Below, piece by piece: positions 1 through 64,000 of a stretch of 64,000 nt of DNA. The DNA lies in contig NC_088302.1 in the NCBI RefSeq assembly GCF_032854445.1, forward strand, positions 57,140,237 to 57,204,236, read 5' to 3'. Under the pieces are notes generated by a model that saw only the letters and a list, made by a program, of their open reading frames with translations, ran no database searches and was not told the origin of the DNA. The stretch's first letter is position 1. Each line of letters opens with the position of its first letter. A program made the translations under genes and the position numbers. Source of the DNA: Liolophura sinensis (taxonomy: Eukaryota > Mollusca > Polyplacophora > Chitonida > Chitonidae).

Positions 1-204
1 CTGATGTCAGTTCAGTACATGGGTCTAACAGGGAACAAGTCTTGTATGCTTGAACCCTGTTAGTTTGACAGGCCTCAATATCACAAAGCTGTCTTAGTCA
101 AATTAAGTTTTAACTTCAAAATAGATTAGTGCTCTGAGTATTTTTTACTTACAATGCTCATAGTGAAAATGTTTTAAGTTCAGATCTTGGTTCAGGAATA
201 ATAC

Positions 205-331
205 CACATCCTGAAGCCATATGGTCCTGGAGCCAGGTGATCCTGGAGCCAGATGGCCCTGGAGCCAGGTGATCCAGCAGTCAGATGATCCTGGAACCAG
301 GTGACCATGGAGCCAGATGGTCCATAAATAT
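205..331. repeat. 18-bp minisatellite, about 7 copies
   Basis: Tandem units of the form atggtcctggagccaggt repeat with substitutions. It is short and AT-rich sequence lies on both sides. An AATAAA at 449-454 could be a polyadenylation signal for a plus-strand transcript entering from the left, but nothing else supports that. I see no gene in bases 1-560. Confidence 0.8.
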
Positions 332-569
332 ATGGTACATTTGTCTCATACAGACACAATTCACTTCCTTGTTTGACATCCTGAATTTATCAATTTTTTT
401 TTCACATTTTTTTAGTGGACACCCTATGATTTAGAGAATTCTATGTGAAATAAATGGTTATTTTGCATAATAACTGAGACCTAGCTTATTTGTAATAATT
501 CTTTATGGAATAGAATGCACCATGATGCTATAGGTATTATCAGTGCTGGTAGTTTTACATTCACCTATG

Positions 570-1190
570 AATGTATGAAGTAAGAGACTGACTGACTGTA
601 ATACACGCTTCTGCCACTGAGAGGGTTTGGGGGGACTGGCAGACTGTAATACACGCTTCTGCCCATGAGAGGGTTTGGGAGGACTGGCAAACTGTAATAC
701 ACACCTCAGCCACTGAGAGAGTTTGAGGCTGACGGACTGTAATACGCGCCTCTGCCACTAAGAGAGGTTGAGGAGACTGACAGACTGTACTACACCACTG
801 CCACTGAGAGTGTTTGAGGAGACTGTTTGACTAATACACCACGGCCACTGAGATGGCTTGAGATTTAGAGACTAGTAGAGAGCCACTGAGAGGATTTGAG
901 ACTGTTTGTAGTAGACATGTCTGCCACGGAAAGGGTTTGAGGAGACTATTTGACTTTAATAGATGCCTCTGCCATTGAGAGGGCTTTGAGACTGAGAGGA
1001 TTTGAGGAGAGTGTTTGACTAATAGACATCTTTGCCAACTGAGGGGGTTTGAGACTGACGAACTGCAGTAAGCGCCCCTGTCACTGAGGGAGTTTGAGGA
1101 GACTGACAGACTGTAATACACGCTTCTGCCACTGAGAGGGTTTGGGGAGACTGACTTGTAGGCTGTCCCATGGTTGCCATTGAGAAGATT
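570..1190. repeat. 48-bp minisatellite
   Basis: Units of about 48 bp carry gactgtaatacacgcttctg followed by ccactgagagggtttg and are spaced 48 bp apart at the left end, degrading to the right. Because 48 is a multiple of 3, open frames appear on the minus strand. They follow the repeat and are not evidence of a gene. Confidence 0.85.
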
Positions 1191-1400
1191 TGTGTGAAGA
1201 ATGTGCCAGAAATCATGGGCATGTGTAAAGTATGTTAGTGTGTTTATCAGACCAGTTTTTGATGTCCACGTCAATACCTGTCTGGACAGCCAAATCTTTA
1301 ATCCTTTAGCTGTTAAATATCTCTGAGACATTGCCAGTATGGCCTAATCACGCATTCAGCTGTAATAGGAAATGCGATAATGGATTAGTTAGGACAGGCT

Positions 1401-1562
1401 CATGAATGTCTGTGAAAAGTTAACCTTCGCTGGGTGATCAGTGCTATGGACTGCCATGAATGTCTGTGAAAAGTTAACCTTCGCTGGGTGATCAGTGCTA
1501 TGGACTGCCATGAATGTCTGTGAAAAGTTAACCTTCGCTGGGTGATCAGTGCTATGGACTGC
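1401..1562. repeat. 54-bp tandem repeat, three identical copies
   Basis: Three 54-bp units begin with catgaatgtctg at 1401, 1455 and 1509 and read as identical to each other. Identity of all three copies suggests a recent or homogenised expansion. The minus-strand open frame across it is a by-product of the period. Confidence 0.9.
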
Positions 1563-2261
1563 TTATTTCCAAAAGGAGCCATAGGCTCCGGTCTTTGTCT
1601 GCAGTCAGCTCGTACTAAATACAAGACTGGGTGAGCTGTGTGGACAGGTTTTCAGTATGTGACCGATCGTGCCATAGGTAAACCCCCGAATTAACACCAA
1701 TCAAACCAGTAAACCATTATTGGTTTTTGACCAGCCGTAGAGTATCACCAGCTGGCGTAGAATACATTCTACCTCTGAACTGCTTGAAATACCTTGTCAG
1801 GAATCGCCTGTACTCAGTTCCTGTCTGTAGCATACATTGGCTTATTTTTTTCTCTGTGACTATCTTTGTAGAAGTGAGTATTCGTGTGAATGGTTTGTAA
1901 ATGAAGCAATCAAATGATGCAAGAAAAAATTATTACATGATCTTCCAGTTGACCATTTTTTCCTGATTAAGAAATACAACTGCAAACTTGCAAGTGTAAC
2001 GTGACAGTTGTTGACTGGATAGGCTCAAAATTCAACAGGGTACAAGATGAAGTTAATTAGTGATTTCATGATAACTGTGGCAGAAGTTCCAGCCAACAGC
2101 ATGTAGTAAAGCTATACAGTGTGTAGATGACGATAAACAAACTACTTATTGGTTTGGAATCTCCTATTGAGACGTATCCGTATCCATTGCATATTGTTTG
2201 TTTACCTGCCTTGTTTCTTCTTGTTTGTTAAAAAGTTAAAGGAGGGAGGAGAGCGGCTGTG
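1563..2261. other. No gene recognised
   Basis: Unique-looking AT-rich sequence. I found no convincing open frame, transposon domain or repeat in it. Confidence 0.5.
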
Positions 2262-2402
2262 GTATGCTTTGATATATCACTATGCTGTAATATATCAGGT
2301 TGTGTTGTGATACATCACGGTGTGATGTCATATACCACGGTGTGCTCTGATACATCACGGTGTACTCTGATACATCACGGTATGCTCTTATATATAACGA
2401 TA
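2262..2402. repeat. 20-bp minisatellite, about 7 copies
   Basis: Units such as tgtgctctgatacatcacgg repeat every 20 bp, clearest at 2340-2390 and more degenerate to the left. Confidence 0.8.
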
Positions 2403-3514
2403 AATGGTCATGGTGAAAACGGTAGTGTAGTTTATCCAAAGTAAATCCGCCATCTCACGTGAGTCGACAGGAAGCTGTAGCAAGGAACTGCCCTCACAAG
2501 AGAAAGTGGGTGAATGTACTCTTATTAACAAGATGGCAGACAAGGAAGAGGGTCGCAGTCTTTGCTCTTAAGTTACTGTGCTACTATACATTTGTGTTTA
2601 GTTTGGGTGCACGTGTATATACAAATATTCAAATTTCGACTTTGTTATGATATACGGCTAAGTTAACTGTAAAAGTTCCATCATTTGAATCAAGTTTGTT
2701 TGAATTGTGCTGATAGGTGGAATGTGTTGTCAGAATACTGCTGATGCAGTGGTGCGTGTGCACCTATCGATAGCTGCCTAGGATGTCAATACGCTGTGAA
2801 TTCTGCAATAATTAAGATGTCTTTTACCACTCCCCTGTTATGTCATGACAGCATAGCTTCAGCAGGAGATACGGAGAAAGGTAGTAGAGCTTCCGACTTG
2901 TTGATGGGGTCTAGAAAGTTGATTTAGAGTGGGTGCACACATGTACATGTATGTGTCATTGACATTGGCGTGGAGGAAAGTCCCGACGCCATATGAATTC
3001 TGATCATCCAAGATAACGCCAGCTTTTCATTTTGAAGTTTTTGTGGCATCTTTTCTTTGTGGGATTCTGCTTATGTAGTTAAATCAAAATTTCAATCAAA
3101 CAGTCACGATATGCAGGCGGTATTTCCAAATGCTCATCTCATCAAAGGATAAGGTAAAAGACTTAAGATAAACGTTGTCTTAAGAGTTTTTGTTGGAGGA
3201 GTGAATTTAGTGCTGTCCATTTAAAAGTGACTTTGATAAGCATAAATACCTTAATGTTTATAATATAGTTGCTTGATGTCACCATGTCAAGCTGTTTGTA
3301 TATAGTCAAGTTGTCCTTACGTTGGACCTCTATTACAAGGCCAATCCCTGTAACACAATTGTTGAGATGAACTGATTCCAGTATGTATGGAGTGCTGTAA
3401 TAAAACGTTTTATACTCTTGTCATCTGATCATTTGTGTGCTTGTTTTTCTTATCTGTGACTTACTGGACCAGTTTGTAAGCCCGAACACATGTAAAAGCT
3501 CGTGGCTTGCAGTT
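2403..3514. other. No gene recognised; possible poly(A) signal
   Basis: AATAAA at 3399-3404 is followed within 30-50 bases by GT- and T-rich sequence, the usual layout of an animal polyadenylation site for a plus-strand transcript. No exon feeding such a transcript could be identified. The open frame at 2459-2650 (63 codons) has no recognisable domain. Confidence 0.25.
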
Positions 3515-4275
3515 GTGATGACGAGTGGTGTGTTTTTGGCCTGACGCGTAGCACGGCTTGTCTATGAACAAGAATGGGATAGGGTGTCTTGTCTGGTGAT
3601 GATCAGTGGTGTCTCCTTGACCTGACGCTCAGCACGGCTTGTCTATGGACAAGGATGGGTTAGGGTGTCTTGTCTGGTGGTCATCGGTGGTGTCTCCTTG
3701 ACGCTCAGCACGGCTTGTCGGCATGGTGTCCTTGCGGGTGATGACGAGTAGTGTACACTTGACCTGACGCTAAGCAAGGCTTGTCGGCTTGGTCTCCATG
3801 GACAAGAATGGGATAGGGTGTCTTGTTTGGTGATGACGAATGGTGTATCCTTGACCTGACGCTCGGCACGGCTTGTCTATGGACAAGGATGGGATAGAGT
3901 GTCATGTCTGGTGATGATCAGTGGTGTACCCTTGACCTGACGCTCGGCATGGCTTGTCTGCATGGTGTCCATGGAGTAGGATCGGATAGGGTGTCTTGTC
4001 TGGTGGTGACGAGTGGTGTACCCGTGACCTGACGCTCGGCATGGCTTGTCTGCATGGTGTCCTTGGAGTAGGATGGAATAGTATCCTTGCAGGTGCTATC
4101 GAGTGGTGTACCCCTGACCTGACGCTCGGCATGGTGTCCATGGACTAGGATGGGATAGTGTCATGTCTGGTGGTGACGAGTGGTGTACCCCTGACCTGAC
4201 GCTTGGCACGGCTGCTTGGCATGGTGTCAATGGACTAGGAAGGGATAGTGTTATGTCGGGTGATGAAGAATGAAA
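3515..4275. repeat. Minisatellite with variable 66-92 bp units, about 9 copies
   Basis: The core gacctgacgctcggcatggc recurs, and the spacing between cores ranges from 66 to 92 bp because a submotif (catggtgtccatggagtagg) is gained or lost between units. Minus-strand open frames across it are repeat-driven. Confidence 0.85.
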
Positions 4276-4458
4276 TCTGTCCAATATTCCACCGTGCTAC
4301 GATGATAATAAAACTATTTCATGGAAACATTGTGAACCGCATGTACACATCGTGTCATTAAGCACAAGTAAAGTAAATTAAACTTGTCAAACAATCCGAT
4401 TTATAGTTAGAGCAAAGATATCCCCTGACTGGAAAATGAATAAAGGTAGTCGGTTTAC

Positions 4459-4548
4459 CTGCCGACCAATTTTCAGCTTCACATTAGCAATGGTTACATT
4501 ATAATTAGGACGTACAGCATAGAGAGCAAGATCAGAGCAGCGACGACT
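4459..4548 (-). pseudogene. Exon-like segment, weak resemblance to MRH exon 2
   Basis: On the minus strand a pyrimidine-rich acceptor (tgcctactttcacag) precedes 90 nt that are open only in phase 0 and are followed by a donor (cag then gtaaac). The translation begins SRRCSDLALYAV. The CSDLALY stretch resembles CKDVSLC in exon 2 of gene B at 45615-45795, and the residues just past the donor (FIFQSGDIFALT) also line up loosely with that exon. The resemblance is short and could be chance. No partner exons were found nearby. Confidence 0.25.
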
Positions 4549-4584
4549 CTGTGAAAGTAGGCAAATGGTCACACGTAATAGGTG

Positions 4585-4640
4585 AAATACGACCTCTTGT
4601 CAATTTACCTGTCAGGGTTTTATTCTAACTGTTCATGTAA
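4585..4640. repeat. Dispersed repeat X, short copy
   Basis: The segment gaaatacgacctcttgtcaa followed by tttacctgtcagggttttat closely matches sequence at 45442-45505 and, less closely, 44797-44860. It is a short interspersed family of unknown type. I see no terminal repeats. Confidence 0.6.
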
Positions 4641-5263
4641 GTGCGCCAATAGTGGCAATTTGCTGTTTCAGTTACGTGATTGTTGTACATGTATGTAGTA
4701 CGCCTTTTCTGGCACAACTTTGTATTCTGTTCAAAATGGTCTTGTTGGTGAGAAAGAAAGTCTTTTTAACTCTATAGCTTCTATTAGTTTACACACGCAT
4801 ATGGTGAGCGATACAGAGCAGTAAGAGCAAAGGTATGATTCATAGCTTTTAACAGGGTTTTGGTACGGAAATAGGAACTGATGACTTCCAACTGTTTAGG
4901 ATCACATTATACATCCAATCTGTATTCACGAGTTTGAGAATTTTGTATTGTGTTTGTGAATTGAGAATTTTTGTAAGCTATTCTTCATCTTCCTACACCA
5001 TCTGTTCATATGTTCAAATTTCCGTGGTATGGTTGTTGTTTCTAAGTCACGAGTGATAAATCTATCTCTCTTATATATTCATTTACCTTTCAATCACTAG
5101 GAAAGAGGAGGTCCAGTTTCGAACGCGGCTTTGGGAAAGGAATTTCTAGATTTCTTCACTTTTCAGTGTTCGTAGTCCCTTGGGGAGAGTAAGCGCTCCA
5201 GGACACTCGCCACTGGTCAATCAAATAAAGGTCCTACTTTGTACTGTGGAAAAGTGGTGTACT

Positions 5264-5413
5264 CGTACGTGGGAAGGTCTACCAGCAACCTGCGGATGGT
5301 CATGGGTTTCCCTCGGCCTCTGCCCGGTTTCCTGCCACCAAAATGCTGTCCGCCGTCGTAAAAGTGAAAAGTTTTGAATACAGCGCAAAGCACCTATAAA
5401 ATTAATTAATAAA
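5264..5413 (+). mobile_element. SINE family A, body and tail
   Basis: Shares the block gggaaggtct..accagcaacctgcgga, then a cggtttcctgccacc-type block, a gtccgccgtcgta block and a tail like gtacggcgtaaaacaccaat with the copies at 22425, 38452, 48281, 57222 and 59815. It ends in an AATT/AAAT-rich tail. The tRNA-like head is absent or unrecognisable. Confidence 0.75.
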
Positions 5414-6042
5414 TGCTTCATTGCAATTTTAATCGTCGAATGGTATTGATATCATATTATATTAGTTATCATGTATGACTGACTTTTGTGCTGCATCTCC
5501 ATAGCAATGGTCTTCATCTGGTTACTTCACTTTCCCACTCTATCTATACAACGTTTGTTTCACCCATGAAAACAAACACCTGGTGTTGTACTTAATTGTT
5601 CTCTTGTGAAATGATACTGCCTTTGTTAGTTACATGGAGCATAAATATATTTGTTATCGTAACTGAAGGGACAGGTTTTGAAATGCTGTTTGGGCGGCGT
5701 GGTTTTCATTTCATTGGCTGTGTTGCGTGAGTGTAGCTTTACTAAATTAACGAGGCCAGCAAGACCTTTTTTGTGTGCAGTACCATGGATGCAGGTCCGC
5801 GGGGATGCATGCTAACTGCGCTGGCCAGTTTAAGTTGAGTACAGGCACTTTGCGATGCTACTAAGCGGTTTTCAGTACTGGTCATCAGGAATGTACAGAA
5901 TGTACAAAAGTAGGCTAGAGCAGTTTACCTCGGCCAACCAGCGCCAGTTCACACAGGTGAAGGGCCGCGGCCATCCAGCGCCAGTCCACGCAGGTGAACG
6001 GCCGCGGCCGTCCAGCGTCAGTCCACGCAGGTGAACGGTCGC
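5414..6042. other. Non-coding; 37-bp triplicate at 5932-6042
   Basis: No gene seen. At its right end a 37-bp unit (core gcgccagtccacgcaggtga) is repeated three times, at 5941, 5978 and 6015. The unit is far more GC-rich than its surroundings. It directly precedes the DIRS-like remnant and might be part of that element's leader, which is a guess. Confidence 0.5.
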
Positions 6043-6082
6043 GCTGTTACATGTTCATCTTCCTCTGTAATCTTAAAATTAT

Positions 6083-6573
6083 CATGGAAGGTTCTCAAAC
6101 TGATTCTAGACTGACAGCTTCCCAGAAACAATTTTCTGATGAATTGTGGAGGCTTTCTTTAAAAAATTGTGCACATATATAGATGGACGGCTGCAAGTCG
6201 AGCTTGTAGATAAGGTTGCCCCAATCAAATGGAGAAAAACTGAGACCGTGTCGTTTAAATTTGTTGGCAATCGTGACCAATACAACTTTAATTCTGAGGT
6301 GATAGATGATCTCGAAACGGCTCTGTGTACTTCTCGTTGCGTACTGAAAGTCGATGGATCAGACCTACATTAGAGTCTCTAGCTGCTAAATTTCGGAAGC
6401 GCATTAAATTGATTCGTCTCGCTGACAAGTCAGCCGGTGCTTGGGACACCGTCAAGGAGTATGAGTTGGACGAGCTGGCCAGTAATTTCGAGGATGACCG
6501 TAAGACCATGTGGTATGATCTGGCGAAGCAAAGGCGTAACTTGGTGACTACGCCAACGACGTCGATGCTATAG
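6083..6573 (+). pseudogene. Gag-like region of the DIRS-like element
   Basis: Three overlapping plus-strand frames join by frameshift. The first starts MEGSQTDSRLTASQ, the second carries KFVGNRDQYNFNSEVIDDL, and the third carries RIKLIRLADKSAGAWDTVKE then YELDELASNFEDD. The motif R.KLI..AD+S..GW.TV.EY..DELA is one I associate with the first open frame of DIRS-like elements in molluscs and cnidarians (from memory). Presumed role in life is particle formation or nucleic acid binding. At least two frameshifts (near 6150 and 6330) make it nonfunctional. Confidence 0.55.
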
Positions 6574-6814
6574 TTCGGCGCCAGGGATAATGCAGTTGCC
6601 GTTTCCGGTGGGTCTTTCGCGTGCAGATATCCCTCCACCGTTCCCTTCTCGAGGTGAATGCCCACACAGCTGTAGGGAGACCTAAAAGAAGATCCCATTT
6701 AGCAACGAAAGTGAACAATCCAATAATGATGAATATTTCGGTGAAAATAACAAAAAATGTGACGTTTATGAGGTAAGACGTCGCTTAAAAGAGCACTTTG
6801 CTTTTTTGGCGTTC

Positions 6815-7125
6815 TTTGGTTTAATCTTAGATTTACGTTACGTCAATCGGCTTGTTATCCATAAATCTGTTCAATTATGAAGATTGGCGCACAGCATACA
6901 GTATGTAGAGCCTAGAGGCTACATGTTTAAATTTTATTTAAAGTCTGGATATCACCATATCGATATTTGTGAGGACCAGCAGAAGTATTTGGGTTTTTCT
7001 TGAGGACGTAATACGATGAAGTATTACTCGTTCACCGTTATTCCATTTTGGCTGGCCTCAGCCCCATATGTGTTTACAAAATGTTTTCGTTTCCGAGTAA
7101 AGTATTGGAGATTGCATGGCATTAA
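6815..7125 (+). pseudogene. Reverse transcriptase remnant of the DIRS-like element
   Basis: Plus-strand reading gives FGLILDLRYVNRLV, then EPRGYMFKFYLKSGYHHIDI and QQKYLGFS, then FTVIPFWLASAPYVFTKMF. These match the order of RT palm blocks (LDLR.VN, FDLKSGYHH, F.VLPFGLASAP). The first catalytic aspartate has become Y in FKFYLKSGYHH (usually FDLK), and the segment that should carry the catalytic YxDD/LDD pair is missing between about 7125 and 7165. The enzyme cannot work. Confidence 0.7.
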
Positions 7126-7164
7126 GACAGGCGGCTAGCAAGGGTAAGCGAAATCGTCGTTTCT

Positions 7165-7524
7165 ATGTATCCAGTGTTGGGAAATACTACTAGATTGAAA
7201 CCAGATAATATTTTCTATACGTTGAGGTCGCCCGAGGAAGCAGGTAAAAGCTCTACTTGGAGAAATATGAAAGTCCAATTAGCACTGTTAGCTTTTGGCT
7301 CTCTTTTAACAGGAAAGTTTGTTAAATTGCATACGGACAGTCAGAACTGCGTCACAATTGTGCACTCGGGTAGAAGGAATATATGTCTACAGGTGCTAGC
7401 TGTTGATATTTTTCAGTATGTCGTCAGAATAACGTTCTTGAGCTTATGTGGATTCGTAGAGAAGAATCGAACTGCGAATGAATTAAGCAAGATGTGTGAT
7501 TGTGATGATTGCCCAGTAACTTGA
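7165..7524 (+). pseudogene. RNase H domain of the DIRS-like element
   Basis: An uninterrupted 119-codon frame contains SSTWRNMKVQLALLAFGSLL, then HTDSQNCVTIVHSG, LQVLAVDIF and NRTANELSKMCDCDD. These are the RNase H-type blocks that follow RT in DIRS/Ngaro elements (E of ST.RE replaced by N here). The DS pair in HTDSQN is the conserved acidic site. It lies immediately after the truncated RT. The frame is longer than the rest of this element would predict by chance, but flanking parts are broken. Confidence 0.7.
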
Positions 7525-8060
7525 GAGTTTTTTATTTCATTTATGATCTGTGAGGGCCTTATACTATTGACAGGTTTGTTAATTTTGAAAATACTGTATT
7601 ATCGAGGTTTAATTCTAGATTTGAAATCCATTTACTGAAAGAGATGCTTTTTGTCAAAATTGGCAAGGAGAGAATAACTGGATAGTCTCACCTGTATGTT
7701 TGACCGCCAGTGCTGTATTGCATGTCATACCTTGTAAAGCGAAGGCAACTCTCATTGTACCAAAATGACCTTCCGCGACATACTGGCCCTTTATTCTTCA
7801 GTCCAAAGTGGCGTGGCACAGATATGTAATGGACATGATAGTTTAAAGGCAACAATGTCATTTTTATGCATGGTAATAACAATAGAGATTTATTGGGTTC
7901 TGATAGATTTGTGAGTGTTGTTATTGCTAATAAGTTAGACGCCTCTGGAATGTGATTATTGCAAGTTAATTTGTCGAAGTAAACGCATTTTGTATGCCTT
8001 TTCAATGTATTGAGAGCATGTATGCAGTTTGATTGATCAGTGATATATTAACGTATTGAG

Positions 8061-8315
8061 ATCCGGATGGACCTGAATGCCGGGTGGCGTACTGACATTA
8101 TGGATGCACTGTATACTGTGTCGAGTGCATTCTGATGTGTGGTTATATTTTGGTGTGCACGGATGTCCGGATGAATCTGAATGCCGGGTGGCGTAATGAC
8201 ATTACGGATGCACTGTATACTGTGTCGAGTGTACTCTGCTGTGTGGTTATAGTTTGATGTGCATGGATATCCGCATGGACCTGAATGCCGGGTGGCTTAA
8301 TGATATTACGGATGC
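8061..8315. repeat. 103-bp tandem repeat, about 2.5 copies
   Basis: Units of 103-104 bp begin with tccggatggacctgaatgcc at 8063, 8166 and 8270, each with gatgcactgtatactgtgtc in the middle of the first two. Confidence 0.85.
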
Positions 8316-8452
8316 ATATTTTATCGAAAGGGTATTTCAGATTATACATATATGTGGTTATGTTTTGGGTGATCAAAACAAATTAAACCTAGCATGTGCA
8401 TTTTTTGTGTTAACATTTTTCAGATCCTTTTAATTCTTGTGTTTGGCTTAAA

Positions 8453-9157
8453 ATGAAGGATTTCCGTAATTCAAAGTTCTCGAGTTTCTTTAAACAGCTG
8501 CCCACTTTCCTGTGTTCCAGTTGCTCCAGCAATATCCTGAAGAAGTATAACTGTACACACGTAGACTGTCATCACGCCTTGGCGAGGCTAGGCGCGAGCA
8601 CAAACGTAGGCTGTAAACAAGCAGATGTTCCCTGTTATGTATGGACTCGGACAAAACGAGTGGTTCTTCCACCGAACCGGACAGTGGCGGTACAGTGTAA
8701 CGCGCTTCCACGTGATTTGACAGAAGGAATGGTTTTGTTGTTCGAGCAGGATGTTGAACCGAACTTACCAGATGGATTGGTCAATGAAATGGTTGTTGAT
8801 CTTAGGAAACCTCGGAAAGTGGACATCCTGATGAGAAACTCTACCTGTCATGAGATACATCTCAGGCCTGGGACAACAGTTGGGACAGTGAGCAACATAG
8901 ATTCTGTTGTAGCGCTTGATGAACTGCAGACAAATCAGCCCAAGGGAAATGCGGAAGCTTCAAACTGTATTGCGGACTGTATTACTTTTGATTTAAGTGA
9001 AACAAGCCTATCAGCGGAGCAGAAGCAAACCGTTAGAGACATGTTACAGACGGAAGCCAACATGTTTTCTGAAAGCTGTCTGACGAAATACCAGTTCAAA
9101 AGGCGTACAGTTCAATCCCGAAACCGTTGTATCAGGGGGTTAAAGACTATCTTTTGA
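8453..9157 (+). pseudogene. Gypsy pol N-terminal region before RT
   Basis: A single 234-codon frame. The segment VLPPNRTVAVQCNALP, then DILMRNSTCHEIHLRPGTTV and a later LSAEQKQTVRDMLQTEANMF with a TKYQ-like end matches the spacer between protease and RT in gypsy pols (V.NPS.. IHL+.GT.+G and L+..Q+..++.L+). No protease active site is visible upstream. The frame ends where RT should begin, at a frameshift. The start chosen is just the first ATG in the open stretch and is not a biological start. Confidence 0.7.
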
Positions 9158-9406
9158 ATGAAGGATGGATCACAAAGAGCAAGTCTCCGAATTCATCACC
9201 TATGATATGTGTCAGGAAAAAATGTGGAGCATTGCCCCCGTTGCACTGATTAGAAACAGCTCAATTCCAAAACCATCAAGGACCGACAACCTCTCCCAAG
9301 GATCCAGAATGCACTCGGCTCACTTAGAGGAAACTCTTGGTTTACGGTACTAGGCCAGGGAAAGGCCTACCACCAAGGTTTCGTGAAACCAGGTAGCTGA
9401 CATTGT

Positions 9407-9713
9407 ACTGCATTTGTCTCCCCATGGGGTCTTTATGAATGGACTAGAATACCGTTTGGCTTAACCAACGCCCCTGCAGTTTTTCAACGGTTCATGGACG
9501 ATTGCTTGGGGGGAGTTGAGAGACAAGATCTGCTTACCATACATAGATGACGTCATAGTATTCAGTCCTGCTTTTAACCAACCTGTGAAAGATGTGCAGA
9601 CAGTGTTACGGAGGTTGAAAGCTTCGGGAATCAAACTCAAATCGCCCAAGTGGAGTTTCTTTAGGGATGAAGTGAAGTTCTTGGGAAACATAGTGTCAAA
9701 GGATGGATATTAA
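9407..9713 (+). pseudogene. Gypsy reverse transcriptase remnant
   Basis: One frame reads [20 protein letters not shown] followed by [14 protein letters not shown]. After a one-base shift the next (9516-9713) reads [12 protein letters not shown], then LKSPKWSFFRDEV and FLGNIVSKDGY. These are RT palm blocks; YIDD is the catalytic YxDD box and is intact. The early finger blocks are missing or scrambled in 9158-9400. Inactive because of the frameshift and the missing start. Confidence 0.85.
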
Positions 9714-9759
9714 AGTGGTCCTGAAATTGAAGGAAATGTCTCAGTTGGCGATGAGCGGC

Positions 9760-10320
9760 GTTTAATGGGTTTTATTGGGTATTACCGTAAGTACATTCGT
9801 GACTTTTCGAAAAAGGCAAAAGTCATCTATGATCTTCTGAAGGCACCGAGTAGTAAGAATCTTGACAGCGGAAAACCTGGAAAGTTAAAGCAGAATAAAT
9901 GTGATTTGGGCAAGTTCCTTCGAAGACTCCAGTGACATGGACAGTGGAACACCAACAAACTCAGGAGGCATTGATAGATTCGTTAACCCAGGGGGAAATA
10001 ATGGCTTATCCCGACTTTAGTAAACCGTTCGTTCTCCATACTGACGCTTCGTGTAATGGGTTGGGTGCGGTCCTTTACCAGAAACAGGACTATGGTGTCA
10101 TGAGGATTATTGGGTATGGATCAAGGACTGTAACTGCATTAGAGAAAAGGTATTACCTCTAATCAGGCAAGCTAGAATTCATGGCTCTTAAATGGGCGAT
10201 CACGGAACGCTTTCGTGATTACCTATGCTACGCCATCAGCTTCTGTGTTTAATAACACCCTGTGTCAATAACCCCCCTGACATATATTCTCAGCTCGGCA
10301 AAACTGGACGCCACTAAGAT
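9760..10320 (+). pseudogene. Gypsy RT thumb and RNase H remnant
   Basis: GFIGYYRKYIRDFSKKAK-type residues (about 9766-9815) are the post-RT thumb block. The frame at 9932-10162 reads QTQEALIDSLTQGEIMAYPD, FVLHTDASCNGLGAVLYQ and GYGSRTVTALEKRYY, the RNase H start with TDAS carrying a catalytic Asp. ELKFMALKWAI-like and FRDYL blocks follow after a stop at about 10160 and another near 10250. Confidence 0.8.
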
Positions 10321-10331
10321 GAGATGGGCTT

Positions 10332-10661
10332 GTGGATAATAACTGGACCATCAAATACCGTCCAGGAAAAAGCAGCGGCGATGCTGATGGTCTGTCCCGG
10401 ATGCCGATGGATGTGTCAGACTTGGAGGCGAGCTGTACGGAAAAACTAACACAAGGCACCATTAGTGCTCTGATTAAAGGCACTGAGGCTCAGATACTAT
10501 GGACGACAGCTAGCTTGTTTCAGCCTACCTCGGATGAAATCCATGTGTCAGTGGAAGATATTTCCATAAAACCACTGGACCAGACTGAACTGCGTATTGC
10601 GCAACAGGAAAATCCAGACATCAAGGAGTATCTCTCAGTCATGAACGATGGACGTCACTAG
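10332..10661 (+). pseudogene. Gypsy connection region and start of integrase
   Basis: The frame begins NWTIKYRPGKSSGDADGLSR, which is the end of RNase H (NADGLSR). It continues through an acidic spacer to QTELRIAQQENPDIKEYLS, the usual lead-in to the integrase zinc finger. Integrase blocks do not follow. Confidence 0.8.
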
Positions 10662-10681
10662 AAAAGGAAGTCTCACAACCC

Positions 10682-10900
10682 TAGAGTTGCTGCTCCGCTG
10701 AGGCAAAAGGTACATCTGCAGGTTGACAATGGCCTCTTGTATAACCCAGCCGCTGAACCGTTTCACCATGCGAATACACCCGAAGCACCAAGGAAAGACG
10801 ATTCCGGCAAAGAGGATGGAAGACCTCGTGATCGTCCGCAGAGAAATCGGAAACCGCCCATGCGCTTAACCTATGATATCGGAGGCAGGATGGAGGAATA
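10682..10900 (+). pseudogene. Gypsy pol C-terminus fused across a deletion
   Basis: About 20 codons ending DNGLLYNPA match the sequence just before the integrase HHCC finger. They are followed at once by NTPEAPRKDDSGKEDGRPRD and RPQRNRKPPMRLTYDIGG, the basic-proline tail found after integrase in this kind of element. The HHCC finger and the D,D35E core are missing, so a deletion has joined the two sides in frame or nearly so. Confidence 0.65.
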
Positions 10901-10925
10901 GCCAGCGTATTCAAGGTGGAACACA

Positions 10926-12063
10926 TTGTTATGGAGTGTTAAGGTCGACTTCCACAGCCTACTGACAACCGTTCCTACCGCCTTACTTGTACCCAGGAAT
11001 GTGCACAAACTGTGTCATTCGTTAATATCACTGAGAAATTTGATGATTAGTGTTAGAGCAAAAGTAACATCCGTATAAATGGATAATCTCATGACCATGC
11101 ATCAGACATGTTTCATGTCGCACACCTGTTAACAGGCTTACAGTTTCTCAGGTCTCCACCTGATATATGTACTTTGATGGCCACAAATGTGACGTCACGG
11201 ATTGCCTAGGTGAGATATCTTGAAAGGTATTTGCGCAAAAAGCTTTGAAGTTCACCTTTGAGTGTTATCAGCAGCAGAAAAACATCTGTCCAAGATGGAG
11301 GTACCCAACTCAACCCAATTCAACTCACTCCAAAGTTTCTACATGTATCATGCCTTAGTTTTGTGTGATGTGGAGAGATGTCAGGAGCTTTGTGGTGCTA
11401 AAATTATTGAAAATTTGGAGAGGGTACGGGTGGGGGTGTGATAGGAATCAGTATCCGATTACAACTTCCCTCTTTCGGATACACGAATGTAGTTCTGTGT
11501 ATTTTAAGGTATGAAGTCTCGTTTTTAACACCTACAGACATGGTATTCGGCACGTTAATGGCACATAATTCGGGCTATCACGTGACGTCCATACATTCCC
11601 AGGGAACGCTTCTAAGTAAATATGGACAGAGCGTCCATAATCTCTGGCGCACTGCTTCATAATTGTGTCTAATTAACCCGGGGTGAGCAGCCACGTCAGA
11701 TATATGAACAGTTCCAGTCAAAGCGCAACTGAGATACCCACATGTATTTTGTAATCGACAACTGATGTTCTGTCCTGGTACACGATTATAATACTGATTT
11801 CACACAGTCGCCTAGAACACACCTTTCGTATTTCGAACATCAATGAAAACTGCTGACTGCTTTTCTATGCATGATTCCGTCCTAATTTTGTACTCATACA
11901 CTTTCTTAGTTCTTTGGTAGTTCGTGTTAAACGTAGTTTTGGAAACTGGCCTTGAAACTACTGATCTGGAACGTCCATCTTGGTTGTCTTGCTGGCATAC
12001 AAATGTCTTTGGACGCAGCAATTCAGGTGCTTGGACCACGCAGGCTTCACGCGTAGGGATTTT
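10926..12063. other. No gene recognised
   Basis: Could include the untranslated 3' part of the gypsy element, but no LTR partner upstream was seen. No open frame here shows a domain I know. Confidence 0.4.
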
Positions 12064-12112
12064 GTTATTTATTTATTTATTTGATTGGTGTTTTTACGCC
12101 GTACTCAAGGGG
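12064..12112 (-). mobile_element. SINE family A, 3'-end fragment
   Basis: ttatttatttgattggtgtt followed by tttacgccgtactcaag is the reverse complement of the family A tail. Only the tail is present. Confidence 0.75.
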
Positions 12113-12948
12113 ATTTTGTTAAGAAGGCGAGACAATATCGCAAGGAGTATATAGGCTAATGTACAAAATTAGAATGGAATTATGCTAAGACACGTAGTCA
12201 ACAGTTTTCAATGATGTTCGAAATAAGCAAGGTACGTGCTATAGGTGAATGAGTGAGATCAGCACACGGAGTGTAACAAATATCATGTCCAAGGCAATAT
12301 ATGTATACGCCGATTCCGGGTTCACGAAACTTCTTCATTTCTATGTTGGTATGTTGTAATGAATGCAAGTCCAACATACATGGAGTGTTTCTCTCAAAGA
12401 CAAAATCTTATGTGCAATGCTACACAGTACTTATGCACGGGAAAGACTTTGCTTCAACAAAAAAAACTTTAGAAGTTACTTGTAACCAGCGTCAAGTCGT
12501 ACAGCTCCAGTGGCCGCTTGCACAAAGCAATCGGCGTCTTTAAGGTGACATTTGACCAATCACAAGAAGATAGATGCAAACAAGTTGTCCGCGCGTGATC
12601 AGGTTTCAGCTCATACAAATTGTTTAGTTAATGAAATACCTCCATCAGTCTCGCGGAGCTTTTCTTTTAAATCGTCAACTAGACTGGTGTATACTGTAAT
12701 ATCGGCATATTGCTAGTACCGTATACTTTCATTTGTCATGAGCCATCACCATGCATGTGGCTCATATTAGCCGTCCACAAACCGTATGCTATATGTTCAA
12801 AGACATATAGGCCTAACTTAATGATTGTTTGTGTGGAACGTTGCTTTTTGGCAACTGTTCTTAGATTACTAATGGTCTTTTATGCCAAGGCTGTGAATAA
12901 CCTTTCTTAAATTTCTTTTGTACAATATTAAAACAGGCTTTTGAACAA
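12113..12948. other. No gene recognised
   Basis: Several short open frames (up to 80 codons) with no recognisable domain, codon bias or splice context. Confidence 0.4.
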
Positions 12949-13062
12949 GTAGAAATCCGTCCTGCAACAAGGAGACACATTACACTATAAGGACTTCTTC
13001 GTCATCATATGACTGAAAAATTGTTAAGTGCGACCTTACACCCTAAGCACTCACTCACTCAA
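12949..13062 (+). mobile_element. SINE family B, 3' fragment
   Basis: Carries gaaatccgtcctgcaacaag, then cgtcatcatatgactgaaaa and ends cactcactcact, matching the 3' third of the full copy at 23112-23490. Confidence 0.85.
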
Positions 13063-13214
13063 TTAATCAGTAGTTTTCTTGTCGGTTAGTGTTTAAACGA
13101 CAGTACATTTTCAGACATAAAAATGTAGGTATTGTGTGATCATATACCTGCTGCTTCTACCTCCCAACAACGTTTGAAAACATTTTCAAAATGCAGTCTG
13201 ATGTACACTTTTAA

Positions 13215-13412
13215 CCTACACAAAATCAAAGACCACATCTCCATGGACCATTAACAAGAGCTAACCTCTCCGTATATTCAATTCATTCGGAAGGCCCTCG
13301 AGAATGGAAGAAACTTCCTCAATATCTCAAAACTATCAACTCTTTGTCTCTATTTAAAAATAAATTAAAGGATCATCTCATGAATATTATCGAATCTCTA
13401 GCAGCAAACTAA
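13215..13412 (+). pseudogene. LINE reverse-transcriptase ORF, C-terminal end
   Basis: A frame open from 13215 to a stop at 13410-13412 reads PHLHGPLTRANLSVYSIHSE, GPREWKKLPQYLKTINSLSL and FKNKLKDHL. The pattern S...GP.EWN.LP......SL..FK..LK is the usual C-terminal tail of CR1/Jockey-type LINE ORF2. The rest of the element is absent upstream. A 3' untranslated part probably runs to about 13680, ending aataaacagacaaacaaaca. Confidence 0.75.
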
Positions 13413-13744
13413 CTTATATCGTTTCACCATCAGCCAGCCTTGTATCTTGTCATATCGGTACATATATGCATGTCAAGTGTTTCTTCTCCAATTATACTTA
13501 CTGTATGTACACATACATCATGATAGAACAAGTCTACCCGGACTTTCTTCCCACCTTGCTGTCATTTAAAGATTTGTTTTGTTTATAATCATAAATGTTT
13601 TTACTGATATCATCTTTATTATATCGTTGTATACATATGTATTCTGACTGTTGATGAATAAACAGACAAACAAACAACATTAAGTATGGCGTAACGGATC
13701 ATTGCCTTGTAATATCATACTGGCCCTCCGAAACATATATGATA

Positions 13745-15178
13745 GGTTTCGGAGGCTTACACCACTTTTTGGTGTAAGTATAGGCTTACACTACTTTTTG
13801 GTGTACATGTAAGCTTACACTACTTTTTAGTGTACATATAGGCTTGCAATACTTTTTGGTGTACGTGTAGGTTTACACTACTGTTTGGTGCACGTGTAGA
13901 CTTACGCTACTTTTCCTCGTAGATCTACACTACTTTTTGGTGTACGTATAAGTTTACACTCCTTTTTGGTGTACGTGTAGGTTTACACTACTTTTTGGCT
14001 TACTTGTAGGCTTACGCTAGTTTTTGGTGTACGTGTAGGTTTACACTACTTTTTGGCGTACTTGTAGGCTTACGCTACTTTTTGGTGTAGATCTACAATA
14101 CTTTTGGTGTACGTGCAGGATTACACTACTTTTTGGTACGTTTACGTTTAAATTACTTTCCGTTGTAAGTCTACATTATTTTTTGGTGTAAGTTTACAAT
14201 GCGTTTTGGTGTATGTATAGGTTTACACTCATTTTTGGTGTTCGCATAAGTGTACACTGCCTTTTCGTGTACGTATCAGTTTGCACTACTTTTTGGTGTA
14301 CAAAGTAGGTTTACACTACTTTTTGGTGCAACGTGTAGGTTTACACTACTTTTTGGCGTACTTGTAGGCTTACACTACTTTTTGGTGTACGTGTAGGTTT
14401 ACACTACTTTTTGGCGTACTTGTAGGCTTACACTACTTTTTGTGCAACGTGTAGGTTTACACTACTTTTTGGCGTACTTGTAGGCTTACACTACTTTTTG
14501 TTGTAGATCTACAATACTTTCTGGTGTATGTGTAGGTTTACAGTACTTTTGGTGTACGTGTAGGTTTACACTAATTTTTGGTACGTTTACGTTTAAACTA
14601 CTTTCCGTTGCATGTCTACATTATTTTTTGGTGTAAGTTTATAATGATTTTTGGTTTTCGTATAGGTGTACTCTGCTTTTTCGTGTACGTATCGGTTTGC
14701 ACTACTTTTTGGTGTACAAGTAGGTTTACACTACGTTTTGGTGTAAGTGTAGGTTTACACTACTTTTGGTGTACGTGTAGATTTACAGTACTTTTTCGTG
14801 TACGTGTAGGCTTGCACTACATTTTGGTATATGTGTAGGTTTACTCCACTTTTTGGCGTACGTTTAGGTTTACAGTACCTGGGACGTGTAGGTTTACTCT
14901 ACTTTTGGCGTACGTTTAGGTTTACAGTACCTGGGACGTGTAGGTTTGCAGTACTTTTGGTGTACGTGAAGGTTTACACTACTTTTGTTATACGTGAAGG
15001 TTTGCACTACTTTTGTTATACGTGAAGGTTTACACTACTTTTGTTATACGTATAGGTTTACACTACTTTTGTTATACGTGAAGGTTTACACTACTTTTGT
15101 TATACGTGTAGGTTTACACTACTTTTGTTATACGTGTAGGTTTACACTACGTTTGTTATACGTGAAGGTTTAGTTAAT
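13745..15178. repeat. 1.4-kb minisatellite, ~29-bp unit often paired as ~58-60 bp
   Basis: Units of the type gtgtaggtttacactacttt plus ttggtgtac repeat about 50 times. Neighbouring units alternate between ggtgtacgtgtaggtt and ggcgtacttgtaggct, giving a dimer. The right end switches to a shorter tgttatacgtgaaggtttac form. Open frames on the plus strand here follow the repeat. Confidence 0.9.
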
Positions 15179-15404
15179 TCATACAGAATCCACATCATAA
15201 TGTCGGTGTACACCAGATTTTAGTCCGGCAAGTTTGGATGGTTATTGGAATGGACCAACGTTTGCTCTACTTGATTGGTCAGCCCAAACCTAATTAACGT
15301 AGGGATCTTTCTTGTGTGAACAAACGTGCTTTAGTAGAGCATGTATGCGAAAACAGAAGACATTCCATTGGGTCGTTGCAAGGATGAAATAAATTGTTTA
15401 AGAT

Positions 15405-15492
15405 TTTTTTATTTATTTACTTGATTGGTGTTATGCGCCGACCTCAATTTCACTTATAGGACGGATGGCAGCATTATTGTGAGAGGAACACA
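15405..15492 (-). mobile_element. SINE family A, 3' fragment
   Basis: atttatttacttgattggtg and a following ttatgcgccgacctca, ggacggatggcagcattatt match the reverse complement of the family A tail and the block before it. Confidence 0.65.
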
Positions 15493-15788
15493 GATTGTTT
15501 AAGATTTATACGAAATCGCCTAGTTACGGACGTATGAGACCAGACTTTTAATATGCAATAATTCGGACAATATTCAAACATCTCTTCAAGTTTCAGCAGT
15601 TTTGGTAGTCTCTATGTACAGGTCGTTGACAAGATGTACTTAATAATAGCAGTACCACGATAAACGAATAAAAATGTTTTCTGCCCCATGCCGAACCTTA
15701 ATTACACCAAGAAAAAGGGCAAGTTTAATTTAATTCTTTATATATTTTATTGAGGATATGTACTGATGCACAAGTTGTCAGCAATACT

Positions 15789-16290
15789 CTAATCCGTAGA
15801 CCCTTTTAATAATATGTACAACGTGCTCTTTTGACAAAGATTATCGAGTATAGAGAAATGTGCACCAGGACAAAGGACACGGGCCAGTGAAAAGAGCGTG
15901 TGCCTCCTTAGGGTGGCAAAAGCGGGACAGGTGAACAGATAGTGTTGAGCATTTTCATACAATCAACACTCTGGGCAGGCAGACTCACAAATAATATTAA
16001 ATTTAAACAGATCGCCACGTAAAGGGCTTAGTCCCATCCTCATTCTACAATGAGCTATTGAAGCAAAACTACTAAAAGAATTGTAAACAAAGGTAAGGTG
16101 ATTGGGTTTATTAGCAGATATATATTTCTTAAAATGTGTTAACGTATACTGTTTAAAGTTTATAGGCAAATTATTCCAGTCCTTTGTTGTCGGAGGGAAA
16201 AAGGAGGAATAAAAAAGATTAATACGACAACCGAAAGGTTGAAATTCTGTTTGCATTTCTGAGGTTGTAAACATTATTCACTGCACTGGC
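15789..16290 (-). pseudogene. LINE ORF2 C-terminus with cysteine-rich end
   Basis: Minus strand: VNNVYNLRNANRIS in one frame, then after a one-base shift FYSSFFPPTTKDWNNLPINF, CRMRMGLSPLRGDLF and ESACPEC. An in-frame TGA (15963-15965) follows, and the same frame continues as ENAQHYLFTCPAFATLRRHT to a stop at 15789-15791. The C..C...HYLF.C arrangement is the zinc-finger-like end found in some LINE ORF2s. It lies on the same strand as, and in the right order after, the endonuclease at 17190-18157, so both may be one element. Confidence 0.75.
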
Positions 16291-16299
16291 ACACAATTT

Positions 16300-17187
16300 T
16301 TGAAGACTACGTCCAGAACATCGTCGTCAGAGGTTGCGATGGGCTCGAATTATACGCCGTTGGCAGTGTGTTGTTTTCACGGATGAAAGCCCCTTGTGCC
16401 TGTTCCGAGCCGATGGCAGACAACGAGTTTACCGTCGAAGAGGCTAAGGAACGGCTCCATCATGCATCCAGGTGGTTCCGTGTGGTGGCGGTGATGGTGT
16501 GGGATGGGATTTGTGGAGAGGAACGTACACCACTGGTCATCATCTACGGGAACCTAACAGCTCAACGTTACGTAGATGAAATACTAGTTCCTGGTGTTCT
16601 GGTATTCCTTCAACAGCAGCCACATGCATGATGTCCTGTACCAGCAAGACAACATCAGGCCTCATACAGCTCGAGTTGTGCAGAACTTCCTGGACCCCGA
16701 AAACGCCAACGTCTTGCCGTGGCCTGTACGTTCCCTAGATATGTCCCCCGTAGAACACCTTTGGGATATCACGGGTCGTCGAGTAAGACAAGGGCCACAT
16801 CTTGCAGCCAACGAACTGGCGTTCGCTCTCCAAGGAACAAATCCCACGTCATCTCATCAGACGACTGACTTTTTCTAAGCGCCGGAGAGTTTTTTCATGC
16901 ATTGAAGCAAGGGGTGGCCACACGCGATATCAATTGCTTTTGATATTGACTGATTTTAAAAATAATCAACTTTTTGTATACTCGGTCCATTGTTAACCAA
17001 GATGGAATGGCTACTTTTCTGCCCCTGCTCTGTTTGTTCACTTGTAAAATGATTTGAGGACTGCTTTTTCTGTTCTTACTCAAGACTTTCAATATCTAAA
17101 GTCATTGGTCTTTTCAGTGTATTAAACTTCAGTCATCCTGTTTTTTGCTTTGGCAAAATAAATTGATTTGAACTCTTTGTACAGTTC
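16300..17187 (+). mobile_element. Tc1-like DNA transposon, 5'-truncated copy
   Basis: Plus-strand transposase pieces: RQRLRWARIIRRWQCVVFTD then ESPLCLFRADGRQRVYRR, GTYTTGHHL-type shifted residues, then (16594-16878) DVLYQQDNIRPHTARVVQNF and RSLDMSPVEHLWDI. FTDES, QQD and PVE are the three catalytic positions, and 34 residues separate the second D from the E (DD34E, Tc1 type). The helix-turn-helix N-terminus is missing and there are at least three frameshifts or stops. Its 3' 230 bases match the copy at 51662-52497, so both are one family. Confidence 0.8.
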
Positions 17188-17189
17188 CC

Positions 17190-18157
17190 TTGTACAGTTT
17201 CCACACAACAGTAGATTCTGTTATATACCCAACGCTGTCAGTTATTATGAGGTCGAGAATATTAGAAGTATTATCAGTGCATCTAGTCGGTTCTTCAATT
17301 ATTTGAGAAAATTTTTTTCCAGTTGCTAGGTCAAAGAGTTCCAGTTTCAGCTCACTGCCTTCATGACCTCCATACCGGTCACAGCAACCATCAGTGACAT
17401 CTCCCATAATAACAATACATTCCGAGTTTTCCAACAGCATTGATGATAAAGTGTGTTCGAACTTGTCTAGGAACTGTTGTCTTACATGAGTTTTTCGATT
17501 GGGTGGCCTATAACAGATGGCAAATAGAACGTTTTTAGAACATTGATTAATTTGAATACATGCCATTTCGGTATCATTTTCCAGATCTTTCCTACGAATT
17601 GCATTTCATGAGGACTTTATATAAATTGCGACGCCACCACCACGCAGATCCCTATCCTTACGTTCAATATAAGGGTCAAGTCCGACATTCCTATACCATT
17701 CGTAGTCCGTAAAGGGCGTTCCAAGTCGATAATCGCAAGATCCATTTCCACAACAACTTTTAACACTAACTCCCGAAGACAAAGGTATGTAAGAAATTAT
17801 ATAAATAAGAAATAAAGCCAGTAACACACAAGAGAGAAGCGGTCATCAGTTTTCAATGATGCCGGGCAGACAATGAATATTCCCGGCATGAATTCCATAT
17901 CAAAGTTCAAATTCGTAGTCCGTGAATGTCAAATAAATGTAATACTCTGGTAGCCCCATCTCTTCATCCGAAATCCCTTCATCAAGCCACGTTTCACACA
18001 GTAAGGTGTTAATTTCGTCCAGTTTAGAGAGGGTAGAAAAGTCATCCTCCATTCTGGCTACAATGCTTCGTGCATTAATGTGGCAGAATTTTATAGCTCG
18101 CGTGCTTGACGATCCTGGGTTAGAATGTACGTCACCGCACATTAACAAAAGGAGCAT
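17190..18157 (-). pseudogene. LINE ORF2 start and APE-type endonuclease
   Basis: Minus strand from 18157: MLLLLMCGDVHSNPG, a lead-in common at the start of CR1/L2-type ORF2, then IKFCHINARSIV, LLCETWLDEGISDEE, ERKDRDLRGGGVAIYIKSS, NVLFAICYRPPN, SECIVIMGDVTDG and NILDLIITDS. N.RS, E.W, RGGG, YRPP, GD.N (here GDVTDG) and D are the successive blocks of an apurinic-endonuclease fold. The catalytic E of ETWL is present. The frame breaks at about 17900 and 17600. The domain stops before its final SDH block, exactly where the Tc1-like copy ends. Confidence 0.85.
17698..17923. mobile_element. 200-bp insertion flanked by 13-bp direct repeats
   Basis: attcgtagtccgt occurs at 17698-17710 and again at 17911-17923, and the endonuclease reading is interrupted exactly between them. 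The 200 bp between (17711-17910) do not fit the endonuclease and contain an 8-bp inverted pair, ATGCCGGG at 17859-17866 and CCCGGCAT at 17882-17889. Insert plus one repeat is 213 bp, a multiple of 3. This looks like a small element with its target-site duplication. Family unknown. Confidence 0.6.
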
Positions 18158-18159
18158 AG

Positions 18160-19074
18160 ATACTATTCTGAAGTAATGTTGATTTAGAACGCAACAAAGT
18201 AAACATTAGATAGTGAGATTCTCAACAGAGTCAGTAGATATAAAAGTACAGATATAGTCGTACAATACATCTCTTAGGCGTCTGATCAGTAAATATACTT
18301 TATAACTGATATGATTATGTCATAATCCGATTGCCGCTCTGTACTGGTTTATGTGACCCATGAGAAACAGATAATATTACCAGAAGGAAACAGAGACTCG
18401 ACCAGTAAAGAAAGTAACTCGATTTCCAACAGCTGCAGAAAGCAATTTAAACAAGACATTATGACTTCCATGTTATAAAAGACAAGTGGGAACAAAAATT
18501 AAACAAGAAAGCAAAGAAGCATACAAAATAAAGATATACGAAAGTAAATAATGACCTACTCTTTATATCCATAATGTAATAATGGGTATTTAGAACCTTT
18601 GTAATAGCGCTATGCGCAGTACCGGGGGATGTTACATTATACTGTTAATAGAAGCCAGTAACAGTGTAGTTTGCCAATATCAAACATACACAAAACAGAC
18701 TATACATGATTTCTATTTGAAATCATAAACATAAACAACGTATGGAACACATGTCCTAAGTGAAATAAGACACAGAATAAACGATACGTCATGACTATAA
18801 CATGGCACGGACATACAACATGTCACAAGTGTCCCGTGCAAGAAAGTGGTCAGGGTTTAGATAACAATTACATGATTTGATCCTTTTATGTCCAAGACAG
18901 AAAGCTGGCACTTCGAGAGAATGCGTAGAAAATAAATCAGACTGCCACAGTAAGGTAGAGAATATGACACGTGAAAGTAGTTAGTAAACTGGTCACGAGA
19001 AGTAGTGGGGCAGGTTTGAGAGGGGTGACTATTCAGTCATAGTAGAAATATCGTCGTGAACAATAAGGTGCCGC
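18160..19074. other. LINE inter-ORF region, no domain recognised
   Basis: Lies between the ORF1 and ORF2 remnants of the minus-strand LINE. No recognisable coding blocks. Confidence 0.4.
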
Positions 19075-19912
19075 TCCCCCTGCTCTGACTTTTTGACCAA
19101 TATATTACCGTCCGTTGACCAGACTGAGAACAGGTCCCGTTTATTCGGAGGTCAAGTAGTTTTTTAGCAGCTTATAACGATAATGGGTAAGGTCCTCGTT
19201 TATGAACACAGAAGAAAACTCTTCAGATTGCCTTAACTTCTTCCTGGCTAAAATTAACTCTCTTCATTTTCTGTACGATACAAATTTGATAATAGTCAGT
19301 TTATCATTTCTGCCAACATAGTGTAATCTAGAAATATCACACAGAGACATTTCAACTCCTATTTTCTTTGCTAGTCTACACACTGCAAGGTCAGTGATTT
19401 CACCGTCTCCCAAATTGAGTCCACTTATTCGATGCCTATTTCGACGACTTTACTGTTCCGATTTTCCTTGTAGGAGATTGTTTTATTATTTCAACACAGC
19501 CATCCCACTTTTAGATTCCATAATTTCAGATTTCAATTGGCTTATTTCAGCTGACATTTCAGTTGTTTTAGTTTCGCAGTTTTTAATGGTTTTGTCCCTG
19601 GCTGAAAGGTGGTCAACAACTTTCTAAAGCTCGGTAGCCAAGTCATTTATCTTACTATGGCTTACCTGGATAATATCCAGTAGGGGCTTCAGTGAAGGCA
19701 AAATGGCCTCCTGGACCTGGACGGAAATCTCCTCACTCACACTTTTCTGGACGAATTCATCAAGGAGTGACGTACTGGGCGAAGATGACATCAGATAAGG
19801 TAAGTTTCCTGTAGAATTCACCCTCTTTACCGTGGGGTTTCTTATCTCAGCAGAAGATTTACGCTTGCCAGGACCTTGGGTTTGACCCTCTGCGCTGGAT
19901 AGCCATATTTTA
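19075..19912 (-). pseudogene. LINE ORF1 with coiled coil and RRM-like domain
   Basis: One continuous minus-strand frame, interrupted only by stops: WLSSAEGQTQGPGKRKSSAE, then LLDEFVQKSVSEEISVQVQE, a heptad-like stretch ISQLKSEIMESKSGMAVLK, SRRNRHRISGLNLGDG, LAKKIGVEM, RELILARKKLRQSEEFSSVF and INEDLTHYRYKLLKNYL. The coiled coil followed by SRRN..RISG, then a basic LILARKKL and INEDLT, is the layout of LINE ORF1 proteins (RNA-binding chaperones). Roughly seven in-frame stops but no frameshift were found. Confidence 0.75.
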
Positions 19913-20164
19913 AAGTATAACTGACTCAGTAAGGAAATCGAGATTGTTAGAAATCCTGGACAATTCCATCAAGAAGAACACCACAGATCAATAAGTAGCT
20001 TTCCGCACTTCCTTCATCAGTAGAATTGAGGAGCTGGCTATTTAACTATCATATTTCCGGTTAAGTACCAAGACAGACACGGGGCTACGCACGTCCAACT
20101 TCACTCGCCGCCATATTGTAATATGTTTAATATACATGTCACAGCACCACATGTACATGTATGG

Positions 20165-20313
20165 TTATTTCTCGGAACAGCCAATAACGCATGCGCACTT
20201 TGACCGAAGGTTGAACTTTCAGTTGGAGTCGACACTAACAATGGCGATCACTGGAACCCGGGCACTGGGATCACACTCTAGGGATATTTAAAAAGCTCCG
20301 CCGTAGTCACAAC
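20165..20313 (-). pseudogene. Orphan MRH-domain last exon, broken
   Basis: On the minus strand an acceptor (gttactgtag) is followed by 149 nt that parallel the last exon of gene A (35082-35236). The distance from the acceptor to GAGTGTGA is 35 nt in both. ECDPSARVPV and LRSKCAC are shared, and both end in GC..K and TAA. Here two in-frame stops (TAA early, TGA near the end) interrupt it. The TGA sits about where the conserved Tyr should be, the Arg position reads G, and the Glu is gone. No companion exons were found within several kb on that strand. Confidence 0.75.
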
Positions 20314-20639
20314 CTACAGTAACATACATGGCCGTACCTCGTACAATGCAGCCTGGCATTTGAGGTTTACTAAACTTTACTCGTCGTCTTCACAACAAGG
20401 GGAGGTAAACGGAACAAGAAAAAGTCTTCGACCACGTTTCTAGATATATGGACCTGCTTGAGAGAATGGGTGATGGGAAACCCCAGATAAAACTGACGCT
20501 GGATTGTTCACCCAAAGTGACCCGTTGTACTGTAGGCATCTGGAAATCTTCACTTTGTGTAGTTGGCATTTAAAACAGTAACACAATTAGTTGCGGGTCA
20601 GCAATATGCATCTTTAAAATGTGTTTTCTAACATGCTTT

Positions 20640-21078
20640 ACAGTATGATGCTCTACAGGACGATGGCCTACAGAGCGATGCTCTACGGGATAATGATTTA
20701 CGGGGTAATGCCCTACTAGATGATGCCCTACGGAATGATGCTCTACGGGATAATACTCTACGGGATGATGCTCCACGGGATGATACTCTAAGGTATAATG
20801 CTCTACGGCATGATGCTCTAAGGAATGTTGCTTTACGGAATGTTGCTCTACGGTATGATGCTCTACGGGGTGATGTTCCAAAGGATGATGCTCTACGGGG
20901 TGATGCTCTACGGCATGATGCTCTAAGGGATGATACTCTACAGCATGATGCTCTACGGCATAATGCTCTGTAGTGTCATACTCTACGGGATGATGCTCCA
21001 CGGGATGGTGCTCTATGGGATGATGCTCCACAGGATGATGCTCTACGAAATGATGCTCTACAGGATGATGATCTACAA
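20640..21078. repeat. 15-bp minisatellite, first block (~29 copies)
   Basis: Unit gatgctctacgggat and variants. Since 15 is a multiple of 3, the minus strand reads as a repeated HHPVE pentapeptide for about 130 residues, with no signal peptide or other domain. I read this as a repeat, not a gene. Confidence 0.9.
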
Positions 21079-21126
21079 GTTTTTATGAAAGTGTGACAAT
21101 ACCTGTCACCAGTAGCAATGTTCGTT

Positions 21127-21419
21127 ATATAACGGCATAGTTACTGTAAACAGACCACGTTATAAACCATGCTCTGTATTCAACGAAACAATTGTTGTAA
21201 AGAGCACGTTATAAACCATATTCTGTATACAGCAGTCCACGTTTATGATACATGTTCCGTGTTTAACACCACAGCAATTGTAAACAGACCACCTTACAAA
21301 ACATGTTCTGTATATAACGCCACACTCACAGTAAACAGTCCACGTTGCAACACATGCTCTGTATATAATGCCACAGGTATTGTAAACAGGCTACGTTACA
21401 AAACATGCTCTGTATATAA
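21127..21419. repeat. 51-bp tandem repeat, about 6 copies
   Basis: Units carry gtaaacagaccacgttataa then accatgctctgtat and repeat at about 51-bp spacing (21147, 21198, 21280, 21332, 21383). It separates two blocks of the same 15-bp array. Confidence 0.8.
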
Positions 21420-21722
21420 CTCTATGCTCTACGGGATGATGCTCTACAAGACGATGCTCTACGGGGTGATACTGTACAGAATGATGCTTTACGGGATGAT
21501 GCCTTACAGGATGGTGCTCCACAGGATGATGCTCTACGGGATGACGCCTTACAGGATGATGCTCTACAGGATGATGCCTTACAGGATGGTGTCTTACAGG
21601 ATGGTGCTCTACAGGATGATGCTCTACGGGATGATGCCTTACAGGATGGTGCTCTACAGGATGATGCTCTACAGGATGATGCTTCACGGCATGATGCTCT
21701 ACGGGATGACGCTCTACGTATT
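21420..21722. repeat. 15-bp minisatellite, second block (~20 copies)
   Basis: Same 15-bp unit as 20640-21078, here with cttacaggatg and ctacaggatg variants. It begins exactly where the 51-bp array ends. Confidence 0.9.
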
Positions 21723-22424
21723 AATTCACCACAAACTCCCCTGAAATAGAACCCTTGGATTAAACACATAACCAAAATTGTATTGTCAAGTTGTAACATA
21801 TTTACCATCAGTTAATGGTATATATATTTCTCACTGCTAACTGGTAAGCACACTTAAACTTTGTTAATGGTCATATGGGGCGGACAGTCACAGTGAATGC
21901 GAACATAATTATTTCCAACCATTAGTCGTCCTACATATCTTACTTGATGGTCATTAATACCGATATAGATATCGATAAATATGATAAAATGAGCAAAGCA
22001 CTCATTCTCAAGTGATGTGAACTATGAATACCGGGTAACAACCTTATGCAGGGAATTACTTTAGCACAGCTAGCTGGTCGCCAACGTATGTTACTGGTCC
22101 CATAGAAGTCCACGGTGAAAATTTCCCTACTTGCAGGCGATGGGCCGCGAAACTTATATGTATGTGTTGGGTGGAATAAAATTTTCGTGCCTACGTGTGA
22201 AAGAAATTTGGTGATGATTTATAAGGTATACAAGTGTATGGTTAGCATTAAGTATATTGGGCATACTCTCAACCAACATTTGTTCTTAGAATTCCACTCA
22301 CTTGTGATTTTGTGACCTATTTCTGGTTATTTGCTGACAGTTAGAGGTAACTGGAACAAAACATTTTGCCGAATTAGGGCTATTACAGGTTAAACAGACC
22401 TGTTTCCAACCTCAAAATTGAATG
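21723..22424. other. No gene recognised
   Basis: AT-rich, unique-looking. The 66-codon frame at 22115-22315 shows no known domain. Confidence 0.4.
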
Positions 22425-22632
22425 CTCTCACCAATGAGGTCGCTGTGAGTTTAAATCGAGTTCGTGCTGGCTTCCTGTCCGGTTGTACATGGGAAGGTCT
22501 GTCATCAACCTGCGGATGGTTGTGAGTTTCCCCCGGGCTCTCCTCGGTTTCTTCTCACCATAATGATGGCCGTCGTTTAAGTGAAATATTCTTGAGTACG
22601 GCGTAAAACACCAATCAAATAAATAAATCAAA
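22425..22632 (+). mobile_element. SINE family A copy
   Basis: Contains a degenerate tRNA-like B-box region (gctgtgagtttaaatcgagt), then tgggaaggtctgtcatcaac, gtttcttctcaccataatg, and the tail gagtacggcgtaaaacacca atcaaataaataaat. Nearly full length. Confidence 0.85.
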
Positions 22633-22720
22633 AGTATTTTTTGATTTATAGACTACATTATTTTCGTCTTGCTATTCCTTAATGAAACTCCTATCGGCTG
22701 TTACCCATGGAAATGATTGA

Positions 22721-22841
22721 GGTGAGAGAGGGGATGACAGCAACCAGGAGGAATTGAACATTGATACAGGAATTAGTGGCCAACACGCTGAAGATCCTGG
22801 CATGGCTGATGATCAGCCACAGCTTCCACCTAGCCCAACAG
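22721..22841 (+). pseudogene. Exon-like segment 1 of an unrecognised gene
   Basis: Open frame reading DDSNQEELNIDTGISGQHAE then DPGMADDQPQLPPSPT, strongly acidic, ending at a donor (caacag then gtattt) in phase 1. The left border is uncertain; the frame opens after a TGA at 22718-22720. Its phase fits the segments at 23556-23621 and 24019-24221. Family not recognised. Confidence 0.35.
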
Positions 22842-23111
22842 GTATTTCAATCAATTTATGTAGGTTGGTTTAAAAATACACCTAGTTCGAGTATTAATCA
22901 ATGTTAACTTAACTTCTTATTCCCCAAGTAGCTTACTCATTGTTGTAAGCTTTTTTTTCAAAGCTTTGCCTGCATGCTTTCTGTGGTTTTCGTGTTTGCT
23001 TTGTTTATCTGCCATTAGTTCCTGTTTTGGAATATTTTACAGCAACATGACAAATTATACAAACATGTAGATTTATGGTTGAAATATTTTTGATGCATAA
23101 TCCAATTGACC

Positions 23112-23490
23112 AACCCCGATAGCACAGTTGGTAGAGCGTCCGCATCGGGACCAGTAGATCCTGGGTCGGGTCAATCTTGGGTCGGGTCACACCTAAGACC
23201 TTAAAAGAGAGGAAATTGTAACTTCCTCGCTTGGCGTTCAGCATGAAAGAGATAGTACAACGACTGGTTGACCCGTATCAGTATATTGGCTTGTGCGGCG
23301 TGGCTTACATGCCTTCGGTAAGTCACCTCAGTGAAGTAGCGCTAGATAGAAGAGCGGCAGAAATCCGTCCTGCAACAAGGAGGCACACTGCACACACTCT
23401 AAGGACTCACATATCGTCATATGTCTGGAAAATTGTCAAGTACGACATTGAACCCCAAGCACTCACTCACTCACACACTCACAATCCAAT
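23112..23490 (+). mobile_element. SINE family B, full-length copy
   Basis: tRNA-like head with A box tagcacagttggtagagcg and a B-box-like gggtcgggtcaatc. A body with gagaggaaattgtaacttcc hairpin, ggcgttcagcatgaaagaga, tgccttcggtaagtcacctc and catatgtctggaaaattgtc follows, and it ends in an (ACTC)n tail. Internal RNA polymerase III boxes would drive its transcription. It sits in the presumed first intron of the 22.7-24.2 kb gene-like unit. Confidence 0.9.
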
Positions 23491-23555
23491 TTAAAGGGAT
23501 ATAAGTGAAAATTTTGTAAAATCTTTCACATTAATTCTCTTCTTTCTTGTGACAG

Positions 23556-23621
23556 ATGACCACTGCGAAGAGACAGATAAGTAGGGAAATTGTTCAGAAG
23601 AAAAGGTTATCCAGAAGAAGG
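23556..23621 (+). pseudogene. Exon-like segment 2 (66 nt) with in-frame TAG
   Basis: A strong acceptor (attctcttctttcttgtgacag) and a strong donor (AAGAAGG then gtaaga) bound 66 nt. In phase 1, as required by segment 1, it reads DDHCEETDK, TAG, GNCSEEKVIQKK and exits in phase 1. Phase 0 is fully open and basic (AKRQISREIVQKKRLSRRR) but then meets TAG at once in segment 3. The acidic reading continues the character of segment 1, so I prefer a pseudogene or a gene that ends here. Confidence 0.4.
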
Positions 23622-24018
23622 GTAAGATTTTTGTCTATATTGTACATCGTCCACTTGAGATACTGTGAAAATAAAGTGTGGCGCTGTGTTCTGTCAGATT
23701 GTCCTATTGCGAGGAGCATTTTTATGTCTTTAACACCCTTATAGACCTCTAATTATGCACGTGACATCCATGTGTAGCAGTTATATTCTGATAACAAAAT
23801 TCAAATACTACATCCTGCAATTTATAGCGTGTCATATCTTTGCACAATGTGTATGAGAATGAAATGAAGTTTATCCCTTGTTTGAATCCAGCCCTTGCTG
23901 TGGCTAATAATCAGGAAGTTTGTGAGATATATAATTTACGCTCTTGTACCATGAGCAGAGTGTTACACACCAATCTATAAATAAATCATGTCACAGTTTT
24001 GACATTTTTCCAATTCAG

Positions 24019-24221
24019 TTGTAGCCAAAGCACGTGTGGGCTGGTCGTCAATCAACATAGATTTGCTTAAAAAAGTTTCCCATCCTTTGCTGAGAAATAC
24101 TCTTCAACAGCTGTTGGAATATGATTTGGCATGTACATTCAACATTGTGATGTGTACACAGCTGACCTTTGTGCCATGTATACACCTAATTACTGTGGGT
24201 GTTGTTATAAGTGGACTATAG
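24019..24221 (+). pseudogene. Exon-like segment 3
   Basis: The acceptor acatttttccaattcag precedes a frame that, entered in phase 1, reads VAKARVGWSSINIDLLKKVS then HPLLRNTLQQLLEYDLA, a plausible amphipathic stretch. It runs open to a stop at 24219-24221 with no clear donor. No family recognised. Confidence 0.35.
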
Positions 24222-24617
24222 TGCATAATCTGCTTAAATGCAGTGAAGTTTGCGGTGGAGTATTTTTATGATTAGTAGATCAAGCAAATAAGATGGGTGT
24301 ATTTTCAGTTGGTGTTTGTGTCGTGCCACGTGCATTTTACCGTTGTTGGTTGATATACCTTAGGCAGCTACTTGTAAGTTGGATTGGTATGTTGTCATTT
24401 TTACATCTGTGCTGGAGTTATATGCTGAATTAAGCTATCCATGTTTATGAGATGCATTTGTTGTACGTACTTGTGGGATATATGTGCAGATCATGTGTGA
24501 GATATGTTAACAAATGAAGTGATAGGCTGTACATTACAGGTATTGTGGGCTGCATGTCTACGCCTACATAAACCACTTGAAGAGCACACATAGCTGAGAG
24601 CTACCTGTGAAGAGAAT

Positions 24618-24692
24618 GAAGCATGTAGTTGTTTAGAAACTAACTTGAGAAATAATCCTGTGCACTTAGAGACCTTTGACACTGATTATATA
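24618..24692. repeat. Segmental repeat R, copy 1 left part
   Basis: gaagcatgtagttgtttaga then aactaacttgagaaataat and cctttgacactgattata match 27450-27530. The copy is split by the Tc1-like insertion and continues at 26079. Confidence 0.85.
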
Positions 24693-26078
24693 TACTATCC
24701 AAAAAAAAGAAACGCATAACCCGGTTTTTTGCGGAGGTGATGCAGTCTTTTCAATTATGCATAACTAAATAAGAATTGCTATTCTGCAAATATTTTTTTA
24801 CACAGATTAAGGAAGGGTCCATATCTAGACAACAAGGCCATCAACTTGAGGTAAGACACTCACAATGAGTCTCCCACTTGAGTGGAATGTCAGTATCTGT
24901 TGTGACCACCACGGGCACGAATAACAGTTCTGACACGCCTTGTCATGGACTGGATGAGACGCTGGATAGAGGCCTGGGGAATGTTCTGCCACTCCTCCTG
25001 CAAACATGCAACTTACTCTTGAAGCGTCTGGGGTTGAGGTTGACGTTGGCGTAGACGTCGATCAAGTTCATCCCACAGATGCTCAATTGGGTTAAGATCC
25101 GGGGAACGGGACGGCCAGGGTAGCACATTTACATTGTTTTCGGCGAGGAAGTCCCTTGTGACACGTGCCGTGTGCGGTCTGGCGGTGTCCTGCTGGAACA
25201 ACTCCCGCTGAACGTCAATGACAGGTAAGAGGTGTGGCTGCAGGATGGTGTCTCGGTAGCGTACGGCCGTAAGATTTCCCTGAACGTGGACAAGATTTGT
25301 ACGACCAGTATACGATATTGCTGCCCACATCATCACACTCCCTCCACCAAATCTGTTCACTTGGCGTACGCAGTTAGGGGCATAACGTTCGTGAGCACGT
25401 CTGTAAACACGGTTTCTACCATCACGTCTCTGCAATAGGAATCTGGACTCATCACTGAACCAAATGCGTCGCCAGTTGCGTAGATTCCATGCAGTCACGT
25501 TGTTACACCATCGGAGGCGATTGGCGCGATGGTGAGGACGCACCACGATCCCAACATAGGGCCTCCTGGCTCTCAGTCCATGTTCCCTCAGCCTGTTCCG
25601 CACTGTCTGACCTGATATCCTCCTCAGTCCCGGTATGCTGGCTGCTGTGCTTTCAGCTGTAGCACAACGGTGACGCAAATGGAGGACCATTATGTAGCGA
25701 TCTTGGGCTGCTGTAGTGACACGTGGTCGACCTGAACGCCGACGGTCATTTGTTGTCCCAGTGTTGTTGTAGCGGGCAGCAAGCCGTGAAATCGTGCTCT
25801 GGCTGACGTGTAAACGCCTAGAAATGGACGATTGGGACTCTCCAGCTTGAAGTCTTCCAATGGCAATATTTCCTGTGACAGTGTCAAGACGTGGCATGTT
25901 GAATCAGCTTGAAAACACCACTTGAAAGACGCCGATTTCCGGCCCGAAGTTGCGGTTTTATAGTCACACACTGCATGCTTTCCATGCGTAAGTTCGGCGT
26001 GTAAGACTGCACGTGATGCAGTGTGGTGCTGTATTTTTTACTTCTTCCCAAAACGGCCTCCAAACTCAACATTTTCAA
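24693..26078 (-). mobile_element. Tc1-like DNA transposon, near-complete, TA target duplication
   Basis: A 1386-bp insertion inside segmental repeat R. The uninterrupted copy of R at 27525-27545 reads gattata-ta-ttatcc. Here gattata-ta precedes and ta-ttatcc follows the element, i.e. a duplicated TA, as Tc1/mariner elements produce. It encodes a DD34E transposase on the minus strand. The left end (tactatccaaaaaaaagaaa) has no obvious inverted match at the right end (aaactcaacattttcaa), so one terminus may be diverged or replaced. Confidence 0.85.
24890..25897 (-). CDS. Tc1-type transposase, one in-frame stop
   Basis: Cut-and-paste transposase of the Tc1/mariner superfamily, which binds the element ends and moves them to TA sites. 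From MPRLDTVTGNIAIGRLQAGE the N-terminus carries a helix-turn-helix (QSSISRRLHVSQSTISRLAA), a GRPRVTT linker and a second helix-turn-helix region (GQTVRNRLREHGLRARRP). The catalytic core reads WFSDESRF (first D), FQQDTARPHTAR (second D) and DLNPIEHLWDEL (E), with 34 residues between the last two, i.e. DD34E. Residue 295 is a TAA stop (25013-25015). The same frame then continues 40 codons (EEWQNIPQASIQRL, RARGGHNRY) to the natural stop at 24890. Full length would be about 335 residues, normal for the family. Without readthrough the protein lacks only its C-terminal tail, so it is recently dead or possibly still partly active. Confidence 0.9.
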
Positions 26079-26400
26079 TATTATCCTACACTGCTTATAT
26101 TTCTTGATGCTGATTTAATTAAGTTTGATGATTAGTTTTCTCTGTCTGGAATGGTAAAGTTAATAATGAAATGTAAATTATATTTCTGATTGTAATATGT
26201 CAGTAAATGGTGTCAAAATAATATTTGTTTTTGCTCCCGGGATAATCATACAAGAATGTTGTCCTGTACTTGTTGTCCTGTACATTGAGCATGGTATACG
26301 GTACAATGTTGATTGAGATGTGTTAGGTGGTGCAATTCATACACCACACATGTACATACAGCTGACAGTTGAAGATGCATATGCGTCTACATGTACCTTG
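26079..26400. repeat. Segmental repeat R, copy 1 right part
   Basis: ttatcctacactgcttat, taattaagtttgatgattag, tctgtctggaatggtaaagt and later gataatcatacaagaatgtt parallel copies at 27530-27640 and 27920-28185. Confidence 0.8.
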
Positions 26401-26499
26401 TATTATGCATTGTACGCGGGGTCTATGACTGGTTAAATATTGCGGTGTTTAGATACAAATCTGATTGACAATAGTAGTATGTATATGTTACTTTTGTGT

Positions 26500-27448
26500 C
26501 GATTACAGGCTGGGTGTATACCTGGTTGAGAACTGAGGGGTGTGTGCCTGGTTGAGAACTGAGGGGCGTGTGCCTAGTTGAGAAATGAGGGGTGTATACC
26601 TGGTTGAGAACCGAGGGGTGTATGCCTGGTTGAGAACTGAGGGGTGTATGCCTGGTAGAGAAGTGAGGGGCGTACGCCTCGTTGAGAACTGAGGGGTGTA
26701 TACCTGGTTGACGATTGTGTATGATGTATAGTAACCTGGTTGAAGGTATATACCTGATAACTAATTGTGGGGTGTATACCCGGTGGACGGTTGTCGGGTG
26801 TATACCCGGTGGACAGTTGTGGGGTGTATACCTGGCGTAGGGTTGCGGGGTGTATACCTGGCGGACGGTTGCGGGGTGTATACCTGGCGGACAGTTGTGG
26901 GATGTATACCTGGCGTACGGTTGTGGGGTGTATACCTGTCTGACGGTCGCAGGTGTATACCCGGCGGACGGTTGCGGGGTGTATACGTGGCTGACGGTTG
27001 TGGGTGTATACCTGGTGTACGGTTGCGGGTGTATACCTGGCGGACGGTTGCGGGGTGTATACCTGGCTGACGATTGTGCATGATGTATAGTAACCTGGTG
27101 GAAGGTATATACCTGATAACTAATTGTGGGGTGTATACCCGCTGGACGGTTGTGGGGTGTATACCCGGTGGACAGTTGTGGGGTGTATACCTGGCATACG
27201 GTTGCGGGTGTATACCCGGTGGACGGTTGCGGGGTGTATACCTGGCGGACGGTTGTGTGATGTATACCTGGCGTACGGTTCCGGGGTGTATATCTGGTGG
27301 ACGGTTGCGGGTGTATACCCGGCGGACAGTTGCGGGGTGTATACCTGGCTGACGGTTGCAGGGTGTATACCCGGTGGACGGTTGCGTGGTGTATACCCGG
27401 TGGACGGTTGTGGGGTGTATACCTGGCGGACGGTTGCGGGGTGTACAC
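26500..27448. repeat. Minisatellite of ~28-30 bp units with higher-order structure
   Basis: Left part (26500-26700) uses gtgtatacctggttgagaac units; the rest uses gtgtatacctggcggacggt units. A distinctive segment (gatgtatagtaacctggt, then gataactaattgtggggt) occurs at about 26720 and again about 358 bp later at 27080, so blocks of roughly 12 units were duplicated together. Open frames on both strands, up to 341 codons, are repeat-driven. Confidence 0.9.
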
Positions 27449-27449
27449 A

Positions 27450-27640
27450 TACCTGATGAAGCATGTAGTTGTTTAGAAACTAACTTGAGAAATAATACTG
27501 TGCACTTAGAGACCTTTGACACTGATTATATATTATCCTACACTGCTTATTTTTCTTGATGTTGATTTAATTAAGTTTGATGATTAGTTTTCTCTGTCTG
27601 GAATGGTAAAGTTAATAATGAAATGTAAATTATATTTCTT
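27450..27640. repeat. Segmental repeat R, copy 2 (unoccupied Tc1 site)
   Basis: Matches 24618-24692 joined to 26079-26200 without the Tc1-like element. It begins at the end of one minisatellite and runs into the next. Confidence 0.9.
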
Positions 27641-27654
27641 ATTGTAAATGGATT

Positions 27655-27865
27655 GATGGATGGTTGATGGATGGTTGTGGGCTGTATACCCGGTGGACGG
27701 TTGTGGGGTGTATATATGGCAGACAGTTGCGGGCTGTATACCTGATGGTCACTCGCGGGGTGTATACCTAGTAGACAGTTGTGAGATACATACGTGGTGG
27801 ACATTCGTGGGGTGTATACCTTGTGGACAGTTGCGGCGTCTACGCCTGGTTAAAAATTGTTGTGT
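27655..27865. repeat. Short minisatellite, same family as 26.5-27.4 kb
   Basis: About seven degenerate units of the gtgtatacccggtggacggt type between R copies 2 and 3. Confidence 0.8.
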
Positions 27866-28185
27866 GTAGTTGTTTGGAGAGTAACTCACTTGAGAAATAA
27901 TACTGTGCACTTTAAGGCCTTTACTTAAGTATTGCTGCGTTTTTTTTTCTTGCTATCGATTTGGTGATCAGTTTACTCTGCCTTAAATGCTGAAGTTAGA
28001 GGTGAAATTTGAAATTGTTGTTCTGAATGTAATATGTCAGTAAATTTTGTTATCAAAATCGTTTTAGTATTTGCTCATGGGATAAGAGTGCAACAATGCT
28101 GTACATGCAGTGTTGATTGAGTTTTGTAAGATAGTGTAATTCAGTCATGTACTTACATCTGAAAGTTCAAGATGTATATACCTGG
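27866..28185. repeat. Segmental repeat R, copy 3, diverged
   Basis: gtagttgtttggagagtaac, aataatactgtgcacttt, ctgaatgtaatatgtcagta and gggataagagtgcaacaatg match R copy 1 in order, with more differences than copy 2 shows. Confidence 0.8.
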
Positions 28186-28189
28186 TTGC

Positions 28190-31100
28190 AACTCGTGTGG
28201 TGTGTACCTGATGGACTGTTGTGGGGTGTATAACCGATGGACCGTTGTGGCGTTTGTATCTGATGGACTGTTGTGGGGTGTATAACCGACGGACTGTTGT
28301 GGGGTGTGTACCTGATGGGCTGTTGTGGGGTGTGTACCTTATGGACTGTCGTGGGGTGCGTCCCTGATGGACTGTTGTGGGGTGTGTACCTGATGGGCTG
28401 TTGTGGGGTGTGTACCTGATGGGCTGTTGTGGGGTGTATAACTGATGGACTGTTGTGGGGTGTGTCCCTGATGGACTGTTGTAGGGTACGTACCTGATGG
28501 ACTGTTGTGGGGTGTATAACCGATGGACTGTTGTGGGGTGTGTCCCAGATGGACTGTTGTGGGGTATGTACCTGATGGACTGTTGTGGGGTGTATACCTA
28601 ATGGACTGTTGTGGGGTGTGTCCCAGATGGACTGTTGTGGGGTGTGTACCTGATGGGCTGTTGTGGGGTGTTTACCTGATGGACTGTTGCGGAGTGTGTA
28701 CCTGATGGGCTGTTGTGGGGTGTTTACCTGATGGACTGTTGCGGGGTGTGTACCTGATGGACTGTTGTGGGGTGTGTCCCTGATAGACTGTTGTGGGGCG
28801 TGTACCTAATGGACTGTTGTGGGGTGTGTACCGGATGGACTATTGTGGGGCGTGTACCTAATGGACTGTTGTGGGGTGTGTACCGGATGGACTATTGTGG
28901 GGTGTACACCTGATGGACTGTTGTGGGGTGTGTACCTGATGAGCTGTTGTGGGGTGTGTGCCTGATGAGCTGTTGTGGGGTGTGTACCTGATGGGCTGTT
29001 GTGGGGTGTACACCTGATGGGCTGTTGTGGGGCTTACACCTGGTGGACAGTTGTGGCGCGTATACCTGATGGACAGTGGTGTATGGGGTGTATACCTGGT
29101 GGACATTTGTGTATGGGGTGTCTGCCTGGTTTACCTGTTTGTGTATTGGGTGTATGCCTGGTGGACAGTTGTGCATGGGCGTATACCTGGTGGACAATTG
29201 TGGGGTGTATACCTGGTGGACAGTTGTGTATGGGGTGTATGCCTGATTGACCTGGTTGTATATGGGGTGTATTCCTGGGGGACATTTGTGTATGGGGCGT
29301 ATGCCTGGTGGACAGTTGTCGGGTGTATACCTGGTGAACGGTTGTGGAGTGTATACCTGGTGGACAGTTGTGTATGGGGCGTATATCTGGTGGACAGTTG
29401 TGTATGGGGCGTATATCTGGTGGACAGTTGTGGGGTGTATGCCTGGTGGACAGTTGTGGGGTGTATACCTGGTGGACAGTTGTAGGGTGTATACCTTGTG
29501 GACAGTTGTGGGATGTATGCCTGGTGGACAGTTGTCGGGTGTGTAACTGTTGGGCAGTTCTTTATGGGCCGTGTGCCTGCTGGACAGTTGGGTATGGAGC
29601 GTATGCCTGGTGAACAGTTGTCGGGTGTATACCTGGTGAACAATTGTGGAGTGCATGCCTGGTGGACAGTTGTGTATGGGGCGTATACCTGGTGGACAGT
29701 TGTGTATGTAGCGTACGCCTGGTGGACAGTTGTGGGGTGTATACCTGGTGGACAGTTGTCGGGTGTATACCTGGTGAACAGTTGTGGAGTGTATGCCTGG
29801 TGGACAGTTGTGTATGGGGTGTATACCTGGTGGACAGTTGTGTATGGGGCGTATATCTGGTGGACAGTTGTGGGGTTTATGCCTGGTGGACAGTTGTCGG
29901 GTGTATACCTGGTGAACAGTTGTGGAGTGTATACCTGGTGGACAGTTGTGAATGGGGCGTATATCTGGTGGACAGTTGTGTATGGGGTATATATCTGGTG
30001 GAAAGTTGTGGCGTGTATGCCTGGTGGACAGTTGTGGCGTGTATGCCTGGTGGACAGTTATAGGGTGTATACCTGATGGACAGTTGTGGCGTGTATGCCT
30101 GGTGGACATTCGTGACGTGTATGCCTGGTGGACAGTTGTAGGGTGTATACCTGGTGGACAGCTGTGGAGTGTATGCCTGGTGGACAGTTGTGGGGTGTAT
30201 GCCTGGTGGACAGTTGTAGGGTTTATGCCTGCTGGACAGTTGTCGGGTGTATACCTGGTGAACAGTTGTGGAGTGTATACCTGGTGGACAGTTGTGCATG
30301 GGGCGTATATCTGGTGGACAGTTGTGTATGGGGTATATATCTGGTGGACAGTTGTGGCGTGTATTCCTGGTGGACAGTTGTGGCGTGTATGCCTGGTGGA
30401 CAGTTGTGGCGCGTATGCCTGGTGAACAGTTGTGGGGTGTATACCTGGTGGACAGTTGTGGCGTGTATGCCTGGTGGACAGTTGTGGCGTGTATGCCTGG
30501 TGGACAGTTATAGGGTGTATACCTGGTGGACAGTTGTGGGGTGTATGCCTGGTGGACAGTTGTGACGTGTATGCCTGGTGGACAGTTGTGGAGTGTATGC
30601 CTGGTGGACAGTTGTGGGGTGCATGCCTGGTGGACAGTTGTGGGGTGTATGCCTGGTGGACAGTTGTAGGGTGTATACCTGGTGGACAGTTGTGGGGTGT
30701 ATGCCTGCTGGACAGTTGTGGGGTGTATGCCTGCTGGACAGTTGTGGGGTGTATGCCTGCTGGACAGTTGAGTATGGAGCGTACACCTGGTGGACAGTTG
30801 TAGGGTGTATACCTGGTGGACAGTTGTGGGGTGTATACCTGGTGGACAGTTGCGGGGTGTATGCCTGGTGGACAGTTGTTTATGGGCCGTGTGCCTGCTG
30901 GGCAGTTGAGTATGGAGCGTATACCTGGTGGACAGTTGTTTATGGGCCGTCTGCCTGCTGGACAGTTGTGGGGTGTATACCTGGTGGACAGTTGTGGGGT
31001 GTAGGACTGGTGGACAGTTTTGGGGTGTATGCCTGGTGGACAGTTGTCGCGTGTATAACTGGTGGACAGCTGGGTATGGGCTGTGTGCCTGGTTGACCTG

Positions 31101-31440
31101 GTTGTGGGGTGTAGGTCTATACCTGGTTAGTTGTAGGGCATATTCTTGGTGGACTGTGTATAGACTGAATTCCTGGTTAACAGTTGTGGGCTGTAATCCT
31201 GGTTGACAGTCGTCACAAGCGTAAACAGTGGACAATTGTGGGGTATATGCCGGGTGGACACTTGTGTGATGTTTCTGGGGTGACAGTTGTGTGATGTTTC
31301 CAGGGTGGACAGTTTGATAGATAATAGTGGGGTGTATACCTGATGGCATGTTGTGGGATATATACATTTATGGTTATATGCATGATGGACAATAGTAGAT
31401 GTATACCAGGTGGACAGTTGTCCAGTGTACACCTGTGCAC
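28190..31440. repeat. 3.2-kb minisatellite, 26-bp unit
   Basis: Roughly 120 units. The first 0.85 kb uses tgatggactgttgtggggtg tgtacc; from about 29040 the unit is ggtggacagttgtggggtgt atgcct, with frequent 4-bp longer variants carrying tgtgtatggggcg. Because stops are rare in every frame of the unit, open frames of up to 496 codons occur on both strands. None has a start context, signal or domain, and I treat all as artefacts. Confidence 0.95.
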
Positions 31441-31449
31441 AACGACGGT

Positions 31450-32771
31450 AGTTGTATGCATGATATGCAATTGTGGGCTGTTTATTTTTGGCACTTGTCC
31501 TATAGTTTTATTATATTTTATTGTCATACCTGTTTTAAGTTTTGTTAGATTTTTTAACTATGTTTTCTGACCTCTGTGCTGAGATTTTCGTCATAATTTT
31601 TGGTGCATACCATTTGTGTGTGGTACATGTACATATTTTTGTCCGCTTCAAAGACATCCAATTTAGCGGACATAATTTCCAGGATATATGTATAGGATGT
31701 AGTATCTTTGGATCCTTGAATGTCATAAATAGTCAGTATAAAAATATTGGAAGAATCCAGGTTATATATTCACATTTTAAGCTACATTGTGGTTTTATAA
31801 CCATTGAAGACATGTAGCTGATTTGTCTCATTGTATTTACATCCTTTGTATTTAAACATTTTCTCAGCCCCAGAATCGCTGAGGGGTTAGATCTATTCCC
31901 TTGGAAGAGATTCATGGATTCAGTCAGGAATAAGGTCTGTAAATAAATTAAAGGTTTTTCTTCTGTGGAGCTTTTGTTTGACATTGTCGTGATGATCCGA
32001 TGAAGCCACACTTTATAGTGAATCAAGACCTAGGTAGTCATTGTAACCGGATACCCACAAACAGTCACCATCATGATGTACATGGTATTGGTCGTATTAA
32101 TTCTAACTTCAAATCCAAAGCTAATAATAGAAAAAGCTAGTTGATACTTTGATGATAACGTCAAATAACATTGGAAATTGCATGGGTATGTCTGTTCAAT
32201 AACTGTCACAAAAAGGTTTGTTATGATAGAGGAGAGTATGGCCAAGTTGTCAGGACACGTGTCATTGAATTGCTAGAACAAATGAGGTGTGGCTTCAGTT
32301 TCTTACTTCAGGAATTCGTAGATTCCAATCGTATCCCTACTTGTGATGGTCAGACCTTGGTGATGATAATAAAGTGACCGGGAACACTTGTATGACTGTT
32401 ATTGCAGTCTAAGTAAATTTACATCTTGTTAAAGGTGTGCAGTGGTTTACCTCGTGCACTTCTCAGTTTCCTACTCCCGTAGGAATAAACAAATGTAATT
32501 AAGTATGAAAGTCAATCGTTAGTACACCGGAGGAGTGGGCTCAAGCCAAGACATTTCTGTATTCTCAACTATCTGTGAGGCCTTGAGACAAACACTAGTC
32601 CACAACTATTCCTTGGATTTATGCACAATCTAAAGTTTGTTGAAGACAAATTCTTTTCCATCAATTTTTCTGCCCACGTGTACGTCACATGTTTAAGTTC
32701 CTCCTTAACTTCTCACAGGTTGATTATCTACAATGTTATTAACTCTAAATTATCTGAGGTATTAGGACCGG
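31450..32771. other. No gene recognised
   Basis: Unique-looking AT-rich sequence. A 68-codon plus-strand frame at 32171-32377 runs up to an AATAAA near its end (gataataaagtg), which might be a terminal exon with a poly(A) signal, but there is no splice or family evidence. Confidence 0.35.
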
Positions 32772-33095
32772 CCCGGATAGCACATTTGGTAGACCCAGGA
32801 TCAATCCTGGGTGGAGTCACACCTAAGACTTTAAAAGAGGAAGTTGTAACTTCCTCGCTTGGCGTTCAGCATGAAGGGGATAGTGCAACGACTGGTTGAC
32901 CTGTATCAGTATAATGTCTCAGGCGGGGAGGCTTAATTGCCTTCGGTAAGTCCTCTCAGTGAAGCAGCACTAAATAATAGAGCGGTGGAAATCCGCCCTG
33001 CGCCAAGGAGGCACATTACATACACCCTAATGATTCCTTCGTTGTCACATGACTGAAAAATTGTTGAGTGCGAAGTTAAACCCCAAGCACTCACT
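32772..33095 (+). mobile_element. SINE family B copy
   Basis: Partial tRNA-like head (cggatagcacatttggtaga) missing part of the segment between the boxes, then the gaggaagttgtaacttcctc hairpin, ggcgttcagcatgaagggga, tgccttcggtaagtcctctc and gtcacatgactgaaaaattg, ending caagcactcactc. Confidence 0.9.
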
Positions 33096-33147
33096 CTGAG
33101 AGAGGTTTGAGTTTAGCTACCGATAATTAGGTCTGAAGTTGCAATCC

Positions 33148-33260
33148 CGTAAGTACCACGATGGGTAAGTACCACGATGAGTAAGTACCACGATGAGTAA
33201 GTACCACGATGAGTAAGTACCACGACGTGTAAGTACCACGATGAGTAAGTACCACGATGT
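33148..33260. repeat. 16-bp minisatellite, about 7 copies
   Basis: Unit gtaagtaccacgatga repeats every 16 bp. Confidence 0.9.
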
Positions 33261-33316
33261 GTGTACACACACAGAGACACACAGACACACACACACACAC
33301 AGATATATATATATCA
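33261..33316. repeat. (CA)n then (TA)n microsatellite
   Basis: cacacacagagacacacaga-type dinucleotide tract followed by tatatatata. Confidence 0.9.
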
Positions 33317-33384
33317 GTTTTCAGTTTTGTTGATGTTAACCATCGCTGTATCGACTAAATCGCTGTTTAAGCAGTCAGTAGGTA

Positions 33385-33894
33385 TTACTTTGATACATCC
33401 CACTTCGGTAGTTTCCGAAAGCTGTCGACTTGACCTGGACAGGCACAAAGCGTGGTCAGCTACAGATTGTATACCAGATGAGGACGTTCCGGCGCAAAGC
33501 TGAGAGGAGATTCCCAGAACTACAGATTAACTTGACGTATGTTTTCCGCATGCTGTCCCCACCCTCGAATCGCAAATAAAGACGGGTGGGAACGCCTTAT
33601 CTGTGAACAAACTGAGCGGAACTTTACGTCATTATGCGGAATCGTTCCACGCCGATAATATTCTGACAAACTGCCTTGTTTGAACTTCAGGCAGGGGTTG
33701 AGGAAGAAATCAGACAAAATCCCGTACGAGGTTTTGAAGGCAGTTGTAGAATCTGATTTCCCCAGAGATCGTAGAGTAAGGGCATTGTTGTCACTGAATT
33801 TACAAGTACATGGAACTTCCATAACACAGGCTATTGTGTTGTGGTTTGCGAACCCAGTACGAGAGAAGAACAGTAAACCAAGTACGAGAACCAT
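33385..33894 (-). pseudogene. MRH-domain pseudogene D (intronless paralogue of gene C)
   Basis: The minus strand starts MVLVLGLLFFSRTG, nearly the signal peptide of gene C (49363-49965), then PCTCKFSDNNALTLRSLGKS and FFLNPCLKF. After that the frame shifts and about 30 bases corresponding to the CGDGDVAVCQ region of gene C are lost. LTTLCACPGQVDSFRKLPK reappears in another frame near 33400, matching LTSPCACPGHADSCGKLPK. So it covers the full length of gene C but has at least two frameshifts and lacks the VCQ sugar-contact block. It has no introns, like gene C, and its upstream DNA matches that of gene C too. Confidence 0.85.
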
Positions 33895-33952
33895 TCACCT
33901 GTGGGTATGTCACTTCCAAAGCAAGCTCTACTAACACAGTTGTAGTAATGTC

Positions 33953-33960
33953 TATATATA
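33953..33960 (-). promoter_or_regulatory. TATA-like box upstream of pseudogene D
   Basis: tatatata about 60 bases before the ATG at 33894, in the same relative position and context (atgtctatatata) as upstream of gene C. Conservation between the two copies supports it as the family promoter. Confidence 0.45.
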
Positions 33961-35081
33961 ACGTGTTATCACAGACCTGGTTTTCGTAAGGTTGTGATCA
34001 GATAAATGCACGTGCAAAGCCAGTTACGGAGTTTCACATTTTTATCCTTCTTTCGAGCATTTTGATAGCAGATGTTGTAATCGCTAGCCAAGTACAGAAG
34101 ACGCCAAATTGCCTTTAGTCACATATATTAAGTCTGTTAGCCAAATGTTGTCAGTTTTATCAGCTGGTACATACTAAGACTTACGTGTAGGTAGTATAAG
34201 TTGGTAAAACTGCTTTATGTTGTAACTTTTAACGTACCACCCGAGTTGCTTTCTTACCACCTCCATGCCGAAAGTGCAAAGAAAAATAGAAAGAGCCCTC
34301 AATCCCAGAAGAGTAAGCTAACTTCACGAGGACCTCGAGAATAGACGTGCGTGTCAAGAACTGGCCATTAAAAATGACAACATCACGACGTGGATTTTTA
34401 CAATTTATAAAAATCATTCATGTATATACAGATACATGGAATTACTATTCAATGCTTAAAATGCATGTACAAGTCACAACTGTTATAAGGTGGCATGCAC
34501 AGTGTACTGTCAGCACTTTCTGACATTATACTATAGACTAACAGTTCCTTCTCTGTACACCAGCCTAGACAGTGTATGCCATTGCATGGTTATCATAGCC
34601 AAAGGCAAATCCTCACGTTCACGGAGATCATGACAATCACGTGGTCAAATCCATCTTATCAGTAATAGGGCAGAAATTCATCCCTTATCTTTTCATTTTA
34701 TATCTACATTCACTTTCCGTTGTATACTTTAATATTTATTACGAACTATATTTGTCTGCGTGTTTGCTAGTGACGTGATCAGGCACTTTGGGACGGTTGA
34801 ACTTGCAAGTTTGCAATTACATTCTCGTTAATTTGTTTGAATAAAGGTGTATGTGATAAACAGATCATAAAGACTGTGGGTGTTTCGCGATGATGTATCA
34901 ACATCCAGTTGTTTAGGGTGGGGCTGTCGTATCAGTATGAACATGTAAAAATGTGTTTTCAAAAGACTGTTTTTACGATTATGAATGTTTTATCGATCAG
35001 CTAAAACAATAAACGACAATACGCAGAAATAGATGCAATGTAATAATGTATGTATAGGCCTGCAAGGCAGAGGGTCTATGG
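33961..35081. other. No gene recognised; possible poly(A) signal for gene A
   Basis: On the minus strand AATAAA at 34735-34740 lies about 345 bases beyond the gene A stop codon and is the first such signal I noticed. No coding segment seen. Confidence 0.35.
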
Positions 35082-35236
35082 TTATTTCTGTGGACAGCCG
35101 TTAAGACATGCGCACTTGGACCGGAGGCTGAAGCTATAGTGGTTGATGGGATTTTCTGTGGCACTGGCGAACACCGGAACCCGAGCGCTGGGGTCACACT
35201 CCAGGATCACTTGGAATGTTCTGTCCTTGTCTCCAC
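35082..35236 (-). CDS. Gene A, last exon
   Basis: Acceptor cgtacttcatag, then 155 nt in phase 1 encoding GGDKDRTFQVILECDPSARV, FASATENPINHYSFSLRSK and CACLNGCPQK followed by TAA at 35082-35084. It supplies Arg, Glu and Tyr of the sugar site. The same exon exists as a broken copy at 20165-20313. Confidence 0.85.
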
Positions 35237-38200
35237 CTATGAAGTACGAATGAATGGGCTTGCGACAAATGGGTCCGTCATATGGTACTCGTGTGAAAGT
35301 CAGTAGACTATAAGCTTACTTATGTCATAGTCATCCTGTCACATGCAACGTAATCGCAAGTGATGTGCTGTCCACCCAATATAAGCTTCGCATTACTTTG
35401 TACATAAGTAAAGAAATAAACATGTTTAATTTTAAAACACGTTTATCATAAAGTCAAACAAATATTATACCACCTTTACAGCAACGGTATAGTGTCATAG
35501 TGTTAACCAAAGCGTAACCCTGAAATCACCCCATAAAACAGACACTCGCAATTCCATTGGATAATGAACATTTAATGTTGAGGAGCTGAAAATCTAAGTA
35601 AAAACAGGGTGTATAGAAACCGCTAGGCTTATAATGATCAAGTACCAATCAACGACATTGTAAGATGTTTATGACAGAGCTCTGATTTCTGACGTTCTGT
35701 TTGCCAACCTTTCAGTAATGTTTCGGGAGATATGGTCGGGAGAGTTTAGATGTGGTCTGAATTTGTCTGTATGAGCTGTACGTGTTGATGTAGTAGATTA
35801 CATGTGGTCTGGTGTTGCCTGTGTTAGCTGTACGTGTTGATGTCGCAGTTTTATATGTGGTCTGAATTTGTCTGTATGAGCTGTACGTGTTGATGTAGTA
35901 GTTTACATGTGGCCTGGTGTTGCCTGTGTTAGCTGTACGTGTTGATGTCGCAGTTTAGATGTGGTCTGAATTTGTCTGTATTAGCTGTAGGTGTTAATGT
36001 AGAAGTTTACATGAGGTCTGGTTTTGTCTGAATTAGCTGTACATGTTAATGTAACAGTTTACACTTGGTGTGAATTTGCCTGCCTTATCTGTGCGTGTTG
36101 CTGTAGCAGTTTACATGTAATCTAAATTTGTCTGTATTAGCTGTACGTGTTAATGTAGGAGTTTACATGATGTCTGGTTTTCTCTGTATTGGCTGTATGT
36201 GTTGATGTCGCAGTTTTATATGTGGTCTGAATTTGTCTGTATGAGCTGTACGTGTTGATGTAGCAGTTAACATGTGGTCTGAATTTGCATGTATTAGCTG
36301 TACGTGTTGATGTAACAGTTTACATGTGGTCTGGTTTTGTCTGCATTAACTGTACGTGCTGATGTCGCAGTGTACATGTGATTTGGTGTTGCCTGTATTA
36401 GCTGTACGTGTTAACGTAGCAGGTCACACGCGGTCTGGTTTTGTCTGTATTGGCTGTATGTGTTGACTTAGCAGTTTGCATGAGGTCTGGTTTTGTCTGC
36501 ATTAGCTGTATGTGTTGACTTAACAGTTTACATGAGGTGTGGTATTGTCCGTATCAGCTGTATGTGCTGACTCAGCAGTTTACATGAGGTCTGATTTGTC
36601 TGTATTAGCTGTACGTCCTAATGTAACAGTTTACATGTGATCTGGTGTTGCCTGTATTAGCTGTACGTGTTGATGTAGCAGTTTACATGTGGCCTGATGT
36701 TGACTGTATTAGCTGTACGTATTGATGTAGCAGTTTCCATGTGGCCTGGTGTTGACTGTATTAGCTGTACGTGTTGATGTAGCAGTTCTCAAGACGTCAG
36801 GTTTTCTCTGTACTGTATGTGTCGAGTTAGCAATTTACATGAGGTTTGGTTTTGTCTGTATTGGCTGTATGTTTTATTATGTTTGGTGGTATTATCTGCG
36901 ATCTGGTTTTGTCTGTATTAGCTGTATGTGTTGACTTCACAGTTTACGTGAGGTTTCGTTTTCTCTTTCTTAGCTGTACGTGAAGATGTGGCAGTTTACA
37001 TGTGGTCTGGTTTTGTCTGTATTAGCTGCATGTGTCAAGGTAGCAGTTTGTATGCTGTCTGATTTTGTCTGCATTAACTGCGGTCTATTTTTGTATGTAT
37101 TAGCTGTACGTTTATTCGTGGAAAAATTGCACGTGGTATGGTCACGTTAAAGTAACATTTTACCTGATGTCTGTTCCTCCTTTCTGTATTATCTGCGCAT
37201 GTCGGACTAGCAGTTCACATATTCTCGTATTTATTTACTTATTTGATTGATATTTACGCCGTACTCAAGAATGCCACGGAGGTCCCGATACTATCTGTAT
37301 TACCTTATGACATACTTACCTGAGTATTGGATGGCGACTTGGCCATTGTAACCCGAAATGAAATCCACCGGAATCACTGCTCCAAGTCGGTATGTGTCAC
37401 TTGTCTGCCACAAACTATCATTGACTTGCTGACACGCCGATACGTTAGAACACACTCCGCCTGAAAATTAATGACCTTTGTTATTTGCGAAAAATTTGCG
37501 AAAATTAAGGTTGGTAAAGATTCTGGGGATTCCGATCGAGGTTGATTTGAACACTGAAGCCAGATGTGGCGCTATTTTCTTCCTGTTAGAAGTGGAGGTG
37601 ATACCCTGGTATATCTCTGCCCTGTTACAAATAGTATCAGACAGCAAGAAGCTCTTATCGCTGTTACGCTGTAAGTCACTGTTACACACTGGTGTTACAT
37701 TGCTATTTGCTGTTACATAATATTGCTAAACAGCCGTTTCATTTCTGCTAGACACTATGGTTACCCTGTTAGTTTTTGTAGCATGTTATTGTCACACTGT
37801 TGGTCACTGTCAGACACCATACCTACACTGTTACCCTGGACTTTGTCTCTCAACGTATAAGTTTAATATTCTTAAGTACGATGTAAAAAACCAATGTAAT
37901 AAATAACTAAATACATAACTAAATAACTAAATAACTAACTAGCTAACTAACTAAATAAATAAATAAATAAATATAGTTACACTCTTAGTTATTGTAGCAT
38001 ACCATTCTTGCACTGTTCGTCACTACCAGACACTATGGTTACATTGTTAGTTGTTGTAGCATACCATTGTTACACTATTGTTTCACTGTCAGAAACTATG
38101 GTTAAACTGTTAATTATTGTAGCATACTATTGTTGCACTGTTGATCACTGCCAGACACTATAATTACACTGGACAGTTATTGTAGCACACTATCGTTCCA

Positions 38201-39921
38201 CTGTTGTTACGCTGTCAGATACGATGTTTACACTGCTAGTTACTGTAGCATACTATTGTTGCACTGTTGGTCAATGTTAGGCACTATAATTATACTGTTA
38301 GTTATTGTAGCATAACATTGTTGCGCCGTTGGTTACTGTCACCCACCTTAGTTACACTGTTAGTTATTGTAGCATACCATTGTTACACGATTTGTTCACT
38401 GCCACCCTATGGTGACAATGTTAGTTATTGTACCATACTATGGTTACATTTATTTATTTATTTGATTAGTGTTTTACACCGTACTCAAGAATATTTCGCC
38501 TATCCGACGGCGGCCAGCATTATGGTGGGAGGAAACCGGGCAGAGCCCGGGGGAAACCCACGACCATCCCCACGTTGCTGACAGATCTTCCCACGTGCCA
38601 CTATGGTTACACTATTAGTTTTTGTAACATACCATTGTTACACTATTGATCACTGCAAGACACTATATGATACACTGTTAATTATTTTGGCATACTATTG
38701 TTGCACTGTAGGTCACTGTCAGACACTATGGTTACATTGCTAGTTATTGTAGCATACATTGTTACACTGCTAATCACTACAAGACGCTATGGTGACATTG
38801 TTAGTTATTGTAGCAAGCCACTGTTACGCTGCTGATCACTGTCAGACATTATAGTTATACTGTTAGTTATTGTGGCATACTATTGTTGCACCGTTGTTCA
38901 CTGTCAGACACTATGGTTACACTGTTAATTATCGTAGCATACCATTGTTACACTGCTGAGCACTGCTAAACACTATGTTTACATTTGTTAGTTATTGTAG
39001 CATACCACTGTTACACTGCTGATCACTGCCAGGCACTATGGTTACATTGTTAGTTATTGTAGCATACCACTGTTACACTGCTGATCACTGCAGGCACTAT
39101 GGTTACATTTGTTAGTTATTGTAGCATACCACTGTTACACTGCTGATCACTGCCAGGCGCTATGGTTACATTGTTAGTTATTGTAGCATACCACTGTTAT
39201 ACTGCTGATCACTGCCAGGCACTATGGTTACATTGTTAGTTATTGTAGCATACCACTGTTACATTGCTGATCACTGCCATGCACTATGGTTACATTTGTC
39301 AGTTATTGTAACATACCACTGTTACACTGCTGATCACCGCCGGGCACTATGGTTACATTTGTCAGTTATTGTAGCATACCACAGTTACACTGCTGATCAC
39401 TGCCAGGCACTATGGTTATACTATTAGTTATTGTAGCATACCACTGTTACACTGCTGATCACTGCCAGTCACTATGGTTATACTATTAGTTATTGTAGCA
39501 TACCACTGTTACACTGCTGATCATTGCCAGGCACTATGGTTATACTATTAGTTATTGTAGCATACCACTGTTACTCTGCTGATCACTGCCAGGAACTATG
39601 GTTATACTATTAGTTATTGTGGCATACTACTATAGTGGTCACTCTCGGTATAATTTCATGAAAATAATGTTTTGTTGTACATGTAACATAAAGAACTCAC
39701 CCAGCTTTAGTCCCGAACACGGATTGTAGAAGTAGCTATACGATACCGTGCCTTGGTTTGTTTTGGTTTTCAGAGGGGCGTAAGGGTTGTCCAGAAAGTG
39801 AAGGCTGATTGTTCCAGAGCCGTCTACGTATTTGCACGTGCAGGAGTCGATCTTCCTACAGGGCACGTGCTGGGGCAACACATCCGCCTGGGCACGCACA
39901 TACGCTTCGGAGACGAAACGT
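35082..39921 (-). CDS. MRH-domain (mannose-6-phosphate receptor homology) protein, gene A, three exons seen
   Basis: Minus-strand exons 39701-39921, 37320-37460 and 35082-35236 join in frame with phase 1 at both internal introns, giving about 172 codons. The product reads as a single MRH lectin domain: DSCTCKYVDGSG and YFYNPC (first strands and Cys), GVCSNVSACQQVN (Cys and Gln), GQVAIQYS, DRTFQVILECDPSA (Arg and Cys), TENPINHYSFSL (Glu and Tyr) and SKCACLNGCPQK at the end. MRH domains bind mannose-6-phosphate or high-mannose glycans through Gln, Arg, Glu and Tyr, and all four positions are filled. The N-terminus opens by an acceptor-like tcacattacag, so a signal-peptide exon is expected further upstream (above 39921) but I could not find it. 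No transmembrane segment follows, so a secreted or lumenal lectin is likely. The family call is by eye. Confidence 0.75.
35745..37215. repeat. 52-bp minisatellite inside gene A last intron
   Basis: Units with tgtattagctgtacgtgttg then atgtagcagtttacatgtgg tctgg repeat about 27 times at 52-53 bp spacing, degenerating at the right end. Confidence 0.9.
37229..37274 (-). mobile_element. SINE family A, tail fragment
   Basis: tatttatttacttatttgat then tgatatttacgccgtactca match the reverse complement of the family A tail. It lies 45 bases from the gene A middle exon. Confidence 0.7.
37320..37460 (-). CDS. Gene A, middle exon
   Basis: 141 nt between acceptor taattttcag and donor CTCAG then gtaagt, both strong. 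Open in the phase set by the flanking exons. Encodes GGVCSNVSACQQVND, TYRLGAVIPVDFISGYNGQV and AIQYS. Contains the conserved Cys pair and the Gln of the sugar site, plus two N-glycosylation sequons (NVS, NDS). Flanked by a 62-bp array on one side and a 52-bp array on the other. Confidence 0.8.
37862..37978 (+). mobile_element. SINE family A tail with AAAT/AACT simple repeat
   Basis: taatattcttaagtacgatg and taaaaaaccaatgtaataaa followed by repeated aactaaata units. Confidence 0.65.
38452..38597 (-). mobile_element. SINE family A copy inside the 62-bp array
   Basis: tttatttgattagtgtttta, caccgtactcaagaatattt, cggcggccagcattatggtg, gggcagagcccgggggaaac and acagatcttcccacgtgcc are the reverse complement of the family body. 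Array units continue on both sides. Confidence 0.9.
39701..39921 (-). CDS. Gene A, first visible exon
   Basis: 221 nt from a cacattacag acceptor to a donor reading CTGG then gtgagt. It encodes RFVSEAYVRAQADVLPQHVP, then DSCTCKYVDGSGTISLHFLD and SYFYNPCSGLKL. It carries the C.CKY.DGSGTI start shared with gene B exon 48529-48658. Ends in phase 1. The left splice site is moderate; the donor is strong. Confidence 0.75.
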
Positions 39922-39984
39922 CTGTAATGTGATTAAAACAGTGATAAGAACTCAAATTGTGCGTGAATTGCTTTAATAACGATG

Positions 39985-42065
39985 CATTGTGAATGGTGCT
40001 ATTTCCGGGGAAACACCGCTCACATTGTGTTGTGAATGGCGCTAATTCTGGGAAAACACCACCGATACTGTGTTGTAAACGGCGCTAATTCTGGGAAAAC
40101 ACCGCTCACATTGTGTTGTGAATGACGCTCATTCTGGGGAAACACCACTCATACTATGTTGTGAATGGCGCTAGTTCCAGGGAAACACCGCTCACATTGT
40201 GTTGTGAATGGGGCTACTTCTGGGAAAACACCACTGATACTGTGTATGAATGGTGCTAATTCTGGGGAAAACTCAACTGATACTGTGTTGTAAATGGCGN
40301 NNNNNNNNNNNNNNNNNNNNNNNNNNNNNNNNNNNNNNNNNNNNNNNNNNNNNNNNNNNNNNNNNNNNNNNNNNNNNNNNNNNNNNNNNNNNNNNNNNNN
40401 NNNNNNNNNNNNNNNNNNNNNNNNNNNNNNNNNNNNNNNNNNNNNNNNNNNNNNNNNNNNNNNNNNNNNNNNNNNNNNNNNNNNNNNNNNNNNNNNNNNG
40501 AATGGCGCTAATTCTGGCAAAACACCACTGATCCTGTGTTGTGAATGGCGCTAATTCTGGGAAAACACCACCGATACTGTGTTGTAAACGGCGCTAATTC
40601 TGGAAAACACCGCTCACATTGTGTTGTGAATGACGCTCATTCTGGGGAAACACCACTCATACTATGTTGTGAATGGCGCTAGTTCCAGGGAAACACCGCT
40701 CACATTGTGTTGTGAATGGGGCTACTTCTGGGAAAACACCACTCATACTGTGTTATGAATGGTGCTTATTCTAGGGAAAACTCAACTGATGTTGTGTTGT
40801 GAACGGCGATAGTTCCAGGGAAACAAACTGATGACGTGCTGTGAATGAAGCTAATTCTGGGAAAACACCACTGATGCTATGTTGTGAACGGCGCTAGTTC
40901 CAGGGAAATACACTGATAACATGCTGTGAATGGAGGTACTTTTGGGAAAACACCACTGATCCTGTGTTGTGAATGGCGCTAATTCTGAGAAAACACAACT
41001 CATATTGTGTTGTGAATGGGGCTAATTCTCGGGAAACATGTCTGACACTGTGTTATGAATGGCGCTAATTCTGGGAAAACACCACTGATACTGTGCTGTG
41101 AATGGAGCTACTTCTGGGAAAACACAACTGATACTGTGTTATGAATGGTGCTAGTTCTGGCAAAACACCACCGATATTGTGTTGTGAATGGGGATAATTC
41201 TAGGAAAACATCACTGATACTGTGTTGTAAATGGCGCTAATTCTGTGTCGTGAATGGGAAATAATTCTAGGAAAACATCACTGATACTGTGTTGTAAATG
41301 GCGCTAATTCTGTGTCGTGAATGGGGATAATTCTAGGAAAACATCACTGATACTGTATTGTAAATGGCGCTAGTTTCAGGGAAACACACTGATATTGTGC
41401 TGTGAATGGAGCTAATTCTGGGAAAACACCATCGATACTGTGTTGTCAATGGGGATAATTCTAGGAAAACACCACCGATACTGTGTTGTGAATGGAGCTA
41501 ATTCTGGGGGAAAAAACACCACTGATACTGTGTTGTGAATGGAGCTAATTCTGGAGAAAAAACACCACTGATACTGTGTTGTGAATGGCGCTAGTTCCGG
41601 GGAAACACCGCTCACATTGTGTTGTGAATGGCGCTCATTCTGGGGAAACACCACTCATACTATGTTGTGAATGGAGGTACTTTTGGGAAAACACCACCGA
41701 TACTGTGTTGTGAATGTCGCTAATTCCAGGGAAACACACTGATATTGTGTTGTGAATGGGGCTACTTCTGGGAAAACACCACCGATACTGTGTAGTGAAT
41801 GTCGCTAGTTCCAGGAAACACACTGATACTGTGCTGTGACTGAACCTAATTCTGGGAAAACACCACCGATATTGTGTTGTGAATGGAGCTAATTCAGGGA
41901 AAACACCACCGATACTGTGTTGTGAATGTCGCTAGTTCCAGGGAAACACACTGATATTGTGCTGTGAATGAAGCTAAATCTGGGAAAACACCACTAAAGC
42001 TATGCTGTGAAGGGAGCTATTTCTGGAAAAACACCACTAAAACTGTGTTGTGAATGGCGCTAGTG
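39985..42065. repeat. 43-bp minisatellite containing the assembly gap
   Basis: Unit gtgaatggcgctaattctgg then gaaaacaccactgatactgt gtt repeats about 48 times with frequent substitutions (ctagttccaggg variants). The 200 N at 40300-40499 lies inside it. Confidence 0.9.
40300..40499. other. Assembly gap of 200 N
   Basis: Exactly 200 undetermined bases within the 43-bp array. The round number suggests a placeholder, so true array length is unknown. Confidence 0.95.
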
Positions 42066-42069
42066 CCGG

Positions 42070-42345
42070 GAACCTTTGTGGCCTAGTGGTTAGCGCGCTG
42101 GCGCACTGAAATGGCTCAGGAGTCTCTGAATAATGCGATGGCTGTGAGTTCAAGCTCAACCCAGCTGGCCTCCTCTTTAGTCGTATGTGCGAAGACCTGT
42201 CAGCAACGTGGGGGATGGTTGTGGCTTTGCCTGATTTCCTCTCACTATAATGACGGGCGCCGTCGTGTCAGTGAAATATTGCATACTGTTACGGTAAAAA
42301 ACACCAATGACATAAATAGATGTAATTATATAAATAAATTCGTGC
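42070..42345 (+). mobile_element. SINE family A, full copy with tRNA-like head
   Basis: Head: A box gtggcctagtggttagcgcg and B box gtgagttcaagctc, as in a tRNA gene. Then body blocks cctgtcagcaacgtggggga, ggcgccgtcgtgtcagtgaa and tail ggtaaaaaacaccaatgaca. It separates the 43-bp array from the related 44-bp array. Confidence 0.9.
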
Positions 42346-42349
42346 ATGT

Positions 42350-42841
42350 TGTTAATTCTAGGTAGAATACCACTAAGACTATGCCGTAAATGCTGCTAAT
42401 TCTAGATAGAATGTCACTAACTCTGTGTCGTGAATGCTGCTAATTCTAGATAGAATGTCACTAACTCTGTGTCGTGAATGCTGCTAATTCTAGGTAGGAT
42501 GCCACTAACTCTGTGTCGTGAATGCTGCTAATTCTAGATAGAATGTCACTAACTCTGTGTCGTGAATGCTGCTAATTCTAGGTAGGATGCCACTAACTCT
42601 GTGTCGTGAATGCTGTTAATTCTAGATAGAATGTCACTAACTCTGTATCGTGAATGCTGCTAATTCTAGATAGAATGTCACTAACTCTGTGTCGTGAATG
42701 CTGCTAATTCTAGATAGAATGTCACTAACTCTGTGTCGTGAATGCTGCTAATTCTAGATAGAATGTCACTAACTCTGTGTCGTGAATGCTGCTAATTCTA
42801 GGTAGGATGCCACTAACTCTGTGTCGTGAATGCTAATTATA
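42350..42841. repeat. 44-bp minisatellite, left block
   Basis: Unit gtgtcgtgaatgctgctaat then tctagatagaatgtcactaa ctct, about 11 near-identical copies at exact 44-bp spacing. Recognisably related to the 43-bp unit on the other side of the SINE. Confidence 0.9.
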
Positions 42842-42842
42842 G

Positions 42843-43190
42843 GAGTGAGTGAGTGAGTGAGTGCTTGATGTTTAGCGCCATACTCAACAATTTTTCAGTC
42901 ATATGACAACGAAGGAATCCTTAGGGTGTATGTAATGTGCCTCGTTGTTGCAGGGCGTATTTCTACCTCTCTTTTATCTAGTGCTGCTTCACTGAGACGA
43001 CTTACCGAAGGCAAGTAAATCATCCCTCCCGAGCCATTATGCTGATACGGGTCAACCAGCCGTTGCACTGTCCCCTTCATGCTGAACGCCAAGCGAGGAA
43101 GTTACAACTTCCTGTTAGTCTTAGGTGTGATCCTTGATCCTTGTGCTCCGAAGCGGAGGCTCTACCAACTGTGTTATCCGACCCGGTTCT
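42843..43190 (-). mobile_element. SINE family B copy inside the 44-bp array
   Basis: Starts with (GAGT)n, then tttttcagtcatatgacaac, cttaccgaaggcaagtaaat, catgctgaacgccaagcgag, gaagttacaacttcc hairpin, and a tRNA-like end ctctaccaactgtgttatcc. Reverse orientation, near full length. Confidence 0.9.
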
Positions 43191-43730
43191 AATTCTACGA
43201 AGAATGTGGCTAATACTATGTCGTGAATGCTGCTAATTCTAGGAAGAATGTCGCTAACACTGTGTCGTAAACGCTGCTATTTTAGGTAGAATGCCACTAA
43301 CACTCTGTCGTGAATGCATGCTAATTCTATGTAGAATGTCGCTAATGTTGTGTCGTTAATGCTGCTAATTCTCGACGAGTGTCACTAACACTGTGTCGTA
43401 AATGCAGTTAATTCTAGGAAGAATGTCACCAACACTGTGTCGTGAATTGTGCTAATTCTAGGTAGAACGTCGCCAATAATATGTCGTTAATGTTGCTAAT
43501 TCTAGGTAGAACATCAATAACACTGTATCGTGAATGCTGCTAATTCTATGTAGAATGTCGCTAATACTATGTCGTTATTGCTGCTAATTCTGGGAAGAAT
43601 GTCTTTAACACTATGTCGTGAATGCTGCTAATTCTCGGAAGAATGTCGCTAATGCTGCTAAATCTCGGAAGAATGTCACAAACACTGTGTCGCGAATGCT
43701 GCTAATTCCACGAAAATGCTACAAATAGTG
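43191..43730. repeat. 44-bp minisatellite, right block, degenerate
   Basis: Same unit as 42350-42841 with many substitutions (ctaattctaggaagaatgtc, gctaatactatgtcgtgaat). Confidence 0.85.
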
Positions 43731-44037
43731 TCAATTTGAATCTACTAATTCACTAGAGATCACGATGATGAGTTTCACTTAAGAACACTTTTATCAGAAG
43801 AACTCGAACGTATTAAAAAATAAAGGTGTAGATGACAGCACAGTGGAACAGTAACGTCTACCATGGTTCTAACCTTAATTCAAACATACAAGCCCTACCG
43901 TAAACTCTCCACCATTTGGCTGACATACTACAAGCCGTTACCGAATGTTTCTGGGTATTGCATAGTATAAGTGATATTCTGGAACACGCAAGTCGTCTGC
44001 TGCTTCACGCCGCATGATTGAACACGCAAGACGAGGT
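43731..44037. other. No gene recognised
   Basis: AT-rich. A final exon of gene B might be expected here or nearby on the minus strand, but no segment with CAC/Cys-rich MRH ending was found. Confidence 0.35.
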
Positions 44038-44170
44038 AACAGGCAATGTCTGAACCAAGATTCAGCGCGAAAACAGGCAATGTCTGAACCAAGATTCAGC
44101 GCGAAAACAGGCAATGTCTGAACTAAGATTCAGCGCGGAAGCAGGCAATATCTAAACCAAGATGCAGACT
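44038..44170. repeat. 34-bp tandem repeat, 4 copies
   Basis: aggcaatgtctgaaccaaga ttcagcgcgaaaac at 44041, 44075, 44109 and a degenerate fourth. Confidence 0.9.
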
Positions 44171-44437
44171 GTGTCTGGTAAATATTTACAAAATGGGGTG
44201 ACTTGGTGGTCTTTACGTATACACCCACGACATTTATACAACAATAGTTAACTGTAATGGACATTCCAGGTAAATAATTGCCACACAAACTTTCAAAACA
44301 ACCTTCAACACAAACCAAATATACGTTCCAGACGGTAAACGTAATCAGTATCCAACTGTGTATCTTCTTAATGTATAAGTTTTTGATAATCAAATATATG
44401 AATAGTGAAGAATTACTATGAATATGTCAATACTCAC

Positions 44438-44522
44438 GTAGTCCTTTCGGCTCACCGTCACCAACTCTAGAACCGGTATTTCTCGTGCTCCTCTATCACA
44501 GATTAACTCCACGGTAGATTGT
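44438..44522 (-). CDS. Gene B, last visible exon
   Basis: 85 nt after acceptor tacctgtcactgttgtag, entered in phase 2, encoding QSTVELICDRGAREIPVLEL and VTVSRKDY, to a good donor (TAC then gtgagt). If the donor is not used, the frame adds about 11 codons and stops with no final Cys pair. Which is right cannot be decided here. Confidence 0.6.
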
Positions 44523-47500
44523 CTACAACAGTGACAGGTACAAGAATATATACGACAGATGTTTAGGTTACGAGTAGTCCACAATGACTCAACACTTCTG
44601 TGCTACATGTCCAGGCGAACGACATTTTTGGTAAAATTCTAACGCTGGTATTTGCAGTTCGCGCCTTCAAAAGTTAATCTTCTTGTTGGTTTCTTGTGTA
44701 TACACAAGTAACAAATTAGTAACTTCGCCACAAATCATATTATATATTACCATCTCTTCGATACCGAAGAAACTTATCGTGGCGTTTTAATAAACCGTGA
44801 AATACGTCCTTTTGTCAGTTTACCTCAGTTAGCGGTTTATTTGTGTATATGCAAAAAGGTAACAATATACATGTACAGGCTTCCCAGGACCATGGTTTAA
44901 ACAGAATTGGGTAAAACGAAATGCAGAATGTTGAATAAAATTTGAGTGAGTGAGTGAGTTTAGGGTTTAACGTGGTACTTTCAGTTATGTGACGATGAAA
45001 GAGTCCTTTGAGTGCATGTACGTGTACAAGTATCTGTAACGTGCAGTGCCGCTTCACTGAGGTGATTTACCGAAGGCAAGTAAACTGCCCCACCCGAGCC
45101 ATTATACTGATATGGGTCAACCAGTCGTTGCACTATCCCCTTAATACTGAGCGCCTAGCGAGGAAACGGTTGACTGCTTCTCTTTGATTGAATACGTCCG
45201 TGCGTCTTACTTTATAATCTTTCCTAAGTGTACTTCTTTGGGGATCTGGCCCTGATTTGGAATGTCTAAATTGGTTGGCCAGTACTATACGAATGTCTTT
45301 TTCGACGTGAAGATTCGAGAACTTCTTGTCCGCCAGCATATTCCTGGTTTTGCATAATACATTATAAAAGACTACAGCACAGAGAATAAAACCTGAGAAA
45401 TGAAGACAGTGTGGTTTTTGTCAAATGTTCACTCGTAACCTGTGAAGTACGACCCCTTGTCAATTTACCTCAGTTAAAGTTTTATTCTAACTGTTCATGT
45501 ATATGTTTAAAAAGGTAGCAACACGGACGTCCCTCGAACCATGATTAAGGCTGAATTATGTAAAACAGTATATATGTTTCTGCTGTTTAAGGAGTGTGAA
45601 CTTGAAATACTTGCCTGCCAGATGTGCCGCTGTAGATCAAGGACACGAAGTTGTCACTGTCCACTTCAAATCTGACGCCAGATGGCTTGCCTATGTCTAT
45701 GTTACGCTCCGTGGCCAGTCCAAGATTTTCCCGTTCACAAAGGGACACATCCTTGCACTGGTTAACACTTGCCTTCTTATTGCTGATGCTGAAACCTACA
45801 AGTAAAAACGATGATGTAGACTAACGCAAATATGGAACGAATGTGTTCCGCGTTGTTAATATTTCTTCTTAAAGTTGGTTTTCCATAGCAACACATAAAA
45901 CCAAAACAAAGAATTTTTGACAATTATACATGCAGGCATTTTATGGAGTTTTTTAGGTTCACCGATGACCAAACGTGGCAAAACTGTACAAAACAATAAC
46001 TTATAATGTCGCACTACATATTTGTTTTGTCTGGAAAGAGCATTGCGGTCCTTCATTCTTCTATTCCTAAATTTTATTTGCACTAAATAAAAGTGGAAAA
46101 CGTAAAATCCTAATGGTTGAAGAACATGATGGAGTAACCACTGGATACAGGTATCCACGAAACCACGAATGTTCACTGGTATCTGTACCCACGGATGTGT
46201 AGTGGTATCTGTAACCACACAGGGATACAGGTATATGTAACTACAGATTGGTACGGGTATCTTAACCACAGATTGGTACGGGTATCTGTAACTGAAAATG
46301 GGTACAGCTACATGTAACCACAGTTGGGTACGGGTATCTGTAACTATAGATCTGTAACTACAGATGAGTACTGGTATCTATAACCACAGCCCAATCTGTG
46401 GTTATCTGTAACCACTGTTATCTGTAACTAAGATGGGTAGGGGTATTTGTATCTACAGATGGTTACGGGTATCTGCAACTACAGATGGGTACTGCTATCT
46501 GTAACTAAGATTGGTAGAGGTATTTGTATCTACAGATAGAAACAGGTATCTGTAACTACAGATAAGTGCAGGTATCTATAACTACAGCTAGGTATTGGTA
46601 TCTGTAGCCACGGATGGGTACAGGTTTCTGTAACTGCCGATGAGCACTGGTACCTATAATCACGGGTGTGTAGTGGTGTAACTACAAACAGGAGCTCGTA
46701 TCTATAACTACCGATGGGTACACGCATGTGTTATCCCGATTAGGTACAGGTATCTGTAACTACAGATGGGTAGGCCTACAGATACCTGTAACCACTGACT
46801 GGCACAGGTATCTGTAACTACCAATGGGTACATCTATCTATAGCTACCAATCGGTACAAAAATCTGTAATTACAGAAGGGTACAGGTATCTGTAACTGTA
46901 GATGGGTACAGCTATCTGTAACTACCAATGAGTAAAAGTATCTATAATTACAGATGGGTATAAGTATTTGTAATGGTTATAAGTGGGTATGAGTATCTGT
47001 AATTGTATCTGTGAGATCGGTATAAGTATCTGTAATTACAGAAGGGTACAGGTATCTGTAATCACAGATGCGTACTGCTATATGTAACCACAGATGAGTA
47101 CAGGTATCTGTAAAAACAGATGGGTGCGTCTGTCTGTAACATCAGATGGGAACGCAAACTGCAACAACACATGGGTAAGGTCTTGTATGACAACAGATGG
47201 GTACGGTTATCTGTATCACAAATGCGTGCAAGTATCTGTAACTACAAATGGGTGTGGCCACATATAACCACAGATGAGTACGGGTATATGTAGGAAGCGA
47301 TGGGTATGAGTATCTGTAACTGCAGATGCATACTAATATCCTTAGGCACAGAGGGGTACAGGTATCTGTAACCACAGATGGGGACAGGTATCTGTACCTA
47401 CAGAGCTGTACGGCTATTTGTAACTACAGATGGGTACTAATATTCTTAAGCACAGATGGGTGCAGGTATCTGTAACTACAGAGCTGTACGAGTATCTGTA

Positions 47501-48658
47501 ACTACATATGGGCACAGGTATCACTAACCAGAGATGGCTACAGGTATCTATAACCTGAGATGGGTACGGGTATCTATACGTCAGTGGGCAACATGGAAAC
47601 TCACATCACCGCGTACTCCATAAGGCGTCAAAGTTGCTGGAAGAAACTAAAGATACCATAGGAACGCCTTTCATTTAAGGCTGACGAGGTTTACTGAATA
47701 TACAGGGAAAATCATGGAATATGTCTTACTCATTTTACTCAGTCTTCTTTCAGAAAAGGTATCGTCTATTCAGAAGTGATATTCCTCCATCATAACCAGA
47801 TTTGTGCGCGTTTTTCGTTAACATTTGTCATTAACTGGTTACTAACAGTGATATTGATGATTGTGCGTAGACTTTTTTCCGAGCCATGATGAAGAAATTT
47901 TAGACGCAGGTTTAACCCTTGTTTTAATCAGTACTGCCTCGTTTAACTCAAGAACATCCGACTGGCTAAGTATGCTTCTGTTGGTGCCAGAATATTGTGT
48001 CTGATTGGTTGACATGTCCAACGTCTTCGGCATAGCGTTTTAGTTGGACAGCACAATAAATATATAAACAATGGTTCTAGTGTAAATGAACACTCTTGTG
48101 ATATGACCAATATCATGTTACAAGGTATGTCACAGACCCAAACAGGTGACACGAACAGAAACCAGATGTTATATATACCACCAACACGGGTTCTGCAGGT
48201 ACTGATTGTATTCGGAAGTAGTGTACTGGATAGGGTATGTGGTGTCAGACTACAGAGTCATAGAGGTGATTGGTAAAGTATTTAGTTATTTATTTGATTG
48301 GCGTTTTGCGCTGTTCTCAAGAACATTTCTCTTATACCACGACGGCCAGAGTTATGGTGGGAGGAAACTGGTGCAGAGCCCGGGGGAATCCCCACGACAT
48401 TCCGCGGGTTGCTGCAGACGTTCTCACGCGTGGCCGGAGTGTAAACCTGAACTCACAGCGACCACAGTGATGGGAGGCTCTTGCATCATTGTGCCCTGAC
48501 ATGTAATGTAATCAGATGTTATGCCTACCCTGACACGGGTTGTACAGGTACTGATTGTGACCGGAAGAAGTATACTGGATGGGTGTCTGCGGTGAATTAA
48601 GGGCCCACAGATTAATGGTTCCACTTCCGTCAGACATTCGACATGAACACTCATCTTC
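44438..48658 (-). CDS. MRH-domain protein, gene B, three exons seen
   Basis: Minus-strand exons 48529-48658, 45615-45795 and 44438-44522 join with phases 1 and 2. Reading: DECSCRMSDGSGTINLW and NQYLYNPCQ (matches CTCKYVDGSGTI and YFYNPCSG of gene A), QCKDVSLCERENLG, SDNFVSLIYSGTSG, then RQSTVELICDRGA and SRKDY. Same domain order as gene A, so an MRH lectin relative. Differences: the Gln after the second Cys is Glu (LCER), and the residue six before the candidate Tyr is Thr, not Glu, so two of four sugar contacts look lost; Arg (eight before the Cys) and Tyr remain. The second intron starts with GC. Neither the first (signal) exon nor the last part with the final Cys residues was found, so the gene may be incomplete or a pseudogene. 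Confidence 0.65.
44797..44945. repeat. Dispersed repeat X, long copy 1
   Basis: ccgtgaaatacgtccttttg, gtcagtttacctcagttagc, gcaaaaaggtaacaat and gaccatggtttaaacagaat parallel 45442-45590 over about 145 bp. Confidence 0.65.
44943..45165 (-). mobile_element. SINE family B copy, 5'-truncated
   Basis: (GAGT)n start, tttcagttatgtgacgatga, cttcactgaggtgatttacc, gaaggcaagtaaactgcccc and aatactgagcgcctagcgag; stops at the hairpin region, so the tRNA-like head is missing. Confidence 0.85.
45166..45441 (-). other. 68-codon open frame of unknown nature
   Basis: Minus-strand frame 45133-45339 reads MLADKKFSNLHVEKDIRIVL and later STLRKDYKVRR. The RKDYK then gtaaga end resembles the RKDY then gtgagt end of the gene B exon at 44438, and repeat X lies upstream of both. 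This might be an old duplicate exon, but similarity beyond the end is poor. Confidence 0.2.
45442..45590. repeat. Dispersed repeat X, long copy 2
   Basis: tgaagtacgaccccttgtca, atttacctcagttaaagttt, taaaaaggtagcaaca and gaaccatgattaaggctgaa. Best match to 4585-4640 at its left half. Confidence 0.65.
45615..45795 (-). CDS. Gene B, middle exon with GC donor
   Basis: 181 nt. Acceptor tttttacttgtag enters in phase 1; the donor is GGCAG then gcaagt, the classic GC-AG consensus. Encodes FSISNKKASVNQCKDVSLCE, ATERNIDIGKPSGVRFEVDS and NFVSLIYSGTSG. Exits in phase 2, matching the next exon. Confidence 0.75.
46140..47600. repeat. ~26-bp minisatellite inside gene B first visible intron
   Basis: About 55 degenerate units of ggtatctgtaactacagatg ggtac. 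The unit contains atctgta and tacagat, so it is partly self-complementary and could form hairpins. Confidence 0.9.
47601..48189. other. No gene recognised
   Basis: Intron sequence of gene B by position; no repeat or domain recognised. Confidence 0.4.
48190..48266 (-). pseudogene. Duplicated, broken 3' half of gene B exon 48529-48658
   Basis: The minus strand reads DTTYPIQYTTSEYNQYLQNP then CWW, against PIQYTSSGHNQYLYNPCQ in the intact exon, and the following intron bases (tataacatctgg) also match (gcataacatctg). A TAG interrupts the frame and the donor is destroyed. A SINE A copy lies immediately upstream (48281-48475). Confidence 0.75.
48281..48475 (-). mobile_element. SINE family A copy
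   Basis: tatttatttgattggcgttt, gcgctgttctcaagaacatt, acgacggccagagttatggt, tgcagagcccgggggaatcc, and a head-proximal gtaaacctgaactcacagcg that is the reverse complement of the B-box region. Confidence 0.9.
48529..48658 (-). CDS. Gene B, first visible exon
   Basis: 130 nt between acceptor aatttcttcttcag and donor CAGG then gtaggc. Encodes EDECSCRMSDGSGTINLWAL and PIQYTSSGHNQYLYNPCQ, ending in phase 1. A broken second copy of its 3' half lies downstream at 48190-48266. Confidence 0.8.
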
Positions 48659-48660
48659 CT

Positions 48661-49362
48661 GAAGAAGAAATTCTTGTGAAAGTATTTAGTTTGCAAGTTC
48701 ATTCATGTCCAATATCAACGACTTAACACCGTGGCCTACTCCAAAAATGTGCCTCGAAATCCGATGACTGAGCTTTGGAACTGAAAAACCGACTATGCAT
48801 TTATTTAATGGAAGGGTGAACAAAAATGTTATGTAAATCTAAACTGAATAGAACGCGTACAATACTATAGGTCCAAATACTATGTAGTATTTAATTACAA
48901 TAATTAATCAAACAAACAAAAATCAAAATTAACAATAAATTGTATTACAACCTATGTCAGATATCTGGCAGGGTGAAATCAGTCCCCTATTAGCGCTTTC
49001 GTTTCTCGGGAGTAACTATATGTATTTTAGGGTGTTCAGTCTTTTTTTGCAACCAGCCTGCCATAAAAAGTCCACAGGTTTTTGCTTGGTATCAAAATAG
49101 TGGAAATTGGAAACTTTGGGAAGGTATGAGTTTTAATGACGAAAGTTTGAAATTCTGGGCGAGAGGACACAAGGACTGAGACTAGTGGGGATAAGGCATA
49201 GAAAGGCCAAGGCAAGAAAGTCAAGATTTTCTTGCTGCTTTCTTACAGGCTGAGGTTTCTTTTACAAGTAAACCAGATCTCATGTTACGGACACATTCTT
49301 GAGTGTGTCACTAATGCAGAAAACAGAGCAAATAAATAAGTAATGGAGTAATAAAACATGGA
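48661..49362. other. No gene recognised
   Basis: Between gene C and gene B. A minus-strand AATAAA at about 48801 lies some 560 bases past the gene C stop and could serve it. A signal-peptide exon for gene B should lie here if gene B is complete, but I did not find one. Confidence 0.35.
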
Positions 49363-49965
49363 TTAGCCACAGTTCCAGAATGACTGGACCTGCCTTTTGG
49401 ACGATACCTTCAGACAGTCAACTTTGGGGAGTTTTCCACAGCTGTCGGCATGACCTGGGCAGGCACAAGGTGAAGTCAGCTCTAGGTTGTATTCTTTCAG
49501 AGGGTCTTCGGACACAAAACTCAGGGTAGATTCTGTAGCGTTACTACATGTCAGTTTGATGTATGTCTTCCTTTCGTTATCCCCATCCTCGTATCGTAAA
49601 TAGAGACTTGTGGAGTCGCCATCCCTGTGAACAAACTGAGCGGAACTCTGCGTCCCGCAGCTGTAGTTCCCAAACTGCCCCTGGCCAATGACATCCTGAC
49701 AAACAGCCACGTCCCCGTCCCCACAAGATCCCTCAGTGAATGTCAGGCACGGGTTGAAGAAAAAATCGTAAGACTGTTGGACGTTTAAGATCTTGAAAGC
49801 AGCTGTGGAATCTGATTTCGCCAGAGATCGTAGACTAAGGACATCGCCATCACTGAATTTACAAGTACAAGGATCTTCATTAATGCAGGCGTTTGTGTCC
49901 GCGTCTGCAGCGGAAAATAGAAAAGTGAATCTGATCAGAAAGAGTAAACCTAACACGAGAACCAT
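49363..49965 (-). CDS. Intronless secreted MRH-domain protein, gene C
   Basis: A 200-residue protein from ATG at 49965, intact in one exon. Residues 1-20 (MVLVLGLLFLIRFTFLFSAA) are a clear signal peptide. Then CINEDPCTCKFSDGD (about 27-41), FFFNPCLTF (68-76), GDVAVCQDVIG with Gln (85-95), QFGNYSCG, SLYLRYEDGD, RKTYIKLTC with Arg eight before Cys, SEDPLKEYNLEL with Glu and Tyr six apart, and SPCACPG, followed by a Cys-containing tail to SFWNCG. This is the MRH domain plan with all four sugar-contact positions (Q, R, E, Y). There is no transmembrane segment, so it is probably secreted or lumenal. Two N-glycosylation sequons (NYS, NAT). Genes A and B, on the same strand, have introns where this one has none. 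Confidence 0.85.
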   Translation of the reverse strand: MVLVLGLLFLIRFTFLFSAADADTNACINEDPCTCKFSDGDVLSLRSLAKSDSTAAFKILNVQQSYDFFFNPCLTFTEGSCGDGDVAVCQDVIGQGQFGNYSCGTQSSAQFVHRDGDSTSLYLRYEDGDNERKTYIKLTCSNATESTLSFVSEDPLKEYNLELTSPCACPGHADSCGKLPKVDCLKVSSKRQVQSFWNCG

Positions 49966-50019
49966 CCTGTCTGTGGAAATGACACTGCAAAGGCAAGGTC
50001 TACTAAAATAGTTTATGTC

Positions 50020-50027
50020 TATATATA
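50020..50027 (-). promoter_or_regulatory. TATA-like box of gene C
   Basis: tatatata on the minus strand, about 55-60 bases before the ATG at 49965, leaving room for a short leader. The same element sits at the same place before pseudogene D (33953-33960). Confidence 0.5.
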
Positions 50028-50030
50028 ATA

Positions 50031-50489
50031 TGCATTATCAGTGACCTTCTGGTTTTCAGGAGATTACGGTCAGATAAAGTCACGCATCAGTCCAGTAATC
50101 TTTGTCAACATTCTATTCACCTTTTCTTTCCTGTGCATTCTAAGGACATTCTAAATCTGTGCGTCGAAACCCTCACCAAATATCACCACCGTATAACACC
50201 GGACATTTGACTTATTCACTGACCAGATACAGTGGTGAAGACTGGTGCATTTATATGACCTCCTCTTAGTGTCCTTTCCAGTAACCAGGCTACTTGTAAC
50301 ACAAATTCACACATGATATACCAGTTATGTTGATTTCACGTGCAGTCCTAGCGAAATGCAAGTGTCTAAGATTCTAAGTGGTTAAAATTAGAGATTTGTG
50401 TTGACAGAATAAAAGCGCATTAGGGCGCTGTATAAAATATTCGTTATGTTTTGGTTTTCAAGGCCAATGTTGTGATACTCATTTGTATG
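50031..50489. other. Upstream region of gene C, no gene recognised
   Basis: The part next to the TATA box (gaccttctggttttcaggag, gtcagataaagtcacgca) matches sequence upstream of pseudogene D. No coding signal. Confidence 0.45.
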
Positions 50490-50828
50490 GGGTGGTTCGG
50501 AGTGTCCTGATGGAGTGGTTCAGAGTGTCCTGATGGAGTGGTTCGGAGTGTCTCGATGGGGTGGTTCGGAGTGTCTCGATGAGGTGGTTCGGAGTGTCCT
50601 GATGGGATGGTTCGGAGTGTCCTAATGGAGTGGTTCCGAGTGTCCTGATGGAATGGTTTGGAGTGTCCTGATGGGGTGGTTCAAAGTGTCCTAATGGAGT
50701 GGTTCGGAGTGTCGCGATGGGGTGGTTCGGAGTGTTCTGATGCGGTGGTCCGGAGTGTCATGATGGAGTGGTTTGGAGTGTCCTGATGGAGTGGTTCGGA
50801 GTGTCCTGATGGAGTGGTTCCGAGTGCA
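50490..50828. repeat. 23-bp minisatellite, about 15 copies
   Basis: Unit tcctgatggagtggttcgga gtg repeats at 23-bp spacing and stops abruptly at the LINE fragment. Confidence 0.9.
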
Positions 50829-51380
50829 TGTCACCAATACCGTTAGAAAAGGTTATAAAATGCTTGGTTTTGCCAAGCGATCGTGCATTTTGTTTACAAA
50901 AACCAAGTCACTTATATCCCTGTACAGATCTTTAGTTCGCCCCAACTTGGAGTATGGGTCAATTATATGGTCCCCAGCCCAGACAAGTTAGAGTCCGTTC
51001 AAAAAAAGTTCATTAAATATCTTTGTTTTAAAACTAATGACGCGTATTCCTCTGCAAAATACAGTGATATGTGTAAACATTTTCAGCTGCCAACACTATC
51101 TGATCGCCGCAAAGCTGCCGATTTAAAATTCTTACACAAATGTGTTAACTCTATCGTTGACTCGCCTTACCTAGTAGAGGAGGTCAACTTTAATTTTCCT
51201 GCCCGGGCCTTACGACGAACGACAACTTTCCGGCATGCGTCAACTAGAATTAACGCTCGAAAACATTCTTTTTTCCCTCGAGCCATGAATTTCCATAATG
51301 ACCAGAGATATAATCACTTCAGAGAAATTTTTTCTTCACAACAATCTTTCAGTAGGTCAGTTCACTCGATTCTTTTTTAA
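50829..51380 (+). pseudogene. LINE reverse-transcriptase C-terminal part
   Basis: Plus strand: ITNTVRKGYKMLGFAKR-type start in the frame from 50773, SLISLYRSLVRPNLEYGSII and WSPAQT, then after a one-base shift near 50985 LESVQKKFIKYLCFK, LPTLSDRRKAADLKFLHKCV, FPARALRRTTTF and FFPRAMNFHNDQ to a stop at 51380. LVRP.LEY...WSP is the RT thumb block of CR1/Jockey-type LINEs, and L..RR...DL.FLHK.. is the region after it. 5' truncated at the minisatellite. Confidence 0.85.
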
Positions 51381-51661
51381 CGGTTTTTCTGACGGCCAAA
51401 AGAAACTTTACCACTCTGTCAATTAAATTTAACCAGCTTTTTCAGCAAATTAATACCAAATTATTGTAGGAAAACATTGCACGAAGCATATTACCATGTG
51501 CGACAAGCTTCATATACGCCCACACGAATTTGTTTTGAGACAGAGAAGAAAGTTGAAATATCACTTGACCCATGGATGACCGCAACTGCACATGTAATTA
51601 GTGCATATAAACATTACACATAGTGTGCTGGACTTGCAAGCTGACTAAAAACCACCAAAGT

Positions 51662-52497
51662 AATGTCTCGATTGACTCCAGAACAATTCGAGAGGGCCCT
51701 GGGTATGGTATCCATGGGAGCCACCCATGAACACATTACAAGGACCTTTGGCTGCTCTCGAGTAACTGTGTCAAACGTGATCAGACAGACAGAGCAGACA
51801 TCGGACAGACCAAGAACAGGCAGGCCTAGGGTAACTACGCCCACTGGTCATCATCTACGGGAACCTAACAGCTCAACGTTACGTGGATGAAATTCTACTT
51901 TCTGTTGTCCTACCATTCCTTCAACAGTAGCCACGTGGTGTCCTGTACCAGCATGACAATTCCAGACCCCATACAGCTCGAGTTGTGCACAACTTCCTGG
52001 ATGCCAACGACGTCAACGTCTTGCCGTGGCCTGCACGTTCCCCAGATATGTCCTCCACAGAATACCTTTGGGATATCATGGGTCGTCGAGTAAGACAACG
52101 GCGACACCTTGCAGCCCACCGACAAGAACTGAAGTTCGCTCTCCAAGATCAATGGCAACGAATCCCACGTCATCTCATCAGATGACTGACTTTTTCTATG
52201 CGTCGGAGAGTTTTTGCATGCATTGAAGCAAGGGGTGGCCACACTTGATATTGATTGGTTTGGATATTGACTGATAAACAGCTTTTTGTATACTCTGCCC
52301 ATTGTTAACCAAGATGGAATGGCTATTTTTCTATCCCTGCTCTGCTCTTGCTCACTTGTAAAATGATTTGAGGGCTGCTTTGTCCGTTCTTACTCAAGAC
52401 TTTCGATATCTAAAGTCATTGGTCTTTTCAATATTTTAAATTTTAGTCATCCTGTTTTTTGCTTTGGCAAAATAAATTGATTTGAACTCTTTTGTAA
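51662..52497 (+). mobile_element. Tc1-like transposon with internal deletion
   Basis: Begins with the transposase N-terminus MSRLTPEQFERALGMVSMGA, GCSRVTVSNVIRQTEQ and TGRPRVTTP (helix-turn-helix and GRPR linker), then jumps directly to the segment encoding TGHHLREPNSSTL, which in the copy at 16300-17187 lies past the first catalytic Asp. Downstream pieces VVHNFLDANDVNVLPWPARS and TEYLWDIMGRRVRQ follow in shifted frames. About 350 bp including the first Asp is missing. The 3' untranslated part matches the other copy to about 52497. Confidence 0.85.
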
Positions 52498-52512
52498 AGT
52501 TTCTTTAGGCCG

Positions 52513-52516
<4 letters not shown>

Positions 52517-52587
<71 letters not shown>
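52517..52587. repeat. (TA)n microsatellite
   Basis: About 35 TA dinucleotides, immediately after the end of the Tc1-like copy. Confidence 0.95.
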
Positions 52588-52590
<3 letters not shown>

Positions 52591-53261
52591 AACTTTCTAC
52601 ATTCTGTTATATTCCAACTGCAGTTTCAAACTTCATGTTATCTTCCAGAAATATGAATATGAATGTCCACAGAGGTCTTTATATAGGATGTGTGCTACCA
52701 GTGACTAAGGAACATGCTACGTACATGTCACAACAGGTAGTGGTTTAGTTACATGGCATACTACATGAATAAACTGTTGCTGGGCACAAGGTCGTACCTG
52801 TATAAAGCTGTTAAGGCGCGAACAATAGATTAATCAGCACCTGAGAGTGTCTATCCGCAGGGCGACTAGTTACGATGCGTCTTTATTAGTATCGAACGGA
52901 TGACAATGCCGATAATCTGTGACATAATATTTGTACATATACAATGAGTAATATATATACAATGAGTCATTAAAACGAACTAGTTTGACAAAATTAATCA
53001 ACATAAATTATACAAGCACGTGGTACATCATCATATTGTAAGATACGATATTAGGGCCGATTACCACCATTGAGACATGGGCTGTAGCCTATTTATTTAC
53101 AAAGAAAGTTTCTTTTACATCTAAGGTGGCTTGATTTCCATCTAATACTTTATAAAACGAAGAAGACAATGACAATGCGCATGAGCGTATGTGTATACTT
53201 ACTTACCATGGTGCTTACCGTGGCCAAATAGATAAGCGTGCCAGCGCAACACAATGACCTA
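52588..53261. other. No gene recognised
   Basis: Unique AT-rich sequence with no sizeable open frame. Confidence 0.4.
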
Positions 53262-53450
53262 CGAGCCTGTTACCAATGCGATTGCTGTGAACGTCGGGAA
53301 CTTCTCCTAGGGAGGCCTGTCTCCATCCTGAAAATGAATGTGGGTTCCCATTCATTACCTCCCACCATGATGCTGGCCGCGATGGTATAAGTGAAATATT
53401 ATTTTACACTACGATGTTAAACACAAATCAAACAAAACAAACAAAGAACA
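53262..53450 (+). mobile_element. SINE family A, diverged copy
   Basis: gttaccaatgcgattgctgt near the head, ctcccaccatgatgctggcc, gcgatggtataagtgaaata and gatgttaaacacaaatcaaa align in order with the family, with more substitutions than other copies. Confidence 0.7.
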
Positions 53451-53865
53451 AACAATTAAATCTACAAACCCCTAAGGTGGTACCTATATAGTTTTCTACA
53501 CAAAGCGACAAAGCGATCGTAAGCATCACTATGATCACCATTGTAGCCTATAAAGCTAACAATCAACACCCCCTTGCACGACTGGATTGTATTACCTACA
53601 ATAACTTACAATCTAAAATTTCAATCAGGTAGACAAAGTTGTAATATTTATAATAGTTCCACAATTAACGTTACATTCAAATACTTCCTGTAGGTATACT
53701 GTTAGTCAGTGCTTTTGAACTCGGTTTGCAAAAATGGGCTATGTAATTGTTTCAAAAATATGTTACACGTATTTTTGCACATGTTGTTAGCTGTTGAATC
53801 ATTATGATGCAGATCTCTTTCCAAAATGACGGCAAGAAAAGTTGTTGAAAAATGCATTGTCTACT
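53451..53865. other. No gene recognised
   Basis: AT-rich; nothing supported. Confidence 0.4.
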
Positions 53866-54122
53866 AACCCATGCCACCTTGTCTAATTACACATGCCAGC
53901 TTGTCCACTCACACATGCCACAATGTCCACTCACACATGCCTTATTGTTCACTCACACATGCCACCTTGTCCACTTACACATGCCTTATTGTTCACTTAC
54001 ACATGCCTTATTGTTCACTTACATATGCCACCTTGTCCACTTACACATGCTACCTTGTGCACTTACACATGCCACAATGTCCACTCACACATGCCACAAT
54101 GTCCACTTACACATGCCACCTT
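53866..54122. repeat. 22-bp minisatellite, about 11 copies
   Basis: Unit cttgtccacttacacatgcc ac at 22-bp spacing. Three plus-strand frames are open through it because the unit lacks stops. Confidence 0.9.
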
Positions 54123-54479
54123 TAGGTACGAATCAAAATAGGTTTGCAATCACGATTGTAACTTCAAAACTTTACAATTGCCTTACGGTGTAACTTATTT
54201 AACAATCAGTTGTAAACTGAACTGTTAGGTCTACAATGGACAGTAACGACAACCCCCTTGTGCAAGCAACCTCTGGCCGTTAGGACAGGAGCAATACCAA
54301 TTAGATTTTGTCTGGTACAAAATCCGTGAGAACGGCTTTAAGCATCTACCGAAAAAATAAATTAGCCAACCCTACCCATCCTTCTTATGGTGACAGATTT
54401 TAATTACAGATTCGGTCATTTATTCGGCTTACCAAAATTCTTCTGACTTGAAGTGACCTTTGAATGTTCATTACAATTT
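54123..54479. other. No gene recognised
   Basis: Nothing supported. Confidence 0.4.
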
Positions 54480-54539
54480 TAATATCATGGCCTTGAGAAC
54501 ACCCCACAGCACAGACCAACCCTTCTTCCCACAACAGCG

Positions 54540-56576
54540 CCCTGAACAGTTTCATCCCTAAACAGAGTCCTCAACGTCCATCATCCCATAACAGAGTCCT
54601 CCACGTACCTTCATCCCATAACAGAGTCCTCCACGTACCTTCATCCCATAACAGCCCCCTGAATGTACCTTCATCCCATAGCAGCACCCTCAACGTACCT
54701 TCATCCCATAACAGAGTCCTCAACGTCTATCATCCCATAACAGAGTCCTCAACATACCTTCATCCCATAACAGAGTCCTCCACGTACCTTCATCCCATAA
54801 CAGCCCCCTGAATGTACCTTCATCTCATAACAGCCCCCTTGAACGTACCTTCATCCCATAACAGAGTCCTCCACGTACCTTCATCCCATAACAGCCCCCT
54901 GAATGTACCTTCATCCCATAACAGCCCCCTGAACGTACCTTCATCCCATAACAGCCCCCTGAATGTACCTTCATCCCACAGCAGCGCCCTCAACATACCT
55001 TCATCCCATAACAGAGTCCTCAACATACCTTCATCCCATAACAGCGCCCTCAACATACCTTCATCTCATAACAGCCCCCTGAATGTACCTTCATCCCATA
55101 GCAGCGCCCTCAACGTACCTTCATCCCATAACAGCGCCCTGAACATACCTTTATCCCATGGCAGCGCCCTCAATGCACCTTCATCCCATAACAGAGCCCT
55201 CAAGGCACCTTCATCCCATAACAGAGCCCTCAACGTACCTTCATCCTATAACAGCGCACTGAACGGAACTTCATGCCATAACAGCGCCCTCAACGTACCT
55301 TCATCCCATAACAGAGCCCTCAACGTACCTTCATCCTATAACAGCGCACTGAACTGAACTTCATGTCATAATAGCGCCCTCAACGTACCCTCGTCCCATA
55401 ACAGCCCCCCTGAATGTACCTTCATTCCATAGCAGCGCCCTCAACGTACCTTCATCCCATAACAGCGCCCTCAACATACTTTCATCCCATAGCAGCGCCC
55501 TCCAGGCACCTTCACCCCATAACAGCGCCCTCAAGGCACCTTCATCCCATAACAGCGCCCTCAACGTACCTTCATCCTATAACAGCGCACTGAACGGAAC
55601 TTCATGCCACAACAGCCCCCTGAATGTACCTTCATCTCATGACAGCGCCCTCAACGTACCCTCATCCCATAACATAGCCCTCAACGTACCTTCACCCCAT
55701 AACAGCGCCCTCAACGTACCTTCACCCCATAACAGCGCCCTCAACGTACCTTCATCCTATAACAGCGCACTGAACGGAACTTCATGCCATAACAGCGCCC
55801 TCAACGTACCTTCATCCCATAACAGCCCCCTGAATGTACCTTCATCCCATAGCAGCGCCCTCAACGTACCTTCATCCCATAACAGCGCCCTCAAGACACC
55901 TTCATCCCATAACAGCGCCCTCAACGTACCCTCATCCTATAACAGCCCCCTGAATGTACCTTCATCCTATAACAGCGCACTGAACGGAACTTCATGCCAT
56001 AACAGCGCCCTCAACGTACCTTCATCCCATAACAGCGCACTGAACGGAACTTCATGCCATAACAGCGCCCTCAACATACCTTCATCCCATAACAGCCCCC
56101 TGAATGTACCTTCATCCCATAGCAGCGCCCTCAACGTACCTTCATCCCATAACAGCGCCCTCAAGGCACCTTCATCCCATAACAGCGCCCTCAACGTACC
56201 TTCATCCTATAACAGCGCACTGAACGGAACTTCATGCCATAACAGCGCCCTCAACGTACCTTCATCCCATAACAGCGCCCTCAACATACCTTCATCCTAT
56301 AACAGCGCCCTCCAGGCACCTTCACCCCATAACAGAGCCCTCAAGGCACCTTCATCCCATAACAGCGCCCTCAACGTACCTTCATCCTATAACAGCGCAC
56401 TGAACGGAACTTCATGCCATAACAGCGCCCTCAACGTACCTTCATCTCATGACAGCGCCCTCAACGTACCCTTATCCCATAACATAGCCCTCAACGTACC
56501 TTTATCCTATAACAGCCCCCCGAAAGTACTTTCATCACAGAACAGCGCACTGAACGGAAGTTCATGCCATAACAGC
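54540..56576. repeat. 2-kb minisatellite, 30-bp unit, about 68 copies
   Basis: Unit aacgtaccttcatcccataa cagcgccctc and variants (cctgaatg, actgaacggaacttcatgcc). Multi-unit blocks recur, for example the run ending tataacagcgcactgaacgg and then aacttcatgcc reappears at about 55250, 55570, 55760, 55970, 56210 and 56390, so expansion involved blocks as well as single units. 30 is a multiple of 3, so open frames of up to 181 codons arise. Confidence 0.95.
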
Positions 56577-56577
56577 G

Positions 56578-56795
56578 CCGACCGCTTGGCTGGCCTAATG
56601 GTCTGAGCTTCCGCCTCTAAGTCGGGAGACCCCGGGTTTTAGTCATATCAAAAACTTTAAAAACGGTATTCGCTACTGCCTCACTTGGCGCTCAGCTCTG
56701 AGACTGGCTGGCTAGGTGTCAATATAATGTGACTGGGAGGGGTGTAATGTCATCGGCATGATACTTCAGTGACGGAACTTCATCACATAACAGCT
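56578..56795 (+). mobile_element. SINE with different tRNA-like head (family C)
   Basis: Head: ccgaccgcttggctggccta, atggtctgagcttccgcctc, and gagaccccgggttttagtca (A- and B-box-like). Then aaaactttaaaaacggtatt and cctcacttggcgctcagctc, which recall aagactttaaaagagg and cctcgcttggcgttcagc of family B. Read as a relative of B with a different head. Confidence 0.65.
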
Positions 56796-57220
56796 CCCTC
56801 AACGGCCGCTCATGATATAACAGCCACCTCAACGGTCATTCATCCCATAACGGCGCTCTCAACGGACATTCGTCCCAAACCAGCCCCATCCAAGGATCTT
56901 CATTCCATAACAGTGCCCTGAATGTGTTCTGGTTTTACATTTTTATTTTATATTTATATTTAACATAACAGCGCCCTGAACGCACCTTGATCCCAAGCAG
57001 AGTCCTGAACGGTCCTTTATTACATAGTAACGCCTTGAGCAAACATCCAGCCCATAGCAGGGCTCTGAACGGACATCCATCTCACACAGCGCCCTGAAAG
57101 GTCCTTCATCCTACAATAGTGCACTGAACGGACATTTATCCCAAAACAATAACAGCTCCATCAACGGCCCATCTTCCCATAACAGTGCCCTGAATAGTTC
57201 TTCATCCCATACTCCGGCCG
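56796..57220. repeat. 30-bp minisatellite, degenerate continuation
   Basis: Recognisable cattcatcccataacggcgc and ctgaacggacatccatctca units with irregular spacing. Confidence 0.75.
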
Positions 57221-57221
57221 T

Positions 57222-57379
57222 AAGTGGGAAGGTCTGTCACCAACCTGCGGATGGTCGTGGGTTTTCCCCTGGCTCTACCCGGTTTCCTCCCACCATAATG
57301 CTGGTCGCCGTCGTATAAATGAAATACTCTTGAGTACGGCGTAAAACAACAATCAAATAAATAAATAAATAAATAAATC
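57222..57379 (+). mobile_element. SINE family A copy inside the 30-bp array
   Basis: gtgggaaggtctgtcaccaa, cggatggtcgtgggttttcc, ggtttcctcccaccataatg, cgtcgtataaatgaaatact and gagtacggcgtaaaacaaca, ending in (AAAT)n. Both flanks read cttcatcccata, the array unit. Confidence 0.9.
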
Positions 57380-57794
57380 TTCATCCCATAACAGTGTCCT
57401 GAATAGCTCTTTATCCCATAACCGCCCCTGAACGAGCCTTTACCTCGTAACAGCGCTCTCAACTGACATTCATCTCATATTGGTGCCTTCAACGGAATTC
57501 CTTCCAAAGCAGCCCCGCTCAAGGGATCTCCATTCCATAACAGTGCTCTGGTTTTACATGTTTATTTTATTTTATATTCATAATCTAACAGCACCTTGAA
57601 TGGACCATCGTCCCATAACAGCGCTCTTAAAGGACATTCATTACATTATAGTGCCTTGGACTGACATTCAGCCCAAAACAAGCCCTCTTAACGGTCTTTC
57701 ATTCCATAACAGCGCCCTCAACGGGCCTTCATCCCATAACAGGGCCTTGAACGGGCCTTCATTCTATAATAGCGCCCTTAACGTGCCTTCTTAC
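57380..57794. repeat. 30-bp minisatellite, degenerate continuation
   Basis: Units such as cttcatcccataacagtgtc and cgggccttcatcccataaca. Confidence 0.75.
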
Positions 57795-58690
57795 AATACA
57801 ATAAAATGCAACAAAATGCAATACGACACAATACAACAGAACACAATACAATACAACGTTTATTTACCAACACATGAAGCGTACATATTCACAGACAACA
57901 TAAACATAAATTATCGGCGGGAATAAGACTCATTTGAGCCTGTTATATCCCTAAGCAAATAAGAAGACTAAGCCTTGGTAATATCATAAACACAAATACA
58001 CAGAGAAATTGTTTTACGTACTTGAGGCAACTTATTCCATTCGCGAGGTCCAACTATTTTAGTGAGTAATAAGAAAAGGTAGACTTAAAAAAAAGGTTTT
58101 TATCGGTTTAATCGCTGATTGCTGGACTTCTGATTGCCTCTGAAAATATCCGCAGAAACTTTTAGGAATATTTCCATAATATTACACATAGATGTGGAGA
58201 AACCGTACGCAGATAAAAGGTATGATTTCGTGTAAAATGAACAACTTGAGCTCGCAAAACGAGACGTAGTATCCTCCAATCTATGGGCAAGTGTTACTGT
58301 TCGTTGAAGAATTACCAAAGGATTAAGATGAGATGGAAAAGCATTACCCCAAAGAATAATGCCGTAAGAAAGGTATGAATAAATTAGGAAATAGTACAAA
58401 ATGAAGACTCTTTTTTATCTAATAAGATTGTAATGTAGTTAATAATACCAATATTTTCAGAAATTTCCAAGATGATCTCAATACGCTTTTTCCAACTTGA
58501 CTTTCACCACATTATGGCCCACATACTGCTGCTGTGGAGTTAAGCCATAAGTTTTCATTCGTTATAATTTAACTTGTCGCTAAACATTATACCGACAAAT
58601 TTAAAGTTAGACACCCGTGCTATGGCAATATTCGAAATTATTAATGGGGGCAAGGAATGTATATTCCGTTTGGATTAAGGTTTAATGAGC
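57795..58690 (-). mobile_element. 5'-truncated LINE within the 30-bp array
   Basis: Minus strand from 58690: SKAKFMLIKP, PLIISNIAIARVSNFKFVGI and DKLNYNE, then (58399-58100) LIYSYLSYGIILWGNAFPSH and LNPLVILQRTVTLAHRLED, then IVGPREWNKLPQVRKTIS. These are successive RT thumb and C-terminal blocks of a CR1-type LINE, with several frameshifts and stops. The 3' end (57795-57860) is made of tgtattgtat-type short repeats, a usual LINE tail. Array units resume at 58715. Confidence 0.85.
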
Positions 58691-58714
58691 ATAAACTTAG
58701 CCTTACTCTGTTAT

Positions 58715-58990
58715 CCGGCCGTTTTATCCCATAGCAGCGCACTTAACGGGCCTTAAGCAGCCAATAGAACAGACCTTCATCCCATGACAGCTCCATAACG
58801 CCTCGTCATCCCATAACAGTGTCCTGAATAACTCTTCATAACGTAACAACCACTGAACGAACCTTTATCCCATATCAGCGCCCTTAACCTCCATCCCTTG
58901 ACAGCTCCATCAGCGGCCCTTCATGCCATAATAGTGGCACTAACGGCCCATTCGTCTCAAACAGTTCCTGCAACTTTCATTCCTTAAAAG
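58715..58990. repeat. 30-bp minisatellite, last degenerate units
   Basis: tttatcccatagcagcgcac, cttcatcccatgacagctcc and similar. Confidence 0.75.
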
Positions 58991-59164
58991 TCCCATCAAC
59001 AGACATTTAGCCTTTAAGAATCGCAGGCAAGGAGGAGTGTGACAATAGTAGTTTTTAAAACTTAGTCTGACTAGCGATGTAACTAAACTCACCAAGCTGT
59101 GTTTACTACAGTATTCCAGGTTACATATCATCGTTAGAAATCAGCAGGTTCCATACCACCTGTT

Positions 59165-59775
59165 CTGAGGCAACGCAAAAAAGTGGTGTGGAACCCATTG
59201 AACTCTCGGTACAGTGGCACATTACGGTAATGGAAAATGAACAGAGCCCAAAACAAGGGACCGGGCTGCCACCAAAAGGCTGGTGTGTTAGAGAGCTTAA
59301 CTCTCCATTACGGTCATGAAAACTGAACAGAGCCCAAAAGAAGAGACAACGCTGCACCAAAATAACTGGTTTGGAGCACGTTTAACTCTCACGGTGACAC
59401 GCTACGGTAATGGAAACTGAACAGAACACAAAATAAAGGGCCGCGCTGCCCCAAATCAATTAATGTGGAGCCCGCTTAACTCTCACTACGATGACACGGT
59501 ACTCTAATGGAAACTGAAGAGAGACCAAAACGAGAGACCCTGCTTCCCCAAAAGAGCCGACGTAAATCCCGCTGATACCCCACGGTAATGGAAACTGAAC
59601 AGAACCCAAAACAAAAGGACCGCGCACTAAGATGGCACTTTATGGTAATGGGACCTGAACAGAACCCAAAACAGCTGTTGTGAAGCCCTCCTCACTCTTT
59701 CCGTGATACGCTGCGCTAATGGAAACTGAATAAAAACCCAAATCAAAGGATCGCGCGTAACTCTCATTGCAATGA
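59165..59775. repeat. ~90-bp tandem repeat, about 6-7 copies
   Basis: Each unit carries acggtaatggaaactgaaca, then gaacccaaaacaaaggaccg, and cttaactctcac, with irregular length. Confidence 0.8.
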
Positions 59776-59814
59776 TACTTTACGCCTTGAGTTCAATTTC
59801 AGCTCATACCTGGT

Positions 59815-59972
59815 TTCCTTTTGCCCCTTACATGGGAAGGTCTGACAGCAGACTGCTGATTGCCGTGCCTTTCTCCAGGCTCAGTCCGGTTTCGTCTCAC
59901 CATAACGCTGTCCTCCGTAGTCGTATAAGTAAATATTCTTGTGTACCGCGTAAAACTCCAAGCAAATAAATA
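59815..59972 (+). mobile_element. SINE family A copy
   Basis: acatgggaaggtctgacagc, aggctcagtccggtttcgtc, tcaccataacgctgtcctcc, gtcgtataagtaaatattct and taccgcgtaaaactccaagc then aaataaataa. Confidence 0.85.
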
Positions 59973-60474
59973 AAAAATGGATGATATGTTTTGAAAGCTG
60001 CGGGTGTGGAATCCGCTACATTCAGAATGTTATACGGCTTTATTTGGACACGACTACGCGGTATAAGCAATCGGTTCACTTTCCACAACACACCTCAATA
60101 TGGAAAACATATCGAAACCCATATACCTATATAATCTGAGAATAAGTACCTTTATACATTGTTCTGATTTTACCGTGTCTGCTAAAGCATTCAGTAGTTT
60201 TAATTAATTAAGCTTTAATGAGCAAGTCGACAATTACTGAACGCAAGGGGGTCATAAATAAAACTTTTACAAGTGTTCTTAGTCCCACAACCTAGTGTCT
60301 GGTTTTTATAAACGTATGCAGCATTATCTATACGGAAACAGTGTCCTTTAAGTAGATAGATCCATCTACAGGTTCTTTTTCTGAGCCCTGGTGAGACCGC
60401 CTTGACCTTAGGAGAAAATAGCCAAAAAGAAAAAAAAACACAGATGAGATGTTTAATCTGTTTGTAATAATTTG
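59973..60474. other. No gene recognised
   Basis: Nothing supported. Confidence 0.4.
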
Positions 60475-60654
60475 CATATAGACTGAAATATATGACCTAA
60501 ACATACAATCCAGACGGTAAAGGAGCATACATGAAGTCAACTACAGCCCCGTTCGTCTGGATAACATATAGGCTGAAATATATGACCTAAACATACAATC
60601 CAGACGGTAAAGGAGCATACATGAAGTCAACTACAGCCCCGTTCGTTTGGATAA
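60475..60654. repeat. 90-bp tandem duplication, two nearly identical copies
   Basis: catatagactgaaatatatg starts copy 1 and catataggctgaaatatatg copy 2, exactly 90 bp apart; both end gccccgttcgt[c/t]tggataa. I count only two differences, so the duplication is recent. Confidence 0.95.
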
Positions 60655-61384
60655 CATGTGTGTCTTTTGACTAAAATAATTTACCAGTTCATACATTTCG
60701 ATTTTGTTGGATTCCGTGAATATGTGGCATGATATATTGAATAAACCCTCTCGTTACTCGGTGGCTGAATTCCCTAAAGAAAGTGCCTTATAATGTTTTC
60801 ACTCATTGAGGATGAAATGGTACCACGATTCAGGTCTGTAAATCACTGATCAGTTTCTCATACGGGGACATGTACGATACGCTCCCAGGGTATGTTTAAC
60901 CTACCCAGAAACAAAACATACATACGTAGACACTGAAAGATAACGTTCCCTGGAATGACCGTTGAACCTCAGTTTTCTTCTCCAGGTCTTTGGTATCCAA
61001 CAGCAGAATTTGTCCCACAATGGTACTATATACCGAGGGTCCACTAGCGTAGCCGTTTTACAACCACCTATAACAGTCAATGGATTAGTAGTATCAAAAT
61101 CTTCGTAGATACGGCCTAACAGGTCTTTGACAGTCAAGGGATGAGTAGTACCACAATGTTAGTGGTTAGGGCCTTAACATGGTAAGTATCGGTTAAAATT
61201 ATCTTGAAAACTGTATCAGATAGAGGAAAAACTGCTGCAATTTTTATCTTAAACGTCTCCTCTATAAAAAGGAAATATTAGGGCAATATTATGTGGACAG
61301 TTTACGTTTTTTCATGAGACATTTATTACGCTTCTTGTGGATTTTAAGCCCTGAGATTCGATGATAGTAATGTGGAAAAACTGA
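60655..61384. other. No gene recognised
   Basis: Includes a 78-codon minus-strand frame at 60901-61137 (MTVKDLLGRIYEDFDTTNPL start) with no known domain. The segments tcaatggattagtagtatca and tcaagggatgagtagtacca within it look like an imperfect local duplication about 65 bp apart. Confidence 0.35.
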
Positions 61385-62290
61385 TTATCTTTTAATCGTG
61401 CTGTGTTGCACTGGGGATCTCCCATCCCATCTCTTATCGTGCTGCGTAGCTATGGTGGCCTGTTATCTCATTCTCATTCTATGTTGTTATGGTGATCTGT
61501 CATCTCATCCCCCATTGTGCTACGTTGCTGGGTTAATCTGTCAACTCATCCCTAATTGTGATGCGTTGGTATGGTGATTTGTCATCTCATCCCCCATCTT
61601 GCTGCGTTGCTGTGGTGATCTGTCATCTCATCCCTCACTGTGCTGCGTTGCTGTGGTGATTTGTCATCTCATCCCCCATCTTGCTGCGTTGCTGTGGTGA
61701 TCTGTCATCTCATCTCTAATCGTGCTGTGTTGCTATGGGGATCTTTCATCTCATCCCTCATTGTGCTACGTTGCTCTGGTGATCTGTCATCTCATCTCTA
61801 ATCGCACTGCGTTACTGTGGTGATCTGTCATTTCATCCTTCATCGTGCTGCGTTGCTCTGGTGATTTGTCATCCCATCTCTAATCGTGCTGTGTTGCTAT
61901 GGGGATCTTTCATCTCATCCCTCATTGTGCTACGTTGCTCTGGTGATCTGTCATCTCATCTCTAATCGTACAGTGTTGCTATGATATCTGTCATCTCATC
62001 CTCCATCGTGCTGCGTTACTGTGGTGATCTGTCATTTCATCCCTCATCGTGCTGCGTTGCTTTGGTGATCTGTCATCTCATCTCTAATCGTACAGTGTTG
62101 CTATGATATCTGTCATCTCATCCTCCATCGTGCTGCGTTGCTCTGGTGATATGTCATCCCATCTCTCAACGTGCCGCGTTTTGCTGCAGTGATCTGTCAT
62201 CTCATCTTTCACTGCATTGCGTTGCTCTGGTGATCTATCATCTCATCTCCCGTCGATCTGCGTTGCTATAGTGATCTTTAAGATTGTATC
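61385..62290. repeat. 41-bp minisatellite, type 1
   Basis: Unit gtgctgcgttgctctggtga tctgtcatctcatctctaat c at 41-bp spacing, about 22 copies. Confidence 0.9.
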
Positions 62291-62394
62291 TCATCAGACC
62301 ACGTTGATATGGTGCTCTTTAAGTTTCTTTTTCATCGTCACACGTTACCATCATGCTTTGTAAAGTTATCTCTCATAGTGTCTTGATATGATGG

Positions 62395-63245
62395 TGTGTA
62401 AGCCTGTACTGGTAGTGTCTAGTCACTATCTCATTTTGTAGGCTTATCTCTCTCGGTGTCCGGTAAATATCGTGCTCTGTAAGCTTATCTCTCTCGGTGT
62501 CAAGTACATATCGTGCTCTGTAAGCTTATCTCTCACGGTGTCAGGTACATATCGTGCTCTGTAAGCTTATCTCTCACAGTGTCAGGTAAATATTGTGCCC
62601 TGCAAGCTTATCTCTCTCAGTCAGGTAAATATTGTGCTCTGTAAGCTGATCTCTCAGGGCGCCATGTACATGTTGTGCTCTGTAAGCTTATCTCTCACGG
62701 TGTCAGGTACATATCGTGCTCTGTAAGCTTATCTCTCACAGTCTCAGGTAAATATGGTGCTCTGTAAGCTTATCTCTCACAGTCAGGTAAATATTGTGCT
62801 CTGTAAGCTTATCTCTCACGGTGTCAGGTACATATCGTGCTCTGTCAGCTTATCTCTCAGGGCGTCATGTACATATTGTGCTCTGTCAGCTTATCTCTCA
62901 CGGTGTCAGGTACATATCGTGCTCTGTCAGCTTATCTCTCAGGGCGTCATGTACATATTGTGCTCTGTCAGCTTATCTCTCACGGTGTCAGGTACATATC
63001 GTGCTCTGTCAGCTTATCTCCCACGGTGTCAGGTACATATCGTGCTCTGTAAGCTTATCTCTCACAGTCTCAGGTAAATATGGTGCTCTGTAAGCTTATC
63101 TCTCACGGTGTCAGGTACATATCGTGCTCTGTCAGCTTATCTCTCAGGGCGTCATGTACATATTGTGCTCTGTAAGTTTATCTCTCACGGTGTCAGGTAA
63201 ATATCGCGCTCTATAAGCTTATAGCTCACGGGGTCAGATAAATAG
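62395..63245. repeat. 41-bp minisatellite, type 2
   Basis: Unit gtgctctgtaagcttatctc tcacggtgtcaggtacatat c at 41-bp spacing (for example 62521 and 62562), about 20 copies. A cagggcgtcatgtacatatt variant alternates with it at 62830-62990, giving an 82-bp dimer. Confidence 0.9.
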
Positions 63246-63311
63246 CGTAAGATGTAGGCTTAATCCTTATCGCGTCCCCTTTTTATGATGCCCTGTAAGC
63301 TTATCTCTTAG

Positions 63312-63603
63312 CGGGGACCAATTCTGGGTCGAGTCACACCTAAGACTTTAAAAGAGGGAGTTGTAACTTCCTCGCCTGGCATTCAGCGTGAAGGGCAACG
63401 ATTGCTTGACCCGCATCAGTGTAATGGCTCGGGTGGTGACTTACTTGCTTTTGATAAGTCGCTTTGATCAGTAAAGCAGCGCCAGATAAAAAAGCGATGT
63501 CCTTCAACAAGGAGTCTTGTTGCACTTTAAGGATGTTTTTCGTCGTCATATGACTGGAAAATTGTTAAGTACCACGTTAAACCCTAGCACTCACTCACTC
63601 GCT
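63312..63603 (+). mobile_element. SINE family B copy inside the 41-bp array
   Basis: gcggggaccaattctgggtc, gagtcacacctaagacttta, gggagttgtaacttcctcgc hairpin, ggcattcagcgtgaagggca, cgtcatatgactggaaaatt and cactcactcactc. The first half of the tRNA-like head is missing. Confidence 0.9.
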
Positions 63604-64000
63604 CCTTGTTATGGTGCTCTGTATTGTTATCTCTCACGATGTAAGGTACATATCGCGCTCTGTAAGGTTATCTTTCAAGGTGTCAGGTAAATATCGTGCT
63701 CTGTAAGCTTATCGCTCACGGTGTAAGGTGTAAGCTTATTTTTCATCATGTCCGTTGCTGTTGTGCTCTGGAAGCTTATTTCTCACTGTGTCCCTTTGTT
63801 ATGGTGCTCTGTAAGTTTATTTCTTATTGTATCCCCTTGTTATGGTGTTCTGGAAGCTTATTTCTTATCGTGTTCCTTTGTTATGGAGCTCTGTAAGTTT
63901 ATTTCTTATCGTATCCCTTTGTTATGGTGCTCTGGAAGCTTATTTCTTATCGTGTTCCTTTGTTATGGTGCTCTGTAAGTTTATTTCTTATCGTATCCCT
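63604..64000. repeat. 41-bp minisatellite, type 3, runs off the window
   Basis: Unit ttatggtgctctgtaagttt atttcttatcgtatcccttt g at 41-bp spacing, about 9 copies, reaching the last base. Shares gtgctctgtaagctta with type 2. Confidence 0.9.

Follow-up and report, generated by a model that had tools for sequence, protein, structure and literature searches.

How many genes make up the row of small cysteine-rich, lectin-like sequences on the minus strand of this chiton DNA, and what kind of protein do they encode? A sequence-only reading had divided the row into genes C, B and A, a broken duplicate exon, a pseudogene D and an orphan last exon, and had seen in it a tandem array of small secreted proteins with the mannose-6-phosphate receptor homology (MRH) domain. 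The window, by which we mean the whole 64,000-nucleotide stretch that was analyzed, is C8:57140237-57204236 (C8 has 58,388,612 bases), and the genome searched comprises 632 contigs and 609,464,459 bases. A published correction renames the species of the chiton assembly from Liolophura japonica to L. sinensis (PMC12441733); the assembly had been published under the former name, with 632 scaffolds and 609,495,693 bases according to the available text of that paper (PMC11068029).

Most likely, the supposed row of lectin genes is one chiton three-MRH gene together with the broken remains of a tandem duplicate. Judged by sequence, the five or six genes and relics of the earlier reading reduce to a single three-domain gene and a single relic in the window, because the exons assigned to C, B and A join as a single gene and D and the orphan exon appear to belong to one dead copy. 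The L. sinensis gene probably encodes a secreted protein with the plan signal peptide-MRH1-MRH2-MRH3-stop, which has 490 residues in a second copy outside the window (copy 1). This product is most likely, by prediction, a soluble glycan-binding protein. Its exit from the cell and its binding of mannose-type glycans are predicted; the joined open frame, the junctions common to both copies, the MRH kinship, the lack of a membrane span, the purifying selection and the dead copy were read from sequence.

The window gene occupies 49965-35082 on the minus strand in seven exons. The pieces lie on that strand where the sequence-only reading had placed them (C; B from 48658; A at 39.9-35.1 kb; D at 33.9-33.4 kb; the orphan exon at 20.17-20.31 kb). 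They are consecutive parts of one gene: MRH1 corresponds to C, MRH2 to B together with the opening part of A's first exon, and MRH3 to the rest of A. The features are as follows, with a slash marking the exon end.

50022..50027, minus strand: TATA-like box TATATA, 62 nt upstream of the exon 1 start codon; chance level not assessed
49408..49965, minus strand: exon 1, signal peptide and whole MRH1, ending in phase 0 with ...VDCLK/GTATCG (copy 1 ...RCIK/GTAAGA)
48529..48658, minus strand: exon 2, MRH2 start (EDECSC...NPCQG), phase 0 to phase 1
48180..48245, minus strand: broken partial repeat of the exon 2 end, inside intron 2; limits approximate, set by eye
45615..45795, minus strand: exon 3, MRH2 middle, phase 1 to 2; GC donor GCAAGT common to copy 1
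44438..44522, minus strand: exon 4, MRH2, phase 2 to 0, ending ...KDY/GTGAGT (copy 1 ...KNF/GTAAGT)
39701..39921, minus strand: exon 5, MRH2 end (TFRLRSVCACPGGCVAPAR) in the first 57 nt, phase 0, then the MRH3 opening in another frame
37320..37460, minus strand: exon 6, MRH3 (GGVCSNVSACQQ...IQYSG)
35082..35236, minus strand: exon 7, MRH3 end (DRTFQVILEC...SKCACLNGCPQK stop); copy 1 also stops after CPEK
33388..33894, minus strand: D, putative dead exon 1 (MRH1) of a third copy, with many indels
20168..20314, minus strand: orphan exon 7 relic, putative other end of the third copy, with internal stops

The stretch formerly called gene C (49363-49965) is exon 1 plus 14 read-through codons. TATA-like boxes stand upstream of exon 1 in all three copies (at -62 in the window copy, TATATA at -66 in the relic and TATAAA at -71 in copy 1), again with the chance level not assessed. 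The broken duplicate exon of the sequence-only reading is indeed present, near 48.2 kb, as a partial repeat of the end of exon 2.

One frame through seven exons

When the genome was searched with C, A and B, a further set of matches came up at C8:57254.6-57245.8 kb, ~64 kb away and outside the window, with order and strand unchanged. The seven exons of this copy 1 (C8:57254573-57245846) join into a single 490-residue frame with no internal stop, across six introns of phases 0, 1, 2, 0, 1 and 1. Exon 2 opens in phase 0 with EDECSC and exon 4 ends in phase 0; exon 5 then opens with IFRLRSVCACPGGC, the stretch that completes the second domain, and continues into the third. Whether the query was C, A, B or the full copy 1 protein, the window pieces were recovered exon by exon, at levels far beyond chance (MRH1 in the search with the full protein: 66% identity, E 2.5e-76). 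The window copy has counterparts of all six copy 1 junctions, among them the GC donor at intron 3; for the last two, which follow a shift in exon 5, phase is kept only in MRH3's own frame.

The joined frame of copy 1 is the main evidence that C, B and A are one gene, and exon 5 adds to it. Between the window copy and copy 1, its first 57 nt contain 13 differences. Read in the joined frame, 11 of these are third-position changes (binomial p 0.0002), whereas the frame formerly given to gene A would make 11 of the 13 second-position changes. The C-terminal strand and the CAC..C motif that MRH2 otherwise lacks lie exactly in these 57 nt, and only with the exons joined does MRH2 begin, like MRH3, with the linker motif C.K.D.C.C.

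We had modeled A, B and C as separate genes first and dropped that model on the joined frame of copy 1. Signal-peptide scans were also made. An initial one gave no candidates in the regions tried; it was run without a control and, for A and the matching part of copy 1, in a single phase. When all three phases were scanned, with the two copies of exon 1 serving as controls (both found), the stricter threshold gave no candidates upstream of A and B in the window or of exon 2 in copy 1, and three hydrophobic ATG frames upstream of copy 1 exon 5, none with a good donor. At the looser threshold the counts were two (A), zero (B), one (copy 1 exon 2) and seven (copy 1 exon 5). A separate last exon for B was also sought, with no candidates in the window and, in copy 1, three without homology, judged by eye. 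The flanks of the exon 1 donor are uninformative in this respect, with ungapped identities between the copies of 22% past the donor and 36% over the preceding 45 nt.

It is thus very improbable that C, B and A each form a small secreted MRH gene. C does have an intact 200-codon frame with its own stop, the exon 1 donor of the window copy is weak and copy 1 exon 5 is preceded by a few hydrophobic ATG frames. Copy 1, however, keeps a single open frame through all seven exons, B is missing its own first exon, start and C-terminus, and the opening of A's first exon has changed in the manner of a sequence that closes B's domain. The single frame of copy 1 argues against the division into three genes, and in place of a tandem array of small secreted versions we see one three-domain protein; its gene has undergone tandem duplication, and of the further copies one lies beyond the window and the other is dead.

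Kinship with the P-type lectins

The MRH or P-type lectin kinship that had been proposed by eye was borne out by two approaches, and by profile and predicted fold we class the gene product as an MRH (P-type lectin) protein. When a profile of seven domain sequences was compared with the PDB, all ten sequences listed at E <=10 were MRH proteins. The best match was whole CI-MPR, at E 6.5e-18 summed over its many repeats, and the other nine were CI-MPR domains, GNPTG and CD-MPR. The best single CI-MPR repeat scored 24.1 bits against the profile (E 0.00026), and domain 5 alone had E 0.00056. For MRH1, an AlphaFold model with a mean pLDDT of 62 has the flattened beta-barrel of the MRH fold. Foldseek placed MRH protein entries at ranks 1-29, and in superposition 44 rows with Z from 11.8 to 6.7 were all MRH (CI-MPR, CD-MPR, ELAPOR1, GNPTG, OS-9, XTP3-B, glucosidase II beta and Yos9), with the next row at 2.8. 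The structure prediction that the sequence-only reading had proposed, with comparison to CD-MPR, therefore agrees with it (CD-MPR Z 10.0). The MRH3 model (pLDDT 45) is too poor for a fold search, so the fold match is that of MRH1 alone.

The other check proposed there, against Pfam/InterPro-type family profiles, came out in favor for one protein and short of the cut-offs for others. Full copy 1 scored 35 bits against ATG27 (PF09451; gathering cut-off 27), the sole model listed at E <=1; the best stretch of this match ends at profile position 176 of 261, and the stop codon comes next in both copies. The window MRH1-MRH2 protein reached 23.7 bits against the same model, below the cut-off, and window MRH3 reached 21 bits against CIMR, for which the cut-off is 22.5. 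MRH1 alone matched ATG27 at E 0.017 and PRKCSH_1 at E 0.17, both under cut-off, and had no meaningful match in the PDB. Among the seven domains taken singly, CIMR matched three (best E 0.00037) and ATG27 three (best 0.0011). PF02157, the CD-MPR family, was not among the matches listed for the three proteins scanned against Pfam. The family was clear only as a profile, and the single-sequence searches were misleading. Exon-by-exon searches of the genome gave one weak, sub-threshold exon with the CIMR model and tail exons with the ATG27 model; because neither search found the three-MRH gene, such searches are insensitive.

By its architecture as read from sequence, the gene is not that of CI-MPR, CD-MPR or ATG27. 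CI-MPR (IGF2R) is the best match in both profile and fold and is likewise a tandem of MRH domains, only some of which have the sugar-contact residues. It has, however, 15 repeats, a membrane span and a sorting tail, whereas the chiton protein has three repeats and neither of the latter and, unlike CI-MPR, carries CxC motifs at both ends of every domain. According to the available text of PMC7481795, four of the 15 CI-MPR domains bind sugar, and domain 5 binds phosphodiesters with an affinity that adjoining domains raise. CD-MPR shares the P-type fold but is a single domain with a transmembrane segment and tail, against three domains without a span here. ATG27 is like the chiton protein in that copy 1 scores over its cut-off, and unlike it in the C-terminal transmembrane segment and cytoplasmic tail, both absent from the three-MRH protein. 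GNPTG, OS-9, XTP3-B and glucosidase II beta are soluble and have the MRH fold (best Z 8.5 to 8.0), whereas the chiton protein consists of three MRH domains and nothing else.

In the chiton genome, the nearest relative outside the C8 locus lies at C13:14106611-14109709 (29% identity to MRH1). By eye, it has the C.C and CVC..GC motifs in common with the three-MRH gene but a single MRH domain, followed by a membrane span and a CD-MPR-like tail that scores over the ATG27 cut-off. Besides a CD-MPR-type gene, matched over several exons at C9:31.38 Mb, seven places in the genome have a tail exon of CD-MPR/ATG27 type, some of them under the curated cut-offs. The accessible text of one paper lists 13 P-type lectins in Aplysia (PMC9334734). 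In view of these and of the several chiton tail-exon loci, the statement that MRH proteins are usually single-copy does not hold for molluscs; the Aplysia count also means that an expansion of P-type lectins would not in itself be novel.

State of the window copy and of the third copy

Just past CVAPAR, in the MRH2-MRH3 linker, the reading frame of window exon 5 is displaced by a net +1 with respect to copy 1, and a TAG follows at ~39856-39858. As a result, the window product as assembled ends after MRH2 and consists of the signal peptide, MRH1 and MRH2, 339 residues in all. The sequence-only reading missed this frameshift because it read A in the post-shift frame. The exon 1 donor is also weak (GTATCG), and with these two defects the window copy could yield a product of C only or of MRH1-MRH2.

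Nevertheless, protein differences from copy 1 are far below silent ones per site in all three domains. For MRH3, compared in its own frame, identity is 62% and dN/dS 0.14 (bootstrap 0.07-0.29; 398 of 500 replicates finite), and for MRH2 the values are 66% and 0.12 (456/500 finite). For MRH1, identity is likewise 66%, but dS is saturated, with an infinite point estimate and 84 of 500 bootstraps finite. Because of this saturation, the ratios speak for purifying selection and do not give a date. The conservation of MRH3 in its own frame implies that the exon 5 shift, and with it the apparent loss of MRH3, either arose recently, or reflects an assembly error, or is circumvented by splicing to an acceptor within the exon. 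Exon 5 has three internal AG sites that would preserve the MRH3 frame, although MRH2 would then lose its last strand.

It is possible, although we do not favor it, that the window copy is a pseudogene or is becoming one and that copy 1 alone is functional. The exon 5 frameshift with its TAG and the weak first donor fit such a fate, as does the adjoining third copy, which is already dead. Weighing against it, MRH1 and MRH2 of the window copy are open, all three domains, MRH3 included, bear the signature of purifying selection just described, and even a truncated product would still comprise two complete domains. Moreover, a one-base assembly error is possible at the 14x HiFi coverage that the available text of the assembly paper gives (PMC11068029).

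D and the orphan exon at 20.2 kb look, from sequence, like the two ends of one third, dead copy. D, an exon 1 region, has 69% nucleotide identity to the window copy versus 58% to copy 1. The orphan exon 7 has 72% to window exon 7 over 129 columns; with copy 1 it shares a 43-base match and two short pieces. Both relics thus resemble the window copy more closely than copy 1, and their order is that expected for a third copy. Exons 2-6, sought between D and the orphan exon, gave only chance-level matches, none convincing. D and the orphan exon are not separate items, since they appear to be exon 1 and exon 7 of the same copy.

Predicted secretion and sugar binding

The 490-residue copy 1 protein has five N-glycosylation sequons and 31 cysteines. 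No hydrophobic span was found past the signal peptide (the maximum 19-residue hydropathy beyond residue 30 is 1.13). With the signal peptide, the lack of a later span, the sequons and the cysteines, the protein is predicted to be secreted, as the sequence-only reading had held. The C-terminus, CPEK or CPQK, is not an ER-retention signal.

Binding can be predicted from four residues, Gln, Arg, Glu and Tyr, which we take to be the sugar-site residues of the MRH domain and whose register was taken from CI-MPR domains 5 and 9. MRH1 has all four in both copies. MRH3 has all four in the window copy and has lost the Glu in copy 1, and MRH2 has lost Gln and Glu in both copies. On these residues, MRH1, and MRH3 in the window copy, may bind mannose-type, possibly phosphorylated, glycans; MRH2 would be a non-binding spacer, comparable with CI-MPR, where only some domains bind sugar. 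Two sites per chain would raise avidity. The genome also has matches to the Stealth domain of GlcNAc-1-phosphotransferase (two exons), to NAGPA (one exon) and to CD-MPR (multiple exons), which make phosphomannose (M6P-type) ligands plausible.

In MRH domains, the loop-C cysteine pairs with the cysteine that precedes the Tyr. Both cysteines are absent from all six domains here. CI-MPR domain 5 is aligned without the loop-C pair as well, so the pair separates MRH subtypes, not members from non-members.

A different partner is conceivable. CI-MPR domain 11 binds IGF-II, and the chiton protein could similarly have kept the fold while its partners are proteins and not sugars. The lack of Gln and Glu in MRH2 of both copies, of Glu in MRH3 of copy 1 and of the usual loop-C disulfide would suit this idea. 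We nonetheless consider it unlikely because MRH1 retains the full set in both copies and window MRH3 retains its four, and because CI-MPR domain 5, which does bind sugar, is likewise aligned without the loop-C cysteine.

We therefore return to sugar binding and tentatively suggest, on residues and architecture, that the gene encodes a soluble multi-site P-type lectin, three MRH domains joined without a membrane anchor and secreted in chitons, which may bind mannose or phosphomannose outside the cell. As part of the same tentative proposal, the copies would since their duplication have diverged in which domains retain the sugar site. No three-MRH or secreted-MRH protein, and no chiton MRH work, was among the literature matches listed, in a coverage that lies mostly outside subscription journals.

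Correcting the reading of this locus matters because one gene would otherwise have been turned into several. To our knowledge, P-type lectins are known as membrane receptors or as ER/Golgi factors, and in other settings MRH domains serve intracellular glycoprotein sorting. If the chiton protein is indeed secreted and built from three MRH domains alone, the fold would have been put to a distinct use. If the proposal is right, possible extracellular roles of the chiton lectin include defense, egg coat or mucus, and the gene would enable a direct test of phosphomannose recognition outside the cell in molluscs.

Second copy and exon-end repeats

The window copy of the gene for the three-MRH (mannose-6-phosphate receptor homology) protein, which is predicted to be secreted, has an intact seven-exon counterpart, copy 1, which lies outside the window on the same contig (C8), with about 64 kb between the two.

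C8:57254573-57245846, copy 1 of the three-MRH gene

In copy 1, the end of exon 2 together with its splice donor (ACAACCCGTGTCAAGGTAA) is tandemly repeated in intron 2, near C8:57252.6-57252.9 kb, and the exon 2 end repeat also occurs in the window copy, near window 48.2 kb. Here the end of an exon has become a minisatellite unit. A run of N at window ~40300-40499, either a gap or withheld sequence, falls within intron 4 of the window copy.

Arrays and mobile elements in the window

Two minisatellite-like arrays were found.

28892-31126, minus strand
26423-27525, minus strand

They carry very long open frames (744 aa) in several frames, rich in His, Thr, and Pro, which are probably repeat artefacts rather than genes. 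By eye, mobile-element pieces lie at 8414-10900 (plus strand), 17129-18205 (minus), and 25013-25903 (minus), comprising retrotransposon polymerase pieces and a mariner/Tc1-like transposase frame of 296 aa.

Other MRH and P-type receptor sequences

On contig C7, an MRH exon that is ELAPOR-like by eye (FHFLWRTQHACPICKPEDY, C7:50792740-50792898) matches the Pfam model CIMR weakly.

Besides two genes, on C13 and C9, transmembrane-tail exons of CD-MPR/ATG27 type occur at six more places, some scoring below curated cut-offs.

C13:14106611-14109709, relative with a lone MRH domain; by eye it also has a membrane-spanning segment and a tail of CD-MPR/ATG27 type (GLEIIPNYSFWSELPALVKDG)
C9:31.38 Mb, CD-MPR-type gene
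C11:32.3 and 53.4 kb, transmembrane-tail exons
C11:8.07, 8.08, and 8.10 Mb, transmembrane-tail exons
C8:48.43 Mb, transmembrane-tail exon

Together, these genes and exons give L. sinensis a sizeable P-type receptor family.
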